Shown here: positions 1 to 64,000 of the stretch, piece after piece | How positions within the stretch are numbered: position 1 is the first letter of the stretch | Layout: the number at the start of each line of letters is the position of its first letter | Assembly (NCBI RefSeq): GCF_041200025.1 | Contig: NZ_CP165628.1 | Span: 1,612,001-1,676,000 of the forward strand | Direction of reading: 5' to 3' | Source of the DNA: Rouxiella sp. WC2420 | GTDB lineage: Bacteria; Pseudomonadota; Gammaproteobacteria; Enterobacterales; Enterobacteriaceae | DNA: 64,000 nucleotides | Notes under the pieces: model-generated | Databases searched by the model: none | What the model saw: the letters and a program-made list of their open reading frames with translations, nothing else | What the model was told of the DNA's origin: nothing | Position numbers and translations under genes: made by a program

Positions 1-1352
1 GTGAGTCCCAGCAGCGCATGAACTCGGGCCTCGCCGTCCTCGCTGGATGCTACGATTTCACTCAGTTTTGCCGCCATTGGGTCTTTGATTTCAATCGCTT
101 GACCTGCATCGTCTACGCCGCCGACATAACGCATCCAGCCCGCGACACCCAGAGCCAGACAGGTATACTCGCCGCCGTTGGCTAGATTCCAGCGCAACGA
201 ATCGAGCATGCGCTGCGGTAACTTTTGCGTGCCGTCCATCGCTATCTGCCAGGTACGGTGTTTCAGCGCAGGATTACTGTAACGCTCGATCAGGCTGTCA
301 GCGTAAGTAGTCAGATTAATAGCCTTGACGTTTAAGGTTGGAGCCTGTTCATTCAACATTAATTGTCGTGCCGCACGGCGATAATTTTCATCCTCCATAC
401 AGCTGTTAATGTATTGATAACCCGCCAGATAGCCGAGATAGGCCAGGAAGGAGTGACTGCCGTTGAGCATGCGCAGTTTCATTTGCTCAAACGGCAGAAC
501 GTCATCGACCAGCTGCGCGCCTGCAATTTCCCAGGCCGGGCGACCTGCCACAAAATTATCTTCGATCACCCATTGAATAAACGGCTCGGCGGCAATCCCG
601 CAGGGATCGCTAATGCCGCCCAGCGACTCGGTAATTTCGGCTTCAAACTCTTCCGTCAAGGCAGGGACAATGCGATCAACCATGGTGCTGGGGAAGGTCA
701 CCGCTTCATGGATCCAGCTGGCTAACGCCGGATCTTTTGCCTGCGCCAGCCCGAGAATGGCGTTTTTTACTACATGACCGTTTTCAGGAATATTGTCACA
801 GGAAAGGATGCTAAAACCCGGCAGACCGCGCTGGTGACGCAGGCGCAGTGCTTCGACCAGCAGACCCGGCGCAGTCGCAGGGAGCTGTCCACCGAGCAGA
901 TCTTTGATGATATCTGGATGATTAACATCAAGTTTTCCGCTAACCGGCTCAATGCAGTAGCCTTTTTCAGTGATGGTCAGAGAGACAATCGCAACCTGCG
1001 GCTCGGCCAGCTTTTCTACAATAGCCCCGATTCCTTCAATGCGCCCATGCATAGACTCATTCACAGCACCGATAATAATCGGCTGATTTCCCTCCGCGCC
1101 TTTCTCAAGTACCGAGAACAAATGATCCTGCTCACGCAGCGCTTTAATTAAATTATCTCTACCAAACAGTGAAATCTCGCAGATTCCCCAGTCGCCGCCC
1201 TGTTGATTCAACACTCTGTCGGTCATTAGCGCCTGATGGGCACGATGGAAGGCTCCAAAACCGATATGCACGATGCGGGTTTTCAGCGCTTTACGGTCGT
1301 ATTTAGGATGTTGGACATTCGCGGGCAGCGGGCTAGTGGAAATCTTGTTCAT
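1..1352 (-). CDS. yeiQ: Mannitol dehydrogenase-family oxidoreductase YeiQ (3' end cut by window)
   Basis: Reading the minus strand from the ATG at 1352 gives an open frame to the window edge, about 450 codons, so the C-terminus is missing. The N-terminus carries the dinucleotide-binding stretch RIVHIGFGAFHRAHQA near residue 20, typical of the polyol/hexuronate dehydrogenase family (mannitol dehydrogenase, fructuronate reductase UxuB). These are cytoplasmic NAD-dependent enzymes that interconvert a keto sugar or sugar acid and its alcohol. The next gene is yeiP, which is also the E. coli neighbour of yeiQ, and this supports the assignment. The physiological substrate is not shown by the sequence. 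Confidence 0.85.
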   Translation of the reverse strand, partial: MNKISTSPLPANVQHPKYDRKALKTRIVHIGFGAFHRAHQALMTDRVLNQQGGDWGICEISLFGRDNLIKALREQDHLFSVLEKGAEGNQPIIIGAVNESMHGRIEGIGAIVEKLAEPQVAIVSLTITEKGYCIEPVSGKLDVNHPDIIKDLLGGQLPATAPGLLVEALRLRHQRGLPGFSILSCDNIPENGHVVKNAILGLAQAKDPALASWIHEAVTFPSTMVDRIVPALTEEFEAEITESLGGISDPCGIAAEPFIQWVIEDNFVAGRPAWEIAGAQLVDDVLPFEQMKLRMLNGSHSFLAYLGYLAGYQYINSCMEDENYRRAARQLMLNEQAPTLNVKAINLTTYADSLIERYSNPALKHRTWQIAMDGTQKLPQRMLDSLRWNLANGGEYTCLALGVAGWMRYVGGVDDAGQAIEIKDPMAAKLSEIVASSEDGEARVHALLGL

Positions 1353-1570
1353 TTTGACTCCGTCACATTCGGGCTTAGGTTAAATTGGTCAGGCCAAAAT
1401 AGCCAAGGCAAAGGATTAAGGTCGATTTTTCGTCTTAATCAGCCGTTTAATCAAGCATTCAGTGTAAAGTGATATAACAGCAATGAGAATTGGTAAGTCC
1501 AAATATTAAGGCGCATTTGTGAGACAGATCATAACTATGCTGCAAACAAGCTGACTGATTAATTGCAGGC

Positions 1571-1595
1571 AAAAAAAAGAGCGCCGCAGCGCTCT
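1571..1595 (-). terminator. Rho-independent terminator of yeiP
   Basis: A perfect 7-bp stem, AGAGCGC/GCGCTCT with a four-base loop, is followed on the minus strand by eight T residues. It lies about 20 bases after the yeiP stop codon. Confidence 0.85.
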
Positions 1596-1617
1596 GAAAA
1601 ACATAAGGGTTAAACGC

Positions 1618-2187
1618 TTATGCGCGGCCCATATAGCGATGTTCCGCGATATGAATCTGAATTTTGTCGCCGCTGCTCAAGTATTCTGGAACCTGAATCA
1701 CCAGGCCAGTGCTCAACGTTGCAGGCTTGTTACGAGCGCTGGCAGACGCGCCTTTGATGCCAGGCGCGGTTTCGATGATTTCCAGATCAACAGTTTGTGG
1801 CATTTCCAGCGCCAGCAACTGAGTCTCCAGCAACAGAACCTGCATCCCGGCCAGACCGCCTTCAGGGATAAACAGCAGCTCTTCTTCGATCTGCGATTTA
1901 TTGAAGGTATAAGGCGTGAAGTCTTCGTCATCCATAAAGATGTACTCGTCGCCGTCAACGTAGGAGAAGTTCACTTTACGGCGGGTCAAAGTCACGGTAT
2001 CAATGATGTCGTCACCCTTGAAACGCTCTTCAACTTTCATGCCGGTACGCACGTCGGAGAACCGCATTTTGTACAGCGTACTTGCGCCACGCGCGCTAGG
2101 ACTCTGGACGTCGATATCTTTAACCAGCAGCAATTTACCGTCGTAATTTACAACGAAGCCGCGTTTAATTTCATTAGCACGTGCCAT
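1618..2187 (-). CDS. yeiP: EF-P-like translation factor YeiP (EfpL)
   Basis: This 189-residue protein is an elongation factor P paralogue that binds stalled ribosomes and helps peptide-bond formation at difficult motifs. It has the three-part EF-P architecture: a KOW-like N-terminal domain and two OB domains, ending in the conserved [14 protein letters not shown]...YMGRA segment. The tip loop reads [10 protein letters not shown], with Arg33 where canonical EF-P has its modified Lys. Arg33 is the hallmark of the YeiP/EfpL subfamily. The start at 2187 was chosen over an upstream in-frame start at 2256 because it gives the family length and the usual MxRANEIK N-terminus, with AGG upstream. It is transcribed alone, followed by a strong terminator. 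Confidence 0.95.
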
Positions 2188-2405
2188 AAAAATAACCTGT
2201 TTGCAAAAAGTTTGGATAATGGGCGACACGTTACTCGCGCGCGTGATTTCAGGCAAGTAGCTAGCTCAAAAAGAGTGACGAAATGGCCGTTGTAGCGGGA
2301 TTTTGGCGATTTGTCTGGTGAGATTTTCACCGTGCTGCTATTGTCTGCGGCTAATGGGTCTGGTTCCCATCCGCCCTTCAATCGCAGCCCAGAGGAGAGC
2401 TACCG

Positions 2406-2660
2406 ATGGACTGTCGTACAGACTGTGGTGCTTGCTGTATCGCGCCTTCGATTTCCAGCCCGATCCCGGGTATGCCTAACGGTAAACCTGCCAATACCCG
2501 CTGCGTTCAACTGGCAGACAACTTTATGTGCAAGATTTTTACCTCGCCGCTGCGGCCAAAAGTCTGTGCCAGCCTGCAGGCCAGCCGCGAGATGTGTTTT
2601 ACCCATCGCGATCAGGCATTGACCTATTTAATTACCCTTGAAGCCGATACCGCGCCCTGA
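2406..2660 (+). CDS. yeiW: YkgJ-family cysteine cluster protein YeiW
   Basis: This 84-residue protein is rich in cysteines arranged as CRTDCGACC near the N-terminus, with further Cys in the centre (RCVQL, CKIF, VCASL, CFTH). That pattern is the UPF0153/YkgJ zinc- or iron-chelating cluster. The segment [19 protein letters not shown] matches YeiW. A strong AGGAG ribosome site lies just upstream of the ATG at 2406. It is divergent from yeiP and convergent with setB, as in E. coli. The biochemical role is unknown, and metal binding is inferred from the Cys pattern. Confidence 0.88.
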
Positions 2661-2688
2661 TTTTCCGCGCGGCGCCATAAGCTCAGTT

Positions 2689-3873
2689 TTAAGCTTCTTT
2701 TATCCGCCAGATACAGCCTACCGAAATCACCACCATCGCCAGCGCCGCGTAAAATACCGCGTAATAGCTGGCGAACTGCGCCACTAATCCCGCTATTGAA
2801 CCCGCCAGAATCCAGCCCGCTCGCGTTGAATTGGTAAACAACGTAGTCGCCGCACCGGCCTGACCCGGCATCAAGTCCTGAAAATACAGCATGCCAATCC
2901 CGGCGAGAATGCCAATAAACAATGCATTCAGCACCTGAATGGCAATGAGCTCTGCGGTGCCAGTGAAGAACAGTAGACTTGAATAGAAAAACACGCCGCT
3001 AATGACCGCAAAACGCATCAGAAAACGCTTGCCCAGCTGTTTGGCAAGATATCCGGCAATCAGCATCGTCGGGATTTCCAGGCATGCGGCGCTGCCCATT
3101 AGCATTCCGGCCAGCTTCGACGGTAAATGCAGCTCTTTAACGACATAAAGCGGCATGTTAATCAGATAGATACTGTTTGCCGCCCACATCAGCGAGCAGG
3201 CGATAAAGAGCATTAACGTGTCGCGACGATTAACGCGCGGTGCTTGCAGAGGAACGGTGCCCGTCAACACCGCTTTAGGCATTGAAGGCAGGAAGCCGCG
3301 CACCATTAGTCCGCACAACAAAAAGGCCGCTGCCGCCGCGCAATACATAAAGGTGAAACCAAAGCCCAGCGCCAGCGCGAAAGCCAGCGGCGGGCCGACG
3401 ACCCATGCCAGTGACACCTGCGCTCGCAAAATTGAGCTGAACATCACCGCCTCGCGGCCGGTTTTGTCGGCATGTTCACGCGCCAGAGCAAACATTTGCG
3501 GGTTAGCGGTCGAGCCGAAGCTGGAAAGCAGCACGCCGACCAACAGCAGGATGAAATAGCTGCGGTTAAAGGCGAAAAGCACACACGCCAGCGCTCCAAG
3601 AATGCAGCAAAAAAGAATCAGCGTTTTGCGGTCGCCTTTTTTATCTGACCAACTCCCCAAAAACTGGCTGACCAGAATCCCCATCACCGCGCTGCCGGTA
3701 AAAAAGAGTCCGACCATAAAGGGCGAGACTTTGACTTCGGAAGTCAAAAAAAGGCTCAGCGTCGGGGTCTGCAGCGCACCGGCGATACCGGTCAAAAAAG
3801 CAATGATCAGGAACGCGCTTGACGTCATGTCAGGCAAACGCAGGCGGCGCGCTGTGGTGGTAAAAACGGTCAT
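2689..3873 (-). CDS. setB: Sugar efflux MFS transporter SetB
   Basis: This 394-residue inner-membrane protein has about twelve hydrophobic segments and belongs to the major facilitator superfamily. The cytoplasmic loop GSWSDKKGDRK after the second helix is the MFS motif A. The N-terminal stretch GIAGALQTPTLSLFLTSEVKVSP is characteristic of the SET family (SetA/SetB), which exports glucose, lactose and analogues. Length matches E. coli SetB. The gene is divergent from fruB, the arrangement found in E. coli, so a role as a relief valve for accumulated sugars or sugar phosphates is plausible. Natural substrates remain uncertain. Confidence 0.92.
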   Translation of the reverse strand: MTVFTTTARRLRLPDMTSSAFLIIAFLTGIAGALQTPTLSLFLTSEVKVSPFMVGLFFTGSAVMGILVSQFLGSWSDKKGDRKTLILFCCILGALACVLFAFNRSYFILLLVGVLLSSFGSTANPQMFALAREHADKTGREAVMFSSILRAQVSLAWVVGPPLAFALALGFGFTFMYCAAAAAFLLCGLMVRGFLPSMPKAVLTGTVPLQAPRVNRRDTLMLFIACSLMWAANSIYLINMPLYVVKELHLPSKLAGMLMGSAACLEIPTMLIAGYLAKQLGKRFLMRFAVISGVFFYSSLLFFTGTAELIAIQVLNALFIGILAGIGMLYFQDLMPGQAGAATTLFTNSTRAGWILAGSIAGLVAQFASYYAVFYAALAMVVISVGCIWRIKEA

Positions 3874-4198
3874 TTTTTAGGTGTATACCCGAATAATATT
3901 GTAGCGGAGAGGAAATTCGCGCGAATAATACGCTTGTTTTAAATAACAAACACGGGTTTTGATCGTAATTAAGCAGGGCGTTTTTCACTTTCAGCACGAG
4001 ATGTTCAAAACGCGATATGGCGAAATTTACGCCAGCCAACTTCAGCCACGGTAACAAACACTGTCAGCTATACTTCAGCTTTTTTCGGCTTGGTTGAAAG
4101 TCTCGAAACTAAAAAAGGAAAAATGTGCGTAGCATCATAAAAATGCAACGCCAAAACACGCAACGCTTGCAAAATAAGCGGCGCAGAATGAGACTCAG

Positions 4199-4210
4199 TG
4201 AAACGTTTCA
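4199..4210. promoter_or_regulatory. Cra (FruR) operator, upstream copy
   Basis: The sequence TGAAACGTTTCA is a perfect 12-bp palindrome matching the Cra consensus TGAAWCGNTTCA. It lies about 90 bases upstream of the fruB start. Cra represses fruBKA and is released by fructose 1-phosphate, so the site fits the operon it precedes. Confidence 0.9.
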
Positions 4211-4265
4211 GCGTTGTTCGATTATTCTTAATAATCCTGCGGCGCTCCTTTTTTCTCAGTAAAGC

Positions 4266-4277
4266 TGAAACGATTCA
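4266..4277. promoter_or_regulatory. Cra (FruR) operator, downstream copy
   Basis: TGAAACGATTCA is a second match to the Cra consensus. It is centred 67 bases from the first and ends 22 bases before the fruB ATG. Two Cra operators in front of fruB is the arrangement known in E. coli. This one probably overlaps the transcription start or leader. Confidence 0.88.
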
Positions 4278-4299
4278 AGTTCGGCAGGAGAGGAGAACT

Positions 4300-5430
4300 A
4301 TGTTCGAGTTGTCACAGCAAGACATCCACCTGGGCGCAGCCGCAGGCGATAAGCAGGACGCAATCCGTCAAGTCGCCGCCGCGTTGACCGCAGCGGGTCG
4401 CGTCAGCGAAGGTTATGTAGAAGGAATGCTGGCCCGAGAGCTGCAAACCTCAACCTATTTGGGTAATGGCATTGCCATCCCGCACGGCACAACCGACACG
4501 CGTGATCTGGTGCTGAATACCGGTGTTCAGGTGTTCCAGTTTCCACAGGGGATCGAATGGGGTGAAGGGCAAAAAGCCTTCGTGGTGATTGGTATCGCCG
4601 CCCGCTCCGATGAACACCTTACCTTGCTTCGCCAACTTACCCACGTTCTCAGCGATGACAGCGTGGCGGAACAGCTGGCTAAAACGGATTCAACTGAAGA
4701 GTTGCGCAGCCTGTTGATGGGCGAAAAAACCGCCGCTGAATTTCGTTTCGACACTCAGCTGATTTCCGTCGACGTTGCCGCCGATACTCTGATCACTCTG
4801 CAAGCCCTGAACGCCGGGCGTTTACAGCAGATTGGCGCGGTTGATACTGCGTTCGTCAGCGAAGTCATCAGCAGTAAACCGCTAAGTCTGGGTCAGGGAG
4901 TGTGGCTGAGCGATGCGGTTAACGGCAACCTGAGCAGTGCTGCAACTGTTAGCCGTCCTCAGACTGCTTTCGAACATGAGGGTGAGAAAGTCGCGTTGTT
5001 GCTTACTATTGCTGTCGCCGATGACAAACCTGTCGAGCTGTTGGGTTACCTTGGCTCCCTACTGAGAGCGGGCAAGGCTGAACGTTTGCAGACGGCCGAT
5101 GCGGTAGGTGTGCTGGCGCTGCTGACCAGCGAAGTCGAAGAGCAAAGCGAAGTGCTGACCGCCGAATATGTGATCCGCAATGAGCACGGTCTGCACGCTC
5201 GACCGGGCACCGCGCTGGTTAACTGCATCAAGAAATTCAACAGCGAAATTACAGTGACCAATCTGGACGGCAGCGGTAAACCTGCCAACGGTCGCAGCCT
5301 GATGAAAGTCGTGGCACTGGGTGTGAAAAAAGGTCATCACCTGCGCTTCACTGCCAGCGGTGAAGATGCCGAAGTCGCACTGAAATCTATCGGTGAAGCC
5401 ATTGCCGAAGGTCTGGGAGAGGGCGCATGA
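4300..5430 (+). CDS. fruB: Fructose PTS diphosphoryl transfer protein FruB (EIIA-HPr fusion)
   Basis: FruB carries phosphate from enzyme I to the fructose permease FruA. Residues 1-142 form the EIIA-Fru domain with the phosphorylated His62 in [11 protein letters not shown] central linker domain follows. Residues from about 285 form an HPr-like domain with His299 in [10 protein letters not shown]. Length is 376 residues, the same as E. coli FruB. The ATG at 4300 was chosen because it follows a strong AGGAG site and gives the family start [10 protein letters not shown]; a longer in-frame start at 4198 would run through a Cra operator. It is the first gene of fruBKA and overlaps fruK by four bases. 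Confidence 0.97.
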
Positions 5431-6365
5431 GTCGTCGAGTAGCCACTATTACTTTAAATCCTGCTTACGATTTAGTGGGATATTGCCCTGAAATTGAACG
5501 CGGTGAAGTCAATCTGGTTCAGACAGCCGGTCTGCACGCCGCCGGTAAAGGCATTAACGTTGCCAAGGTGCTTAAAGACCTGGGTATAGATGTCACCGTG
5601 GGCGGATTTCTGGGTAAAGAGAATCAGGATGGCTTTCAGCACCTGTTCAGCAGTCTGGGCATCGCCAACCGTTTTCAGGTGGTCGAAGGCCGTACCCGTA
5701 TCAACGTTAAGCTGACTGAAAAAGACGGTGAGGTCAGTGATTTTAACTTCTCCGGCTTCGAAGTGACCCCGCAGGACTGGGAACGTTTTGTTAATGATTC
5801 CCTGAGCTGGCTTGGGCAGTTCGACATGGTTGCAGTTTGCGGTAGCTTGCCGGCGGGGGTTGATCCTCAGGCATTTACCGACTGGATGACCCGCCTGCGC
5901 AGTCAGTGTCCGTGCATTATTTTCGACAGCAGCCGCGAAGCGCTGGTAGCAGGACTGAAAGCTGCACCTTGGCTGGTTAAGCCTAATCGCCGTGAGCTGG
6001 AAATCTGGGCTGGACGTAAGTTTAACGATTTAAGCGACGTCGTCGAGGCCGCCCACGCTTTACGCGATCAGGGCATTGCACACGTTGTGATTTCTCTTGG
6101 CGCTGAAGGCGCGCTGTGGGTAAACGCTTCTGGCGCGTGGATTGCCAAGCCACCGGCCTGTGAAGTGGTCAGTACCGTAGGCGCCGGTGACTCGATGGTC
6201 GGCGGGCTGATTTACGGTTTGCTGATGCGTGAATCAAGCGAGCACACGCTGCGTCTGGCTACTGCCGTCGCCGCGCTTGCCGTGAGCCAAAGCAATGTTG
6301 GTGTCAAAGATCGCCCGCAGTTGGCGGCGATGATGGCACGTGTTGATCTGAAACCCTTTAATTGA
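5427..6365 (+). CDS. fruK: 1-phosphofructokinase FruK
   Basis: FruK phosphorylates fructose 1-phosphate, delivered by the PTS, to fructose 1,6-bisphosphate. The 312-residue protein is a PfkB-family ribokinase-fold kinase. It has the N-terminal substrate-binding signature [15 protein letters not shown] and the C-terminal anion-hole motif [12 protein letters not shown] containing the catalytic Asp. Length equals E. coli FruK. Its ATG overlaps the fruB stop as ATGA, so the two are translationally coupled, and fruA follows after 16 bases. Confidence 0.97.
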
Positions 6366-6381
6366 CAGCAGGAGAGCAAGT

Positions 6382-8100
6382 ATGAAGACGCTGCTGATAG
6401 TAGATAAATCGATTGGACAGGCGAGCGCGCAGATTGCAAGAGATATGCTTGCGGCTGCCGCGGTAAAAGCAGGGCATCAGGTCGTGACCCGCGCTGCCGA
6501 GGCTGAAATTGTGTTGGCCGTTGGCGATACAGTGCCAGCTGACGCCGAGCTGAACGGCAAAAACGTTTATTTAGGGTCTCTGGCTGACGCAGTTCGTGCG
6601 CCGGACGCCTTTGTGCAGCAGGCGGCAATCGACGCCAAGCCTTATCAGGCAAGGGCGCAGACTGTGAAAACTACCGCCTCGGCTGCCGCCCCCGTAGCCG
6701 CAGGCCCGAAACGCATCGTAGCAATCACCGCCTGCCCAACCGGCGTGGCCCATACCTTTATGGCGGCCGAAGCCATTGAAACCGAAGCCAAAAAGCGTGG
6801 CTGGTGGGTCAAGGTTGAAACCCGTGGCTCAGTGGGTGCCGGTAACGCCATCACTGCTGAAGAAGTCGCTGCTGCCGATTTAGTCATCGTGGCCGCCGAC
6901 ATCGAGGTGGATCTCGAGAAGTTTGCGGGCAAGCAGATGTATCGCACTTCCACCGGTCTGGCACTGAAAAAGACTAAACAAGAGTTGGATAAAGCGCTGG
7001 TTGAAGCCGAACTGTTCGAGCCTAAAAAGCAGGGGCAGGCGTCTTCTGGCAAGAAAAAAGAGACCGGCAGCGGTCCTTATCGTCACCTGCTGACTGGCGT
7101 GTCATACATGCTGCCAATGGTTGTCGCCGGCGGTTTGTGTATCGCGCTGTCGTTTATCTTCGGTATAAAAGCCTTTGAAGTGAAAGGCACGCTGGCAGCG
7201 GCATTGATGCAGATTGGCGGGGCTTCAGCCTTTGCTTTGATGGTTCCGGTGTTGGCAGGTTTTATCGCCTTCTCAATTGCCGACCGTCCGGGTCTGACCC
7301 CAGGTTTGATCGGCGGTATGCTGGCTGTCAGTACCGGTGCCGGTTTCATCGGCGGTATTATTGCCGGTTTCCTGGCTGGTTATGTGGCGAAATTTATCAG
7401 CAACAAGCTGCGCCTGCCGCAGAGTATGGAAGCTCTTAAGCCGATACTGATTATTCCGCTGATTGCCAGTCTGATAACCGGCTTGGTGATGATTTATGTG
7501 GTCGGTACGCCGGTCGCTAAAATCATGCTGGGCCTGACTGCCTGGTTGCAGTCACTGGGTACAGCCAACGCGGTGCTGCTGGGCGCAATCGTCGGCGCGA
7601 TGATGTGTACTGATATGGGTGGCCCGGTTAACAAGGCGGCCTACGCGTTTGGTGTCGCATTACTGAGCTCTTCCGTGTATGCCCCAATGGCGGCAATCAT
7701 GGCGGCGGGAATGGTTCCTCCGCTGGCAATGGGTCTCGCTACGCTGCTGGCGCGTCACAAGTTTGAACAAGGTGAACGAGAAGGTGGAAAAGCGGCGCTG
7801 GTGCTGGGCCTGTGCTTTATCTCCGAGGGAGCAATACCTTTCGCGGCGCGTGATCCAATGCGTGTGATCCCTTGCTGTATCGCAGGCGGAGCCTTGACCG
7901 GCGCACTTTCCATGGCTTTTGGCGCAAAATTGATGGCACCACACGGTGGTCTGTTTGTATTGCTTATCCCAGGCGCTATTACTCCGGTGCTGCTATATCT
8001 GGTAGCGATTATTGCGGGTACGGTTCTGACTGGCGTGTCTTACGCGATTCTGAAACGTTCTGACGCAGCCGTTGCCGCCAAAGTGGTAGCTAACAGCTAA
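6382..8100 (+). CDS. fruA: Fructose-specific PTS permease FruA (EIIB'BC)
   Basis: FruA imports fructose across the inner membrane and phosphorylates it to fructose 1-phosphate. The 572-residue protein has a duplicated N-terminal EIIB' domain (about 1-85, no active-site Cys), then the catalytic EIIB domain with Cys118 in ITACPTGVAHT. A polar linker (about 210-230, rich in Lys, Gly and Ser) leads to the polytopic EIIC domain with GGPVNKAAYAFG and the SEGAIPFAARDP loop. A GGAG ribosome site sits before the ATG. It closes the operon and is followed by a strong terminator. Confidence 0.97.
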   Translation: MKTLLIVDKSIGQASAQIARDMLAAAAVKAGHQVVTRAAEAEIVLAVGDTVPADAELNGKNVYLGSLADAVRAPDAFVQQAAIDAKPYQARAQTVKTTASAAAPVAAGPKRIVAITACPTGVAHTFMAAEAIETEAKKRGWWVKVETRGSVGAGNAITAEEVAAADLVIVAADIEVDLEKFAGKQMYRTSTGLALKKTKQELDKALVEAELFEPKKQGQASSGKKKETGSGPYRHLLTGVSYMLPMVVAGGLCIALSFIFGIKAFEVKGTLAAALMQIGGASAFALMVPVLAGFIAFSIADRPGLTPGLIGGMLAVSTGAGFIGGIIAGFLAGYVAKFISNKLRLPQSMEALKPILIIPLIASLITGLVMIYVVGTPVAKIMLGLTAWLQSLGTANAVLLGAIVGAMMCTDMGGPVNKAAYAFGVALLSSSVYAPMAAIMAAGMVPPLAMGLATLLARHKFEQGEREGGKAALVLGLCFISEGAIPFAARDPMRVIPCCIAGGALTGALSMAFGAKLMAPHGGLFVLLIPGAITPVLLYLVAIIAGTVLTGVSYAILKRSDAAVAAKVVANS

Positions 8101-8124
8101 TTAATTTGAAGTTTTTGCAAATAT

Positions 8125-8155
8125 AAAGCGCTGCCTGATCGCAGCGCTTTTTTTA
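8125..8155 (+). terminator. Rho-independent terminator of fruBKA
   Basis: A 10-bp perfect stem, AAAGCGCTGC/GCAGCGCTTT, with a six-base loop is followed by a T run. It begins 25 bases after the fruA stop. Confidence 0.92.
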
Positions 8156-8395
8156 TTCAATGAATCAAACAGTCTGCCTCTGAGACATGAATTTATTATT
8201 ATAAATAGCCATTGGGACTTTATTTTTAATTACTAAACTAAATTAATTGGACTCTAATTAATTTACCGCCTCTTAATTACTCATGCTAAATACCTTTAAT
8301 AAATGCCCAAACATTTACAATACTTTAAGTAAATAAGCTAATTGTTATGTTTAGTCATATATACTTATTAAACAGATGTTAAATGAGGGGCGATC

Positions 8396-9151
8396 ATGTT
8401 GAAAATGTTGATAAAAAGAAAGGGGCGTAGAACGCACACCGAAGACCGCCACCTTGCATTAGTGCTGGCTACCAGCGCAGGCATCCTTAATGCTATGGCG
8501 CTTGGAGCTTTTGGCTTCTTTCCCTCGCACATGTCAGGAAATACCTCACAATTATCCTCAGAAATGACTAATACTGACTTAAGTGACGTTTTATTACTGT
8601 CGGCAATAATTGGCGCATTTGTTATTGGATCAACCACTTCGCGGCTGATAGCCATTAGTGGAATTAAAAATAATATTCGCACCATATTTAGTCTGATTTT
8701 ACTGATGGAAGGAATACTGTTAATTCTCACTTCGCTGTTCGAAATATTATTCTTCTCATTGAAAAATAATCATGAAATCATCGTGTTTCTAAGCTTCCTG
8801 ATGGGGATACATAACTCGACCTCGACCCAGCTTTCCAACGGGCGAGTTCGCTCGACCCACATTACGGGCACGTTGACCGATGCCGGAATATCTTTAGGTT
8901 CGGTGATGGCAACACTGATGAGACGCGATCCATCGAAACAGATCAAAGCGCAACGCAGCCAGTTTATTACTCACTCAGTGACAATCATGTCCTTCTTAAT
9001 CGGCGGGATTACAGGGCTTCTGCTCTATAAGCAATTTGGTTTGAACTCGATGACCGCGGTGGGGATTTTCATTGCAGCAGTTGCCCTTGGCTCGATCACT
9101 ACGACTATTTGGCGGGCTAAAAGAAGGGGGCTGAGACCTGGTTTGATATAA
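8396..9151 (+). CDS. DUF1275 (YoaK-family) membrane protein
   Basis: This 251-residue protein has about six hydrophobic segments and the family hallmarks: an early GILNAMALGAFGFFPSHMSGNTSQLS (helix 1 with the HMSGN box) and RVRSTHITGTLTDAGISLG in the second half. DUF1275/YoaK proteins are inner-membrane proteins of unknown function. A GAGGGG ribosome site precedes the ATG. It stands alone between fruBKA and nfo, converges on nfo and shares a bidirectional terminator with it. The 295 bases upstream are AT-rich and hold no other gene. Confidence 0.85.
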   Translation: MLKMLIKRKGRRTHTEDRHLALVLATSAGILNAMALGAFGFFPSHMSGNTSQLSSEMTNTDLSDVLLLSAIIGAFVIGSTTSRLIAISGIKNNIRTIFSLILLMEGILLILTSLFEILFFSLKNNHEIIVFLSFLMGIHNSTSTQLSNGRVRSTHITGTLTDAGISLGSVMATLMRRDPSKQIKAQRSQFITHSVTIMSFLIGGITGLLLYKQFGLNSMTAVGIFIAAVALGSITTTIWRAKRRGLRPGLI

Positions 9152-9242
9152 TAGAGGCAAAAGGGAAAAGCAAGATTTGCGGGGTAGGCGGAGAAACGTT
9201 TTATTATGCCGCTGCCTGCCAGCTAAATTTTTGAATTTAAAA

Positions 9243-9274
9243 AAACGTCTGAGCCGAAGCATCAGACGTTTTTT
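9243..9274. terminator. Bidirectional terminator between the DUF1275 gene and nfo
   Basis: The stem AAACGTCTGA/TCAGACGTTT with a nine-base loop has A residues on its left and T residues on its right, so it can stop transcription from both convergent genes. Confidence 0.88.
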
Positions 9275-9317
9275 ACTTCATTCGTTTTTACTTCATTCGT
9301 TTTTTTACTTCATTTGC
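9271..9317. repeat. Short tandem repeat next to the nfo 3' end
   Basis: Three near-identical units of about 15-16 bases, each reading TTTTTACTTCATTCG or one mismatch from it, lie head to tail between the terminator and the nfo stop codon. The third unit has TTTG in place of TTCG. Confidence 0.75.
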
Positions 9318-9332
9318 TACAGCGAGAACTTA

Positions 9333-10199
9333 TCAGGCTGCGGCTTCATCCTGATCGGCTTTTTGTTGGGATTTCAGCCAGGCGATCTCATCGATCCAGA
9401 TATCTGGATTAGTGGTTTCAAGGATCATCGGGATGTTGTCGAAACGTGGGTCGCGCATAATATAGCTGAATGCAGCTTTACCGATGTTACCTTCACCCAG
9501 GCTGTTGTGGCGGTCAACGCGGCTGTTGAATTCACTTTTCGCATCATTGAGATGCATGCCGCGCAGGTACTGGAACCCCACTACGTCAGACAGGTGTTTA
9601 AAAGTCTCTTCACAGGCGGCTTCGGTGCGCAAATCATAACCTGCTGCGAAAGCGTGACAGGTATCAATGCAGACACCGACGCGGCTTTTATCTTCTACGC
9701 CGTCAATAATTGCCGCCAAATGTTCGAAACGAAAGCCCAGATTGCTGCCCTGACCCGCAGTATTTTCAATCACGGCAGTTACGCCCTTGGTTTTATCCAA
9801 AGCAATATTGATTGACTCGGCAATCTTCGCCAGACATTTATCTTCATCGATTTGCATCAGGTGGCTGCCAGGATGGAAATTCAGCAGCGATAGTCCAAGC
9901 TGTTCACAACGCTGAAGTTCGTCGATAAACGCCTCGCGGGATTTCTCCAGCGCCTCTTCGACCGGGTGACCGAGGTTAATCAGATAGCTGTCGTGGGGCA
10001 GGATTTGATTACTGCGGTAACCGTATTTTTCACATGCCGTTTTAAAGCGTTCAATAACATCTTCTGCCAGAGGAGCTGCGCGCCATTGCCGTTGGTTCTT
10101 GGTGAATAGCGCAAATGCAGTCGCTTCCAGTTCATGTGCGCGCAAGACTGCCTGATCGACCCCGCCTGCTGCACTAACGTGTGCCCCTACAAATTTCAT
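9333..10199 (-). CDS. nfo: Endonuclease IV Nfo
   Basis: Nfo cleaves DNA 5' of abasic sites and removes damaged 3' ends in base-excision repair. The 288-residue protein is a Zn-dependent AP endonuclease of the xylose-isomerase-like TIM-barrel type. It starts [18 protein letters not shown] and has the metal-ligand segments [44 protein letters not shown] and ILETTNP. Length is close to E. coli Nfo (285). Its position before yeiH and yeiE matches the E. coli neighbourhood. Confidence 0.97.
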
Positions 10200-10308
10200 A
10201 TTAACCCCTGCTGATTACATTCTGTTTTTCCGAATGATAGCTTCTTTATCGGCAGGTGGGCAGGCAATAAATGTTAAAAGTTCACGTAAACCTGACAGAT
10301 GAAGTGAC

Positions 10309-11418
10309 TTACAGTAGATGTTGTACCAGCAGGTTGATGCCTGCACCGCCGACAATCAGCCAGGCAAACAGCAGCCCGGCCAGCAGCAGTGGTTTCATGC
10401 CAGCGAGGCGCAACGCACTGAAATGCGTGGTTAATCCCAGCGCGGCCATCGCCATTGCCAGCAGGATAGTATCCAGCGTTAACAGACTATGCACCCAACT
10501 TGCCGGCAATAAGCCAAAGCTGTTGAACGCCGCCACGCCGATAAACCACAGCGCAAACCACGGAATGGTGATGCTCGACCACAGGCTTTTGCTTTGAGCG
10601 CTGCCACCAGCGTGCGCCTGACCCCGACTTTTCCAAAAACTTAGCATGAGTAGAAACGGTGCCAGCATCATCACGCGGATCATCTTGGCGATCACCGCCG
10701 CATTCTCAGCATCGGGCGAAACACCATGCCCGGCGGCGACCACCTGTGCGACCTCATGCAAGGTTGAACCGGTATAAATACCAAAGCGCGTGGCAGTGAT
10801 CTCCAGCAGATGATAGTGCTGATTTAACTGCCATAACCACGGATAAAAGAAGATGGCAATGGTGCCAAAAATCACTACCGTCGCCACCGCAACCGTGACT
10901 TTCTCGGCATCGGCTTTCAATACCGGCTCAGTCGCCATCACAGCGGCGGCACCGCAAATGCTGCTGCCCGCGCCTATCAGCATGCTGGTTTCGCTGTCGA
11001 GACCAAACACGCGTTTGCCAAGCCAGCAGGCCAGAAAAAAGGTGCTGCCAAGGGTCAATAAATCGATGACGATGCCGGATGCGCCAACGTCGGCAATTTG
11101 AGTGAAAGTCAGCTTGAAACCATAGAGAACAATACCCAGGCGCAGCAGTTTCTGCTTTGCCAGATTAACCCCCTCGGCGCACTGCGGGCGGGCTAGCGGG
11201 TAAACAGTATTGCCGATAATCATACCGACAACGATCGCCAGCGTTAGCGCGCTCATCCCCAGCGAAATCAGGAATTCGAAGTGGCTTAACCACAAAACCA
11301 GGCTAGTTATTGACCCGGTGAGAACTAAACCCGGTAAAAGACGTCCAAATGAATAGATCGGTTTATTCAGGTTACGTAATTTTGGTGCTCGATGTTGCTC
11401 TGAAAGGACGTGGCTCAT
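10309..11418 (-). CDS. yeiH: UPF0324 inner-membrane protein YeiH
   Basis: This is a polytopic membrane protein with about ten hydrophobic helices. Diagnostic stretches are GMIIGNTVYP, LGIVLYGFKLTFTQIADVG, LIGAGSSICGAAAVMATEP and GSTLHEVAQVVAAGHGVSPDAENAAVI. UPF0324 members have been linked to sulfonate or sulfur-compound export, but the role of YeiH itself is not settled. The ATG at 11418 was chosen over 11454 because AGGA lies 8-9 bases upstream. It encodes 369 residues, about 20 more than E. coli YeiH because of a longer N-terminus. It is divergent from yeiE, whose product is the likely regulator. Confidence 0.92.
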   Translation of the reverse strand: MSHVLSEQHRAPKLRNLNKPIYSFGRLLPGLVLTGSITSLVLWLSHFEFLISLGMSALTLAIVVGMIIGNTVYPLARPQCAEGVNLAKQKLLRLGIVLYGFKLTFTQIADVGASGIVIDLLTLGSTFFLACWLGKRVFGLDSETSMLIGAGSSICGAAAVMATEPVLKADAEKVTVAVATVVIFGTIAIFFYPWLWQLNQHYHLLEITATRFGIYTGSTLHEVAQVVAAGHGVSPDAENAAVIAKMIRVMMLAPFLLMLSFWKSRGQAHAGGSAQSKSLWSSITIPWFALWFIGVAAFNSFGLLPASWVHSLLTLDTILLAMAMAALGLTTHFSALRLAGMKPLLLAGLLFAWLIVGGAGINLLVQHLL

Positions 11419-11696
11419 GATGTAATCCTGCTTAGATTGCCTGGGAATAAGCATATCCAGCAGGGTTATAAATGTGAAATTGATTGTAATCCTATAACCA
11501 ATCGAAAAAACTGGTATAGAATAAGCATAACCCGGCGCAGATGGCTAATGCGGATGGAGCTATACTCAATAGTGAGACAAAAAGCGGGAGGAGCGGATTC
11601 GGCCAAGGGGCGCAGATAAGACGCTGAGCACTTTTTAATAATGAATCAACAAGTTATAGGCCAGCATTCAGGGCAGGTAACCGATATCGAGACTCT

Positions 11697-12569
11697 ATGC
11701 ATATTACACTGCGTCAACTGGAAGTTTTCTCCGAGGTGCTCAAAAGTGGGTCAACCACTCAGGCCTCTGTTGTTTTGTCTCTATCGCAATCGGCGGTCAG
11801 TGCAGCCTTGGCGGATATAGAAGGGCAGCTGGGAGTAAAACTGTTTGACCGCGTGGGTAAACGTTTGGTGATTAACGAGCACGGACGTCTGTTATACCCT
11901 AAGGCCTTGGCTCTGCTTGAGCAGGCCAGCGAAATAGAACGCTTGTTCAGCCATGACAGCGGCTCGCTGAAAATTGGTGCCAGCAGTACCATCGGTAACT
12001 ATATGTTGCCCGCGATGATAGCCGGTTACCGGCTGGATTTCCCCGATACCCCCCTCGAACTCAATGTGGGTAATACCGACGATGTGATTAATGCCGTGGC
12101 CGATTTTCGCGTTGATCTTGGGCTGATTGAAGGTCCGTGTCGTATGCCGGAGCTCATCACCCAGGCTTGGCTTGACGACGAGCTGGTCGTGTTTGCCGCG
12201 CCGGATAATCCCCTGGTCGGCAGGCAGGTTACTTTGGCAATGCTCACCGAAGCACCGTGGATCCTGCGCGAGCGTGGCTCAGGCACGCGCGAGGTGCTTG
12301 ATCACCAGCTGTTATCCCAGCTTGGCGATTTTAATCTGGTCATGGAGCTGGGTAATTCCGAAGCGATTAAACACGCGGTACGCCACGGTATTGGCATCAG
12401 CTGTCTTTCACGGCGGGTGATTGCCGAGCAGCTGCTTAGTGGTTCGCTGGTGGAAATCAGGCTTCCATTGCCGCCACTGGTGCGCAAGCTTTACCTGATT
12501 CACCATCGCCAAAAACATATCTCTAACGCGCTATCGCGTTTTCTGACCTACTGCAAAGAACTTTCCTGA
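11697..12569 (+). CDS. yeiE: LysR-type transcriptional regulator YeiE
   Basis: This 290-residue LysR regulator has an N-terminal winged helix-turn-helix (1-60; [28 protein letters not shown]) and a periplasmic-binding-like effector domain (about 90-290). The sequence is nearly co-linear with E. coli YeiE, including [22 protein letters not shown] and [28 protein letters not shown]. It is transcribed divergently from yeiH, with a 278-base intergenic region that contains ATAACCA...TGGTATA half-sites near 11500. Work in other enteric bacteria links YeiE to sulfite and motility responses. Confidence 0.95.
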
Positions 12570-12763
12570 TGGTAAATTCATTATTTTTCATTATGCAGAA
12601 GCGTCTTTGCGCGCCGCTGCATCGTGAAAGGTATTGGGTCTCCTAATAATCCACAGTCGATTATGAAGCATTCTTATGTCCTCGTGTTCCTGCTACTCAG
12701 CACGGCGGTTTTTGTTACAATCCGCGGCTAAAATTACTCACGACGAGCAGAAATAGGGCAAAG

Positions 12764-14245
12764 ATGGCTCAAAAGCATACAAAAAATCAGCAGGTGGCTG
12801 CGACGCCTACACTGCGACGAGAGCTGAAAGCGCGTCACTTAACCATGATTGCCATTGGTGGCTCTATCGGAACCGGCCTGTTTGTGGCTTCTGGTGCAAC
12901 CGTTTCTCAGGCAGGCCCGGGTGGGGCACTGCTTTCCTACGCAATAATTGGTTTGATGGTTTACTTCCTGATGACCAGCCTCGGCGAATTGGCCGCTTAC
13001 ATGCCGGTTGCCGGTTCTTTCTCCACTTACGGTGCGAAATATGTTGAAGAGGGCTTTGGCTTCGCGCTGGGTTGGAACTATTGGTACAACTGGGCGGTGA
13101 CCATTGCCGTTGAGCTGGTTGCCTCGCAGCTGGTGATGAATTACTGGTTCCCGCACACTCCCGGCTGGATCTGGAGCGCGCTGTTCTTGGGGATTATCTT
13201 CCTGCTGAATTACATTTCTGTTCGCGGTTTTGGCGAAGCAGAATACTGGTTCTCGCTGATTAAAGTGTTGACCGTTATTGTCTTTATCGTCGTTGGCGTA
13301 TTGATGATTTTCGGCATCATGAAGGGTGGCGAACACGCTGGTTGGCAAAACTGGACCATCGGCGATGCGCCGTTTGCCGGAGGATTTGCCTCGATGATTG
13401 GCGTGGCGATGATAGCCGGATTCTCATTCCAGGGAACCGAGCTTATCGGCGTTGCGGCGGGCGAATCAGAAGATCCGGGCAAGAATATTCCACGCGCGGT
13501 GCGTCAGGTGTTTTGGCGTATTCTGCTGTTCTATGTGCTGGCAATTCTGGTCATCAGCCTGATCATTCCTTATACCGATCCAAGCCTGCTGCGTAACGAC
13601 GTCAAAGATATCGGCGTAAGTCCGTTTACGCTGGTATTCCGCAATGCTGGCCTGCTGTCGGCGGCGGCGGTAATGAATGCGGTGATTCTCACTGCGGTGC
13701 TGTCAGCCGGTAACTCCGGGATGTATGCCTCAACCCGCATGCTATACAACCTTGCTACCGAAGGCAAAGCACCGCGCATGTTCGCCAAACTGTCGAAAGG
13801 CGGTGTGCCGCGTAATGCGCTGTATGCCACCACGGTAATTGCGGCGCTGTGCTTCTTCAGTTCGATGTACGGCAACCAGTCCGTATATATGTGGTTGTTG
13901 AATACTTCGGGTATGACCGGATTTATTGCCTGGCTGGGTATTGCGATTAGCCACTACCGATTCCGTCGTGGCTATGTGGCGCAAGGGCGTGACCTCGACG
14001 TGCTGCCCTATAAATCGAGCCTGTTCCCGCTGGGGCCAATCTTTGCCTTCATACTGTGTATGATCATCACGTTGGGTCAGAACTATCAGGCATTCCTGGC
14101 TGATAAAATCGACTGGTACGGCGTGGCGGCAACCTACATCGGTATTCCACTGTTCCTGATTATCTGGTTTGGTTACAAACTGACCCAAGGCACCAAGTTC
14201 ATCAAGTATCAAGAAATGGAATTTCCTGAAGTAGAAAAGAAATAA
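12764..14245 (+). CDS. lysP: Lysine-specific permease LysP
   Basis: LysP is a proton-driven L-lysine importer of the amino acid-polyamine-organocation family. The 493-residue protein has twelve hydrophobic segments. It opens with LRRELKARHLTMIAIGGSIGTGLFVASGA, the APC helix-1 signature with the unwound GSIGTG substrate loop, and has GFSFQGTELIGVAAGESEDP after helix 6. In E. coli LysP also senses lysine for CadC. An AGGG ribosome site precedes the ATG and a good -10-like TACAAT lies about 45 bases upstream. Gene order yeiE-lysP matches E. coli. Confidence 0.96.
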   Translation: MAQKHTKNQQVAATPTLRRELKARHLTMIAIGGSIGTGLFVASGATVSQAGPGGALLSYAIIGLMVYFLMTSLGELAAYMPVAGSFSTYGAKYVEEGFGFALGWNYWYNWAVTIAVELVASQLVMNYWFPHTPGWIWSALFLGIIFLLNYISVRGFGEAEYWFSLIKVLTVIVFIVVGVLMIFGIMKGGEHAGWQNWTIGDAPFAGGFASMIGVAMIAGFSFQGTELIGVAAGESEDPGKNIPRAVRQVFWRILLFYVLAILVISLIIPYTDPSLLRNDVKDIGVSPFTLVFRNAGLLSAAAVMNAVILTAVLSAGNSGMYASTRMLYNLATEGKAPRMFAKLSKGGVPRNALYATTVIAALCFFSSMYGNQSVYMWLLNTSGMTGFIAWLGIAISHYRFRRGYVAQGRDLDVLPYKSSLFPLGPIFAFILCMIITLGQNYQAFLADKIDWYGVAATYIGIPLFLIIWFGYKLTQGTKFIKYQEMEFPEVEKK

Positions 14246-14258
14246 TCTGTGCTTAACG

Positions 14259-14284
14259 CTTTCCCCGCGACTGTGCGGGGAAAG
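14259..14284 (+). terminator. Hairpin after lysP
   Basis: A perfect 10-bp stem, CTTTCCCCGC/GCGGGGAAAG, with a six-base loop starts 14 bases after the lysP stop. No clean T tract follows, so termination may be partial. Confidence 0.6.
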
Positions 14285-14377
14285 AATTTCCTCTTACAAC
14301 ACGCTTTGTTACTCCTTGATTGTCACTTTTACCTTTTTTGGTTAATCCAAACGAGGCGGCTCAGGTTATGCTGGATT

Positions 14378-14396
14378 GATAATAGTTATCGTTTAT
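14378..14396. promoter_or_regulatory. Fur box upstream of the FecCD-type ABC genes
   Basis: GATAATAGTTATCGTTTAT matches the 19-bp Fur consensus GATAATGATAATCATTATC in most positions, with the typical alternating GATAAT/ATTATC elements. It lies 68 bases before the permease ATG, a normal operator position, and implies iron repression. Confidence 0.8.
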
Positions 14397-14463
14397 ATTA
14401 CTGTTACAGACCTTACTTTGCCTTTTTTAGCCACGCCGTGCCAAGCGAGAAATAAGTGTAATC

Positions 14464-15561
14464 ATGAGTGCTACAACCGATCCCCTTTTCAATTCAGCCA
14501 GTCAGCCGAGTGAAGCCGGTGCCGATGGCAGCGTGATGGGCCGTTATAAATCCATCCTGCGCCGTCGCCTTTCAATGATGCTGGTGCTGGTCATCGCGAT
14601 TTTTGCTTCTCTGGTGCTTGATTTCGTCATGGGTCCTGCCGGTTTATCGCTGGATACACTGTGGCAAACGATTTTCCATGCTCAGGCTGCCGATGCCGGA
14701 ACCCGCGTCATCGTCTGGGATATCCGCATGCCGTATGCATTGATGGCGGTGGTAGTGGGAATGTCGCTGGGACTTGCCGGTGCCGAAATGCAGACAATCC
14801 TCAATAACCCGTTGGCTAGCCCATTTACCCTTGGCGTGTCTTCTGCCGCCGCGTTTGGTGCCGCGCTGGCTATCGTGCTGAATATTGGTATTCCGGGAAT
14901 TCCCGATCAGTGGTTTATCTCGGCGAACGCCTTTATCTTTGCGCTACTCGCGGCGCTGATGCTGGACGGCATCACCCGCTGGACGCAGGTTGCCAGTTCC
15001 GGCGTGGTGCTGTTTGGTATCGCACTGGTGTTTACCTTCAATGCGCTGGTCTCGCTGATGCAGTTTATTGCCTCCGAAGACACATTGCAGGGGCTGGTTT
15101 TCTGGACCATGGGCAGCCTGGCGCGTGCGAGCTGGGTTAAACTCGCGGTGATGGCCGCGGCTTTTGTTATCCTGCTGCCACTGTCGATGAAAAGTTCCTG
15201 GAAACTCACCGCGCTACGTTTGGGTGAGGATCGTGCAGTAAGTTTTGGTATTGACGTGCGTCGCCTGCGTCTTGGCACACTGCTGCGCATTAGCATTTTG
15301 TCTGCACTGGCGGTGGCGTTTGTCGGGCCTATCGGCTTTATCGGATTGGTTGCACCGCACATTGCACGCATGATGTTTGGCGAAGATCACCGTTTCTATT
15401 TGCCTGCCAGCGCGTTGATTGGCGCTCTGGTGCTGTCTTTGGCTTCGGTCGCCTCTAAAAATCTGGTGCCCGGCGTGATAATTCCAGTCGGCATCGTGAC
15501 TTCTCTGGTAGGCGTGCCGTTTTTCCTGAGCATTATTTTGCGCCATAGGGGAACAGTATGA
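14464..15561 (+). CDS. FecCD-family ferric-siderophore ABC permease
   Basis: This 365-residue inner-membrane protein has eight to ten hydrophobic helices. The FecCD/BtuC family signature is clear: VVGMSLGLAGAEMQTILNNPLASPFTLGVSSAAAFGAA in the first half and FVGPIGFIGLVAPHIARMMFGEDHR near 290, the latter being the ATPase-coupling loop. Family members import ferric siderophores, haem or vitamin B12 with a periplasmic binding protein. The Fur box upstream points to iron. It overlaps the ATPase gene by four bases. Only one permease gene is present, so the channel would be a homodimer. No binding-protein gene adjoins it. Confidence 0.88.
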   Translation: MSATTDPLFNSASQPSEAGADGSVMGRYKSILRRRLSMMLVLVIAIFASLVLDFVMGPAGLSLDTLWQTIFHAQAADAGTRVIVWDIRMPYALMAVVVGMSLGLAGAEMQTILNNPLASPFTLGVSSAAAFGAALAIVLNIGIPGIPDQWFISANAFIFALLAALMLDGITRWTQVASSGVVLFGIALVFTFNALVSLMQFIASEDTLQGLVFWTMGSLARASWVKLAVMAAAFVILLPLSMKSSWKLTALRLGEDRAVSFGIDVRRLRLGTLLRISILSALAVAFVGPIGFIGLVAPHIARMMFGEDHRFYLPASALIGALVLSLASVASKNLVPGVIIPVGIVTSLVGVPFFLSIILRHRGTV

Positions 15562-16391
15562 GCCTAACGCTGGCAAAACAGGCGGTTAACGTGCTCAGCG
15601 GCACGCAGGGATTACAAATTCGTGATTTTACCGCCGGATATCCCAAGCGGGCGGTGATCCGCGACTTGCAGGTGCCTAAACTGCCGCGTGGAGAGATAAC
15701 CGTACTGCTTGGACCCAACGGCAGCGGTAAATCTACTTTGCTACGCGCGCTGGCGGGTTTGAACAAGGCGCAGGGCGAGATTATTCTCGACGGTCACGAC
15801 CTGATGAAAATGCCCTTCGCCAAACGTGCCGAGCAGGTAGTTTATTTGCCACAGTCGCTGCCTGCGGGCGTGCATCTACACGTGTTGGAGTCGATTATCG
15901 TCGCCCAGCGCGCGTCTGGTGGGCAGGCCCATCAGGCACAAACTACCGACAAGGTGATGGAACTGCTGCGGCTGCTGGGAATTGAGCATTTGGCGTTGCG
16001 CTATCTAGATCAACTCTCCGGTGGCCAAAAACAGCTGGTGGGATTGGCACAGTCACTGATCCGCCAACCTTCACTCCTGTTGCTCGACGAACCCTTAAGC
16101 GCGCTGGATCTTAACTATCAGTTTCACGTTATGGACCTGGTGCGCCGCGAAACTCGTAAGCGAAATATCATTACCGTTGTGGTGGTGCATGATATCAATA
16201 TCGCGCTGCGTCACGGCGATAACGTATTGATGCTGAAAGACGGTCAGCTAATTGCCGACGGTAAACCGGAAGAGGTAATTACAGCAGAAAGCCTGGCCAG
16301 GGTTTACGGCGTAAAAGGGCGTATCGAGCGCTGTTCGCAGGGAACTCCGCAGATTCTGATCGATGGTCTGGTTAATACGCCAACTATCTAA
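15558..16391 (+). CDS. ABC transporter ATP-binding protein, FecE/FepC type
   Basis: This 277-residue cytoplasmic ATPase powers the FecCD-type permease encoded just before it. Walker A is LGPNGSGKST (about residue 51), the signature is QLSGGQKQL, Walker B is LLLLDEPLSALD and the switch His is VVVVHDINIAL. The ATG overlaps the permease stop as ATGA. The operon ends at a strong bidirectional terminator. Substrate is inferred from the Fur box and permease family as a ferric siderophore. Confidence 0.9.
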   Translation: MSLTLAKQAVNVLSGTQGLQIRDFTAGYPKRAVIRDLQVPKLPRGEITVLLGPNGSGKSTLLRALAGLNKAQGEIILDGHDLMKMPFAKRAEQVVYLPQSLPAGVHLHVLESIIVAQRASGGQAHQAQTTDKVMELLRLLGIEHLALRYLDQLSGGQKQLVGLAQSLIRQPSLLLLDEPLSALDLNYQFHVMDLVRRETRKRNIITVVVVHDINIALRHGDNVLMLKDGQLIADGKPEEVITAESLARVYGVKGRIERCSQGTPQILIDGLVNTPTI

Positions 16392-16406
16392 CGGAAAACG
16401 TAATGT

Positions 16407-16442
16407 AAAAAGCCGTCCCGATAAAATCGCAGACGGCTTTTT
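16407..16442. terminator. Bidirectional terminator between the siderophore ATPase gene and puuD
   Basis: The stem AAAAAGCCGTC/GACGGCTTTTT is a perfect 11-bp match with a 14-base loop. A residues on one arm and T residues on the other allow use by both convergent genes. Confidence 0.9.
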
Positions 16443-16477
16443 CTATTTTCTGCCCTGCAAAATCGCAAGGCAGCACG

Positions 16478-17287
16478 TTATTCCTGCAATAAATCATGGC
16501 GGATTCGACAAGCGCTGATAAACGCATCGAACAGCTGCTTTGAGACAGGATCCGTCAGGCTGTGCCACTCTGGGTGCCACTGTACGCCGAGCGCAAAAGG
16601 GTGATTGCGCACGCTTACCGCCTCGACCAGATTATCCGGCGCGACCGCTTCAACTGTCAGCACCGAGCTTAAGCGCCTTGCCCCCTGACCATGCAAGGAA
16701 TTCACCTCAAAGCGTTGATATTCTGGCAGTAACTCCGCTAAAAGGCCACCCGGCTGGATCTCGACCGGATGCACTAAATCATACTGATTGTCATGCGGCA
16801 GGGCAGTATCTTCGCGGTGATCCATATAACCTGGCTGCTCGTGGACCTTGCGATAAAGCGTGCCGCCCGTAGCGACAACCAGTTCCTGCATACCCCGACA
16901 GGCGGCAAACAGCGGGATGCCTTTTTCAAGCGTCGCTTTAATCAGCGCGATGCTGAGCTTGTCCCGCCCCGGATCGGCCAGTTCCTCAACGCCTTCTTCG
17001 CCATACTGTTGTGGCTCGACATTGCTCGGGCTGCCAGTGAGAAAGATGCCATCGAGGCGAGCGAGGATACTGTCGATAGCGCCTTCGCGGGAAGCCAGTT
17101 CATGAGGCAGGGCAATGGGCAGGCCATTGGCGTGAAAAATGGCTTCGAGATACTTTTCGTGCACAGTTAACGCAGGATTTTCATCGATAATGTTTTCGCA
17201 CATCACTACGCCGATGACCGGGCGATAGTCGGAAGGCTCGTGATCCTGGGATTGAATAAGTTCTAAAGTGGAAGATTTATTGTCCAT
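16478..17287 (-). CDS. puuD: Gamma-glutamyl-gamma-aminobutyrate hydrolase PuuD
   Basis: PuuD frees GABA and glutamate from gamma-glutamyl-GABA in the glutamylated putrescine pathway. The 269-residue protein is a class I glutamine amidotransferase-like hydrolase. The nucleophile is in FAACRGMQELVVATGG and the His/Glu pair is in LGVQWHPEWHS. PVIGVVMCENI and LTGSPSNVEPQQYGE match E. coli PuuD. The ATG at 17287, with GAGGCGG upstream, was preferred to an in-frame start at 17371, which would add 28 residues absent in the family. It is divergent from puuA. Confidence 0.93.
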   Translation of the reverse strand: MDNKSSTLELIQSQDHEPSDYRPVIGVVMCENIIDENPALTVHEKYLEAIFHANGLPIALPHELASREGAIDSILARLDGIFLTGSPSNVEPQQYGEEGVEELADPGRDKLSIALIKATLEKGIPLFAACRGMQELVVATGGTLYRKVHEQPGYMDHREDTALPHDNQYDLVHPVEIQPGGLLAELLPEYQRFEVNSLHGQGARRLSSVLTVEAVAPDNLVEAVSVRNHPFALGVQWHPEWHSLTDPVSKQLFDAFISACRIRHDLLQE

Positions 17288-17696
17288 TTTACCGCCTCGT
17301 TGAGTGATTAAAATGATGACAGCCCTCCCATTGTTCTGCGTACGTCCAACAAAAGTGACTTCGCGTGCCAATGTTCAAAGTTTTTTAATTAAGCAGATCT
17401 ACCAATCTAACAGCCTGTTGATGCTTTTTCAAACTGCGGCGCTAATCGTGAGTTTAAGCGCCAATGCCAATATTTCGCGCGAAGGTTTTTTAAAACCAAT
17501 GTTTCGGAAACTTCTGCATAGTCTATATTTATAGAGTATTTACACTTATATCAGCAGATTTCACCTTATTTTTATCAACTATCTGGCACTTTAATTTACG
17601 GGAATAACGCAATTGAACAGAGCAAATTAACGTTGGCGCGCCTTACCATGAGGGTAATGCGGTAGACGTCATCCAAAGGATAACGGCGGAAATTTT
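17288..17696. other. Divergent puuD/puuA promoter region
   Basis: These 409 bases must hold promoters for puuD and puuA. A TATATT -10-like element sits near 17525. I did not find a convincing copy of the E. coli PuuR operator, and no gene is visible. Confidence 0.55.
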
Positions 17697-19130
17697 ATGC
17701 AAGCAATTGATCTGATAACTAATAACATCGAAGTTGACAGCTTCGCTATCCCGGGCGAAGAAGAGCGAAGTAGCGCGTTCCAGGATGAAATTACTCATTA
17801 CCTGGAACGTCACCCACTGACCCAGCATGTTGATGTCCTTCTTACAGATTTAAACGGCAGTTTTCGCGGTAAACGCATCCCACTTTCAGCCCTGCGTAAA
17901 ATTGAAAAAGGCTGCTATTTCCCCGCCTCCGTCTTCGCCATGGATATTTTAGGCAACGTGGTTGAAGAGGCCGGACTTGGGCAGGAATTAGGCGAGCCAG
18001 ACAGAATTTGCCTCCCCGTTCCCGGCACGCTGACCCCTTCAGCCAACGATCCTGAAAATATCGGTCAACTGTTGCTGACCATGCTTGACGAAGATGGCAC
18101 TCCCTTTGACGTTGAACCTCGCAATGTGCTGAACCATATCTGGCAGACATTGCGCCAGCGGGGCCTGTTCCCGGTGATAGCGGTAGAGTTGGAGTTTTAT
18201 CTGCTCGATAGGCAGCGTGATGCCGATGGCGCGCTTCAGCCGCCTTGTACACCAGGTACGCAAGAGCGAAATGTACAGAATCAGGTTTATTCTCTCGACA
18301 ATCTCGACCATTTCTCTGACGTACTCAGCGACATTGACCGACTGGCTCATCTGCAGGGTTTACCGGCTGATGGCGCAGTGGCGGAATCCTCGCCAGGTCA
18401 ATTCGAGATCAATTTGCATCACACAGAAAATATTCTTGGCGCCTGCGATCATGCGCTGACGCTGAAAAGACTGGTTCGCCTGGTGGCTGAAAATCACCAG
18501 ATGGACGCCACATTTATGGCCAAGCCTTATGACGATTATGCCGGTAGCGGCATGCACATTCACGTCAGCATGCTTGATGACAACGGCAAAAATCTGTTTT
18601 CCAATGAGCAGGGTGAAGATTCCGCATTGATGAAAAGAGCGCTGGCGGGAATGATTGCCATGATGCCGGCATCAATGGCGATACTGGCACCGAACATCAA
18701 CGCTTACCGTCGCTTCCAGCCGGGAATGTATGTTCCGACTCAGGCGTCATGGGGCCACAACAACCGTACCGTTGCGCTGCGCGTTCCGTGCAGCGATGCG
18801 AAGAATCATCGCGTGGAATACCGCGTTGCAGGCGCTGATGCCAACCCTTATCTGGTGGTCGCTACCGTGTTGGCCGGGGTATTGTTTGGCCTTGATAACA
18901 TTCTGCCGCTGCCTGAGCCGGTCACCGGTAATGGTCTGGAGCAGGAAGGGATCCCGTTACCCATTCGCCAAAGTGATGCGCTTTATGAGTTTGAGCAACA
19001 AACCGAGTTGAAAAAATATCTCGGTGAACGTTTTAGCCACGTCTACCACAGCTGTAAATCTGACGAACTATTACAGTTCGAGCGCCGAGTGACTGAAACC
19101 GAGATCGACTGGATGCTGAGAAATGCCTGA
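17697..19130 (+). CDS. puuA: Gamma-glutamylputrescine synthetase PuuA
   Basis: PuuA ligates glutamate to putrescine using ATP, the first step of the gamma-glutamylated putrescine degradation pathway. The 477-residue protein is a glutamine-synthetase homologue: VDVLLTDLNGSFRGKR at the N-terminus, the metal/glutamate segment AVELEFYLLDRQRD, PGQFEINLHHT, AGSGMHIHVSM, and the ATP-site arginines in NNRTVALRVP and VEYRVAGADANPYL. It aligns along its length with E. coli PuuA (472). It is divergent from puuD and followed by puuP on the same strand. Confidence 0.95.
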   Translation: MQAIDLITNNIEVDSFAIPGEEERSSAFQDEITHYLERHPLTQHVDVLLTDLNGSFRGKRIPLSALRKIEKGCYFPASVFAMDILGNVVEEAGLGQELGEPDRICLPVPGTLTPSANDPENIGQLLLTMLDEDGTPFDVEPRNVLNHIWQTLRQRGLFPVIAVELEFYLLDRQRDADGALQPPCTPGTQERNVQNQVYSLDNLDHFSDVLSDIDRLAHLQGLPADGAVAESSPGQFEINLHHTENILGACDHALTLKRLVRLVAENHQMDATFMAKPYDDYAGSGMHIHVSMLDDNGKNLFSNEQGEDSALMKRALAGMIAMMPASMAILAPNINAYRRFQPGMYVPTQASWGHNNRTVALRVPCSDAKNHRVEYRVAGADANPYLVVATVLAGVLFGLDNILPLPEPVTGNGLEQEGIPLPIRQSDALYEFEQQTELKKYLGERFSHVYHSCKSDELLQFERRVTETEIDWMLRNA

Positions 19131-19692
19131 TTTTTTCCTGAGGAATTTCTTAAACGGTCACTGGGAGACCTGAATAAGATCCGAGTAAACCTGAGTAAAG
19201 TCTGATAAAGGGCTTAACGCGGCGTCGGGAGTGGCATTGAGTGAGTCACGAGATGTTTTACTAAAAGAAATTTGTAACTTTAGCCCGCGAAATCTTGTCA
19301 TCGGGCGCTAAATTAGTGCAAAATAGCGCTCATGCAAAATAACCGACGCCTAAACGCGCCGGTTATTTTTTTTGCATGGTTTTTCAAACTAATTCAACAG
19401 AGGCCGGACCCAGATCCGGATAGATAACCAGATTTCGTGTGCGATCCCAAATAAATAACGATCGCCACTATGAGGAATAGTAAGATGGGGCAATTTTTCA
19501 AACCTGTACCAATACCTTCCGGTGTTGCTTCCTGCCGCGTGCCACAGCCGGCCGCCTTTGCGTCTGTTTTCTTCGACGTGAAGATTAATCCCCCATTTTA
19601 CTCAATGAGTCGTCTCGAACGAAGTTTTCCCAGTACCTTGCTGAATTCGGCCTTAGCACGCCAGAACTTTGCAGGTCAGGGGAGGCTCGCCC
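19131..19692 (+). other. puuA-puuP intergenic region
   Basis: This 562-base stretch contains the terminator at 19336-19371 and a small CCGGA/TCCGG hairpin near 19403-19418. An unassigned 72-codon frame with a ribosome site begins at 19485 and runs 11 bases into puuP. No recognised gene is present. puuP therefore probably has its own promoter after the terminator. Confidence 0.5.
19336..19371 (+). terminator. Rho-independent terminator after puuA
   Basis: The stem AAAATAACCG/CGGTTATTTT is extended by further pairs in the loop and followed by a T run. It lies about 200 bases after the puuA stop codon. Confidence 0.8.
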
Positions 19693-21063
19693 ATGTCGCT
19701 TAATGATACCGCTACAATAGCCGCTGCACCGCGCGTCAAGCTTCGTCGGACCCTGACTTTGGTTCAGGTGGTGATGATGGGTCTCGCCTATCTGCAGCCC
19801 ATGACTATCTTCGATACCTTTGGCATCGTGACCAGCATGACTGACGGTCATGTGGCTACGGCGTATCTTTTTGCCTTGATTGCGGTCCTGTTCACTGCGG
19901 TGAGCTACGGCAAGCTGGTCAAACGTTTCCCGTCAGCGGGATCGGCCTATACTTACGCGCAAAAGGCTATTAGCCCGCACGTCGGCTTTATGGTGGGTTG
20001 GTCATCGTTGCTGGACTACCTGTTCATGCCGATGATTAACATCCTGCTGGCAAAAATCTATCTTGAAGCTATTTTCCCCGGCTTCCCTTCATGGATCTGG
20101 GTGGTTGCGCTGGTGGGGCTGATGACGGCATTTAACCTGCGTGGCATCAAGCTGGTTGCCAATATCAACAGCTTTGTTGTAGTGATTCAGGTTGCTATCA
20201 TGGCGCTTATCGTGGCGTTGCTGATTTACGGCGTCTATCACGCCCAGGGCACTGCTGCTCTGGTCAGCTCTAAACCGTTCTGGTCTGAAAATGCCCATAC
20301 TGTGCCAATGATTACTGGTGCAACTATCCTGTGCTTCTCATTCCTTGGTTTTGACGGTATCAGCTCGATGTCTGAAGAAACGCCGAATGCGGATAAAGTC
20401 ATTCCGCGCGCTATTTTCCTGACTGCACTCATTGGCGGCGTCATCTTCGTGGTGGTGTCTTACTTCCTGCAGCTGTATTTCCCGGACATTTCGCGCTTCC
20501 ACGATCCGGACGCTTCGCAGCCTGAAATCATGTTGTTTGTGGGCGGCAAAGCGTTCCAGTTCGTTATCCTGTGCTTCTCCTGTGTGACCGTTTTGGCCTC
20601 AGGCATGGCGGCACATGCGGGTGTTTCACGCCTGCTTTACGTGATGGGGCGCGATGGCGTATTCCCGGAAAAAATCTTTGGATTCGTTCACCCGCAATGG
20701 CGTACTCCGGCATTTAACGTGATTCTGGTCGGCGTGGTTGCGCTTTCAGCCATCAGCTTTGACCTGGTTACCGCCACCGCGCTGATTAACTTTGGTGCGC
20801 TGGTGGCGTTTACCTTCGTTAACCTTTCGGTGATTTCACAGTTTTATATTCGTGAAAAACGTAACCGCACTATCAGCGATCACATTCATTATCTGATCCT
20901 GCCAGTGATTGGCGCGTTGACCGTGGGTGCGCTTTGGTTGAACCTCGAAGCCAGCTCGATGACGCTGGGTCTGGTGTGGGCGGCCATCGGCCTGTCTTAC
21001 CTGGCCTTTATCACTCGTCGTTTCCGCCAACCGCCGCCGCAGATGAGCGAAGAAATCATCTAA
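19693..21063 (+). CDS. puuP: Putrescine importer PuuP
   Basis: PuuP is a proton-coupled putrescine permease of the APC superfamily. The 456-residue protein has twelve hydrophobic segments. Segments matching E. coli PuuP are [22 protein letters not shown] (helix 1), [22 protein letters not shown] and [20 protein letters not shown]. The ATG at 19693 was chosen because GGGGAGG lies about 8 bases upstream and the length then fits the family; an in-frame TTG at 19669 has no such support. Together with puuA and puuD it takes putrescine in and feeds it toward GABA. Confidence 0.93.
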
Positions 21064-21088
21064 TCCACAGTCAGTTAATGCAAAGACT

Positions 21089-21115
21089 AAAAAGGACCTG
21101 AAAAGGTCCTTTTTT
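21089..21115. terminator. Bidirectional terminator between puuP and sbcB
   Basis: AAAAAGGACCT/AGGTCCTTTTT is a perfect 11-bp stem with a four-base loop and T runs in both directions, placed between convergent genes. Confidence 0.92.
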
Positions 21116-21140
21116 ATGCTCAAAATTCAGGGTGAATTAT

Positions 21141-22571
21141 TTAGCCGACCAGTTTCTTGCCATAGTCGAACAGCGCTTTCAGCAGGGCGGTTTTCTCGGC
21201 ATCTTCTTCATGCAAATTATAAAGTGCTTCCAGCTGCAAGACATAATCCTGAACTTTCTCCGGACTTAACGCTTCCTGACGATGTGTTAGCCAACGGCGC
21301 TGCTCGGCATCAGTCAGCGTGAGCGGATAGTTGCGGGCGCGGAAGCGAAATAGCAGCTCCTCAAGGCGTGAATCCTGGAATTTCAGGTCCAGAGCAGGCA
21401 GGTTTTCAGGAGCGGTTTGCTGGATGATTCTCATTGTTGCTCGATCCGCATCGCCAAAGAAACCGTTATAAAGCTGGGCATCGACGTCTTCAGACGGCGT
21501 ATAAGGCTCTGCCTCGGCAAACAGCGCCACCACTTTTTCGCGCACCTGAGAATTCTGACGTAGCAATTGTAAGTTTTGCAGACAGCGTTCGCGATCAATA
21601 TCCAGACGCAGCGCATTTTCAGGCAGCAATGTCTTGGCTGGTGCTAAAACTGGACACTTGTTGATGTGCAAAAGCTTGATGGGCAGAGGAGACTGGCCAG
21701 GCAGAAGATCTTCACGGCGGCTGTAAAGTCTTTCGCGCATCTGATCGGAATCCAGTTCCAGCAGCGGAGCCAGGTCACCGGCTAAATCACAGACGATAAC
21801 CGCATTCTTGTTCTCAGGATGCCAGGCCATGGGTGCAACCCAGCTGGTATTGCCGCGAGCGGCACCAAACATGCCAGAAACGTGGACCAGGGGCGCCATG
21901 GTCGGGATGTCGATTAGGGCATTGATTTTATGCTTGCTACGATGTTCAAGCAGATAATCGAACAAGCGCGGCTGGGCTTGTTTCACCAATTTGGCCATGG
22001 CAATGGTGGCGTAAACGTCTGACATCGCGTCGTGGGCATTTTCATGCTCTACGCCGTTGGCCTTGGTTAAATGTTCCAGGCGGAAACTAGGGAAACCCTC
22101 GTCATTTTCCGGCCAGTTAATACCGTCCGGGCGCAGGGCGTAACAGGCGCGCATCACGTCCAGCAAATCCCAGCGAGAGTTGCCGTTTTGCCAGCTGTAG
22201 GCATAAGGATCGTAGAAGTTTCGATAGAAAATATTGCGGCTGACTTCGTCATCAAAACGAATATTGTTATAACCCACGATGCAGGTGCCCGGTACGCTGA
22301 ATGCCTCGTGGATTTGGGCTGCGAATTCTGCCTCGCTCAACCCTCTGGACAGTGCGAGCTGTGGGGTAATGCCGGTAATCATCACGGCTTCGGGCTGAGG
22401 CAGATAGTCATCGCAAGGGCGGCAGTAAATGACCAGAGGCTCTTCAATAATGTTGAAATCAGCGTCAGTGCGCACGCCAGCAAACTGCGCAGGACGGTCC
22501 AGCGCCGGATGAGTGCCGAAAGTCTCGTAATCGTGAAAATAAAATGTTGGCTGAACGCTTTTGTCTTGCAT
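21141..22571 (-). CDS. sbcB: Exodeoxyribonuclease I SbcB
   Basis: SbcB degrades single-stranded DNA 3' to 5' and acts in recombination and mismatch repair. The 476-residue protein has an N-terminal DEDD exonuclease domain with the acidic pair in FHDYETFGTHPALDRPAQFAG and a later HDAMSDVYAT motif carrying His and Asp. An SH3-like domain and a C-terminal helical domain follow. Length is equal to E. coli ExoI (475). It marks the left border of the AT-rich accessory stretch that follows. Confidence 0.96.
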   Translation of the reverse strand: MQDKSVQPTFYFHDYETFGTHPALDRPAQFAGVRTDADFNIIEEPLVIYCRPCDDYLPQPEAVMITGITPQLALSRGLSEAEFAAQIHEAFSVPGTCIVGYNNIRFDDEVSRNIFYRNFYDPYAYSWQNGNSRWDLLDVMRACYALRPDGINWPENDEGFPSFRLEHLTKANGVEHENAHDAMSDVYATIAMAKLVKQAQPRLFDYLLEHRSKHKINALIDIPTMAPLVHVSGMFGAARGNTSWVAPMAWHPENKNAVIVCDLAGDLAPLLELDSDQMRERLYSRREDLLPGQSPLPIKLLHINKCPVLAPAKTLLPENALRLDIDRERCLQNLQLLRQNSQVREKVVALFAEAEPYTPSEDVDAQLYNGFFGDADRATMRIIQQTAPENLPALDLKFQDSRLEELLFRFRARNYPLTLTDAEQRRWLTHRQEALSPEKVQDYVLQLEALYNLHEEDAEKTALLKALFDYGKKLVG

Positions 22572-23389
22572 TGCGGGTTAGGGCCTTAATCTGATTTAAA
22601 TTGTCTTGTAAAACAGGTCTTTAAAATCTTAACTTGTTGGGGCATGCATCAGCAAGTCTGATAAATAACGAGAGAAACCATGCCGGTCTGAGGGTACTTG
22701 ACTACATAATCAAAATTAACGCGAGTACAACATTTCAGACCGCAATGGCTAAGGTGATAAGGATATCACTTTTGAGCATGACGACCTTCCAATTTTGTTT
22801 TTACAAGGAGGGTAAGGAGTGCTGAATAGCTCTTGGTAAGTCTACAGAGAATAAATGACAAACGCTTGAACCGAGTTATTATATTCTTTTGGCAGGTACT
22901 CGCTTGGCGGGGTAAATAATACTGGAAAAAACCTGCCAGACCCAACTAATTAAATATTGGCAAACTTAAGCCCCTCGGCAACATTTTCTTTTAAAAATGC
23001 AGCCGGAGCATGGTGCTGTAGTTGTCGCATTGAATAGTTCAAGTAATTATTTAGGTGGCGCTGTCGGCACAATATGTGGAGGATTATTGATTTCTCATAG
23101 AGTCCATATAAGTAATTTTATCTTTTATGATTATATTCCCTGCGCCCGTCATTGAGTTTATTCTTTGCATCTTCCAGGAATAGGAACAGGAGCAGTAAAT
23201 TTATAGTCACTTATCACGCAGATTTCCGTTGAATGACTCTTATAAAGGGATTGCCTGTTGGATTCTCTGGGCGTGAGACACCCATTTTAAAAATATTAGT
23301 GCTTTCAACTCAAAAGAATAATTAATAAAAAATCTGGTTATAAATTCAATATTCATAACCAGAAAATTTATCCGTACTATAATTGAGTT
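22572..23389. other. Gene-poor AT-rich stretch with decayed coding sequence
   Basis: About 820 bases with no intact recognisable gene. It includes the MFS remnant listed separately and an inverted repeat TGGCAGGT (22890-22897) / ACCTGCCA (22931-22938). A 63-codon frame at 22634-22825 has no family resemblance that I can recognise, and I do not call it as a gene. Confidence 0.55.
22970..23158 (+). pseudogene. Remnant of an MFS transporter gene
   Basis: A short open stretch encodes GAVVVALNSSSNYLGGAVG and continues TICGGLLIS. This is the helix around the middle of the C-terminal half of DHA1-type drug/sugar efflux MFS proteins (compare the family pattern GAVxALNxSxxYLGxAxGxxLGGLL). The frame is bounded by stops only about 60 codons apart and nothing transporter-like continues on either side, so only a fragment survives. 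Supported by this single motif. Confidence 0.5.
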
Positions 23390-23716
23390 TTAAAAATCTT
23401 TGGTGGGTTCAATGCTTCCTTCCATTACAAAGAAACTTCCATCCATCATAGTATAAAAAGCATGTGAATTCTTGTGTTCAAAATTATCGCAATGAACTAC
23501 AGTTGATTTATCTGCTTCCTGCCAAGATATTAGGAAGTTTCCATCTGAGAGGGATTTCCATTTAAAAGGAACATCCATTTTTGTTCCTTTGAGATCACCA
23601 TTCAAAAATTCTATATATACAGTCTTGCCATCTTCTGAGTATGAGTTGATAACCTGCAGAGATTCTGCAAGGTTTAAAGTAAAGCTTTTTCCAGCATATG
23701 GGAACGTGGTTGTCAT
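23390..23716 (-). CDS. MoaF-related lipocalin-like protein
   Basis: This 108-residue cytoplasmic protein resembles the small MoaF-related domain. An N-terminal strand FPYAGKSFTLNL, the central beta strands and DKSTVVHCDNFEHKNSHAFYTMMDG, FFVMEGSIEP follow the pattern of single-domain MoaF-like calycins. Despite the name, these domains are not shown to act in molybdenum cofactor synthesis. It is 16 bases downstream of the SMP-30 gene on the same strand, so it is probably the last gene of a three-gene operon and may bind the pathway's small molecule. Function unknown. Confidence 0.6.
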   Translation of the reverse strand: MTTTFPYAGKSFTLNLAESLQVINSYSEDGKTVYIEFLNGDLKGTKMDVPFKWKSLSDGNFLISWQEADKSTVVHCDNFEHKNSHAFYTMMDGSFFVMEGSIEPTKDF

Positions 23717-23732
23717 GATATTGCCTTAATTG

Positions 23733-24635
23733 TTATTGGTGGGATGTGTTTACATAAACTGCGTAAAGGGATGTTGCGCCTGTAATATAAAGTCTGTTGC
23801 GCTGAGGTCCTCCAAAACATAAGTTAGATACGCATTCTGGGATAATAATTTTTCCCATAAGAATACCATTAACGTTATAGACTGCTACGCCATCAGCACA
23901 AGATGTAAAAATATTGCCTTGTTTATCGACTCTGAATCCGTCAAATACTCCGTTATCACAAGTTGCAAACAAACGGGCATCATCTAAAGATGTGCCGCTG
24001 TTTGACACATTATATGCTGTGATTGTTGCCGGGTGATCCTTGGCATGAGTTACGCCACTGTCAGAGACATACAAGGTTTTTTCATCCGGCGAAAAGGCTA
24101 GGCCGTTAGGTTGCAACAGACTTTTAATAACCAACTCTGTACTTTGAGTTTCTGGGTCATAGCGATAAACGCCATGCATGTTGAGTTCAGCATTTTGCCT
24201 TTTCCCCAGATAATCAGTATCAATGCCATATGTTGGATCAGAGAACCAAACTGAACCGTCACTTTTGACAATGACATCATTAGGTGAGTTAAGTCTTTTA
24301 CCCTGATAACTGTCGGTCAATAATTCCCAATGGCCATCATGACCTAAACGGCTGATTCGGCGGCCACTGTGTTCACAGGCTATTACTCGGCCCGACAAAT
24401 CAAGGCAGTGACCATTCTGATGACCGATATTATTCTCAAATACACAGGTATGACCATCAACTTCCGAGAAGGTTAAAATTCTGTTATTTGGAATATCAGA
24501 CCATAATAATATTTTCGATGATGGAATATACACAGGGCCTTCAAGCCAACGGCCGCCAGTCCATAGTGTTTCTACTTTAGCTTCTGAGAATATAATATTG
24601 TTAAAGCTATCGTGGATTACCTTATACATATTCAA
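23733..24635 (-). CDS. SMP-30/gluconolactonase-family lactonase
   Basis: This 300-residue six-bladed beta-propeller protein has the SMP-30/LRE signatures: WLEGPVYIPSSKILLWSDIPNNRI, NGHCLDLSGRVIACEHSGRRISR, NSPNDVIVKSDGSVWFSDPTYGID, LLQPNGLAFSPDEKTLYVSDSG and FDGFRVDKQGNIFTSC. The conserved Glu, Asn and Asp positions for the divalent metal are present (EGP, NSPND, SDSG). Such enzymes hydrolyse aldonolactones or other lactones. No signal peptide is seen, so it is probably cytoplasmic. It lies between the cupin and MoaF-like genes, 8 and 16 bases away. Confidence 0.85.
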   Translation of the reverse strand: MNMYKVIHDSFNNIIFSEAKVETLWTGGRWLEGPVYIPSSKILLWSDIPNNRILTFSEVDGHTCVFENNIGHQNGHCLDLSGRVIACEHSGRRISRLGHDGHWELLTDSYQGKRLNSPNDVIVKSDGSVWFSDPTYGIDTDYLGKRQNAELNMHGVYRYDPETQSTELVIKSLLQPNGLAFSPDEKTLYVSDSGVTHAKDHPATITAYNVSNSGTSLDDARLFATCDNGVFDGFRVDKQGNIFTSCADGVAVYNVNGILMGKIIIPECVSNLCFGGPQRNRLYITGATSLYAVYVNTSHQ

Positions 24636-24643
24636 TGCCTGTG

Positions 24644-25165
24644 TTATTTTAAAAATTCTCCGCCAGCCATGCAGCGAGTATCAGTGATATTTTTCGGTAA
24701 TGAATCAACCTGAATAACCATGACTCTTGCAGGTGCGTTACCTACAGACCCTGATAAGTGTCCTATCTTGCCTTCTTTTTCGACCGCTTTGATGTCATAG
24801 CCAAAAGATATTTCACCCGGACCATATACAACTTTATTTTTATCCATTGACTCTATATACCATTTGCCAGTCAAAGGAATAACCCATTGCGGCTTAGGAC
24901 TTTTATGCCATGTGCCTGACCAATGAGTGGGCATAATATTAAGCACGTATCGGATTGTTTTCATATCATCAGTAGAAACCCATTCAGGATTTCCTTTAAC
25001 ACTAAATTCTTGAAGAGCTAAGCTGTCAAGTTTACACTGAGATTGATGTGAAACACCTTGTGCATCGGTCCATAGGCTCCAGTATTTAATTTGGCTGCCC
25101 GAAACCTGACTGGCAGATGCTATAAATGGAGCAAAAAAAAGCGCTGCAATTAATAAACTCTTCAT
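24644..25165 (-). CDS. Secreted cupin-like protein
   Basis: A signal peptide is evident (MKSLLIAALFFAPFIASA, cleavage near residue 18), so the 173-residue protein is periplasmic. The core WSGTWHKSPKPQWVIPLTGKWYIES...YGPGEISFGYD...GHLSGSVGNAPARVMVIQVD follows the cupin pattern of small periplasmic cupin proteins. Metal ligands of the classic motif are only partly present. It is the first gene of the three-gene operon with the SMP-30 lactonase and MoaF-like protein, divergent from a LysR regulator 117 bases away. Substrate unknown. Confidence 0.65.
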   Translation of the reverse strand: MKSLLIAALFFAPFIASASQVSGSQIKYWSLWTDAQGVSHQSQCKLDSLALQEFSVKGNPEWVSTDDMKTIRYVLNIMPTHWSGTWHKSPKPQWVIPLTGKWYIESMDKNKVVYGPGEISFGYDIKAVEKEGKIGHLSGSVGNAPARVMVIQVDSLPKNITDTRCMAGGEFLK

Positions 25166-25282
25166 GAGTTACCCCTCTTCTATTTGGAAGGCAATATTTG
25201 CATATCAGATGACAAAGCAGGTAGTTTTGATTAGTATTTACTAAATGGAAAAAAATTCCGCAATTCGTTTTGGGGCACCACT

Positions 25283-26155
25283 GTGAGACTTAACCAAGAA
25301 TTTATGATTTTCACTCGATGCGCGCAAAAAATGAGTTTTATCGATGCTGCTACATCGTTGGGGCTTACTGCTTCAGCTGTGGGCAAGGTCATCACTCGTC
25401 TTGAAGAGCACTATGGTGTTAAACTTTTTAATAGAAATACAAGAAGTATGTCTCTTACTGAAGAAGGAGAAATATTTCTTAAACATAGTGTAAATATTCT
25501 TTGCGAAATGGAAAGCCTTAAAGAAGTCTATCAAAAAAGAAATAAGGATATATCCGGGACTTTAAAATTGAGTTTTCCTAATGTAGGTTTGGCTTTTTAC
25601 AAAATAATCTCAGACTTTAATAAAGAATATCCAAAAATAAACCTTGAGGTGATGCTTTCCGATGAACATATCGACCTGATAAATGATGGTTTTGATGCTG
25701 TCATCCGCTTTGGCAAAGTATCCGACTCAAGATTAGTTGCCAAGAAAATTGGGGTCACTTACATGGATATTGTTCACTCACCCGCCTATAAAGTCGGCGA
25801 GGATGAAAGAAACAATAACATGGTCTTATTATATAAATATCCATCATCAGGTAAAATAGAACGTTGGCCAGAACCCTATCATGCCAAGCTGGTAGACAAT
25901 AACCCGGATAAATCTCTGGTTGTTAATGCCATTGAGTTAGTGAAAAATCTTTGCGTTAATGGCGATGGCCTGGCTTGCCTCCCTAATCTTATTACCCGAG
26001 ATTTACTGGCAAAAGGTGAGGTTGTATCGTTATATTCTGACAGAATAAATGCACGTGATGTAAACGTGGTCTGGCCCTATAATAAATCAATACAGCCGAA
26101 ACTGAGGGCATTTATAGACTTTTTCAGCCGTAATTTTCAGGCATCAAATTCATAG
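25283..26155 (+). CDS. LysR-type regulator of the cupin/SMP-30 cluster
   Basis: This 290-residue protein has a LysR winged helix (1-60; FIDAATSLGLTASAVGKVITRLEEHYGVKLFNRNTRSM) and a periplasmic-binding-like effector domain with VMLSDEHIDLINDGFDAVIRFGKV, typical of the AaeR/DsdC-like group that also includes many drug- and aromatic-responsive regulators. Translation starts at a GTG (25283), which gives the usual N-terminus. It is divergent from the cupin operon and probably controls it. The coding sequence is clearly richer in A and T than the core genes, a sign of transfer. Confidence 0.88.
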   Translation: MRLNQEFMIFTRCAQKMSFIDAATSLGLTASAVGKVITRLEEHYGVKLFNRNTRSMSLTEEGEIFLKHSVNILCEMESLKEVYQKRNKDISGTLKLSFPNVGLAFYKIISDFNKEYPKINLEVMLSDEHIDLINDGFDAVIRFGKVSDSRLVAKKIGVTYMDIVHSPAYKVGEDERNNNMVLLYKYPSSGKIERWPEPYHAKLVDNNPDKSLVVNAIELVKNLCVNGDGLACLPNLITRDLLAKGEVVSLYSDRINARDVNVVWPYNKSIQPKLRAFIDFFSRNFQASNS

Positions 26156-27091
26156 GTTTCTAAAATCCATAAAGCTGGCTTTGATTAAAGAGGATATTAC
26201 TGGGTTGCTTCAACATGGATAACGGATCTCCGTGAACATACTCTGATCACAACAGATTGTAGGAACTGCCAGTTTTTCACTTTTATGACATAGCACTGAT
26301 TCCCTTTTACGGGTAATCGATGCTATGTCAGTTAGGCTCTCCTTTAACTTCCCCACGAAGCATAAAATCAAGCATCAACTCAATCTGGACAGAAACTATC
26401 GATCTGCCGGTATGAGTAGGAAGCTTCTGCTGTTTAGCTAAACTCTTTCTGCAATTATGCTTGAGGGCATAGTTTTAATTCCTGAACGTATAAAAAATGT
26501 TAAAAAAGTTTGATGTTAATTTAAAATTTTCAATTTATTAATGTCACATTAGTAGAATTACCAAAATATCCTGTGGTAACCCAGAGTTGAATACAGCCTC
26601 AGACCTGTCACATGCCGTATTGCCGGCACGTTCAATAAAAATAACTTAACAAATTAATGTCTAGACGTTGAGTCTTGTACATCCATGAAAAAAGAGGGGG
26701 AGTGAGTAGGTCAAGCAATACGCCACATTTTTATACTGGAAATGCAGTGTTATCTATTAATAAATTCATACAAACAAGAATATATGCTTGCAAAAAGTGA
26801 TATACAGCAAAGATTTCATTAGATTTCCTAAAATATCAAAAATGAGATTTGCAGCACTGAAATTTTACTAGTATTTTTAAAGTGGAGTAAAAATTTTCTT
26901 TTATTTGAAATAATTAAATAAGTCATTAAAGAGTTTTATCAGAGTTCAAATCGGTGCGGGCCTGAAAAGACCAATCAATATTATTCATTTCACAGCAATA
27001 AATTGTTGCCTTTGAATCAATTTTTCCGGCGGCTAAAACTTATCGCTCTTACCGGAGCTTTCTCTCTCTTTTTCGACAGGTCTAAGGCAAA
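26156..27091. other. AT-rich non-coding stretch
   Basis: About 940 bases with no open frame resembling a gene on either strand. It contains a long hairpin at 26286-26330. The last 60 bases presumably hold the promoter and ribosome site (AAGG) of the outer-membrane protein gene that follows. I see no transposase remnant that I can name. Confidence 0.55.
26286..26330. terminator. Long two-part hairpin downstream of the LysR gene
   Basis: TGACATAGCA (26286-26295) pairs perfectly with TGCTATGTCA (26321-26330). Inside, CTGATTCCC can pair imperfectly with GGGTAATCGA around a TTTTAC loop. It lies 130 bases after the LysR stop. There is no T tract, so it could be a structured RNA element or a degenerate mobile-element end rather than a standard terminator. 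Confidence 0.45.
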
Positions 27092-28333
27092 ATGGCAAAA
27101 TTAACCAGTAATATGAAGAGATTTTCCCGTCCTGTAGTATTCCCTATCATACTTCTTTCTCCAATTAGTGCACTGGCTGCGGGTAATTATTACGATGCGC
27201 GTAATGATGCGATGGGGGGGACCGGAGTTGCATCTTCGACTTATGGTACGGCAGTATTGGCCAACCCGGCATTAATGACTAAAGCTAAACCCGATGATAC
27301 GGCCAGCATTATTTTTCCAGCAGCCGGTTTACAAGTGACCGACAAAAATAAGTTGGTAAATAAGGTTGATGACTTGGGCGACAGTGTCGATAGCTATAAG
27401 GAGATGGTCAGCAATATTACCAGTTTTGCAGAATATCCAAAAATACAGGCGGCGGCCGGTGATGTAGCCGGTCAATTACGTGATATTAAGGGCAATCAGG
27501 CATCTGGCACCGCAGGTGCTGCTTTTGCAGTTACCATACCCAATGAAACACTGCCGTTTGCATTTGTGGCGAAGGCTTATGGTACGGGGTACGGTACTGC
27601 CGATATCACTCAGAGCGATATTGATTACCTTCAAGGCATTGCTGACGGTACGGTGATCCCTCTGCCCGGAGATCAAAATAAATTGACCTCCACTGCCTTG
27701 GCACGCGCGGCGATCGTTTATGATTACGGTGTTGCCGTTGCGCATGAGTTTAGCATTGCCGGACACGCAGTATCTTTCGGTATCACCCCTAAGCTGCAAG
27801 AAACCTATCTATACAACTACAACTCCTCAATTTATAGCTTCAACAAGTCTGACGTCCTTAGCCATCATGATCGAAGCACTGACACTGGCTTCAACATTGA
27901 TGCCGGTGCGGCAACTGATATTGGCGACAATTGGACGCTGGGTGTTAGCGCGCAGAACCTTATATCGCGTAATATTAATACTAAAGAGGTCAACGGTGTC
28001 AAAGACGTTTATCAGATAAGCCCTGTCGTGACGCCCGGTATATCTTTTCATACTGAACGGCTGACGGCTGCGCTGGATGTTGACGTTACTCCAACCAAAC
28101 GCTTCAAAACTGAGGATGAAAGTCAGTACGCTGGGGTAGGTGTCGAGTATTCCTTGCTAAGTTGGCTGCAGTTGCGGGCCGGTTATCGAGCCGATATGAA
28201 GTCGAACGACACCAATGTATACACCGCTGGTTTAGGCATTTCACCGTTTGATAGAGTGCATCTGGATCTTGCTGCCATGAAAGGCAATGATCGGACTTTA
28301 GGTGCAGTGGCTCAGTTAAACTTTACCTTCTAA
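27092..28333 (+). CDS. TraF_2-type outer-membrane beta-barrel protein
   Basis: This 413-residue exported protein has an N-terminal hydrophobic signal (VVFPIILLSPISALA, cleavage after about residue 29). The mature start, NYYDARNDAMGGTGVASSTYGTAVLANPALM, is the hallmark of the family annotated as F-plasmid TraF-like (PF13729), related to FadL-type and PorV-type barrels. The rest is strand-rich and ends GAVAQLNFTF, a C-terminal aromatic consistent with Bam-dependent insertion. There is no conjugation gene nearby, so the TraF name does not imply DNA transfer. Function unknown. It converges on the DUF4174 gene. Confidence 0.75.
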   Translation: MAKLTSNMKRFSRPVVFPIILLSPISALAAGNYYDARNDAMGGTGVASSTYGTAVLANPALMTKAKPDDTASIIFPAAGLQVTDKNKLVNKVDDLGDSVDSYKEMVSNITSFAEYPKIQAAAGDVAGQLRDIKGNQASGTAGAAFAVTIPNETLPFAFVAKAYGTGYGTADITQSDIDYLQGIADGTVIPLPGDQNKLTSTALARAAIVYDYGVAVAHEFSIAGHAVSFGITPKLQETYLYNYNSSIYSFNKSDVLSHHDRSTDTGFNIDAGAATDIGDNWTLGVSAQNLISRNINTKEVNGVKDVYQISPVVTPGISFHTERLTAALDVDVTPTKRFKTEDESQYAGVGVEYSLLSWLQLRAGYRADMKSNDTNVYTAGLGISPFDRVHLDLAAMKGNDRTLGAVAQLNFTF

Positions 28334-28351
28334 TACTTTTACGATATTCAC

Positions 28352-28388
28352 GTGATACAGAAGCGGAATTTTACCGTTTCTGTATCAC
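28352..28388. terminator. Hairpin between the TraF_2-type and DUF4174 genes
   Basis: GTGATACAGAA/TTCTGTATCAC forms an 11-bp stem, extended by GCGG/CCGT. It starts 19 bases after the barrel gene's stop and its right arm covers the stop codon of the convergent DUF4174 gene. No strong T tract. Confidence 0.6.
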
Positions 28389-28870
28389 AGATTAGCTTTA
28401 CGCATTGGCATTTTGTCGATGGTGGAGAGCAATATCTCTGAGCTTAATGGTTTTTGTTGCCGTAATTTAATCCCTCCATCTTTACCTACTAGCATAACTA
28501 CAAATCCGTCAGGATTAAGTTGAGAGCGAAGATATCCCTTTGAAGCCGGAGAGGTATCACTCAGTACAATAATATCGCGTTCAACTAACTCGACTTTTGA
28601 CTTTTCCAATATCGCCATCTGTTGAACATAATTAGCATCTGTCTTTGAAGGCGCAAAGATTAATACCGGGCGGTAATGCCATTGATACCGATCCAGGTTG
28701 GCGGTCTCAGGCGTCAAAGAGCGAAATATAGGGTTATCCGCTGCCTGAGAAGTGCTGCAAGTCAACAAAGATAAAGCGAGCATTAGCAAGCCTGAGGTCA
28801 GGGAAACGCTACTATTGCGGTTTCGAAAAAGACCGTGTGGCGTAGACAACAATGAATTGATGTGTAGCAT
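28385..28870 (-). CDS. DUF4174 exported protein
   Basis: The 161-residue protein has a long N-terminus ending in a signal-like hydrophobic segment (LLMLALSLLTCSTSQA, to about residue 43). The mature part, LDRYQWHYRPVLIFAPSKTDANYVQQMAILE...VERDIIVL...GFVVMLVGKDGGIKLRQQKPLSSEILLSTIDKMPMRK, matches DUF4174, a thioredoxin-like fold without the CXXC motif. The ending IDKMPMRK is typical. AAGG lies before the ATG. It faces the TraF_2-type gene and shares a hairpin with it. Function unknown, probably periplasmic. Confidence 0.8.
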   Translation of the reverse strand: MLHINSLLSTPHGLFRNRNSSVSLTSGLLMLALSLLTCSTSQAADNPIFRSLTPETANLDRYQWHYRPVLIFAPSKTDANYVQQMAILEKSKVELVERDIIVLSDTSPASKGYLRSQLNPDGFVVMLVGKDGGIKLRQQKPLSSEILLSTIDKMPMRKANL

Positions 28871-29283
28871 TATTTTTAACCTTCTATATAAAATTTAGTG
28901 ATTTAACAAATCCACGCTATTTTTAGTTCATTAATGAGTATGCATGAAAATCCAAAAAATTCACGTGCTCACAGATGATTGAAAAAAAACATTAACTGAG
29001 TCACATAAAAAATCATTATTTCTTTCCAATGATGTTTTGTTGTTTTTTTGTGAATTAAATAGCAATGCTTAAGGCATCCTCACAAGATTTTTCCTCAGAA
29101 CTACTTTAAGAACAAGGCAAATGCACAATGCGTATCCTCGCTATAAGGCTAAGATATTAATTACAGCCTCAATGAGAATATCTCCGCTCTGGCTATGTAT
29201 TTTGAGTACGGTGATAAATATTTTGATTCAGTGGCACCTATTCGACGACTTGAAATTTTAATGTTATTACTAAGGATTCGATA
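28871..29283. other. AT-rich intergenic region before the symporter gene
   Basis: 413 bases with promoters for the divergent DUF4174 and symporter genes. AAGGA precedes the symporter ATG. No gene or clear operator was recognised. Confidence 0.5.
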
Positions 29284-30690
29284 ATGAATAACAGGACCGT
29301 CGTTATACTGCTCATTACCGCTATTTACTTCACAGCTGTAATAGGGATTGGATATTTAAACAAAAAATCTGCTTCTGGTGGTTCAAGCTTTACCAGTGGT
29401 GGTAAGCCATTTCCTTCGATTTTAATCGCGGCCCTGATAGTCTCAGAATATATCGGGACCTCAGTGAGTATAGGGACTGCTCAAACAGGATTTGAAATAG
29501 GAATATCAGCGGCGTGGAATCTTATAGCGTTGGGGTTCGGATTTTTATTGCTCGGTGTTTTTTTAGTCAAGAAATTTAGAGCAACAAAAAACTTAACTAT
29601 CTCAGGCGTCCTTGACGGCTACTATGGCCGAAATATGCGTTATGCCTCATCAATTCTTACCATGATATCGTTGAGTATTGTGGCGATCGCTCTTTATGCC
29701 AGCGGTGGAGCCGTCCTGTCAAAAGTCGTGGGAATCGAAAAATGGCAGGCAATCTTAGCCTGCGGCGCGGTGGCAATCTTTTTTGTGATCATCGGTGGAA
29801 TGAGGTCCGTGGTCTATTCAAATACGCTTAATGTGATTATAAAATTTATAGGTGTAATGGTAACACTCTGGTTTGCTTTAAAATTTGTAGGTGGGATTGA
29901 GGGGCTCAAAAAATCATTAGCTCCAGGCATGTTCGATTTTACCGCTGTCGGATGGGGCCAGATCGGGGCATGGATGTTTAGTGGTATCGGGTCTATATTT
30001 GCCACTCAGTATGTTATTCAAGGCATAGCAATTACCAAATCGGATAAAGACGCCAGAAAATCCTGTAGCTACACATTTATTCTCATGGTGCCTTTTGGAT
30101 TAATGGTGGCGTTAATTGGGATGTGCAGCGCCGTTCTTTATCCAGCCGGAAAATCAATCGATGCATTCCCGAGCATAATTGCCAATATGCCAGCATTTGC
30201 GACCAGTATTGTGTTTATCGGCTTGGCAGGTGCACTGTTTGGTGGAATATCCGCTGCGATTATGTCGAACGCTACCTTATTATTGAATGACTTTTATATT
30301 CCCTTTTTCAATAAGGAGAATGATGAGAAAAAATCTTTAATCTGCGTGCGACTGGCAACGGCATTTTTTGGTTTGCTTCCTCTAATACTGGCCCTTCACG
30401 CTGATAAGATTCTTAAAATTGCTTTTTTAGGAAAATCTCTGCGCGCATCGCTGGCGATATTTATATTATTGGCTTTTTACGCTCCCAAGTTTGGAACTCA
30501 TAAAGGTGCGTTTTACGGCATTATCCTGTCGGTGATATTGACTATTAGTTGGTACCTGCTGGGTAACCCCTACGGGATCGACAGCTCGTACGTTGCGTTT
30601 GTCACCCCGCTATTTTCTATGTTATTGAGTCACCTAATGAAAGGGAACCATTATTTGAATCATAGAAAATGCCATGATGAATTAAATTAG
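29284..30690 (+). CDS. Sodium:solute symporter family transporter
   Basis: This 468-residue inner-membrane protein has about twelve to thirteen hydrophobic segments and belongs to the SSS family (PutP, PanF, SGLT). Supporting features are the unwound-helix region near residue 50-65 (ALIVSEYIGTSVSIGTAQTGFEIGISAAW), GGMRSVVYSNTLNVIIKFIGV (the family's GGxxAVxxTDxxQ region), and ALFGGISAAIMSNATLLLNDFYIPF for the helix-8 sodium-site region. The substrate cannot be read from the sequence. It is alone in the AT-rich segment with no enzyme gene beside it, and its own composition is AT-rich. Confidence 0.85.
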   Translation: MNNRTVVILLITAIYFTAVIGIGYLNKKSASGGSSFTSGGKPFPSILIAALIVSEYIGTSVSIGTAQTGFEIGISAAWNLIALGFGFLLLGVFLVKKFRATKNLTISGVLDGYYGRNMRYASSILTMISLSIVAIALYASGGAVLSKVVGIEKWQAILACGAVAIFFVIIGGMRSVVYSNTLNVIIKFIGVMVTLWFALKFVGGIEGLKKSLAPGMFDFTAVGWGQIGAWMFSGIGSIFATQYVIQGIAITKSDKDARKSCSYTFILMVPFGLMVALIGMCSAVLYPAGKSIDAFPSIIANMPAFATSIVFIGLAGALFGGISAAIMSNATLLLNDFYIPFFNKENDEKKSLICVRLATAFFGLLPLILALHADKILKIAFLGKSLRASLAIFILLAFYAPKFGTHKGAFYGIILSVILTISWYLLGNPYGIDSSYVAFVTPLFSMLLSHLMKGNHYLNHRKCHDELN

Positions 30691-30779
30691 AAGATGACTG
30701 TTTTAAAAGGTTGCAGGGGGCTTTTCCGCGACACTCGGCGAATGTTATCCTTTGATATATCACTTTTATCGGGGGCATT

Positions 30780-31142
30780 ATGCCAATTAAGCCATTACTA
30801 TCGCTAATTTTGCTGCTTTCCTTGCCAGTAGTCGCCTCTGCGACACAAACCTTCACCTGCGTTGTTACTCATAGTACTGAAGACAGTAACGGCAATGTTC
30901 ATTCAGAGCAGGTCAGTAAAAATGCAGTTTTAGTCGATAACGGCAACACCTTTAGTGCTTCTCCAGAAGACAAAGGTCAAAAGATCAGTCCGACACTCAA
31001 AACCTCGACAACGCCAGATGGTGGGCAGATTTTTACGGCCAAGACACTTGATGGAATGATGTTTGCAAAAATTGACGGTAGTTATGTCATCAGAAATGCC
31101 AAAGAAGGGTATGTCTATTCAGACTGCAAACCATCAAATTAA
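30780..31142 (+). CDS. Small secreted protein of unknown function
   Basis: This 120-residue protein has a clear signal peptide (MPIKPLLSLILLLSLPVVASA, cleavage near 21). The mature part is polar and strand-rich with two cysteines (FTCVVTH and YSDCKPSN), which could form a disulphide in the periplasm. I do not recognise a family. It is transcribed in the same direction as the symporter gene, 89 bases later. A CCCGC/GCGGG hairpin lies about 30 bases after its stop. Confidence 0.65.
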   Translation: MPIKPLLSLILLLSLPVVASATQTFTCVVTHSTEDSNGNVHSEQVSKNAVLVDNGNTFSASPEDKGQKISPTLKTSTTPDGGQIFTAKTLDGMMFAKIDGSYVIRNAKEGYVYSDCKPSN

Positions 31143-31397
31143 GAGTTGATTCAACTCGGCCAAAATCATAAACCCGCGATAGCGGGTATATGAACGCCTT
31201 CTCAATATTTTCACATTCTGTACTTGTATTATTAGCATCTTATTCAAAATGGTAACTTATCGATCATTGCAATGACAATCTTTTGATTAATCAGATTTTT
31301 TATATTTTTTATGTCTAAAAAGCTTTGGTTTATTTGATAAAAGCGAGGTGATCGGCTGTGGTAAGTCGGATAACATATAAGAATACTATTATCCGGG

Positions 31398-32510
31398 TTG
31401 AATCAGGCGGTACCGGTTGTGCGTTTAGACAAGAAAATATCTTCGCTAGATAATCTCATTTACAGCAACTATCGCGTTACGCACGGGCTGCGAATGGGGC
31501 TGGCGTTTGTTCTCACCTTTATGTTTGTTCGTTTGACTCATCTTCCCGAGGCAACTTGGCCGTTGATCACGTTGGTGGTGGTGATGGGGCCGATTTCTTT
31601 TTGGGGAAACGTTGTGCAACGCGTTTCCGAAAGGATTATTGGCACCATTGGCGGGTCTATCGCCGGAATGATCGCGCTATGGCTTGAGCTTTATTCCTTG
31701 CCTGTCATGCTGGCCTGGTGTGGGTTAACGGTGTTTGCCAGCGGTTATCTGGCCTTGGGTCGACGCGCCTACGCCGGACTGTTGCTCGGCGTTACGCTGG
31801 CGGTAATCATTGGTGCCGGTCCGGGTGATATGGAAACTGCGCTATGGCGAAGTGGCGACGTGTTGATTGGTTCATTACTGGCACTGCTGTTTTCCAGTAT
31901 TTACCCGCAGCGGGCATTTATTCACTGGCGCATGCAGATGTCGGATTACCTGATGTCGCTGAACAAGCTGCACAGTGCCTGGCTGTCGCCAAATATGCTC
32001 GAGCGACCGAGATTGCAGAATAAGCTTAAACTGGCAATGTCGCAGATGATAAAAATGCGCGCACTGCACGCGGCTTCCAGTAAAGAGTCACATATTCCGC
32101 GTGAAGTTTTCGACGCGACCCAAACGCTGTGCCGCAATCTGCTTTGTACTCTCGAACTGTTGGCCGATGCCTACTGGAGTTCGCGAGAAAGCCATTTCAT
32201 CATGCTCAATGCCCGCACACTGCGCCATACTCAGCGATCGATTCTGGATTGCCTGGAAAAACTCAGCCTTTTAATGCGCAATGGTTCTATTGGCGACGAG
32301 CTGAAAATCAGCAATCAATTGGCGGAATCTGCCCAAGAGTTGCAGGAGTTGATGCAGTCCATGAATCGTGGCAAGAACAATGAAGCGCAAATTTATGGTT
32401 ATGTTTGGCTCAGCATGCAAGTTACCGATCAGCTTAAATCTTTAGGTGATCTGATCACGCTAGCGATGGATAAGCAAGAGCCGGTTATGGTCGCGCACTC
32501 CGAATCCTGA
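31398..32510 (+). CDS. yeeA: FUSC-family inner-membrane protein YeeA
   Basis: This 370-residue protein has an N-terminal membrane domain of about six helices (residues 30-170), followed by a soluble helical C-terminal half. It matches E. coli YeeA, a member of the aromatic-acid-exporter/fusaric-acid-resistance (AaeB/FUSC) superfamily, with LPEATWPLITLVVVMGPISFWGNVVQRVSERIIGTIGGSIAG as the core. The substrate is unknown. It is 64 bases upstream of tmaR, the pairing also found in E. coli (yeeA-yeeX), and marks the right border of the AT-rich stretch. Confidence 0.9.
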   Translation: MNQAVPVVRLDKKISSLDNLIYSNYRVTHGLRMGLAFVLTFMFVRLTHLPEATWPLITLVVVMGPISFWGNVVQRVSERIIGTIGGSIAGMIALWLELYSLPVMLAWCGLTVFASGYLALGRRAYAGLLLGVTLAVIIGAGPGDMETALWRSGDVLIGSLLALLFSSIYPQRAFIHWRMQMSDYLMSLNKLHSAWLSPNMLERPRLQNKLKLAMSQMIKMRALHAASSKESHIPREVFDATQTLCRNLLCTLELLADAYWSSRESHFIMLNARTLRHTQRSILDCLEKLSLLMRNGSIGDELKISNQLAESAQELQELMQSMNRGKNNEAQIYGYVWLSMQVTDQLKSLGDLITLAMDKQEPVMVAHSES

Positions 32511-32574
32511 TAGTCTGTTCGCTATTGCGGGCAGCGAGTAAATGAATCTGTGTAACTTAATCGAAGGTGTAAAA

Positions 32575-32922
32575 ATGGATAATACTATTAAGCCAAGTTT
32601 CCAGGATGTTCTGGAGTTTGTACGAATTTTCCGTCGTAAAAACAAACTTCAGCGTGAAATAGTCGATAACGAAAAAAAAATCCGCGATAACCAGAAACGT
32701 GTATTACTGCTCGATAACCTGAGCGATTATATCAAGCAGGGAATGAGCATTGATGACGTACAGGGTATTATTGCCAACATGCGTGGCGACTACGAAGATC
32801 GCGTCGATGACTACATCATCAAAAACGCTGACCTGTCCAAAGAGCGTCGTGAGATGTCGAAAACGCTGAAAGCGATGGGCGAAATCAAAGCTAACGAGAC
32901 CAAAGCCAGCGAAATTAAATAA
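32575..32922 (+). CDS. tmaR: PTS-localising protein TmaR (YeeX)
   Basis: This 115-residue, highly charged, coiled-coil protein is a close match to E. coli YeeX/TmaR (UPF0265), which clusters at a cell pole and controls PtsI (enzyme I) localisation and activity. Diagnostic stretches are [38 protein letters not shown] and [13 protein letters not shown]. The ATG at 32575 (AAGGTG upstream) was preferred to one at 32542 because it gives the family N-terminus. The window also carries a PTS operon (fruBKA), so the two are functionally connected though not adjacent. Confidence 0.95.
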
Positions 32923-32943
32923 TCCCACGTTTTGCCGCCCAAG

Positions 32944-32966
32944 CTCTCCCCTCAGGCAGGGGAGAG
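32944..32966 (+). terminator. Hairpin after tmaR
   Basis: The perfect 9-bp stem CTCTCCCCT/AGGGGAGAG with a five-base loop lies 22 bases after the tmaR stop, between convergent tmaR and pxpC. There is no long T tract. Confidence 0.6.
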
Positions 32967-32993
32967 ATTAATGCCTACCTTTATCCCATTCTT

Positions 32994-34007
32994 TTAAGCC
33001 GGCTGAGCGTTTCGTCGCACTTTGTTGAGCCAGTTATCAAGCTGCGTCTGTCGGCCAGCCCATAACGATTCCGCTTTCTCGACGCTGACAGTCTCGAAAC
33101 GGATCATATCGCCGGGTTTGGCCTGACCGAGACGAGCCAGATCGGCGCGGATCACGGTGGCGATTTTGGGATAGCCCCCGGTAGTTTGCCGATCGTTCAT
33201 GGCAATAATCGGCTCGCCGCTGCCAGGAATCTGAATACTGCCGCGTGAAATACCGTCGGAAACAATGTTGAAACCCTTGGTGTGGGAGATTGGATTACCA
33301 TTCAACCGGTAACCCATGCGGTCGCTTTGTTCGCTGACTCGATAAGCGGTACTCAAAAACTGGCTTATCGCGGTCTGATCAAAGTGATCGTCCTGTGGTC
33401 CCAGGATCACTCGGATCGGGCGTCGTTCGCGCTGTGGCATCAGCCGTTGCTCGGGAACGCCGCGTGCTTTGTTCGTAAAATGAGCGCCGTGTGGAGTGGG
33501 CATCCAATGACTTTTTTTCACTCGATGCAGTGAAGGATTAAGCGGCAACCAGTCGCCTTTTTGCAGCTGCCTGCCGCTAAATCCGCCCAAACCCGCGCGC
33601 ATCAGCGTAGAAACACTGCCCATTACTGGCTTGACTTTGAAGCCTCCGGCGACCGCCAGATAACCTCGCGCGCCGCTGAGCGTGCGGGCAATGCGTAAAG
33701 TGTGGCCCGGCAATAACGTTAGCCGATGGTAAGGCTCGGCCTCGACGCCGTCGATGGTCAGCGCCATATCGCCGGTGACTGCAAAAATGCAAGGTTCGCT
33801 GCCGGTCAGGCGTAATGTGGCGCCCGTCAGGGTAAATTCCAGCGCACCGGTATCAGCCTGATTACCCACCAGCGCGTTGGCAATGGCAAAACTCATTTCA
33901 TCCATCGCGCCCGACGGCGGCACTCCGTAGTCTTCAAAACCAAATCTTCCGGCATCTTGCAGGGTGGTGAACAGGCCGGGAGATAACACTTCAAAACCGT
34001 CGATCAT
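32994..34007 (-). CDS. pxpC: 5-oxoprolinase subunit PxpC (YbgK-like)
   Basis: PxpC forms with PxpA and PxpB the ATP-dependent enzyme that opens 5-oxoproline to glutamate. The 337-residue protein is of the KipA/AHS2 biotin-dependent-carboxyltransferase fold: LSPGLFTTLQDAGRFGFEDYGVPPSGAMDE at the start, FAVTGDMALTIDG, ILGPQDDHF, and IPGSGEPIIAMNDRQTTGGYPKIATV. The ATG at 34007 was chosen because it overlaps the pxpB stop (ATGA) with GGAG upstream; a GTG at 34019 is the alternative. Slightly longer than E. coli YbgK (310). Confidence 0.92.
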   Translation of the reverse strand: MIDGFEVLSPGLFTTLQDAGRFGFEDYGVPPSGAMDEMSFAIANALVGNQADTGALEFTLTGATLRLTGSEPCIFAVTGDMALTIDGVEAEPYHRLTLLPGHTLRIARTLSGARGYLAVAGGFKVKPVMGSVSTLMRAGLGGFSGRQLQKGDWLPLNPSLHRVKKSHWMPTPHGAHFTNKARGVPEQRLMPQRERRPIRVILGPQDDHFDQTAISQFLSTAYRVSEQSDRMGYRLNGNPISHTKGFNIVSDGISRGSIQIPGSGEPIIAMNDRQTTGGYPKIATVIRADLARLGQAKPGDMIRFETVSVEKAESLWAGRQTQLDNWLNKVRRNAQPA

Positions 34008-34726
34008 TGCCAACTCCACTCGGGTAAAAAGTCGGCCTTGGCCGCTAAATCGTGATATTCCGCTTCGCCAATCGGGGTGAATTTTACTCGATCCCCAGCG
34101 CTGAACAAAAAAGGCTGGCCGCGTTCGGGCGCAAAGCTGCGCACCGGTGTGCGGCCTATCAGATGCCAGCCGCTGGGAGCTTCCACCGATCCGACGGCAG
34201 TTTGCATACCGCCAATGCTGATGCTGCCTGCCGGAACTTTCAGTCGGGGAGACTCACGGCGCGAGGTATGCAGCTGTGGGTCGAGGCCGCCGAGGTAGGC
34301 AAAACCCGGCATAAACCCAATCATATAAACACGATACGAGGCCGCGATGTGGCGATCTATCACTTCTTGCTCGCGTAATCCATGGCTCTGCGCCAACCAT
34401 GCCAGATCAACCCCCTGATCACCGCCATAATTGACGGGAATGGTCCAGATTTTCACTCGTTCAGCACCGGCATCTGGCTGTGAAAGCAGCTCGGTCAAGG
34501 TTTCAACCAGTTTAGCCTGTCGGGTTTGAGTCGAGTCATAGCCCACGGTCAGCGCGCGATAGGTTGGCACCAACGAGGTTACGCCGGGCACTGCTGCCTT
34601 GCGCACGCGTGCGGCCAGGGCGGTCACTCGACTGTTGATCGCTTCATCAATTACTTCACCGAAATCGACGTAAACTGCCTGATCGGCAATCGGCAGGATC
34701 CGCCACGGGGCAGAATTTTCAGTCAC
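34004..34726 (-). CDS. pxpB: 5-oxoprolinase subunit PxpB (YbgJ-like)
   Basis: PxpB (KipI/AHS1 domain) is the partner of PxpC in the 5-oxoprolinase complex. The protein has WRILPIADQAVYVDFGEVID at the N-terminus and the diagnostic YMIGFMPGFAYLGGLDPQLHTSRRESPRLKVPAGSISIGG and GWHLIGRTPV in the C-terminal half. A GTG at 34726 is chosen as start because AGAGGAAA lies 6-8 bases upstream and the N-terminus then fits the family (240 residues). An ATG at 34774 would give 256. It overlaps pxpC by four bases and is divergent from pxpA. Confidence 0.88.
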   Translation of the reverse strand: MTENSAPWRILPIADQAVYVDFGEVIDEAINSRVTALAARVRKAAVPGVTSLVPTYRALTVGYDSTQTRQAKLVETLTELLSQPDAGAERVKIWTIPVNYGGDQGVDLAWLAQSHGLREQEVIDRHIAASYRVYMIGFMPGFAYLGGLDPQLHTSRRESPRLKVPAGSISIGGMQTAVGSVEAPSGWHLIGRTPVRSFAPERGQPFLFSAGDRVKFTPIGEAEYHDLAAKADFLPEWSWQ

Positions 34727-34855
34727 TGATATTTCCTCTGGAAAAAAAATCGCATTCCCGCGCAGGGAGTTCAACGTGAAGAACGACGATAAAAAAACAG
34801 TTCATTGCTTTTAATTTAAAGATGCTTTTAACTTAAACAAATATCGGAATACTTT

Positions 34856-34865
34856 TGGCATACCA
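34856..34865. promoter_or_regulatory. Candidate GntR/FCD operator upstream of pxpA
   Basis: TGGCATACCA is a near-palindrome of the TGG-N4-CCA type used by FCD-subfamily GntR regulators. A related site occurs at 36796-36806 in front of the DUF1989 operon. The FCD regulator gene at 40981 lies in the same cluster. Binding is inferred. Confidence 0.45.
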
Positions 34866-34998
34866 CTGGTGTGCTGTCAATACGCCGTGAACATCTGGCA
34901 GTGGTTTTGCATTAACCAATGCAAGCGCGTGCTTATTCCAATGACCTACAACAGCACGCAAAAACAGTGCCAATCATTTACTCATCGGGAGAAAGAAG

Positions 34999-35769
34999 AT
35001 GTTGATCGATCTGAACAGCGACATGGGCGAGAGTTTTGGAGACTGGAAAATGGGCGAAGACGAGGAGATGCTCAGCATTGTGACCTCGGCAAATATTGCC
35101 TGCGGCTTTCACGCCGGCGATCCGGATGTGATGTTCAATACGCTGACTGCCGCCAAAGCCAACGGTGTCGGGGCGGGGGCGCATCCAAGTTTTCTCGATA
35201 TTCAAGGGTTTGGCCGTCGTCAGATCCTTGGGGAAACGCCCGCACAAATTCAACGACAGATTATTTATCAAATTGGTGCATTAAAGGCGTTGGCTGAAAG
35301 CATGGGCTTCCCGCTACAGCATGTAAAAACTCACGGCGCGATGGGCAATATGGCGGCGGAAGATCCTGAGCTGGCGATGGCGGTGGCGCGAGCTATCCAA
35401 CTGGTTGATGCAGATTTGATTATGGTCGTGATGCCTGGCATGGAGACAGAAAAAGCCGCCGAAAAACTGGGGCTAAGAATGGTACGCGAGATTTATGCCG
35501 ATCGCGCCTATACGGAAACTGGCACGCTGGTATCACGCAAGCTGCCGGGCGCAGTGATCCACGACGCGCAGCAGGCCGCCACGCGGGTCATGCAGATGCT
35601 GGAGAGTGGGGCGATCCTCACTCTGGACGGTAAAAAACTGCCGACCCGCATCGACAGTATTTGTGTGCACGGTGATACTCCGGGAGCCGTTGCAATGGCG
35701 CGCCAGCTGCGCTCGCTGCTGGAAAGCAATGGCCTGACCCTGGCACCGATGGCGCAAGTCATTGGCTGA
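34999..35769 (+). CDS. pxpA: 5-oxoprolinase subunit PxpA (LamB/YcsF family)
   Basis: PxpA is the LamB/YcsF-family subunit of ATP-dependent 5-oxoprolinase and acts with PxpB and PxpC. The 256-residue TIM-like-barrel protein has the family motifs LIDLNSDMGESFG, NIACGFHAGDPDVM, GAHPSFLD, VKTHGAMGNMA and SICVHGDTPGAV. AGAAAGA-type ribosome sequence precedes the ATG. It is divergent from pxpBC, unlike E. coli where the genes are co-directional, and starts 272 bases from pxpB. Confidence 0.94.
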   Translation: MLIDLNSDMGESFGDWKMGEDEEMLSIVTSANIACGFHAGDPDVMFNTLTAAKANGVGAGAHPSFLDIQGFGRRQILGETPAQIQRQIIYQIGALKALAESMGFPLQHVKTHGAMGNMAAEDPELAMAVARAIQLVDADLIMVVMPGMETEKAAEKLGLRMVREIYADRAYTETGTLVSRKLPGAVIHDAQQAATRVMQMLESGAILTLDGKKLPTRIDSICVHGDTPGAVAMARQLRSLLESNGLTLAPMAQVIG

Positions 35770-35777
35770 CAGTAGGC

Positions 35778-36740
35778 TCAACGACGGCGCAGCTCCCAAA
35801 TTTGTGGGTTAATCATCGAAGGCGGGCAGCGGTCGTTTAAAACCTCAAGCACGCCGGTTACCGCCGCGCTCGCCATGCGTATCAACGCCTGCTCGGCCGA
35901 GGCGGCGGCGTGCGGGGTCAGCACCACGTTTGGCAGTTGGGTCAGCGGGCTGGAGGCGGGCAAAGGTTCAACGGCAAATACGTCGAGTCCAGCTCCGGCG
36001 ATTTCCCCCTGCTGCAATGCGGCAATCAGCGCGACTTCATCCACCAGCGCACCTCGGCTGGTGTTAATCAGGTACGCCGATGGTTTCATTATTTTCAGCT
36101 GCTCTGCGCCAATCAGATGCTGTGTCTCAGGCAGCGAAGGCGCATGTAAAGAAACGATGTCACTGCTGGTCAGCAGACTCTCCAGACTTGACGCTTTTTC
36201 AAGCCCCAAATCAGCGAGTTCTTCGGCGCTGCGGCGGGTTAACACCTGCACGCGCATGCCCATCGCCTGGGTCATTTGCGCGGTCATTTGGCCGATAGCG
36301 CCATAGCCGACTATGCCGAGCGTGGCGCCAGACAGTTCACGTAACCCCCCCTTGAAACGGAATGAAAACTCACCCCGACGCACAGCCTGATCCGATTCGG
36401 GAAGGCGTTTGGTTAAAGCAAACATCAGTCCCAGCGCGTGCTCTGCTACCGACCGGTTATTGGCTCCCGGCGTGTTAAATACCGCAACACCTAATTCATT
36501 GGCACCTTCCAAATCGATACCGTCGATGCCGACACCGTGTACGGCGATTGCGCGCAAAGCAGGCAACTGCACCATTCTGGTGCGCGGAAATTGACCACTG
36601 CGATAGATAGCCGCGACGACCTGATCCACTGGCGCATTGGCACAAGCTTCTTCGCCAACCAGCGGCTCAATGCCGTTATCCCTGAGTTGTTGTAAGCCGC
36701 TTTGGTGGATTGGCTGCGGGATCAGACAAAATTTGTTCAT
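35778..36740 (-). CDS. D-2-hydroxyacid dehydrogenase (first copy)
   Basis: This 320-residue NAD(P)-dependent oxidoreductase interconverts a 2-oxo acid and a D-2-hydroxy acid. The Rossmann signature is LGIVGYGAIGQMTAQ (about residue 140) and the catalytic segments are LINTSRGALVDE (Arg), GLDVFAVEPLP (Glu) and LTPHAAASAEQA (His). Its 3' end faces pxpA with 8 bases between stops, and its 5' end is divergent from the DUF1989 operon. It is distinct in sequence from the second copy at 44411-45367. Substrate unknown. Confidence 0.88.
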   Translation of the reverse strand: MNKFCLIPQPIHQSGLQQLRDNGIEPLVGEEACANAPVDQVVAAIYRSGQFPRTRMVQLPALRAIAVHGVGIDGIDLEGANELGVAVFNTPGANNRSVAEHALGLMFALTKRLPESDQAVRRGEFSFRFKGGLRELSGATLGIVGYGAIGQMTAQMTQAMGMRVQVLTRRSAEELADLGLEKASSLESLLTSSDIVSLHAPSLPETQHLIGAEQLKIMKPSAYLINTSRGALVDEVALIAALQQGEIAGAGLDVFAVEPLPASSPLTQLPNVVLTPHAAASAEQALIRMASAAVTGVLEVLNDRCPPSMINPQIWELRRR

Positions 36741-36795
36741 TTTTTCACTCTTTTTTTAGTGGATAAAGTGCGCTTGGCATTTTAATTGCATTTCT

Positions 36796-36806
36796 TGTGT
36801 ATACCA
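36796..36806. promoter_or_regulatory. Candidate GntR/FCD operator in the divergent hydroxyacid dehydrogenase/DUF1989 promoter
   Basis: TGTGTATACCA, extended as TTGTGTATACCAA, is a near-palindrome resembling the site upstream of pxpA. It sits between flanking arms CTTGGCATT (36773-36781) and AATGCCAAG (36824-36832), which are perfect inverted repeats of each other. Likely regulator: the FCD protein at 40981. Inferred, not shown. Confidence 0.45.
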
Positions 36807-36871
36807 AAGGAATTCCAATTAGGAATGCCAAGAAAATAGCAGCAGTTTTTTTGTATAGCGAGAGGAATTGT

Positions 36872-37525
36872 ATGACCGCCAAAAACGACTCATCTCTGTC
36901 TGACTTTGTATTGGATGCAACGCGCGGGACCGCTGTAGCATTACAGAAAGGTCAGGTGCTGAGTATTACCAATCTCCAGGGAAATCAAGTTGTTGACGCT
37001 TGGGCTGTGATGCAGTCTGACCCTTTTGAGTACTCCTCCATGGAGCACACTCGTTCAATTAACAGCAATCTTTTTTATCAGTTGGGCATGCCGGTAGTGA
37101 GTATTTACCGCCGCGCGATGTTTACTCTGGTCGGCGATACCACCCCCGGCCGTCACGATACTTTGCTGTGCCCGTGCAATGCAGCCATTTATCGCGAGCT
37201 GGGCTGTAGTGAGTATCACCGCAGCTGTACCGATAACTTCCATGAAGCGCTGGCAGAAAAGGCAATCAAACTGCCGTTTACCCCCGCCTCGTTGAATCTT
37301 TTTATGAATGTGCCGATTACCGAAGCCGGTGAACTAGACCGCGTACCCCCGCGTTCTGTTGCGGGCGACGTATTACAACTGCGCGCCGAAGCGGATATCT
37401 ATGTCGTGCTGTCAGCCTGCCCGCAGGACATCACCCCGATTAATGGCGCATCTCGTCAGCCGGCAGATATTGGTTTGAGCGTCTCATACGACAATGCGAA
37501 AAGCGTGCCGGAGGAGGCCAAATGA
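36872..37525 (+). CDS. DUF1989 (urea carboxylase-associated family) protein
   Basis: This 217-residue protein has the DUF1989 pattern: an N-terminal GTAVALQKGQVLSITNLQGNQVVDAWAV, then SMEHTRSINSN, DTTPGRHDTLLCPCNA, SCTDNF and FTPASLNLFMNVPI. The conserved His, Cys and Asn residues suggest a metal- or thiol-dependent active site. Relatives CgdA and CgdB act as a two-protein carboxyguanidine deiminase in guanidine breakdown; only one copy is here. Start 36872 chosen for GAGAGGAA upstream. It is the first gene of an operon with an amino acid ABC transporter and a ureohydrolase and overlaps the next gene by four bases. Confidence 0.85.
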   Translation: MTAKNDSSLSDFVLDATRGTAVALQKGQVLSITNLQGNQVVDAWAVMQSDPFEYSSMEHTRSINSNLFYQLGMPVVSIYRRAMFTLVGDTTPGRHDTLLCPCNAAIYRELGCSEYHRSCTDNFHEALAEKAIKLPFTPASLNLFMNVPITEAGELDRVPPRSVAGDVLQLRAEADIYVVLSACPQDITPINGASRQPADIGLSVSYDNAKSVPEEAK

Positions 37526-38340
37526 GCGAAGTATCTACCCCTTTATTAACGGTTAAAGAGCTGAACAAGAGCTACGGCGATCTACACGTGCTGAAAAATG
37601 TTGCGCTCGACGTGCATAAAGGCGAAGTGGTGTCGATTATCGGCGCCAGTGGTTCTGGTAAAAGTACCTTCCTGCGCTGCCTTAACGTGATGGAAATGCC
37701 GCAAAGCGGTTTTATGAATTTCGACGAGTTCGCGTTTGATTTTCGCGACGGCGCGCGCGCCCAGCCAACGGACGATCAGCTGCGACTGCTGCGCGCCCGC
37801 ATCGGCATGGTGTTCCAAAGCTATAACCTGTGGCCGCACATGACGGTGCTGGAAAACGTTATCGAAGCACCTCTGCGGGTAAAAAAAATGCCGCGCAAAC
37901 AGGCGATTGAACTGGCCGAAAGCCTGCTTAGCCGCGTTGGGCTGTACGAAAAACGTTTTCAGTATCCGGCGAAACTTTCCGGCGGACAGCAGCAGCGCGT
38001 GGCGATTGCCCGCGCGTTGGCAATGCAGCCACAGCTGATGTTGTTTGATGAAGTGACTTCGGCGCTGGACCCGGAACTGGTAGGGGAAGTGCTGTCGCTA
38101 ATGGCTTCGCTGGCCGATGATGGCATGACCATGCTGCTGGTGACTCATGAGATTGCTTTCGCCCGCGATGTTTCTTCTCGCGTGGTGTTTTTCGATCAGG
38201 GTGTGATGGCCGAAGACGGTCCGCCCAATCAGGTGCTACACAATCCGGAAAGCCCGCGTTTACGTCAGTTCTTAAGCCGTATTTTGCATGAAGATGTTTC
38301 ACATATTACTAATAAAGGTAAGCAGGGGATCCAGCCATGA
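37522..38340 (+). CDS. Polar amino acid-type ABC transporter ATP-binding protein
   Basis: This 272-residue ATPase belongs to the histidine/glutamine/arginine importer group. Walker A is GASGSGKST, the signature [15 protein letters not shown], Walker [15 protein letters not shown] and the switch [32 protein letters not shown] is typical of the group. It overlaps both the DUF1989 gene and the permease gene by ATGA, so the three are translationally coupled. A C-terminal tail of about 15 residues extends past the usual end. Confidence 0.92.
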
Positions 38341-38993
38341 ACCAACTTTGGGACGACATCAACACCTATGGCATGGGATTCCTCGAGGCTTCGTGGACCG
38401 TTTTGCTCATCACCATTTGCACCATCGTACTGAGCTGGGTATTCGGCTTTATGGCGGTAAGCGCCAAGACCTCGAAGGTCAAACTGTTTCGCGGCATGGG
38501 CCGTTTTTACATCTGGTTTATTCGCGGTACGCCGGCGCTGATTCAGGTGTTCGTGGTGTATTTCGGTTTCCCGCAAATTGGCATTCACCTGTCGCCGTTT
38601 GTGGCGGGCGTGCTGGCGCTGGCCATGAACAGCGGGGCCTATGTGGCCGAAATTATCCGCTCCGGCCTGAAAGCTATTCCGCGCAGCCAGGTGGAATCAG
38701 CCTCGGCGCTAGGCATGAGCAAGGGCGAGATCATGCGCCGTATCGTGCTGCCGCAGGTGTTTCGTATCGTGCTGCCTCCGCTGACCAACGAGGCGATTTC
38801 GACGCTGAAAAACACTTCGCTGCTGTCAACCATCACCGTGGTTGATATCACGCTGTATGCCCAGACCATTATTTCCGCGACGTTCCGCCCGTTCCAGTTC
38901 TACATCGCCGCGGCGCTGATTTATCTGGTGCTGACCACGCTGTTGACCGAGCTTTCTGACTGGCTCGAACGTCGTCAGGCCCGCTTTAGCTGA
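38337..38993 (+). CDS. Polar amino acid-type ABC transporter permease
   Basis: This 218-residue inner-membrane protein has five hydrophobic segments of the His/Glu/Gln/Arg permease family. The EAA loop reads AIPRSQVESASALGMSKGEIMRRIVLPQ, and FIRGTPALIQVFVVYFG and LKNTSLLSTITVVDIT are family motifs. Only one permease gene is present, so a homodimeric channel is likely. It partners the ATPase upstream and the binding protein at 40043, with the ureohydrolase gene inserted between. Confidence 0.9.
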   Translation: MNQLWDDINTYGMGFLEASWTVLLITICTIVLSWVFGFMAVSAKTSKVKLFRGMGRFYIWFIRGTPALIQVFVVYFGFPQIGIHLSPFVAGVLALAMNSGAYVAEIIRSGLKAIPRSQVESASALGMSKGEIMRRIVLPQVFRIVLPPLTNEAISTLKNTSLLSTITVVDITLYAQTIISATFRPFQFYIAAALIYLVLTTLLTELSDWLERRQARFS

Positions 38994-39010
38994 TTATTAC
39001 GAGGTTTTAA

Positions 39011-39961
39011 ATGAGCGTTTTACCCACTGATTCACTGGAAACTCCACGTTTTTGCGGCGTGCCAACCTTTATGCGCCTGCCGATGGCCACCGATCTCAGC
39101 CAGCTCGATGCGGCGATTATTGGTCTGCCATCCGATTCGGGTGCGCCGTTTCGTACCGGCGCACGCTTTGGGCCAAATGCGGTCAGGGCGATGTCGATTA
39201 TGCTGCGCCCAATCAACCCATACCGTAATGATATCAACGTATTCGACACTTTGCGCTGTGCCGATGCCGGTGATGCGGCGGTCGTTCCGGGCTATGAAGA
39301 AGAGTGTCTGGAACGTATCGAGCAGGCGGTTTATGCCCTTTCAAGCGCTGGCGTCGTGCCGTGCGGTATTGGCGGTGATCACTCGATTACTCTGGCCGAG
39401 CTGCGCGCGGTGGCCAAAGTTCACGGACCCGTTGCCCTGGTGCAATTCGATTCGCACAGCGATACCTGGGACAAATACTTTGCCGATAAACGTTACAGCG
39501 CAGGCACGCCTTTCCGTCGTGCGGTTGAGGAAAACATTGTCGACCCTTCGCATTCTATTCAGGTCGGGCTGCGCGGCTCGTTGTTCCGTACCTCAGATAT
39601 CACTCAGTCGATAGACCTGGGTTACGAAGTGTTTACCACCGATCAGATGTTTGACTTGGGTATAAAAGAGATGGCGCAGCGCATCGCCGAACGCACTGCC
39701 GGTCGCCCAACATTTATTACCTTCGATATGGATTTCGTCGATCCTGCATTCGCGCCGGGTGTGCAAACTCCCGAGGCGGGTGGGCCAAGTTCGCGCGAAG
39801 CCTTGCAGCTGCTGCGCGCATTGAAGGGCATCAACATGGTGGGCTGTGACGTAACTGAAATCAGCCCGATGTACGACGGACCAGGGCAAATTACCTCTTT
39901 GCTCGGTGCGACGGTAATGGCCGAGCTGTTGGCGTTACTGGCCAGTGAACGCGCGGCATAA
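39011..39961 (+). CDS. Arginase/agmatinase-family ureohydrolase with altered active site
   Basis: Ureohydrolases split a guanidino group to urea plus an amine using two Mn ions. All six metal ligands are present in this 316-residue protein: His124 (GGDHSI), Asp147, His149, Asp151 (DSHSD), Asp239 and Asp241 (DMDFVDPAFAPG). The family's pocket His, normally just before GT in YxHGTPFRR (His141 of arginase), is Ala164 here (YSAGTPFRR). Length and TGARFGP near residue 50 fit agmatinase/guanidinobutyrase/guanidinopropionase rather than arginase. It sits inside a polar amino acid ABC operon after a DUF1989 gene. Substrate unknown. Confidence 0.88.
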   Translation: MSVLPTDSLETPRFCGVPTFMRLPMATDLSQLDAAIIGLPSDSGAPFRTGARFGPNAVRAMSIMLRPINPYRNDINVFDTLRCADAGDAAVVPGYEEECLERIEQAVYALSSAGVVPCGIGGDHSITLAELRAVAKVHGPVALVQFDSHSDTWDKYFADKRYSAGTPFRRAVEENIVDPSHSIQVGLRGSLFRTSDITQSIDLGYEVFTTDQMFDLGIKEMAQRIAERTAGRPTFITFDMDFVDPAFAPGVQTPEAGGPSSREALQLLRALKGINMVGCDVTEISPMYDGPGQITSLLGATVMAELLALLASERAA

Positions 39962-40042
39962 GCGCGGTTTTTAACGTGAGTTTTGAAGACGCTTTATCGA
40001 CACACAGGGTTTATTTTCTCCAACTTACTTGAGAGTGACATC

Positions 40043-40846
40043 ATGAAAATTAAGCATTTTCTAAGCATTGCCACCGTTCTCGCTGCGATGACCACGCCTT
40101 TCTTCGCTTCTGCAGCTGATACCGCGGGTCAGCTCGAGCTATTAACTCCGGGCAAACTTTCTGTAGCCACTGAAGGTACCGATCCCCCGTTCAGCATGCG
40201 CAGCGCCAATGGTCAGCTCGATGGCCTTGAGATCCGCGTAATGAAAGAAGTGGCGCGCCGTCTGCATCTTGAATACACCCCGGTTATCACCAAGTGGGAC
40301 TCGATTCTGGTCGGTTTGCAGGCCAATCAGTTTGATATGAGCAGCGCCGCGATGGATATCACCCCCGCGCGTCAGAAAGCAATCGTGTTTTCGGATGGTT
40401 GGATTGAATCGGGCGGTCGTATCATTATTCCTCTGAAATCTGACATCAAATCGGCTAAAGATCTGAAAGGTAAACGCATTGGTGCACAAGTTTCTTCAAC
40501 CTATGCCCAGTTGGCGGTGGATCACGGCGCAACGTTGAAAAATTATATCGACGTGACTGCGGCGGTTCAGGACCTGGCGAACGGTAACATCGATGGGGTC
40601 ATCAATGACTCGATTGGTAACGCCTATCTGATTAAAGACATGCACCTGCCACTGACGCAAACACCTGACTACGTTAGCGTTATTCAGAAAGGTTTCGCCT
40701 TCAAAAAAGGAAAACCAAATCTGGTGGCGGCAGTGAACAAGGCGCTGGCGGATATGAAGGCCGATGGCACTTATGCTAAACTCGTGACCCCAATCGTGGG
40801 CTTCGATCCGGCACCGAAAGATCCGGTACGCACGTTACCTCAGTAA
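40043..40846 (+). CDS. Polar amino acid-type ABC transporter substrate-binding protein
   Basis: This 267-residue periplasmic protein has a signal peptide (HFLSIATVLAAMTTPFFASA, cleavage near 24). The solute-binding core has GKLSVATEGTDPPFSMRSANGQLDGLEIRVMKEVARRL, QANQFDMSSAAMDITPARQKAIVFS and GKRIGAQVSSTYAQL. The family's ligand-binding Arg and Asp positions for an alpha-amino acid are at least partly kept (TPARQ). The ATG at 40043 was chosen over 39983 because it starts the signal peptide directly. It completes the DUF1989-ABC-ureohydrolase operon. Confidence 0.9.
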   Translation: MKIKHFLSIATVLAAMTTPFFASAADTAGQLELLTPGKLSVATEGTDPPFSMRSANGQLDGLEIRVMKEVARRLHLEYTPVITKWDSILVGLQANQFDMSSAAMDITPARQKAIVFSDGWIESGGRIIIPLKSDIKSAKDLKGKRIGAQVSSTYAQLAVDHGATLKNYIDVTAAVQDLANGNIDGVINDSIGNAYLIKDMHLPLTQTPDYVSVIQKGFAFKKGKPNLVAAVNKALADMKADGTYAKLVTPIVGFDPAPKDPVRTLPQ

Positions 40847-40925
40847 ACTGTGTCATCACCCATGGCGTGACACAGTCTGGTTCAGCGCTCTGGTGACAGG
40901 GCGCAAACGGGCGTGAATTAACGTA

Positions 40926-40952
40926 GGGCAGGCACCCGTGTCTGCCTTTTTT
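40926..40952 (+). terminator. Rho-independent terminator after the binding-protein gene
   Basis: GGCAG/CTGCC with an inner CAC/GTG forms a compact stem followed by six T residues. A second, T-less stem, ACTGTGTCA/TGACACAGT, lies at 40847-40876, immediately after the binding-protein stop. Together they separate the operon from gntR. Confidence 0.8.
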
Positions 40953-40980
40953 ATCAGTCTTGTTAATGTGAAATAACACC

Positions 40981-41652
40981 ATGGACTCCATCAAAAGTAC
41001 GTCTGATTTGATTGGTGAGCGCGAGCAGAATCTCAGCAGTAAAGCCTATGAAGTGCTGCTGAATATGCTGATTAACCGGGAACTGCCGGTCAACACTGTG
41101 CTGCAGGAAAGACGGCTGGCCGAGCTGCTGAATATTTCACGTACGCCGGTACGCGATGCTCTTAACCGATTAGAAAATGAAGGGTTTATTATTCGCACCG
41201 GCGGCCGTACGCCAGTGGTTAAAGAGTTTTCAATTCGCGAGCTGGTAGAAACGTTACACGTTCGGCGCACGCTGGAGTCGGAAGCCGCCAGTCTGGCAGC
41301 CGGTCGTGTTCCGCTGGCTGAGCTAGATGCTGTCGAGGCAGGAATTCGCAAACTGCTGGCCGACGAAACGCCGAGTCCGCAAGAGGATTGGGAGGTCGAT
41401 AGCCGCCTGCATACCGCCGTGGCACAGTACAGCGGTAATCTGTTGCTCATGCAATATATTGAAAGTCTGCGCCTTAAAACGCGGATGTTTAACCTTCGTC
41501 AGGTGCCTGAGCGTTTTGTTAGCGGTCATCATGAGCATCTGGAAATTATCGCCGCCTTGCGCAGCGGTGATGGAGAAGCAGCCCGCGCCGCAGCGGCAAA
41601 ACATATCGACAACGTGCGTGAAAGTATCGTTCGTCGATTGAGTCAGCTGTAA
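40981..41652 (+). CDS. GntR-family regulator, FCD (FadR) subfamily
   Basis: This 223-residue protein has an N-terminal winged helix (about 15-80; LAELLNISRTPVRDALNRLENEGFIIRTGGRTPVV) and a C-terminal FCD helical domain (about 85-220) with RRTLESEAASLAA, DSRLHTAVAQYSGN and HHEHLEIIAALRSGDGEAA. The conserved Asp and His residues can bind a metal that contacts a carboxylate effector. It lies between the ureohydrolase operon and the convergent M20/aminotransferase genes and probably controls the surrounding genes, with an amino acid or related acid as effector. Confidence 0.92.
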   Translation: MDSIKSTSDLIGEREQNLSSKAYEVLLNMLINRELPVNTVLQERRLAELLNISRTPVRDALNRLENEGFIIRTGGRTPVVKEFSIRELVETLHVRRTLESEAASLAAGRVPLAELDAVEAGIRKLLADETPSPQEDWEVDSRLHTAVAQYSGNLLLMQYIESLRLKTRMFNLRQVPERFVSGHHEHLEIIAALRSGDGEAARAAAAKHIDNVRESIVRRLSQL

Positions 41653-41690
41653 TCGGTTGTTTTGAAGAACGGCGGCAAGTGATCCGGCAT

Positions 41691-42971
41691 TCATTGCCCG
41701 CCACCGGCGCTGCGAATTTTTAGCGCTTCGCCAAGTACGCGCGTGGCGGCGGCAAAATCGTCTAGATCCATGCTTTCGTGCGGATTGTGACTGCCGTTGG
41801 CGTTACGGACAAACAGCATCGCGCTCGGCACGCCCTGTGCAGCGAACAGCGCGGCATCATGTCCAGCGCCGCTTTGCAGCGACATGGCTGGAATATTTTG
41901 CTCGTCGGCTGCGCTTTGCAGCAGGGAGAGCAATGCTTCATCCATCACGCCCGGCGCGCTGCGCGTTTGTGCGCCGAGAGTAAAAGTCACGCCGTGACAG
42001 GCGGCAATGGTGGTTATGCGGTGTGAAAGACGTTGGTCGATCAGTTCCAGCGTTTCCAGGCTGCGCGAACGGAAATCGACACAGAATTTCACTTCACCGC
42101 TGACTTTGCTAAAGTCAGCCTGTAATGCATCGGTTGCCAGCTGTCCGTTAGTGACGGTGAGCTGGTGGCCTTGTGCTTCTAATTCAATCCAGTCCTGATA
42201 AAGCCCGGTGACCAATTCTGCAGCCGCCAGCACGGCGTCTTGCCGATGCAGGCGCGGCGTAGCGCCCGAATGAGCATAATGCCCGCTGACGCTGGCCTGA
42301 CGATAGCGCAGGCTACCGCAAATACCGCTGACGATTCCTAACGGTTGTCCTGCATTTTCAAGGATCGGGCCTTGTTCAATGTGCAATTCGATAAAACAGT
42401 TTACATTTGCGGCCGAGAGATGCGGCGCGCCTGAAATCAAACCTTTGCAGTCACCGCCCAATGCGGCGAGATGTTGTTTCAGCGTTTGCTGGTTATCGAA
42501 ACGCCTTACCTCAAGCGAATCGTCATTCAACAGGCCAAAGGCTGCTTTACTGCCTAAATACGAAAGCGGAAACCAGGCACTTTCTTCGGCGCGAACGGCC
42601 ATGACTGTGACACTGATTTCTGGTTGATAGCCCGCCTTGACCCATCCTGCCAAAACCGCAATGCCCGCCAATACACCCGCAGCGCCGTCATAGTTGCCGC
42701 CGCGCGGCACTGAATCGAGGTGCGAACCGGTGATCACCTGCGGGGCAAAAGTATTACGGCCCGGCAGGGTCATATAAAGGTTAAGGGCAGCATCGCGGCT
42801 GACTTGCAATCCTAGAGCTTCGGCGGTCTGCGTCAGCAGATCGTGCGCCCGCTGCTCGCCTGCGCCGTAGGTGTCGCGAGTTATGCCGACGCCATCAAAG
42901 CTCATCTTCTGTAATTGGTCGAATAAATCAGCGGCCAGTTGCAGATCGGGTTCGACAAGTTCGAGGATCAA
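41691..42971 (-). CDS. M20-family carbamoyl/ureido amidohydrolase
   Basis: This 426-residue metal-dependent amidase resembles allantoate amidohydrolase, N-carbamoyl-L-amino-acid hydrolase and beta-ureidopropionase. The two-metal site is His84 (TGSHLDSVPRGGNYDGAAG), bridging Asp95, and Glu130 (VRAEESAWF). ELHIEQGPILE is the family's second diagnostic stretch and SGAGHDAALFAAQGVPSAMLFV the last. The family removes carbamoyl or ureido groups as ammonia and carbon dioxide. It overlaps the aminotransferase gene by four bases, so its amino acid product is probably passed to that enzyme. Confidence 0.9.
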   Translation of the reverse strand: MILELVEPDLQLAADLFDQLQKMSFDGVGITRDTYGAGEQRAHDLLTQTAEALGLQVSRDAALNLYMTLPGRNTFAPQVITGSHLDSVPRGGNYDGAAGVLAGIAVLAGWVKAGYQPEISVTVMAVRAEESAWFPLSYLGSKAAFGLLNDDSLEVRRFDNQQTLKQHLAALGGDCKGLISGAPHLSAANVNCFIELHIEQGPILENAGQPLGIVSGICGSLRYRQASVSGHYAHSGATPRLHRQDAVLAAAELVTGLYQDWIELEAQGHQLTVTNGQLATDALQADFSKVSGEVKFCVDFRSRSLETLELIDQRLSHRITTIAACHGVTFTLGAQTRSAPGVMDEALLSLLQSAADEQNIPAMSLQSGAGHDAALFAAQGVPSAMLFVRNANGSHNPHESMDLDDFAAATRVLGEALKIRSAGGGQ

Positions 42972-44185
42972 ACCAGCTCCCCACAGGCTTTAACCATTAA
43001 TTCACAGGCGCGATCCACGTCTTCATCAGCAATGCTGTAAGCCAGGCGAAAATACGGCGCCATGCCAAAAGCGGTGCCGGGAACTACGGCTACGCCGGCT
43101 TGTTCAAGGAAATATTCTGCGACGTCGAGGTCACTGCCCAGCGTTTTGCCTGCGGGCGTGGTTTTCCCGAGCAGCTTTTCACAGCCGACAAACAGGTAGA
43201 AGGCCGAAGGCGGGGTTTCGACCCAAAGATCCGGCGACTCGCGGAGGATAGCCAGAGCGCTGTCGCGACGAGTGCGCAGACGATCGCACCATTCGGCCAG
43301 TAAATTCTGTGGGCCTTCCAAAGCAGCAATCGCTGCCGCTTGAGCGATGGCGTTCGGGCAAGAGGTGCTTTGAGATTGCAGCATTGCGAGTGCGCTGATT
43401 AACCACTCGGGGCCACCGGCAAAGCCAAGACGCCAGCCGGTCATGGCATAGGTTTTGGACACGCCGTTGATGGTCAGTGTGCGGTCAGCCATGGCTGGAA
43501 CCGCGGTCCCGAAGGAAACAAACTGGCCTTCATAAACAATGTGTTCGTAAATGTCATCGGACATCACCAGCACGCGCGGGAAATCTGCCAGTACGGCGGC
43601 CAACGCCTGTAATTCTTCAGCCGAATACAGCGCGCCGCTGGGATTGCCCGGCGAGTTAAGCAATAGCCAACGAGTATTTGGGGTCAACGCTGCCGCAAGA
43701 CTGGCTGGGGTGAGTTTAAAGCCTTCGTCGGCGGCTGGAACTACCGCAACGGGTTCTGCACCGGTCAGGCGAATCATATCTGGATAAGACACCCAATAAG
43801 GCGCGTTGAGGATAACCTCATCACCTGCGTCCAACGTCGCTAAAAAGGCGTTGAAGATGATCTGTTTCGCACCGGTGCTGGCAATAATTTGTTTGGCAGA
43901 ATAGTCGAGCTGATTATCACGTTTAAACTTTTTGATAATTGCAGCTTTAAGCTCTGCGGTGCCACCGACATCGGTATAACGGGTCTGACCGGCCTGCATT
44001 GCAACAACGGCGCCGTCCTGAATATGTTGTGGGGTATCAAAATCCAGCTCACCGGAGCTCATGTTGATGATATCGCGACCTTCTGCGGCCAGACGGCGCG
44101 CCAGCTGGGAAATAACCAGTGTCACAGAAGGGGTAACCGAGGCCAGTCGGGAAGCCAGTTTTCGTTCAGGATGCGCAGAATTCAT
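42968..44185 (-). CDS. Class I/II PLP-dependent aminotransferase
   Basis: This 405-residue fold-type I aminotransferase of the aspartate aminotransferase I-gamma group transfers an amino group from an amino acid to a 2-oxo acid. The Schiff-base Lys is Lys244 (INGVSKTYAMTGWRLGF). LNSPGNPSGALYSAEEL and VMSDDIYEHIVYEG hold the Asn and Asp/Tyr that contact PLP. The C-terminal Arg that holds the substrate carboxylate is in APYFRLAYS. It is translationally coupled to the M20 hydrolase. Specificity is not evident. Confidence 0.92.
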   Translation of the reverse strand: MNSAHPERKLASRLASVTPSVTLVISQLARRLAAEGRDIINMSSGELDFDTPQHIQDGAVVAMQAGQTRYTDVGGTAELKAAIIKKFKRDNQLDYSAKQIIASTGAKQIIFNAFLATLDAGDEVILNAPYWVSYPDMIRLTGAEPVAVVPAADEGFKLTPASLAAALTPNTRWLLLNSPGNPSGALYSAEELQALAAVLADFPRVLVMSDDIYEHIVYEGQFVSFGTAVPAMADRTLTINGVSKTYAMTGWRLGFAGGPEWLISALAMLQSQSTSCPNAIAQAAAIAALEGPQNLLAEWCDRLRTRRDSALAILRESPDLWVETPPSAFYLFVGCEKLLGKTTPAGKTLGSDLDVAEYFLEQAGVAVVPGTAFGMAPYFRLAYSIADEDVDRACELMVKACGELV

Positions 44186-44410
44186 CAGAGTCTCATGGGT
44201 TAGCGATTAACTGCTTGTACAGTAATTTTTACCCACAAAAAGTGTGATGAAAAGCGAATAAAATTTGTATCGAGCTCAAAAAATTTTGATGAATGGGGAG
44301 AGGGAACGAGTAACTGTTATCTCCGCCCTAAACATTCTGTTTTTCTGCCCGGCCCGCGCGCGCACTCGATTTACTGAATGGGTTACGGGCAACCGGCGTC
44401 TGCAAATAAA

Positions 44411-45367
44411 TTAAAGCTCCCGCACCGGCTGGCCGGCGATAAACGCCTGAATATCTTCAATCGCTTCATTAAAGTAAATACCGTAATTGTCGTCGGTTAC
44501 ATAGCCCAAATGCGGTGTCGCCAATACGTTGGGCAGATGGCGATAAGGATGATTATCCGGCAGCGGCTCGTGATCAAACACGTCCAGACCAGCCCCCGCA
44601 ATCTGCCGATGGTTTAGCGCCTCGACTAACGCGGCCTGATCCACCAGCCCCGAACGTGAAGTATTGATCAAGAAAGCTGTGGATTTCATCGCCGCCAGAT
44701 CCTGTGCGGAGATAATGCCGCGACTGCGATCGCTGAGCACCAGATGCAGCGATACAAAATCACTGTTGTTCAAAAGTGCCTGTTTTGACTCAGCCAACTC
44801 GACGTTAAATTCTGCCGCGCGCTCGGCGGTGAGATTCTGGCTCCACGCGGTAACCTTCATCCCAAAAGCCTGAGCAATCAACGCCATGCGCTGACCAATT
44901 TTCCCCAGCCCGATCAGACCGAGTGTTTTTCCCTTTAGCCCAATTCCCAGCGTGCTCTGCCACGGGCCACTGTTGCGAATTGAGCGATTTTCGACAGTAA
45001 GATGCCGCGCCAGACCAAGAATCAGCGCCCAAGTCAGCTCAACTGGCGCATCTGAACCGCTGCCGGTGCCGCACACCGTCACGCCTTGCGCCTTCGCCGC
45101 TGGCAAATCCACCGCAGCATTACGCATTCCCGAAGTCACCAGCAATTTTAGCTTTGGCAGGCGGCTCAGCAATGCTGCGGTGATTGGCGTGCGTTCGCGC
45201 ATAATCACTAAAATATCTGCGTCGACCAGCAACTCGACCAGGCGATCTTGCTGCAAAATTGGATTATGAAGCGCGGTGATTTCCACTGCTGGCTTTAGAA
45301 TCGACCAGCCGGCCTGGGTCAGGGCGACATTTTGATAATCATCGAGAATAATGCAGCGCAAAGTCAT
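44411..45367 (-). CDS. D-2-hydroxyacid dehydrogenase (second copy)
   Basis: This 318-residue NAD(P)-dependent D-2-hydroxyacid dehydrogenase has the nucleotide motif LGLIGLGKIGQRMALIAQAFG and the catalytic segments LINTSRSGLVDQ (Arg), GLDVFDHEPLPDNHPY (Glu) and ATPHLGYVTDDNY (His), plus an N-terminal substrate domain with ILDDYQN. An ATG at 45367 was preferred because AGGG lies 8 bases upstream; the ATG at 45373 is too close to it. It follows the aminotransferase gene in the same direction with 225 bases between, so it may reduce that enzyme's 2-oxo acid. Substrate unknown. Confidence 0.88.
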   Translation of the reverse strand: MTLRCIILDDYQNVALTQAGWSILKPAVEITALHNPILQQDRLVELLVDADILVIMRERTPITAALLSRLPKLKLLVTSGMRNAAVDLPAAKAQGVTVCGTGSGSDAPVELTWALILGLARHLTVENRSIRNSGPWQSTLGIGLKGKTLGLIGLGKIGQRMALIAQAFGMKVTAWSQNLTAERAAEFNVELAESKQALLNNSDFVSLHLVLSDRSRGIISAQDLAAMKSTAFLINTSRSGLVDQAALVEALNHRQIAGAGLDVFDHEPLPDNHPYRHLPNVLATPHLGYVTDDNYGIYFNEAIEDIQAFIAGQPVREL

Positions 45368-45616
45368 AACCATTTCCCTGAATTTGAGACGAAGGTGGGA
45401 TGGAGTAAATTCTATTGAAAGTTATAGCAGTGCTTTGAAATAGAAGAAAGAAGACACAGCTCAACAAGTTGTCACATTGTATGACAATGTGATCTGGCGC
45501 TGGGTTTAAGCCTAAATGTTCTTGAAGTGCTTTAACGTTATCTTATCGTGATGAAGGGCTGAACAGACATGTTAAGGCATATTAAGCTAGCAAAATGCTT
45601 ATTATGCCTTTGTTTT

Positions 45617-46687
45617 TTAAGCTTTCGGGAACACCCACACGTCCTTGGCGGGAAACGACAGGCGGCAAAGCGCGGCATTTCTGACATCGTTTCCATAGGC
45701 GCGGATCACAAAATCATCAGCCTGAGTGCGGAACAGATACTCCCAGCGATCGCCGAGATACATGCTGGTAAGCAAGGCTAGCTCGAGCTGATTTTCTTCT
45801 GGTTCGTCAGCTATTTTCACGCGTTCGACGCGGATCACCGCCGTGCCTTCTGATCCGGCCTGTACACCTTGGCCTGCCTGCCCCCAAAGTACCCAGTCTT
45901 TGCCTTCAATTCGCGCCCGACCGTCTCTGACTTCGGTCACCTTGCCATGCAGCCGATTGTTGCTGCCCATAAACTCGGCGGTAAATAGTGTGGCAGGGGA
46001 GCCATACATTTCCTGCGGCGTGCCTTGTTGCTCAATTTTTCCGTTATTAAGCAGCAGGATGCGGTCGGAAATGGCCATTGCCTCGTTTTGATCGTGAGTT
46101 ACCATCAGCGCCGACAGACCCAGCTTGATAATCAGTTCGCGCAGAAAAACACGCGCCTCTTCACGAAGCTTGGCATCGAGGTTGGATAACGGTTCGTCCA
46201 ACAGGATAACTGGCGGGTTATAAACCAGCGCACGACCAATTGCCACGCGCTGTTGCTGGCCACCAGAAAGCTGATGCGGATGGCGATTACCCAGATGCCC
46301 CAGCCCCAGTTGGTCGAGCACGTCTTGCACTCGCTGCTTTGTTTCTGAGGAAGAGGTTTTACGCAATTTAAGCGGATAGGCGACATTTTCGAACACCGTT
46401 TTATGCGGCCATAAAGCATAGGATTGAAACACCAGACCGAGATTGCGCTCCTCGGCAGGAATTTCCGAACGCGAGGTGCCGTCATAAACGGTATTCTTGC
46501 CGATCACTATTTTACCCTGCGTGGGCTTTTCCAACCCGGCGACCGCTCGTAGCAGGGTGGTTTTTCCGCTGCCGGAAGGCCCCAGCAGGGAAACGACCTC
46601 GCCGCGCCTGAGATTCATCGACACCCCTTTTAGCACCGGGTTGTCGCCATAGGTTAAGTGCAAGTTATCTACCGTTAGTTCAATCAT
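45617..46687 (-). CDS. ABC transporter ATP-binding protein, FbpC/AfuC type
   Basis: This 356-residue ATPase has Walker A GPSGSGKTT, signature [16 protein letters not shown], Walker B VILLDEPLSNLDA and switch VTHDQNEAM, with a C-terminal TOBE regulatory domain (about 250-355). It is of the ferric iron/sugar-phosphate/spermidine group. The ATG at 46687 was chosen because it overlaps the permease gene by eight bases; an upstream in-frame ATG at 46714 would overlap more. Third gene of a binding protein-permease-ATPase operon. Substrate discussed under the binding protein. Confidence 0.88.
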   Translation of the reverse strand: MIELTVDNLHLTYGDNPVLKGVSMNLRRGEVVSLLGPSGSGKTTLLRAVAGLEKPTQGKIVIGKNTVYDGTSRSEIPAEERNLGLVFQSYALWPHKTVFENVAYPLKLRKTSSSETKQRVQDVLDQLGLGHLGNRHPHQLSGGQQQRVAIGRALVYNPPVILLDEPLSNLDAKLREEARVFLRELIIKLGLSALMVTHDQNEAMAISDRILLLNNGKIEQQGTPQEMYGSPATLFTAEFMGSNNRLHGKVTEVRDGRARIEGKDWVLWGQAGQGVQAGSEGTAVIRVERVKIADEPEENQLELALLTSMYLGDRWEYLFRTQADDFVIRAYGNDVRNAALCRLSFPAKDVWVFPKA

Positions 46688-48449
46688 GTAATTTGACTCC
46701 AAAGCGCAGGGCAATCCCCAGACCGACCACCACCAGAAGAATGTTGATAAACGACAGCGCAGCGACGATATCTATCGCGCCCGCCGCCCACAGCGAAACC
46801 AGCATCGAGCCGATGGTTTCTGTTCCCGGCGACAGCAGATATACCCCGGTGGAATATTCTCTTTCGAAAATCAGGAACATCAACAGCCATGAGCCGATCA
46901 GGCCGTAGCGGGAGAGGGGAATAGTCACATGGCGGGTAATCTGGCCGCGAGACGCACCGGTGCTGCGTGCCGCCTCTTCCAGCTCAGGAGCGACTTGCAG
47001 CAGGGTTGAAGAGATAAGTCGCAGGCCGTAGGCCATCCATACCACGGTATAGGCCAGCCAAACGCTAAAAATAGTGCTGCGTAGTGACCTTAGCCAAACG
47101 ATGAAGTGCTCACGCAGCCAGTCGGCCATCGGCAGTGCAGAAAGCAGTCCATCCTTGAGCGAACGATCGAGCCACATTGGCAGAAACAGAAATACCCATA
47201 AAAAGGCCAGACCGGCCAATAAGCCCGGCACGGCACGAGGAACCAGCACGCTATAGTCAAGGAAACGCGTTGCGCTGTCGGGTTTGCGGTGCATCGCGAT
47301 GCCGATGAACAGATAGCACACCACCGCCAGCGCGCCGCCGATCACCCCTATCGCCATCGAGTTGACAATCGCTCTGAGCAGATTCGGTTGCTGCCAGATT
47401 GTGCGGAAAGTGTTGAGCGACATTTCGTCCCAAATCGAGACGCCTACGCCCCAGTTGGAGATAAACGCCCGCAGCACTACGCCGACTAAAGGCACACCAA
47501 TAGTCACGGTTAGCCACAGAACCACCACCGCGCCAGCCACCCAGCGCCACTTGCCCAACGGTAAAGCACGGGCCTGAGAGGCTTTACCTTTCATGGTTAC
47601 GAAACGATTGGCGGTGCGCATCAGGCGGCGTTGCAGCATCACCAGTGGGATAGTGATACAGATAAGCACCACCGCTACTGCGGCCATCAGGTGATACGAA
47701 GGGGTGCCGAGTTTGTTGGTCAGCTGATAAAGGTAGGTCGCAAGCACCAGGTTGCCTTCGGGATCGCCCAATACCAGCATCAGCCCGAACACCTCTAGCC
47801 CAAGAAAGAACAGCAGTACACAGGCGTAGAGTATCGACGGGCGCACCATTGGCAGGCTGACTGCCGTCATTACCTGAAGTGGGGAAGCGCCCGCGATCCT
47901 TGCTGCTTCTTCAACGTCAGAACCCACGCTGCGCAAGGCTGAGGAAATATAAAGATAAGCGTGCGGCACGTGAGTCAAACCGGCGATCACCACGATGCTC
48001 GACATGGAGTAGATATTCCACGGCACAAACCCGAACAACGACTCGGCCCACAGCGAGAAAAAGCCGACGGGTCCGGCAGCCACCACGTAACCGAATCCTA
48101 ATACCATCGGCGAGACGAAAATCGGGACCAGAATGAGCGGTTCAATAAAACGACGTCCCGGAAGGTCGGTTCTGACCATTAAAAAGGCCAGGATCCCGCC
48201 CAGTGGGATGGCAATAACCACCAATCCAAAGGCCAGAATAAATCCGCTTTTTAATGCCTTATAGAAATCTGGATCGGTAAAGATAAAGCCGAACGACTCC
48301 AGGCTAAACTCTTTCGAAGGTGAGAAAAAAGGCGCAGAAAGGAAACTCTGTACCACGATAAACGCCAGCGGTACATAGATTGCCAGCGCTGTGATCACCA
48401 CCACCAGGCCGCGCGGCAGGCTTTGCCACTTCCGGGAAAAACGAGTCAT
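46680..48449 (-). CDS. Fused two-domain ABC permease, FbpB/AfuB type
   Basis: This 589-residue inner-membrane protein is a tandem fusion of two permease domains with twelve or so helices. Two EAA loops are visible: VGSDVEEAARIAGASPLQVMTAVSLP near 200 and VAPELEEAARSTGASRGQITRHVTIP near 490. This doubled layout is typical of FbpB, SfuB and AfuB. The ATG at 48449 with AAGGG upstream is preferred to 48509. It overlaps the ATPase gene and follows the binding-protein gene after about 114 bases. Confidence 0.9.
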   Translation of the reverse strand: MTRFSRKWQSLPRGLVVVITALAIYVPLAFIVVQSFLSAPFFSPSKEFSLESFGFIFTDPDFYKALKSGFILAFGLVVIAIPLGGILAFLMVRTDLPGRRFIEPLILVPIFVSPMVLGFGYVVAAGPVGFFSLWAESLFGFVPWNIYSMSSIVVIAGLTHVPHAYLYISSALRSVGSDVEEAARIAGASPLQVMTAVSLPMVRPSILYACVLLFFLGLEVFGLMLVLGDPEGNLVLATYLYQLTNKLGTPSYHLMAAVAVVLICITIPLVMLQRRLMRTANRFVTMKGKASQARALPLGKWRWVAGAVVVLWLTVTIGVPLVGVVLRAFISNWGVGVSIWDEMSLNTFRTIWQQPNLLRAIVNSMAIGVIGGALAVVCYLFIGIAMHRKPDSATRFLDYSVLVPRAVPGLLAGLAFLWVFLFLPMWLDRSLKDGLLSALPMADWLREHFIVWLRSLRSTIFSVWLAYTVVWMAYGLRLISSTLLQVAPELEEAARSTGASRGQITRHVTIPLSRYGLIGSWLLMFLIFEREYSTGVYLLSPGTETIGSMLVSLWAAGAIDIVAALSFINILLVVVGLGIALRFGVKLHD

Positions 48450-48563
48450 ACTCAACCCTTCGCTCTTGACGCCGCAGCATCTTTGCCTACTCTTACTAAC
48501 CCGAATCAATGACCAGAGTCAGATCATCGGGATCCCCTGAATTGCATTGAAGTTAAACGACGG

Positions 48564-49652
48564 CTATTTGGCCGCAGCGGCGCGCCACTGTTTGATATAG
48601 TCCAGACGCTTTTTCTGCTGCAGATATTCCAGCAGCGTTTCGTCTACCGGAATCGGCTTCAGGGCGTTGCCGAGCATTTTAGTCATGCCGTCAATATCAT
48701 TTTTGCCTTCAATATCATTGCGGATAGAGGGAATATCGGCCTGATTTGCCAGAATGCTTTGGCCCTTTTCAGACAGCACATAGTCGAGCCACAGCTTGGC
48801 GGCGTTGCTGTTAGCGGTGTCTTTGGTGATAAAACTCACCCGTGACAGCACCAGCGTATAATCTTTCGGATACGAAATGCCCAGTGTCGGATCGGTTTTG
48901 GCGCGTGCTTCGGCGTAGGAGCCAAGGATATTAAAACCGATCAGGTTTTCACCCGACGAGACCCTTTCCATCATTGTGCCGGTGGAGGATTGCACCGTCA
49001 GGCCACCTTTGGCGATATCAGTCAGGCGTTTGAAGTAATCAGGATCGGCCTTGAAGTCTTGTACTGAAAGCATAAAGCCAAGACCGGATTTCTCGATATC
49101 GTAGGTAGTGACTTTCTTTTTGAATTTATCGGTTTGGCTGGCAATGAGTTTTGCCAGTGCTTCATGCGAGTCAGGGACATCTGCGGCAGGGATAAGACGT
49201 TTGTTATAGATAAATACCACCGGCTCATAGGTGGTGCCGTAGGCTTTATTTTTCCATACTGCCCATTTCGGCAATTGGCCTTGCTCGGGGGAGGCATACT
49301 CCGCGGCGTAATCGGTAGCCAGCTTCAAAGCTGTGTCCATCGATGAACTCCACACTACGTCACCACTGGTGCCTCCGGCTGCCTGTTCGCTGATATAGCG
49401 GTTATACAATTCGGTGCTGTTCATATCGTTATATTCAACTTTGACGCCGGGGTATGTCGCCTCAAAGCCTTGAATCAGCGGGCCTGCCGCTTTGGTATCA
49501 GTGGTGGAATACACCACGACCTTGCCTTCTTTTTTTGCCCCGTCCACTATTTTTTGATAATCAGCGGGATAGCCTTGCGGGAAATCGGCCAGAACAGGAG
49601 TGGAAAAAACGGCGGTTATCGCAATGACAGATAGCTTGAATTTATTTAACAT
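48564..49652 (-). CDS. Periplasmic substrate-binding protein, AfuA/FbpA type
   Basis: This 362-residue periplasmic protein has a signal peptide (MLNKFKLSVIAITAVFSTPVLA, cleavage after 22). The fold is cluster D/F-like: KKEGKVVVYSTTDTKAAGPLIQGFEATYPGVKVEY, WSSSMDTALKLATDYAAEY, ENLIGFNILGSYAEARAKTDPTLGISYPKDYTLVLSRVSFI. I do not see the adjacent tyrosines that bind Fe(III) in FbpA. The sequence instead resembles AfuA-type proteins, some of which carry hexose phosphates. Substrate therefore undecided between Fe(III) and an organic anion. Confidence 0.85.
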   Translation of the reverse strand: MLNKFKLSVIAITAVFSTPVLADFPQGYPADYQKIVDGAKKEGKVVVYSTTDTKAAGPLIQGFEATYPGVKVEYNDMNSTELYNRYISEQAAGGTSGDVVWSSSMDTALKLATDYAAEYASPEQGQLPKWAVWKNKAYGTTYEPVVFIYNKRLIPAADVPDSHEALAKLIASQTDKFKKKVTTYDIEKSGLGFMLSVQDFKADPDYFKRLTDIAKGGLTVQSSTGTMMERVSSGENLIGFNILGSYAEARAKTDPTLGISYPKDYTLVLSRVSFITKDTANSNAAKLWLDYVLSEKGQSILANQADIPSIRNDIEGKNDIDGMTKMLGNALKPIPVDETLLEYLQQKKRLDYIKQWRAAAAK

Positions 49653-49776
49653 TATTATTAATCCTTAGTAACATATCGTTATAAAATGTAACTTATAGTG
49701 GATATGCACTCAGGCGCAATCATGTAGCCGGCTTATCTTCTCGTTTTGTGAGGCTGGGCGATATTTATTCAATAAT

Positions 49777-49808
49777 AAAAAAACCGGCTCATCACTGAAC
49801 CGGTTTTT
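49777..49808 (-). terminator. Rho-independent terminator after the porin gene
   Basis: AAAAACCGG/CCGGTTTTT with a 12-base loop gives a T run on the minus strand. It lies about 35 bases after the porin stop and separates the porin from the ABC operon downstream. Confidence 0.85.
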
Positions 49809-49843
49809 AAAATTCTTAACGACTTTAAATACTGAGGAAGGTA

Positions 49844-50989
49844 TTAGAAGTTGTAGTAGAACGAAGCGTAAGTCTTGTCATCTTCGCCTGGTGAGGTCGC
49901 AATAGTGCGCTCAACATACAGGGAAATGCGATGATTGAAGTCAAACGCGGTACCCAGGTAGATGTGGTTGGACTCATAGTCTTCGCCGCCTTTCAGCTTA
50001 AGCGTATCCGCCGCAACGTAAGGCTGGATTGACTTGAACCAAGGCTTGTTGAAGGTAAATGTGTAACCCGCAAACGCTTCCAGGCCATAGCCGCTGCCTG
50101 CGAAGAAATCACTCTGGTTCACGTTATCTTTGTGGCTAGGAATATAGTTGGCATAGTAGTTGGCTGTACCTACCAAATACCAGCTGCCTGGCTGCCAGGT
50201 TAAAGCGGTCGCGGTAGTTTGCTGATGATACAACTTGCTTTCACTGGCATTCTGGCTTTGCTTGACGGTGGCTTGAGTATTGGTGTAGACGCCACTCCAG
50301 GTCAGGGTCGGAGTTATTGCATAATCAACACCGATACCTTGTCCGCCGCGGCGACGATAGTCGAGGTCGCTGGTTGCAGCAGTCTGGGTATACGGCAGCA
50401 TGTAATGCGCTTCAACCGTGAACTTGCCCCAGGTATTTTTGTATTTAAAGGTGTTGTAAGGGCGGTTACCGCCGTCAAAGTCACCAGCAAGACCTACGCC
50501 TTCGCCGGCTGCCTGACCATCGTTGTCCCACACGTCACTTTTTGAACCGACGATATCGTAATAAACGCCATACTGTTTACCGAAGGTGAAAGTACCGTAG
50601 CGATCGTCTTTGAAACCGTAATATAACTTACGTTTTTTCAGCTCGTCAGTGCCTTTGGTATAACCAGAGTCAATACCCAGTACGTGATACATGTTCACGC
50701 CCAGTTCATACATACCAATAATGGATGTATGGCTGTCTAACGCGTAGTCACCGCTGAAGCGGAAACGAGTACCGCCGTCATGGCCGCTAGATGCGCCGTG
50801 AGTTTTGTTCTCGGTATTTTCCCACTCAAATTCTGGACGAATACTACCGCCAATTTGAATAGAAAGAGGAGCCAACAGCGAGTTACTTGTAGTGTTTTTA
50901 TCCAAAACGGTTATTTCAGCATGAGCGCTCGCCGAAATCACCGATAATATTACTCCGCCCAAGATTACTGGCCGCTTCAAATTACGCAT
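49844..50989 (-). CDS. General porin-family outer-membrane protein
   Basis: This 381-residue protein has a signal peptide (VILGGVILSVISASAHA, cleavage after about residue 24) and a 16-strand-type beta-barrel pattern. GIDSGYTKGTDELKKRKLYYGFKDDRYGTFTFGKQYGVYYDIVGSKSDVWD corresponds to the family's strands and constriction loop L3 region. The final residue is Phe in YASFYYNF, the Bam signal. It is a trimeric-porin-like protein but not clearly OmpC/OmpF. Transcribed ahead of the ABC operon and terminated separately. Substrate unknown. Confidence 0.82.
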   Translation of the reverse strand: MRNLKRPVILGGVILSVISASAHAEITVLDKNTTSNSLLAPLSIQIGGSIRPEFEWENTENKTHGASSGHDGGTRFRFSGDYALDSHTSIIGMYELGVNMYHVLGIDSGYTKGTDELKKRKLYYGFKDDRYGTFTFGKQYGVYYDIVGSKSDVWDNDGQAAGEGVGLAGDFDGGNRPYNTFKYKNTWGKFTVEAHYMLPYTQTAATSDLDYRRRGGQGIGVDYAITPTLTWSGVYTNTQATVKQSQNASESKLYHQQTTATALTWQPGSWYLVGTANYYANYIPSHKDNVNQSDFFAGSGYGLEAFAGYTFTFNKPWFKSIQPYVAADTLKLKGGEDYESNHIYLGTAFDFNHRISLYVERTIATSPGEDDKTYASFYYNF

Positions 50990-51493
50990 TTTTCCCTGTC
51001 TCCAATCATAATGTTTTTATTTTTTTGAAATATTCAGTAGCACCGCGGATAAATATTTAACATGACAAAGTTTGGGGGGAAAGCATTAAGTGTGAAGAAG
51101 GTTATGAGCGGAATGAAAATGCGTGCAGGTTTTTCGCCTTTAAATGTTTTTAAATGTAAGATGAGGAAACTTTTGAATTCAATTGAGGCATTTTTAGATA
51201 AAAGTGATTATTTATTAACCGAGTCGGTCATTCGAATAAGTTCACTTTAGAAATATTTAATTACAATCTTAATCTGCTAATGAACGTAAATCAAATAATC
51301 CACACTGTTCACTATTATTATGCGAATAATTAATTATAGACCGTCTTTTAATCAGCGTTTAATAAATAGGCTAATAAATTCCTATAGATTACAAGAGGTT
51401 TGATTTTGAAGTGAGAAGTATGCCCCAAATATATGATGGGGCTATATAATATAAGTTTTAATTATGAAGTGCGGATCTTAAATTGCTTAAGGT
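50990..51493. other. AT-rich intergenic region before the porin gene
   Basis: About 500 bases. The left part holds the porin promoter. A 62-codon frame at 51062-51250 has no recognisable features or convincing ribosome site and is not called. A small GCCCC/GGGGC hairpin at 51422-51442 lies 50 bases after the araC-type gene's 3' end. Confidence 0.5.
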
Positions 51494-52366
51494 TTATTCG
51501 ATGGGTACTAAATATTGACAGCTAAAATACTCGACATCGATTTTATCGAAGATAGGAGTATGGATTTCGATATCAAAACCCTTACGTCGCAATAAATTTT
51601 TCTCGGGCAAATCCTTGAGATAAATTTTAGAGACGAAGTCCCTGAACCCACTTACATCGCCATTGAAAGTAAAACGAGCATAGCGACCAGCCTCAATGTT
51701 GATTTTTTCACTCTCCAGAGCAAATGAGCGGTTCATGTCGCGCTCAAGTGCCACCGTGTAGCTCACTTTGTAATGAGAATCTACCTCGTTAAAGCGCGTA
51801 TAATCGACCAGGCCATAGAATCTTGAGGGTGCCACTGCCAGTGATGACAGCCTGCTGGTAATTGTTTTTGTGCGAAACTCGTGAGAAAAACATTCCCCAT
51901 TCTCGACAGAGCATTGGGTTAAATGTGGATGACCGGTCAATGCCAAAGGTTCAAGATTGATGATGCTTAAGTCGCTACTTTCTTGTTCAGTATAATAATA
52001 GGGCGGTAACAGGCCGTACATATCAAAATATTCCGCCCTTCTATAGGCGTGGGGTGTCAGTTTAAAATTTTGCCGAAAAGCGCGAGTGAAAGTTTGCTGA
52101 GAGTCAAAACCGTATTGCATTGCAATTTCATAGATATCTTTTTTAGTCAGGCGCAATAGTAATGCCGTTTTAGACAAGCGGCGGCGACGGCAATATTCTC
52201 CCAAAGCAGTCCCGGTTGATTTTTTGAATACTCTTTGCAAATGCCATTTTGAATAACCGACGCGCTTTGAAATATTGTCCAGACTCAAATCGCCTTCAAG
52301 ATTGTCCTCTATCCAATGCACCAGCTCATTAACAACATTTTCTCTTAAGCTCTGTACTTCTTTCAT
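51494..52366 (-). CDS. AraC-family regulator with GyrI-like effector domain (Rob-like)
   Basis: This 290-residue protein has the two AraC helix-turn-helix units at the N-terminus (residues 10-110; LSLDNISKRVGYSKWHLQRVFKKSTG and IYEIAMQYGFDSQQTFTRAFRQNFKLTPHAYRR). The C-terminal half (about 130-290) follows the Rob layout, which carries a GyrI-like small-molecule-binding domain. Rob, MarA and SoxS activate multidrug and stress genes. The ATG at 52366 with AGGGGT upstream was preferred to 52420. A DUF1471 stress protein gene lies upstream on the same strand. Confidence 0.88.
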   Translation of the reverse strand: MKEVQSLRENVVNELVHWIEDNLEGDLSLDNISKRVGYSKWHLQRVFKKSTGTALGEYCRRRRLSKTALLLRLTKKDIYEIAMQYGFDSQQTFTRAFRQNFKLTPHAYRRAEYFDMYGLLPPYYYTEQESSDLSIINLEPLALTGHPHLTQCSVENGECFSHEFRTKTITSRLSSLAVAPSRFYGLVDYTRFNEVDSHYKVSYTVALERDMNRSFALESEKINIEAGRYARFTFNGDVSGFRDFVSKIYLKDLPEKNLLRRKGFDIEIHTPIFDKIDVEYFSCQYLVPIE

Positions 52367-52524
52367 CACTACCCCTGAATACATTGCAAAATATCGTCTG
52401 ATTATCAGTACGGCGAACAAGGCAAAGTTCTGTTTGTTACGTTTTGATGATCAACAGCAAGGATTGTAGAGGGGATATGTTAACGAGTATTAACATATTG
52501 TGGCGTTAATACTTTTCAATGAAT

Positions 52525-52556
52525 AAAAAGCCCGCGCGTTAGAAAACGCACGGGCT
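52525..52556 (-). terminator. Rho-independent terminator of the DUF1471 gene
   Basis: AGCCCGCGCGTT/AACGCACGGGCT forms a 12-bp stem with one mismatch. On the minus strand it is followed by a T run. It lies about 60 bases after the DUF1471 gene's stop. Confidence 0.82.
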
Positions 52557-52612
52557 GAATAGGTTTCTAATGACGGTGTTACAGAGCGCGAAAGCTCAGT
52601 AATGACTTGGCA

Positions 52613-52885
52613 TTATTTATAGGTTTTAGCCACAGCTTCGAAATTGTTGCCATGCTCTCTTGCCGAAATGATCGTGTAATACTTAGCGCCTTTCTCATCA
52701 GCCAGCTTGGACAGCGCAGCATGTAAATCACTTGGAGAACTAATCTGGCCGCCTGAGCTGCTTACCGAAATGTTTCCAGCTGATACCAGCTTGAAATGTT
52801 TGGCTTCTTGAGCAGAAATCATATCAGCCGAAAATGCGGAATAAGAGGTAGCCAGTAACACTGCGGTTAATAACAACTTTTTCAT
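52613..52885 (-). CDS. DUF1471 (YdgH/BhsA/McbA) periplasmic stress protein
   Basis: This 90-residue protein has a signal peptide (MKKLLLTAVLLATSYSAFSA, cleavage after 20). The mature part, HFKLVSAGNISVSSSGGQISSPSDLHAALSKLADEKGAKYYTIISAREHGNNFEAVAKTYK, has the DUF1471 pattern with the central SPSDLHAALS helix and the AKYYTIISA...FEAVAKTYK strands. E. coli members such as BhsA and YhcN respond to acid, peroxide and biofilm signals. It has its own terminator and a promoter region of its own. Confidence 0.9.
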   Translation of the reverse strand: MKKLLLTAVLLATSYSAFSADMISAQEAKHFKLVSAGNISVSSSGGQISSPSDLHAALSKLADEKGAKYYTIISAREHGNNFEAVAKTYK

Positions 52886-53270
52886 AAAAACCCCTGTTTT
52901 TTGAGCGCTAATAGTGGTGAGTTTATCGACGGCTGAAATTGCACCGTTTTTACATCGTTAAACGTAATATAACAAATTGAATTATGCAAACTCACACTTA
53001 CACATTATGAGAAACTTTTGAGGGTTTTGCGTCATTGAACAACTTTTACATTTTTTAAGCAGATTTTGGCCAATTGTAAGCCAGTCCTTTAACGTATCAG
53101 GTTGTTTGCTTGTAAAATTTTTGTTAACGGCTTATACAGAGTAACGAAGGAGTTAGCTCTGTTTTAGACTGGATTTTTGTCAGTGCCACTCTAGGCAGAA
53201 AAGATCGCACTGCTGTCAATGAAAGGGTTGTCAGAGCAGCAGTTGTACCAGCCAATTTATTGAGGTTTTT
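52886..53270. other. Intergenic region between the DUF1471 and lactonase genes
   Basis: 385 bases, AT-rich, holding the two divergent promoters. GAGG precedes the lactonase ATG. No other gene or recognisable operator. Confidence 0.5.
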
Positions 53271-54494
53271 ATGATAAAAAGAAAATTTAAACGTACCTTA
53301 CTGGTTCAGGCGTTAAAAATTGCTACATTCTCATTATTTCTAGGTGCAAATATGTCTTATGCCACAGAAAGTGTTCCAATGGCTCCGCTAGCGAAGAATC
53401 TTCCCGAGCAAACGCTGCTGATAGGGAGTTGGACGGGTGAAACCAAGGGCGAAGGGGTGCAGAAACCGATTTACCCTAGTCAGGGCATTTATAGTGTACG
53501 TTTAAACAAAGACGGCACACTGCTGCCTTTGGATGTGCTTAAAATTTCCAACCCATCATGGATTGTTTACAGCCACGATTACAAATTCGCTTACACCACC
53601 AATGAAGATGATGCAGGTTCTGTTACTGCGTTGAAAGTTGATAAAGATGGCAAGCTGCATATTATCAATCAGGTCGAGAGCCTCGGCCAGCAGCCTACCC
53701 ACGCGACGATTACCCATGACGGTAAATATCTGCTCGCCGCCAATTATTCTGTAGCACCGAATCATGCCGGATTTAGTGTTTTCCCTATTAATAGCGATGG
53801 TTCGCTGGGTAAAGCTATTCAGCACGTTCCATTCAATACTGGCTCCCATGTTGTCGCCGACAGGCAAGACAGCGGCCATGCGCACTCGGTGAATATCACT
53901 CCTGACGGTAAGATGCTGTTTGTGGCAGATTTGGGCGCAGACACCATTCACGCCTTTAGCTATCACGCCGACAAAAAAGAACCGTTTACCGCCGAGCCTT
54001 CGCATGACCTGCATTTCAAACCGGGTGAGGGTCCACGCCACATGACCTTCTCTGCCGACGGCAAGTTTGCCTATGCCAGCACTGAGATGTCAGCTCAGGT
54101 GCACGTCTATGCGGTTCAAAACGACAAGCTCACTGAAATTCAGGTGACTAACCTGACTGAAAGCACCGATCCAAATGACAAAGGCGGTGCGGGTATTATG
54201 TTTAGCCCGGACGGTAAATTCCTTTATGTCGGCAACCGCCGCAGGACCAATGAAATCGTGGTATATAAAGCCGATGCCAGCACCGGGAAATTAACGGTGA
54301 GCAATCGCTTTTCTGCCGGTGGTATTGAACCGCGCGCCTTTGCTTTCGACAAAACCGGGCAGTATCTTTTTGTCGCTAACGTTTTCTCCAATAACATTGT
54401 CGAGTTGCATCGCGATGCCAATAGTGGGGCTTTGACACCGACCGGTGTAACGTTGCAGATTGGCACGCCAACCGATATTAAATTCTTGCCTTAA
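53271..54494 (+). CDS. Exported lactonase-fold (6-phosphogluconolactonase-like) beta-propeller protein
   Basis: This 407-residue seven-bladed propeller of the PF10282 lactonase family has a long signal peptide (positively charged start, then IATFSLFLGANMSYA, cleavage near 31), so it is periplasmic. The E. coli Pgl/YbhE homologue is cytoplasmic. Family stretches are GEGVQKPIYPSQGIYSVRLNKDGTL, PTHATITHDGKYLLAANY, HAHSVNITPDGKMLFVADLG, EGPRHMTFSADGKFAYASTE and GIEPRAFAFDKTGQYLFVAN. The mature protein probably acts on a lactone in the periplasm. It has its own terminator at 54517-54542. Confidence 0.85.
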   Translation: MIKRKFKRTLLVQALKIATFSLFLGANMSYATESVPMAPLAKNLPEQTLLIGSWTGETKGEGVQKPIYPSQGIYSVRLNKDGTLLPLDVLKISNPSWIVYSHDYKFAYTTNEDDAGSVTALKVDKDGKLHIINQVESLGQQPTHATITHDGKYLLAANYSVAPNHAGFSVFPINSDGSLGKAIQHVPFNTGSHVVADRQDSGHAHSVNITPDGKMLFVADLGADTIHAFSYHADKKEPFTAEPSHDLHFKPGEGPRHMTFSADGKFAYASTEMSAQVHVYAVQNDKLTEIQVTNLTESTDPNDKGGAGIMFSPDGKFLYVGNRRRTNEIVVYKADASTGKLTVSNRFSAGGIEPRAFAFDKTGQYLFVANVFSNNIVELHRDANSGALTPTGVTLQIGTPTDIKFLP

Positions 54495-54516
54495 GCGCTT
54501 ATATAAAAGTGACCAA

Positions 54517-54549
54517 GCCGCCTCTGAGCCTCAAGAGGCGGCCTTTATT
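54517..54549 (+). terminator. Terminator after the lactonase gene
   Basis: GCCGCCTCT/AGAGGCGGC, a perfect 9-bp stem with an eight-base loop, is followed by CTTTATT. It lies between convergent genes. Confidence 0.8.
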
Positions 54550-55471
54550 CTGCAATGCCAAAACGCCCCTGTAGCCACCGACTAAATACCAGCACCGCGC
54601 GTGGCGGATGAATAGTATAAGGCCGCAAAATCCATATTTTATCGGCAAACGCTTCTATTATTCTCCAGTCCATCAGCACCTCTTCTAATTGACCTTCCTC
54701 AATAGCCACTCTGGCGCTAAAGTCCGGCAGCATAGCAATCCCCATTCCTGATAAAGCGGCATCACGGATTGACTCACTATTATTGGTTGCCAAAGGGCCT
54801 TTAACATTGACCTTAAGCTGATTCATCGGGTTGGCTATTTCCTCGAATATCCAGCGTGGAAGTTCAGTACCTCGTGGATAATAAAGACAGTCGTGCGTAG
54901 ATAAGTCGTTAGGGTGGCGGGGCACGCCATGGGCGGCTAAATAGGCTTTGGAGGCGACCAGTAAAGTTCTGGTGCTGCATAGCGGCAGGGCAATACTGGT
55001 TTCAGGCAGATTATTAGTATGGCGAATGGCAATATCAAATCCTTCGTTTACCATCGGCACAATTCTGTCCTCGACCTCAAGCTGAATGCGTACCAGGGGG
55101 TAGCTTTTAAGGAACTCATTAAGGCAGGGCAATAATTGCTGTCTGGCGAAGGCGACAGGCGCGGTAATACGAATTAACCCCTGCACCGATTCCTTCATAT
55201 CTCGGATGGCAAAAAAGCTTTTCTGGATATCGGCGAATGGCTGTTGTAATTCTGCCACAAGTTTTTCCCCCGCAGAGGTCAGGCGGACACTACGCGTTGT
55301 TCGCGATACCAGTGCAATCCCAACCTCGGTTTCAAGCTCTTTAATCTTTTGACTAAATGCGGCCTTGCTTACTTCAAGCCGTTCTGCGGCACGGGTAAAA
55401 CTTTTTTGCTCGGCCAACACCGTTAACCAGTAAAGATGATGCCAAAGAGCATCGGATTTAAGATTAGCCAT
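54545..55471 (-). CDS. LysR-type transcriptional regulator
   Basis: This 308-residue protein has a LysR winged helix (about 10-70; KSFTRAAERLEVSKAAFSQKIKELETEVGIALVSRTTRSV) and an effector domain with QLEVEDRIVPMVNEGFDIAIRHTNNLPE, as in the AaeR/CrgA group. It is divergent from the tautomerase gene with 112 bases between starts, a layout that usually means it controls its neighbour and itself. The likely inducer is an aromatic or electrophilic compound, by analogy only. Confidence 0.9.
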   Translation of the reverse strand: MANLKSDALWHHLYWLTVLAEQKSFTRAAERLEVSKAAFSQKIKELETEVGIALVSRTTRSVRLTSAGEKLVAELQQPFADIQKSFFAIRDMKESVQGLIRITAPVAFARQQLLPCLNEFLKSYPLVRIQLEVEDRIVPMVNEGFDIAIRHTNNLPETSIALPLCSTRTLLVASKAYLAAHGVPRHPNDLSTHDCLYYPRGTELPRWIFEEIANPMNQLKVNVKGPLATNNSESIRDAALSGMGIAMLPDFSARVAIEEGQLEEVLMDWRIIEAFADKIWILRPYTIHPPRAVLVFSRWLQGRFGIAE

Positions 55472-55583
55472 GCTGATTGTTCACTATAGCGAATAATGAA
55501 TTCAACTATAGCGCTTTTTCAACCGGCAATAAAATGTCAGAGTAACCCTGTGAGCTGTTATCAAATAATAATCAGGGGAATTT

Positions 55584-55973
55584 ATGCCATTACTTCAATT
55601 TGACATCATCAAGGGCCGCACGGCTTCTGAGGTTAAAACACTTTTGGATGTCGCCCACCAGGCCGTATTGACTGCTTTCGAAGTCCCAGAGCGGGATCGC
55701 TACCAGATTGTTCACGAAAATCAGAGTCACTATATGGTATTCCAGGATACCGGTTTAGGTTTTGCACGCTCCGATAAGCTGGTGGTAGTGCGGGTATTTA
55801 CCAGCCCGCGCAGTGAAGAGCAAAAGACCTATTTTATGAAGATTCTGGCTGAAGAATTCCAGAAACATTGTGGTATCGGCGGCGAGGATTTGTTTATAAG
55901 TTTTATTACCAACAGCAAAGGCGACTGGAGTTTTGGCTTCGGCGAAGCCCAATATCTGACCGGCACTCTGTAA
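55584..55973 (+). CDS. Tautomerase-family protein
   Basis: This 129-residue protein begins MPLLQFDIIKGRTASEVKTLLDVAHQAV, giving the N-terminal catalytic Pro after Met removal that defines the 4-oxalocrotonate tautomerase superfamily. Length and VPERDRYQIVHENQ, SPRSEEQKTYFMKILAEEFQKHCGI, DLFISFITNSKGDWSFGFGEAQYL place it in the longer cis-CaaD/tautomerase_2-like group. It is under a divergent LysR gene and followed by a bidirectional terminator. Substrate unknown. Confidence 0.88.
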   Translation: MPLLQFDIIKGRTASEVKTLLDVAHQAVLTAFEVPERDRYQIVHENQSHYMVFQDTGLGFARSDKLVVVRVFTSPRSEEQKTYFMKILAEEFQKHCGIGGEDLFISFITNSKGDWSFGFGEAQYLTGTL

Positions 55974-56010
55974 TCTCATAGCCTGATCCGTTATTACAGA
56001 AATTAAAATA

Positions 56011-56046
56011 AAAAAGCCGAGCGCAAATCAATGCACTCGGCTTTTT
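56011..56046. terminator. Bidirectional terminator between the tautomerase gene and ppkA
   Basis: AAAAAGCCGAGCGCA/TGCACTCGGCTTTTT is a 15-bp stem with one mismatch and T/A runs on both sides. It ends the T6SS operon on the minus strand and the tautomerase gene on the plus strand. Confidence 0.92.
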
Positions 56047-56070
56047 GTTAGTTGTTAATCGATAGCGGTT

Positions 56071-57672
56071 TTACGACGTCGCGGGAACCGCAGCAATAAA
56101 CCAGACTCCGGGCTTGTCGATAGTCAGAGACTGAGGATACTGCTTGCCCTGACGCTCAACAACCAGATGGTGTTCGCCAGCCGCAAGCGGTAGCTTCACC
56201 TGCCCCTGAGCATCGGGTGTCACCTGCTGCCTGATGCCGTCAAGCGTTAGTCCATCGCCAGCGGTGAGTTGCAGATACACGTTGGCGACCGCTGCCGCCG
56301 GAGTCGAGGCTTTTTGCCGAGAGTGATCAACTGGCGTCGGCGTTGGGTCTGTAGTCTTGGCAGCGGTTGCTGATGCCTGCCTGGCCTGGGCATCGACAGC
56401 CGGGGCCGCAGTCTCGGAAGACGCTACCGTAGCCGGGGCCGTTACCGCTGCCTGTGGTGCGGGGCTCACGGGTGGCTGAGTCGCAGGCTCCAACGGTTTA
56501 TTGGTAGCGAGCTGTTCATTTACTGCTGCATTTTTTACCTGCGGGTCGGCGGCAGAATGATGATGAATCAACAACGCGACTATCAGCACGATTGCCAGCG
56601 CGCCCAGCGGCAGGACAAGTCTCTTGTTCAAACTGCGCGGAACAGGCGTTATGTTCGCTGCGCCCGTAGTCTCGACGGGTGCCACGCCGGGCCTGTCAAT
56701 TCTCTCCCGTTCTTTGCTGTCAGTGGTTGCCAACGATTGCGGATGCAGGGTATCCAACACGTCACGGGTAGTGGCAATCGGCAGTGTCATCAAAGTGGCG
56801 AGCTCATCGACAGTTTGCGGTCGGTCGGCGGGCGCCAACGCCAACGCGCGATCAATCGCCGATAACAGGCTGAGTGAATAACCTTCCAACTGTCGCTGGG
56901 CCAGTGGTTGCAGCGTGTCTTCAATACTGCGCACCACGCTCACTGGCGGCGCTTCCCCAACAATCAGAGTGTAAAGCACCGCTCCCAGCGCGTAGATATC
57001 AGTCCAGGGACCCTGATCGCCATCACCATCGTCAGTGTATTGTTCAATTGGCGCATAGCCCGGTTTGAGCATAATTTCTGTTTCATCTGACAGGTTGCCG
57101 ATCTCTTTGCGCGCCGAGCCAAAATCCAGCAACACTGGCAGCTCATTATCCTGAATCTGGATATTATCCAATGAGATATCGCGATGCAGGTAACCAGCAT
57201 TGTGCAGCGTTTTCAAAGCGCTAAACAGCGGCGGCAGCAGTTGACGAATAAACTGCTCATCGATGATTTCCGGCGTTTTTTGCTGCAATTCCTTCAGCGT
57301 CTGGCCGCTATACAACAGTGTCGCCATATAAGCCGTGCCGTTGTTCTGCCAGAATCGCAGTACGTGCAGCAGGCAGGGGTGATTAAAGTTCGCCAGCAGC
57401 CGCGCTTCCTGAATAAAACTGTTCAAACCGGCATGGAAAATTTTACTGAATCGCTCGCTGCGCAGGCCGAGGGTCATGTCCTCATTGCGCACAGCCATTG
57501 ACCCCGGCATATACTCTTTGATTGCAATCATCCTTTCCAACTGATGATCCCAAACCTGATAGACGATGCCAAAGCCACCGCCGCCAATCACCTCTTTGAT
57601 TTCAAACTCGTTAAATTGGTATCCGACGGGCAATGCTGCAAGCGTAATTTTATTATTATTAGATCCCGACAT
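56071..57672 (-). CDS. ppkA: T6SS-associated Ser/Thr protein kinase PpkA
   Basis: PpkA phosphorylates T6SS components such as Fha to trigger assembly. The 533-residue protein has an N-terminal Hanks-type kinase domain (about 20-300): Gly-rich GGGGFG (30-35), Lys52 (IAIKEYMPG), catalytic HRD (163-165 in HRDISLDN) and DFG (183-185). A single membrane helix lies at about 351-369 (LVLPLGALAIVLIVALLI). It is followed by a Pro/Ala/Thr-rich linker and a small C-terminal strand-rich PEGA-like domain, presumably periplasmic. It is the last gene of the T6SS operon in this window. The cognate phosphatase gene pppA is not next to it. Confidence 0.9.
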   Translation of the reverse strand: MSGSNNNKITLAALPVGYQFNEFEIKEVIGGGGFGIVYQVWDHQLERMIAIKEYMPGSMAVRNEDMTLGLRSERFSKIFHAGLNSFIQEARLLANFNHPCLLHVLRFWQNNGTAYMATLLYSGQTLKELQQKTPEIIDEQFIRQLLPPLFSALKTLHNAGYLHRDISLDNIQIQDNELPVLLDFGSARKEIGNLSDETEIMLKPGYAPIEQYTDDGDGDQGPWTDIYALGAVLYTLIVGEAPPVSVVRSIEDTLQPLAQRQLEGYSLSLLSAIDRALALAPADRPQTVDELATLMTLPIATTRDVLDTLHPQSLATTDSKERERIDRPGVAPVETTGAANITPVPRSLNKRLVLPLGALAIVLIVALLIHHHSAADPQVKNAAVNEQLATNKPLEPATQPPVSPAPQAAVTAPATVASSETAAPAVDAQARQASATAAKTTDPTPTPVDHSRQKASTPAAAVANVYLQLTAGDGLTLDGIRQQVTPDAQGQVKLPLAAGEHHLVVERQGKQYPQSLTIDKPGVWFIAAVPATS

Positions 57673-57695
57673 GATTCCACTCCGCGATGCTGAGA

Positions 57696-60314
57696 TTATG
57701 CTGTGAACTGATATTGAAATTCATTTTGCTGGTAACTCACTTCTAGCTGCAGATAGCGTTGGTTCTCACTGCTGGCAGAAAGCAAAAGCTGACTGATTTG
57801 CGGAAGCAGGGTTTGGGTCAGAATCGCATCGACCATTCTGCCTCCCGACTCGGTTTCGGTACAGCGGCGTACCACCTGTTCGGCAACGCTTGCGGCGAAA
57901 TGCGCAGTGATGCCGTGATTATCGAGCAGCCGTCGTTGCACGCGTGCAAGTTGCAGATTAACAATGCGGATCAGCATGTCGTCGCTCAACGGATAGTATG
58001 GCACTACCATCAGGCGACCCAGCAGCGCCGCCGGGAAAATCTGCAACAGCGGTTGGCGCAGCATGCCGACCAGCGCTTCGGGCTGTGGCAGCAGGGAAGG
58101 GTCGGCACACATGCCTTCAATCAGCTCGGTGCCGACGTTAGAGGTCAGGATGATCACCGTATTGCGAAAATCAATGTGCCGACCTTCGCCGTCCTCCATC
58201 CAGCCTTTATCAAACACCTGGAAAAAGATTTCGTGCACGTCCGGGTGGGCCTTCTCGATCTCGTCAAGCAGTACCACGCTGTAAGGGCGACGCCGCACGG
58301 CTTCAGTCAATACGCCGCCTTCGCCATAGCCGATATAACCCGGAGGCGCACCCTTGAGAGTCGAAACGGTGTGCGCTTCCTGAAATTCGCTCATATTAAT
58401 GGTGATGACGTTTTGCTCGCCGCCGTACAGGCTTTCCGCCAGTGCCAGCGCGCTCTCGGTTTTACCCACACCGGAAGGGCCGCAGAGTAGAAACACGCCG
58501 ACCGGCTTATTGGGGTCGTCCAACTGCGCCCGTGAAGTGCGAATACGGCGGGCGATGGCGTCGAGGGCGTGCTGCTGGCCTACCACGCGCTGGTTAAGAG
58601 TGTCGGCGAGCTGCAATACTGCGTTGATTTCATCTTTGATCATTCTGCCCAGTGGAATGCCGGTCCAATCGGCCACCACGGCGGCGACTACGTTGGCATC
58701 GACCGCCGGATATATCAGCGGCGACTCTCCTTGCAATACCTGAAGCTGATGCTGAAGACTCTGCAACGTTTCGCGCAGACTATCAGCGTTTATGGTTTCG
58801 GCATCACCCAATAGTTTACGTTTTTCGCCAATCAGCCGGGTTAATTTCAATTCATTCTGCCAGCGTGCTTCCAGCAGTTCTTGCTGCTGTTGCTGTTCAA
58901 TCAATTGTTGTTGCAGCGCTTCGGCCCGCTGCGGCGAAGCTAAACCGAGTCGGATTTCACGCTCGACTATGCCTTGCTCGATTTTCAGCGCCTCGATACG
59001 GTGGCGGCAGTCTTCAAGCTGTGGCGGCGGATTATGCTGACTCACCGCAACGCGCGCGCAGGCGGTATCGAGCAGCGCCACGGCTTTGTCCGGCAGTTGG
59101 CGCGCGGGAATATAGCGGTGCGACAGCCGAACGGCGGCTTCTACTGCCTCATCCAACAGCAAAACCTGATGATGTGCCTCGAGAGAGGCCGCGATATTAC
59201 GCAGCATCAGTCGCGCTTTTTCCTCACCCGGCTCCGCCACCTGAATCACTTGAAAACGGCGCGTTAACGCCGGATCTTTCTCGATATATTTCTTGTACTC
59301 TGCCCAGGTGGTCGCGCCAACCGTGCGCAGTTGGCCACGAGCCAGTGCCGGTTTGAGCAGATTGGCGGCATCACCGGTTCCCTGTTGCCCGCCTGCACCA
59401 ATAAGCTGATGGATCTCGTCGATAAACAGCACCACAGGCGTAGGGCTGGACTGCACCTCATTGATCACCGCCTGCAATCGTGCTTCAAACTCACCTTTCA
59501 TTCCTGCACCGGCTTGCAACATGCCGATATCCAGCAACCAGAGCTGCACATCGCGAAGGGCCGGGGGCACGTCACCGGCCGCGATACGCAATGCCAATCC
59601 TTCGACTACGGCAGTTTTACCTACTCCAGCCTCACCGGTTAACAACGGATTATTTTGACGGCGACGCATCAGAATATCGACAATCTGGCGGATCTCTTCA
59701 TCACGACCGGCGACCGGATCGATTTTGCCCTCGCGCGCCTGGCGAGTCAGATCCTGACCGTACTTCTCCAGCGTTTTTTCCGCGCCCAGCGCCGGGGAAC
59801 TGTTTTCCACAGGGTGAGTGGCCGGAGCCAGTTTCGACTCGTCGCTGGCAGAGAAAATCAGTTCGAACTGGCTGAGCAGCTCATCGCCGCCAAGTCGCTC
59901 AAACTGCGGTGAAATGGAGGTCAGAACGCTGCGTAAATTAAAGGTTTTGACAATTCCCAACAGCAAGACGCCGCTGCGGATCTTGTCGGCTGCGAATTTT
60001 AACGAGCTATAAACCCAGGCGCGCTCTACCGCACTGTCGATATGTTCCGAGATATCGGAGATGGCGCTCGCGCCGCGCGGCAGGCGGTCAAGCGCGGCGG
60101 TAATATCACGCGCCAGCGCGGCTTCATCCAGCGAAAAGTGGCGAATAATGGCCTGTAAATCACCGTTCGGCAGCTGCATCAGCTGGTGCAGCCAGTGCGC
60201 CAGCTCAACGTAAGGATTACCGCGCAGCTTGCAAAAGGCGGCGGCATTCTCGAGCGAGGAGAACAGGGGCGCATTCAGTTTGTTAAACAGGACGGAACGA
60301 CTGATTTCTGACAT
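57696..60314 (-). CDS. tssH: T6SS ATPase TssH (ClpV)
   Basis: ClpV disassembles contracted TssB/TssC sheath so that its subunits can be reused. The 872-residue protein has an N-terminal ClpN-like domain (1-160), a first AAA+ domain with Walker A GEAGVGKT (227-234), a middle coiled-coil domain rich in Gln and Glu (about 430-520), and a second AAA+ domain with Walker [11 protein letters not shown] (about 615) and [27 protein letters not shown]. The C-terminal [18 protein letters not shown] region is typical. The start at 60314 follows tssG by 53 bases. Confidence 0.97.
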
Positions 60315-60367
60315 GATTTTCCTCGAAAAATTAACAACTCCATTTCTTCCCTGTCACCGGAGAAGCG

Positions 60368-61411
60368 CTATAAATCCAGACTAAACACCAACTCGCCGCG
60401 ATCTGCAGGGGCGGGCTGTTGCCCCAACCAGCTGCTGTAACCCAACCGCTGCTGGCCACCAATACAGACGCCCGACACATCTTCCTTGCGCAATACCAGC
60501 TTCAACTCCCAGGCAAATTCGATGCCCAGATACTGACGCACCCAATCGCGAAGCTGGGTTGCAAACGGCTGATCGGGAAGAAAACGCTGATACTCTTCAA
60601 GACGGAGCGGGCCGAGCTCGATGCGAAACTTGTGCTGAATATCGCGCACCGCGACGCCTAAAAACATACTCTGGCCCAGGCGCGGCATGGAGCGACCGGC
60701 ACGCAGCCGGGCCTGTTCTTTGCTGCCGACGTGCATCCACTGCGGCACGTTGGGCACCACCTTGACCTTGATGTTGAAGTAAAAAGCCAGCACCTTTTCC
60801 AGACCTTCCGGCGTGCGACGCTGGCGGGTTAAGTGCCCGGCCAGCGCAAAGGGTGCATGTTCACTGATGCTGTCGCGGTTCTGCTGAGCGGGTAAACCGC
60901 GACCGGTCAGGCTGGCCAGATAATGATTGAAGCGGCGGTTGTCTTCGCGATCCAGAGAAACTGTAGGTTGCGCATCGGCCCAGGCGCGATAAAACAGCAG
61001 CGTCAGGCGGTGATGAAAAATATCCAGAAACTGCGTCATGCTGCTGTCGGCGTAGTGACTGACCCGTTGCTGCGCGTATTCGGTCATGTGTAGCGGCAGC
61101 GGGCCGTTAGGGCCGAACAGACCAAAGCTGTAAATCGAAATATCGTGCAGCGATGAGTCTGCACGCATTTTGACGCTGGCAACGGTTGACGGCGCAAAGG
61201 CCAGCGACGGCAGTTGCCCGATGCGCACCGGCTCATGGTGTGGATGAGGGGCCTGCCCCAGTAGATAGCGCTGGCCGCCCTGAGCATCGAGCCGTCGCAG
61301 CAGTTGAAACAGATCGTAGTGATAAGGTGAAGCCATCAGTTTTTGCCAGAAATCCTCCGACAAACGGCCCAGCACGCGCCATTGTGCGGGCGCGGCGAGA
61401 GTCTCACTCAT
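60368..61411 (-). CDS. tssG: T6SS baseplate protein TssG
   Basis: TssG is part of the wedge complex of the T6SS baseplate with TssE, TssF and TssK. The 347-residue protein has the family N-terminus (SPYHYDLFQLLRRLDAQGGQRYLLG), a central FGLFGPNGPLPLHMTEYAQQR and a C-terminal LGYSSWLGQQ. The ATG at 61411 was chosen because it overlaps the tssF stop (ATGA), implying translational coupling; a longer start at 61444 is less likely. Length matches TssG proteins. Confidence 0.94.
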   Translation of the reverse strand: MSETLAAPAQWRVLGRLSEDFWQKLMASPYHYDLFQLLRRLDAQGGQRYLLGQAPHPHHEPVRIGQLPSLAFAPSTVASVKMRADSSLHDISIYSFGLFGPNGPLPLHMTEYAQQRVSHYADSSMTQFLDIFHHRLTLLFYRAWADAQPTVSLDREDNRRFNHYLASLTGRGLPAQQNRDSISEHAPFALAGHLTRQRRTPEGLEKVLAFYFNIKVKVVPNVPQWMHVGSKEQARLRAGRSMPRLGQSMFLGVAVRDIQHKFRIELGPLRLEEYQRFLPDQPFATQLRDWVRQYLGIEFAWELKLVLRKEDVSGVCIGGQQRLGYSSWLGQQPAPADRGELVFSLDL

Positions 61412-63282
61412 ATCAGCGTCCTCAGGCCCATGCGCGGCGGCCAATAGCCTATCTCACCGTTTTGCAGGCTGGTCAGCGTCATTTCGGTAAACGAGTTGAT
61501 TGACACCATGCGCGAGAACAGCTTTTCCAGCACACTGCCGAGCAGCCACGGGCTCATTCCGGAAAATGACTGCTCGTCGACTTCGAGATTAATCGCAATC
61601 CCGCGAGCAAACACGATGGGTCCCGGCTCCGGTACTCGGCGATACACCGACTCCAGCCGACAGTGACGAATACCTTCAATCTGCTTGCCGACAGCCGGTT
61701 CGGCCAGATTGGCATACAGGCCGAGCTGTTGACGCAGCGCCGCAGCGCCCTGTGCTGCATCGACATCCATCAGACTGAGATAATCCAGCTGGAGTTGGCT
61801 TATCAGTTTCCAGGAGATAGCACCTTCGGCCAATGCCGGGCGCGGCGCGGTCGGGCCTTTACGCATCACGACTTTGCGCACGGGTGCCGAGGTCGGCAGG
61901 GTAAAATCATCCTGCCCCTGCTGCATCAAAATCAGCGGCAGGTCACGGTTGGTACACAGCACGTCGGCCTGAAGATATTTCAGTTCCGGCGACCACGGTG
62001 ACTGCTGTTCATCAATTAACGAGATAAACACTTCTGAGCCGATATAACCGGTACGCGTGCCGTAGTTGCGGGCATTTTCCGACAGCGTGCGCTGTTCGCG
62101 GCGGGTGGAAAAATAGGCACCGTAGTTTTGCTCATCCTCACTGAAAGTGTTCCAGAACGGGCGGAAGATCTGCTCTTTTTCCATCCCTTTACCGCTGCCG
62201 TAAAGCTTTTGTACCGAGTAAACCTCGTAGTCCAACGGGCTGGCGTTGTCGACAACCAGATGATATTCGTTGGTCATTTCGCTGAGGTTGATGCGCTCGG
62301 CAACGCGAGGGAAAAGGTTAATCGCCGGAGTGCAAAACATTGATAAATGTGTGTTATCAACCACACGCTCCAGCTCGCTGTGTGTCTTGTCGAGCAGGAT
62401 GAGAATATCGAACTGGCGTTTATCGCGACTTTCTACGATCAGCGGTTTCATCCCTTCGATGCTGAAAAACATAAAACGAGTCGGGAAGGCGAAATATTCC
62501 TGCAACAGGCGATACCCGCTGAAATTGCGTAAATCTTCCGGCAACAGCGCCTGCTCGGCGTCAAACCCTTCCTGACGCAGCGCGTTATCGGGCAATAAAC
62601 GATAGCTGCCGTCGGGAGACGAAGTCTGGCAAACCACGCCGACACTGTGCTGCATCAGTAATTCCAGCAGACCTAACGCCGGACCATCCGCCGCGCTGAG
62701 ATGAAAGGTCAGCTTGTCGAAGGCCATGCGATTCAACGGCACGTCGCCCTCGCTTTCGACGCGGATACGCAAGGCACTCACCGCGCCGCGACTCTGTAAC
62801 TCTGAGGAGGGCAGCGGAATATCGGCCGGAATACCGCCCAGCTCCACCTGGCTGATTTTCAGCGGCAGCAGCGTGACATCGTGCGCCGTCTGATATTTAC
62901 AGGTAATGCCGCGGCGTTTCATGCTCTGGTTTTCAATCATCGTGCCACGAGGAATGAGAAAACCGCTGTTAATGTTGCCTTTGGTTTTATCTGGCTGAAG
63001 TTCAATGATCGCCATCGAAGGAGTGGGGGCCAGATAATTGGGATAAATCATTTCCAGCAGGCGCTGGGAAAAGCGTGGAAACTCGGCGTCCATTTTCAGC
63101 TGTACGCGCGAGGTCAGGAAGGCAAATCCCTCCATTAATCTTTCTACATACGGGTCGGCGACTTCAATACCGTGCATGCCCAGCCTGCCAGCCACTTTAG
63201 GATTGCGTTCGGCAAACTCGGCACCCATTTCGCGCAGATAGGAAAGCTCGCGATTGTAATACTCAAGCAGTTTGCGATTCAT
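61408..63282 (-). CDS. tssF: T6SS baseplate protein TssF
   Basis: TssF is the large wedge protein of the T6SS baseplate (624 residues, the usual length). It starts MNRKLLEYYNRELSYLREMGAEFAERNPKVAGRLG and contains DPYVERLMEGFAFLTSRVQLKMDAEFPRFSQRLLEMIYPNYLAPTPSM. Both are strongly conserved in the family. It starts two bases after the tssE stop and overlaps tssG by four bases, so the three are one translationally coupled block. Confidence 0.97.
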   Translation of the reverse strand: MNRKLLEYYNRELSYLREMGAEFAERNPKVAGRLGMHGIEVADPYVERLMEGFAFLTSRVQLKMDAEFPRFSQRLLEMIYPNYLAPTPSMAIIELQPDKTKGNINSGFLIPRGTMIENQSMKRRGITCKYQTAHDVTLLPLKISQVELGGIPADIPLPSSELQSRGAVSALRIRVESEGDVPLNRMAFDKLTFHLSAADGPALGLLELLMQHSVGVVCQTSSPDGSYRLLPDNALRQEGFDAEQALLPEDLRNFSGYRLLQEYFAFPTRFMFFSIEGMKPLIVESRDKRQFDILILLDKTHSELERVVDNTHLSMFCTPAINLFPRVAERINLSEMTNEYHLVVDNASPLDYEVYSVQKLYGSGKGMEKEQIFRPFWNTFSEDEQNYGAYFSTRREQRTLSENARNYGTRTGYIGSEVFISLIDEQQSPWSPELKYLQADVLCTNRDLPLILMQQGQDDFTLPTSAPVRKVVMRKGPTAPRPALAEGAISWKLISQLQLDYLSLMDVDAAQGAAALRQQLGLYANLAEPAVGKQIEGIRHCRLESVYRRVPEPGPIVFARGIAINLEVDEQSFSGMSPWLLGSVLEKLFSRMVSINSFTEMTLTSLQNGEIGYWPPRMGLRTLI

Positions 63283-63284
63283 GA

Positions 63285-63857
63285 TTAGCCGAGATCCTTA
63301 AGTTCAAAGTGCCCGATTTCTAAATCAATGTCGGTGCGAAACAGGAATTCCAGCGGCCAGGGAACGCACCACAGATTGCCCTTGATTTCGATCGAGAGAA
63401 TATTGTGTGTATCCAGCGATTTTGGGTCGGTAATACATTTCACCTGCAAGTCGCGGGCGATAATTCTTGGCTCAAAATTGATAATTGCCTGCGTCAAACG
63501 GCGCTGCACATCATTCCATTCGATATCCGACATCCTTTTACCGGCCAGCGGAGATACGCCAAAGTTGAGCACCGATGAACGAACCTCGGCAAAGGCGGTG
63601 AGATCGTGTTGCTCTTCGTTATTCACACAGTTGAACAGCCACTGTAAGTCGCGCAACACCTGTCGGCGCAGCTCGCTGTGGGTAATAACGTTTTTTGCCG
63701 GGTTGAACTCACGCTTTTCCGGCTCGTCGTCGGTCAATCGGTCAAGCAGGCCGGGCTGCACTTTGTCACGGCTGGTCATGCGCGGATTATTTTCACGCGC
63801 CTGATAGCCCGTGCGGAAAAGGTCTTCACCTTCCGGCATCAAAGAAGTGGGCTTCAT
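63285..63857 (-). CDS. tssE: T6SS baseplate protein TssE (gp25-like)
   Basis: TssE is the gp25-like baseplate hub component that helps anchor the sheath. The 190-residue protein has the gpW/gp25 lysozyme-like domain in its C-terminal two-thirds (LRRQVLRDLQWLFNCVNNEEQHDL..., FGVSPLAG...EWNDVQRRLTQAIINFEPRI), ending with the strand-rich CITDPKSLDTHNILSIEIKGNLWCVPWPLEFLFRTDIDLEIG. The N-terminus of about 55 residues is longer than in short TssE proteins. It lies two bases before tssF and 49 bases after tagJ. Confidence 0.93.
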   Translation of the reverse strand: MKPTSLMPEGEDLFRTGYQARENNPRMTSRDKVQPGLLDRLTDDEPEKREFNPAKNVITHSELRRQVLRDLQWLFNCVNNEEQHDLTAFAEVRSSVLNFGVSPLAGKRMSDIEWNDVQRRLTQAIINFEPRIIARDLQVKCITDPKSLDTHNILSIEIKGNLWCVPWPLEFLFRTDIDLEIGHFELKDLG

Positions 63858-63906
63858 AAGTGGGCTCCGGCTGAAGGGGAAGGGCTGATTAAGGTAAAAT
63901 CAGGAA

Positions 63907-64000
63907 TTATTCAGGTTCGCTGAATTGCAATAAGTCGATTTCCAGTAGCGAAAATTCCCGATCGTCGTCTAGCCAAACGCGCTGACCGTGGCCGATAAAC
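63907..64000 (-). CDS. tagJ: T6SS accessory protein TagJ/ImpE (only C-terminus in window)
   Basis: The last 30 or so codons read out as FIGHGQRVWLDDDREFSLLEIDLLQF with a TAA stop, in frame to the window edge. The GQRVxLxDDxEF/YxLL pattern matches the C-terminus of TagJ (ImpE), an accessory T6SS protein that binds the TssB/C sheath in type VI systems with a short ClpV recognition. It directly precedes tssE. The assignment rests on a short stretch. Confidence 0.65.
   Translation of the reverse strand, partial: FIGHGQRVWLDDDREFSLLEIDLLQFSEPE

Follow-up and report, generated by a model that had tools for sequence, protein, structure and literature searches.

Does the locus of Rouxiella sp. WC2420 in which a DUF1989 protein, a ureohydrolase and PxpABC-like subunits lie together encode one catabolic pathway, and if so, for which compound? 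We analyzed the locus within a 64-kb stretch of the genome (hereafter the window). A preliminary description had listed pxpBC, pxpA, two D-2-hydroxyacid dehydrogenases (HADH1 and HADH2), an operon of DUF1989 protein, importer, ureohydrolase and binding protein (SBP), an FCD regulator and an M20/aminotransferase pair. The ORF list of the window contains all of these genes at the positions given there, and profile searches of the window proteins yielded Pfam and NCBIfam matches that agree with the family names (Table 1). Overlaps of 4 bases link DUF1989 to the ATPase gene, the ATPase to the permease gene, and the M20 gene to the aminotransferase gene. The order DUF1989-ATPase-permease-ureohydrolase-SBP-FCD is intact in six of six Rouxiella genomes (that of the window and five others). 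The DUF1989 protein probably starts at ATG 36872 and not at GTG 36797, because AGAGG lies just upstream and the gene caller begins the R. silvae protein at this same position, giving 217 aa. Similarly, a signal-peptide-like stretch suggests that the true start of the binding protein is probably a later ATG. No Rfam match reached the gathering threshold in the window, which therefore contains no known guanidine riboswitch. In E. coli, no record matched the core with 80% coverage, and only an ABC ATPase aligned among the ten matches listed.

Table 1. Features of the locus, in window coordinates.
Feature	Position	Strand	Assignment and basis
pxpC	32994-34019	-	PxpC-like (AHS2) subunit of a dedicated, non-housekeeping PxpABC; ORF and profile score
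pxpB	34004-34774	-	PxpB-like subunit; TIGR00370
Operator-like palindrome TGGCATACCA	34856-34865		Gap between divergent pxpB and pxpA
pxpA	34999-35769	+	PxpA-like subunit
HADH1	35778-36740	-	D-2-hydroxyacid dehydrogenase, glyoxylate-reductase/PGDH-like
Second operator-like site GTGTATACCA	36797-36806		Differs from the palindrome at 2 positions; HADH1/DUF1989 gap
DUF1989 protein	36872-37525	+	Corrected start; ORF as first listed, 36797-37525
Polar amino acid ABC importer, ATPase	37522-38340	+	Profile match
Polar amino acid ABC importer, permease	38337-38993	+	Profile match
Ureohydrolase, His-to-Ala subfamily	39011-39961	+	Profile match and alignment
Periplasmic binding protein (SBP)	39983-40846	+	ORF; residue comparison
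GntR/FCD regulator	40981-41652	+	Profile match; presumed regulator of the locus
M20 hydantoinase/carbamoylase-family hydrolase	41691-42971	-	PRK12891 subfamily; altered pocket; optional
Fold-type I aminotransferase	42968-44185	-	PRK06107-like; optional
HADH2	44411-45373	-	Neighbour; probably outside the conserved pathway

The genes fall into two modules. We propose that module 1 comprises DUF1989, the ABC importer, the binding protein and the ureohydrolase, with an M24 enzyme instead of the last in Rhizobiaceae, and that module 2 comprises a dedicated PxpABC, a D-2-hydroxyacid dehydrogenase and, optionally, the M20 hydrolase and the aminotransferase. In Rouxiella, Erwinia, Pantoea, Pseudomonas and Rhizobiaceae, genes of this DUF1989 subfamily co-occur with pxpABC, a D-2-hydroxyacid dehydrogenase, an importer for polar amino acids and an FCD regulator, and plasmid records annotated by others carry the same gene set. 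The E-values of the DUF1989 loci leave a gap from L111 to L112; with the loci divided there, pxpC was present in 23 of the 27 best-ranking ones versus 1 of the 53 remaining ones, the loci being related and not independent. Gene calling covered 31 of 33 loci (all but L114 and L115) and found the binding protein in 27, the FCD regulator in 26, a hydroxyacid dehydrogenase in 25 (HADH1 and HADH2 pooled), M20 in 19 and the ureohydrolase in 18. A ureohydrolase or an M24-B enzyme occurred in 30 of these 31; the ureohydrolase was not seen in 13 of the 33 loci, and the Rhizobiaceae versions carry a DoeA-like M24-A enzyme (5 of 16 M24-A and 6 of 17 M24-B proteins were aligned). With the ureohydrolase as bait, 2 of 398 genomes of the phylum matched at E 1e-90 (its own and G545), and DUF1989 adjoins both. 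With M20 as bait (398 genomes, E 1e-80), the best three of 8 matches lay inside pxp/HADH1 clusters, and the other five had no pxp in the stretch. The intact core in all six Rouxiella genomes and the recurrence of the wider cluster in another class are more than chance would give; the lack of co-occurrence that the preliminary description had named as contrary evidence was not seen. HADH2 does not share in this recurrence. No loci but those of Rouxiella had it as best match, apart from a 28% match in L132; it looks confined to that genus and probably lies outside the conserved pathway. We dropped it as a cluster member together with the ABC/porin genes at 45.6-50.9 kb, which were not found with it as a unit at cluster loci outside Rouxiella.

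Two unrelated neighbouring loci, one an importer operon with DUF1989 and the ureohydrolase, the other a salvage operon with pxp and M20, might also account for the arrangement. Each module was found singly (module 2 without DUF1989 in L177; module 1 without pxp in view in L090, L098 and L112-L116), and the M20 and aminotransferase genes are missing from two of the six Rouxiella genomes. However, the modules are adjacent in 24 of 33 loci, in two classes and with differing gene orders, and one type of palindrome is common to the upstream regions of both. We therefore consider two separate loci highly improbable. The palindrome (TGGTATACCA/TGGTATACTG) precedes DUF1989 in 23 of the 27 best loci versus 1 of the 53 others. 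With a pattern list fixed after the loci had been seen, it was found 5′ of DUF1989 in 25 of 34 cluster loci and none of 47 control DUF1989 loci, and 5′ of pxpA in 13 of 25; it was missed in 12 of 25 pxpA and 28 of 29 SBP upstream stretches. The same kind of site occupies the pxpB/pxpA gap in L049-L052, L087, L089, L091 and L093, and the site in the HADH1/DUF1989 gap, GTGTATACCA, is kept in congeners. Of two plasmid loci fetched later, one had both sites and the other the DUF1989 site only. Within the window alone the palindrome was not significant (30 matches at ≤2 mismatches versus 22.2 expected), and its matrix scores in most Rhizobium loci were no higher than in shuffled sequence. Its presence upstream of both DUF1989 and pxpA suggests that both halves of the locus are probably one regulon. 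As far as sequence can say, the unrelated regulons that would have counted against the earlier pathway were not borne out.

We next consider the individual enzymes. The genome encodes three DUF1989 proteins. Its canonical UAAP1/UAAP2 (CgdAB) pair adjoins a full urea/guanidine carboxylase elsewhere (C1:65-71 kb), whereas the window has a single DUF1989 gene and not the two adjacent ones with carboxylase that mark CgdAB; its product scores below the UAAP cut-offs (100.6 versus 284.7; 69.4 versus 205.95). Three Cys residues of DUF1989 are kept across seven aligned sequences. All three PxpABC subunits are encoded together in the window. PxpB passes the equivalog TIGR00370 (179.7 versus 145.55), PxpC reaches 246 bits against the PxpC_5OPro cut-off of 500, and PxpA falls below all three equivalog cut-offs and above two subfamily ones. 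Of the three pxpA copies in the genome, the other two are 48% and 43% identical to that of the window. A separate genomic PxpABC passes the equivalog cut-offs (PxpC, 555.7 versus 500). Because canonical CgdAB and PxpABC are encoded separately in this genome, the window enzymes are other enzymes, and neither the analogy with CgdA/B nor glutamate recovery through the window PxpABC, both part of the preliminary description, could be maintained.

The ureohydrolase keeps its binuclear metal ligands and guanidinium-binding Glu (GGDH, DSHSD, FDMD and TEISP, motifs whose roles we partly presume) and passes the generic agmatinase cut-off of TIGR01230 (182.4 versus 174.3), but not the PRK02190 threshold (274.4 versus 302). 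Its nearest solved relatives are guanidinopropionase, guanidinobutyrase and proclavaminate amidinohydrolase (PAH). This kinship would suit ordinary arginine-side catabolism, in which an agmatinase/guanidinobutyrase-type enzyme frees urea from a linear guanidino acid (4-guanidinobutyrate or the like) and the other genes serve amino acid salvage and 5-oxoproline recovery; SpeB2, one Sinorhizobium ureohydrolase, acts on guanidino acids according to the accessible part of PMC7268258. However, the catalytic non-coordinating His (HGTPF) is Ala in the ureohydrolase of 24 of 24 cluster genomes, for which 12 of 14 distant ureohydrolase-bearing loci were read (all except L135 and L143); the window motifs are YSAGTPF and APGVQTPE. 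The His is present in all three solved relatives and in the SpeB-like enzyme encoded by the genome itself, and the H163F variant of E. coli agmatinase retains 3-5% activity, as the accessible part of PMC8125230 states. The housekeeping PxpABC elsewhere in the genome also argues against this explanation, which we regard as distinctly unlikely. Without the catalytic His, urea release cannot be taken for granted. The alignment left out five stretches with stops in the cut (L010, L016, L144, L114 and L115), and the His/Ala site was re-read separately in L056, L144, L114 and L115. The L101 ureohydrolase looks frame-shifted 3′ of this site.

Between species, the ureohydrolase shows a dN of 0.020-0.028 at a dS of 0.86-1.02, sequence evidence of purifying selection. 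A recent transfer of the Rouxiella core, first suspected from ureohydrolase identities of 95-97% versus 75-79% for pxpC among the other species, was rejected. The dS of the core (0.59-1.77) is lower than that of pxp/HADH1 (1.22-2.22, two pxpC values being saturated) but like that of the flanking gene (1.10-1.20); therefore, strong constraint explains most of the high identity.

The M20 hydrolase keeps its metal ligands and exceeds the TIGR01879 hydantoinase/carbamoylase cut-off (266.3 versus 204); an AllC-type function was ruled out (197.9 versus 597.75). The Asn of its N-x-I/V-P stretch, which we take to bind the substrate, is replaced by Ser or Ala in the window protein and throughout the 19 cluster rows aligned. 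Since the ureohydrolase has Ala for His and M20 lacks the usual Asn, plain guanidino and carbamoyl substrates are unsafe to assume. Close relatives of the aminotransferase at cluster loci were found in gammaproteobacteria only, and we regard the M20/aminotransferase pair as optional. The altered pockets of both hydrolases would be compatible with a substrate that is not a guanidine: the ureohydrolase could be amidase- or formiminohydrolase-like, DUF1989 could catalyse a different C-N reaction, with TMAO demethylase, which contains this domain according to the accessible part of PMC12560246, as a precedent, and the pathway could degrade a D-configured lactam or opine-like amino acid. A D-amino-acid transaminase gene adjoins pxpA in Rhizobiaceae, and HADH1 belongs to the D-2-hydroxyacid family, both in line with this possibility. 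Nevertheless, families with amidine/guanidine precedents (DUF1989, the ureohydrolase and, in Rhizobiaceae, the DoeA-like M24 enzyme) meet at these loci, and the ureohydrolase retains its metal ligands and guanidinium-binding Glu. We consider a non-guanidine substrate unlikely.

Overall, we lean towards the locus being one inducible two-module catabolic system, in which the FCD protein would act as a repressor via a shared putative operator, TGGTATACCA. Module 1 would import a cationic, amino-acid-like compound and hydrolyse a C-N bond at its amidine or guanidine carbon; the binding protein keeps the Arg and Asp ligands for amino acids and carries extra acidic residues. Module 2 would then open a lactam- or hydantoin-like ring at the expense of ATP, remove an N-acyl or N-carbamoyl group and feed central metabolism with the amino acid or 2-oxo acid. 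As substrate, our best guess is a cationic molecule that resembles an amino acid and bears a guanidine or amidine, either substituted or cyclic. Of the pathway first outlined, the co-occurring locus, now with an operator-like palindrome, has survived; the CgdA/B analogy, glutamate recovery, plain urea and carbamoyl chemistry, and HADH2 have not.

The preliminary description did not recognise this combination of genes, and we likewise found no description of the cluster in the titles and abstract openings of open-access literature among the matches listed. The automated labels "agmatinase", "urea carboxylase-associated" and "5-oxoprolinase" probably hide the system. Stand-alone DUF1989, non-housekeeping PxpABC and His-less ureohydrolases are all poorly understood; the locus ties these three families together, apparently in one regulon, and this putative regulon spans two bacterial classes as well as plasmids. 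Working out its function would provide a new activity for DUF1989, tell whether the rings opened by PxpABC go beyond 5-oxoproline and reveal a nitrogen source that these bacteria use.

Several known systems resemble the locus in part. CgdAB with guanidine (urea) carboxylase has in common with it the DUF1989 fold, the conserved Cys and a nitrogen-rich substrate class; in contrast, the single DUF1989 protein of the window lies far below the UAAP cut-offs and is without a carboxylase. Guanidinopropionase, guanidinobutyrase and PAH have the fold, metal ligands and guanidinium Glu of the window ureohydrolase, whereas the cluster enzymes show the His-to-Ala change and AP(G/A)V(Q/E)TPE in place of APGTGTPE. 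According to the accessible part of PMC11271267, the metformin hydrolase MetCaCb has N199 instead of the conserved non-coordinating His, and an unusual S289. It thus departs from this His as the window enzyme does, and S289 falls opposite a window Gln when placed by counting and not by alignment; however, MetCaCb is heteromeric, Ni-dependent and has Asn where the window enzyme has Ala. Like 5-oxoprolinase, the window PxpABC has three subunits, but it is a dedicated paralogue under the PxpC and PxpA equivalog cut-offs. A GntR-type regulator governs the pxp genes in Corynebacterium (PMC13274462, accessible part), and the window locus likewise has a GntR/FCD gene. Ectoine hydrolase DoeA and creatinase (M24) are represented by the DoeA-like M24-A enzymes of the Rhizobiaceae clusters, with none at the window locus. 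Creatinine is degraded by a deiminase, an ATP-dependent N-methylhydantoinase and N-carbamoylsarcosine amidohydrolase, with a urea-releasing branch. It is conceivable, though a long shot, that our locus runs a creatinine-like logic with other families: DUF1989, with the His-less ureohydrolase or, in Rhizobiaceae, a creatinase/ectoine-hydrolase-type M24 enzyme, would act on a cyclic guanidino amino acid, for example an imidazolone derived from arginine, and break its exocyclic C-N bond, PxpABC with ATP would open the hydantoin thus formed, M20 would remove the carbamoyl group, and the transaminase and D-2-hydroxyacid dehydrogenase would finish. Imidazolones of this kind arise by glycation of plant and soil protein; on this reading, the locus would give bacteria a route for degrading arginine glycation products. 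The creatinine route presumably uses other enzyme families than the window locus, but in both, deimination would be followed by ATP-driven ring opening and carbamoyl removal, with a urea-releasing branch alongside.

All of the genes that the preliminary description had named in this cluster proved to be open frames of the families stated, as judged from ORF and profile matches. The run of DUF1989, ATPase, permease, ureohydrolase, periplasmic binding protein and FCD regulator, together with pxpABC and HADH1, was found in identical order in all six Rouxiella genomes (that of the window, G000, 5.28 Mb, with the window at C1:1612001-1676000, and G001-G005). The M20 and aminotransferase genes were present in four of the six and absent at the locus from G003 and G005; there, a genome-wide M20 bait returned only a paralogue of 33-34% elsewhere, and the aminotransferase loss was judged at the locus, the genome-wide search having used M20 only. 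The ureohydrolase showed a dN of 0.020-0.028 at a dS of 0.86-1.02 (against four Rouxiella genomes, excluding the same-species G004), and M20 a dN of 0.175-0.185 at a dS of ~1.8 (two comparisons). The low ureohydrolase dN relative to dS argues that this protein is strongly constrained and not a decaying pseudo-enzyme.

Features of the window and of related loci (window positions unless a genome is named)
Feature	Position	Remarks
Puu-like genes	16478-21063	From translations, presumably resemble putrescine utilisation PuuD and PuuA, with an APC permease
Cluster	32994-44185	From pxpC to the aminotransferase gene
HADH1 (D-2-hydroxyacid dehydrogenase)	35778-36740
GTG	36797	Within conserved palindrome-like site
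ATG	36872	Probable DUF1989 start; AGAGG directly 5'
HADH2 (D-2-hydroxyacid dehydrogenase)	44411-45373	Absent in G001 stretch
Genes upstream of HADH2	45617-50989	Porin, solute-binding protein, fused permease and ATPase (ABC importer); in 3 of 5 congener stretches
Secretion-like gene run	56071-63857	From translations, presumably resembles type VI secretion (protein kinase, ClpV, TssG, TssF, TssE)
L055	G000:C1:60000-79000	Guanidine/urea carboxylase, UAAP1/UAAP2 (CgdAB), NMT1-type importer genes
L183	G000:C1:2723000-2742500	pxpABC, biotin-carrier-like protein, SDR, aminotransferase, LAO-type importer
L056	G001:C1:590-593 kb	Tandem ureohydrolases, catalytic His kept in both, with polar amino acid importer; 1 of 6 Rouxiella genomes searched

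The importer upstream of HADH2 gave its top scores with 2-aminoethylphosphonate-type families, every one below the equivalog cut-off, and its porin had no match in the profile search.

Within the order, 35 of the 247 genomes searched had a match to the window DUF1989, none of them outside Rouxiella above 43% identity; among 398 phylum genomes, 15 matched at E 1e-30, the sole close one being G545 (58%). A named-genome scan with a DUF1989 alignment supplied the best 80 loci, which were then searched by tblastn with the window proteins. When these loci were divided at the natural break in E-value that separates L111 from L112, pxpC was carried by 23/27 (L085-L111) versus 1/53 (L112-L164, the one being L117). 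Under the division that we mostly used, drawn after the neighbourhoods had been seen, pxpC occurred in 24/33 (L085-L117, 49-91% identity) versus 0/47 (L118-L164, 40-49%) and the ureohydrolase in 20/33 (54-97%) versus 14/47 (28-47%); such counts represent related genomes, not independent events, although gene orders nevertheless differ between classes. Within the best 80, pxp and DUF1989 genes stood together in Rouxiella, Erwinia, Pantoea, Pseudomonas, Rhizobium, Neorhizobium, Mesorhizobium, Shinella, Xaviernesmea, Ferranicluibacter and Pseudohalocynthiibacter. The 31 gene-called loci contained the permease (31), ATPase (30, pooling a second ATPase family), DUF1989 (30), binding protein (27), FCD (26), hydroxyacid dehydrogenase (25, HADH1 and HADH2 pooled), pxpC (24), pxpA and pxpB (23 each), M20 (19), ureohydrolase (18) and aminotransferase (4). 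Literature searches, which reached mostly open-access papers and best matches only, found no paper describing this cluster. A more distant analogue (L073, L080, L148) has importer, DUF1989, M20 and His-bearing ureohydrolase genes consecutive on one strand, with no pxp match within the stretch.

The cluster comes apart into two modules. Module 2 occurs by itself at L177 (G526, same class), where aminotransferase, pxpABC, HADH1, M20 and FCD genes adjoin a TRAP transporter gene and neither DUF1989 nor ureohydrolase lies within 19 kb. Module 1 genes were found with pxp not in view at L090, L098 and L112-L116, partly on short contigs. In Rhizobiaceae, an M24 protein (M24-A, 16/31 loci) and a glyoxalase-family protein (12/31) join module 2, and a second M24 protein, M24-B, adjoins DUF1989 (17/31). 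The Rhizobiaceae version also has a D-amino-acid transaminase beside pxpA; apart from the query, this protein was matched in 15 of the 43 sequences searched (5 complete, 9 truncated where the locus ends and 1 short fragment). An Agrobacterium plasmid is annotated, in order, as D-amino-acid transaminase, PxpA, PxpB, biotin-dependent carboxyltransferase, GntR, hydroxyacid dehydrogenase, Zn-dependent hydrolase, GntR, Xaa-Pro peptidase family, VOC, M24, urea carboxylase-associated protein, ABC ATPase, permease and binding protein; this order recurs on a Shinella plasmid under partly different names, and neither cluster stretch contains a ureohydrolase.

Half-site searches revealed conserved palindromes in the upstream regions. 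Trained on eight pxpB/pxpA sites from gammaproteobacteria, a matrix gave the HADH1/DUF1989 gap its second-highest score in the window stretch and at L049, L050, L051, L052 and L087; in two Rhizobium loci, L108 and L109, its top score fell in the region upstream of DUF1989 (17.2, where the highest among 36 shuffles of three loci was 16.9). Other scores speak against such a site: the region upstream of DUF1989 reached only 10.2 in L091, most other Rhizobium loci gave 7-12, not above shuffled sequence (whose best scores averaged 10.4-11.6), and the top place lay elsewhere in L092, L098, L103, L105 and L111, that of L105 being the pxpA/pxpB gap. A pattern list compiled once these sites had been seen matched upstream of DUF1989 in 25/34 cluster loci versus 0/47 control DUF1989 genes, and, across the E-value gap, in 23/27 versus 1/53. 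It also matched upstream of pxpA (13/25), HADH1 (8/27), aminotransferase (2/7) and binding protein (1/29) genes, with a background of 0.010 per kb elsewhere in the same loci. Of two loci fetched later, L185 had the pattern in both gaps plus one match elsewhere, and L186 the DUF1989 site only. Within the window alone the motif is not significant (30 matches versus 22.2 expected at <=2 mismatches; 2 versus 1.7 at <=1); the argument for a shared site draws on position and conservation.

The cluster enzymes differ from the textbook ones. The same genome encodes canonical PxpABC at L184 (PxpC 555.7 versus a cut-off of 500, PxpA 449.2 versus 378) and a canonical guanidine set at L055 (urea carboxylase 1815.9, UAAP2 329.8, UAAP1 284.9, each above cut-off), whereas the window PxpC (246) and DUF1989 (100.6, against the UAAP cut-off) fall far below. 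L183 is a second uncharacterised pxp locus of this genome. Published work places DUF1989 in TMAO demethylase, with Zn bound by three Cys (PMC12560246), and pxp genes under the GntR-type PxpR (PMC13274462); other sources are PMC8319176, PMC4016543, PMC7268258 and PMC11399263.

In M20, the metal ligands and the carboxylate Arg are retained, but the EEGxRF motif reads EESxWFP, and Ser/Ala takes the place of the NxIP Asn in the window and 19/19 cluster rows, which leaves a specificity for N-carbamoyl groups putative. In the binding protein, the Arg and Asp that grip the backbone of the amino acid in LAO-type proteins are conserved, and there is an extra Asp (AMDIT), invariant in the rows aligned; these residues point to a cationic, amino-acid-like ligand.

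Gene content, conservation, the shared site and the residue changes were observed directly; from the families we infer a putative chemistry. The importer and binding protein would take up a cationic amino-acid-like molecule, DUF1989 and the ureohydrolase (or M24) would attack its amidine/guanidine carbon, and dedicated PxpABC would open a lactam- or hydantoin-like ring at the expense of ATP. M20 might optionally remove an N-acyl group, and transamination or D-2-hydroxyacid dehydrogenation would complete the route. The D-amino-acid transaminase of Rhizobiaceae and the fold-type I enzyme of gammaproteobacteria suggest either a generic transaminase step or the formation of a D-configured product.

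In alignment with guanidinopropionase, guanidinobutyrase and proclavaminate amidinohydrolase, the ureohydrolase retains the guanidinium Glu as well as the metal ligands. However, their HGTPF is YSAGTPF in the window (His replaced by Ala), and their APGTGTPE is AP(G/A)V(Q/E)TPE in the cluster enzyme. The His-to-Ala change was found in 24/24 cluster genomes read, whereas His was kept in 13 of 20 other ureohydrolase rows; the seven without it are the second copy of L144 plus both partners at L123, L132 and L155. According to the respective reports, E. coli agmatinase H163F retains 3-5% activity (PMC8125230), and Ala at the equivalent Asn199 of metformin hydrolase abolishes activity (PMC11271267). 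Together with these mutants, the substitution makes altered chemistry or an altered substrate likely for the cluster ureohydrolase. Bradyrhizobium, Chelatococcus and Xanthobacteraceae have DUF1989 loci in which an importer accompanies two divergent ureohydrolases (L123, L132, L155, L135, L143); the three pairs read (L123, L132, L155), with one partner bearing Asn at the His position, recall paired metformin hydrolases. Either a ureohydrolase or M24-B is present in 30/31 loci, the exception, L088, being a 10.3-kb contig. Creatinase is an M24 enzyme that releases urea, so the ureohydrolase and M24-B may substitute for each other. M24-A is close to ectoine hydrolase and lacks the Asp and His residues usual at the M24 metal site in the 5 of 16 sequences that were aligned, as do the M24 enzymes creatinase and DoeA.
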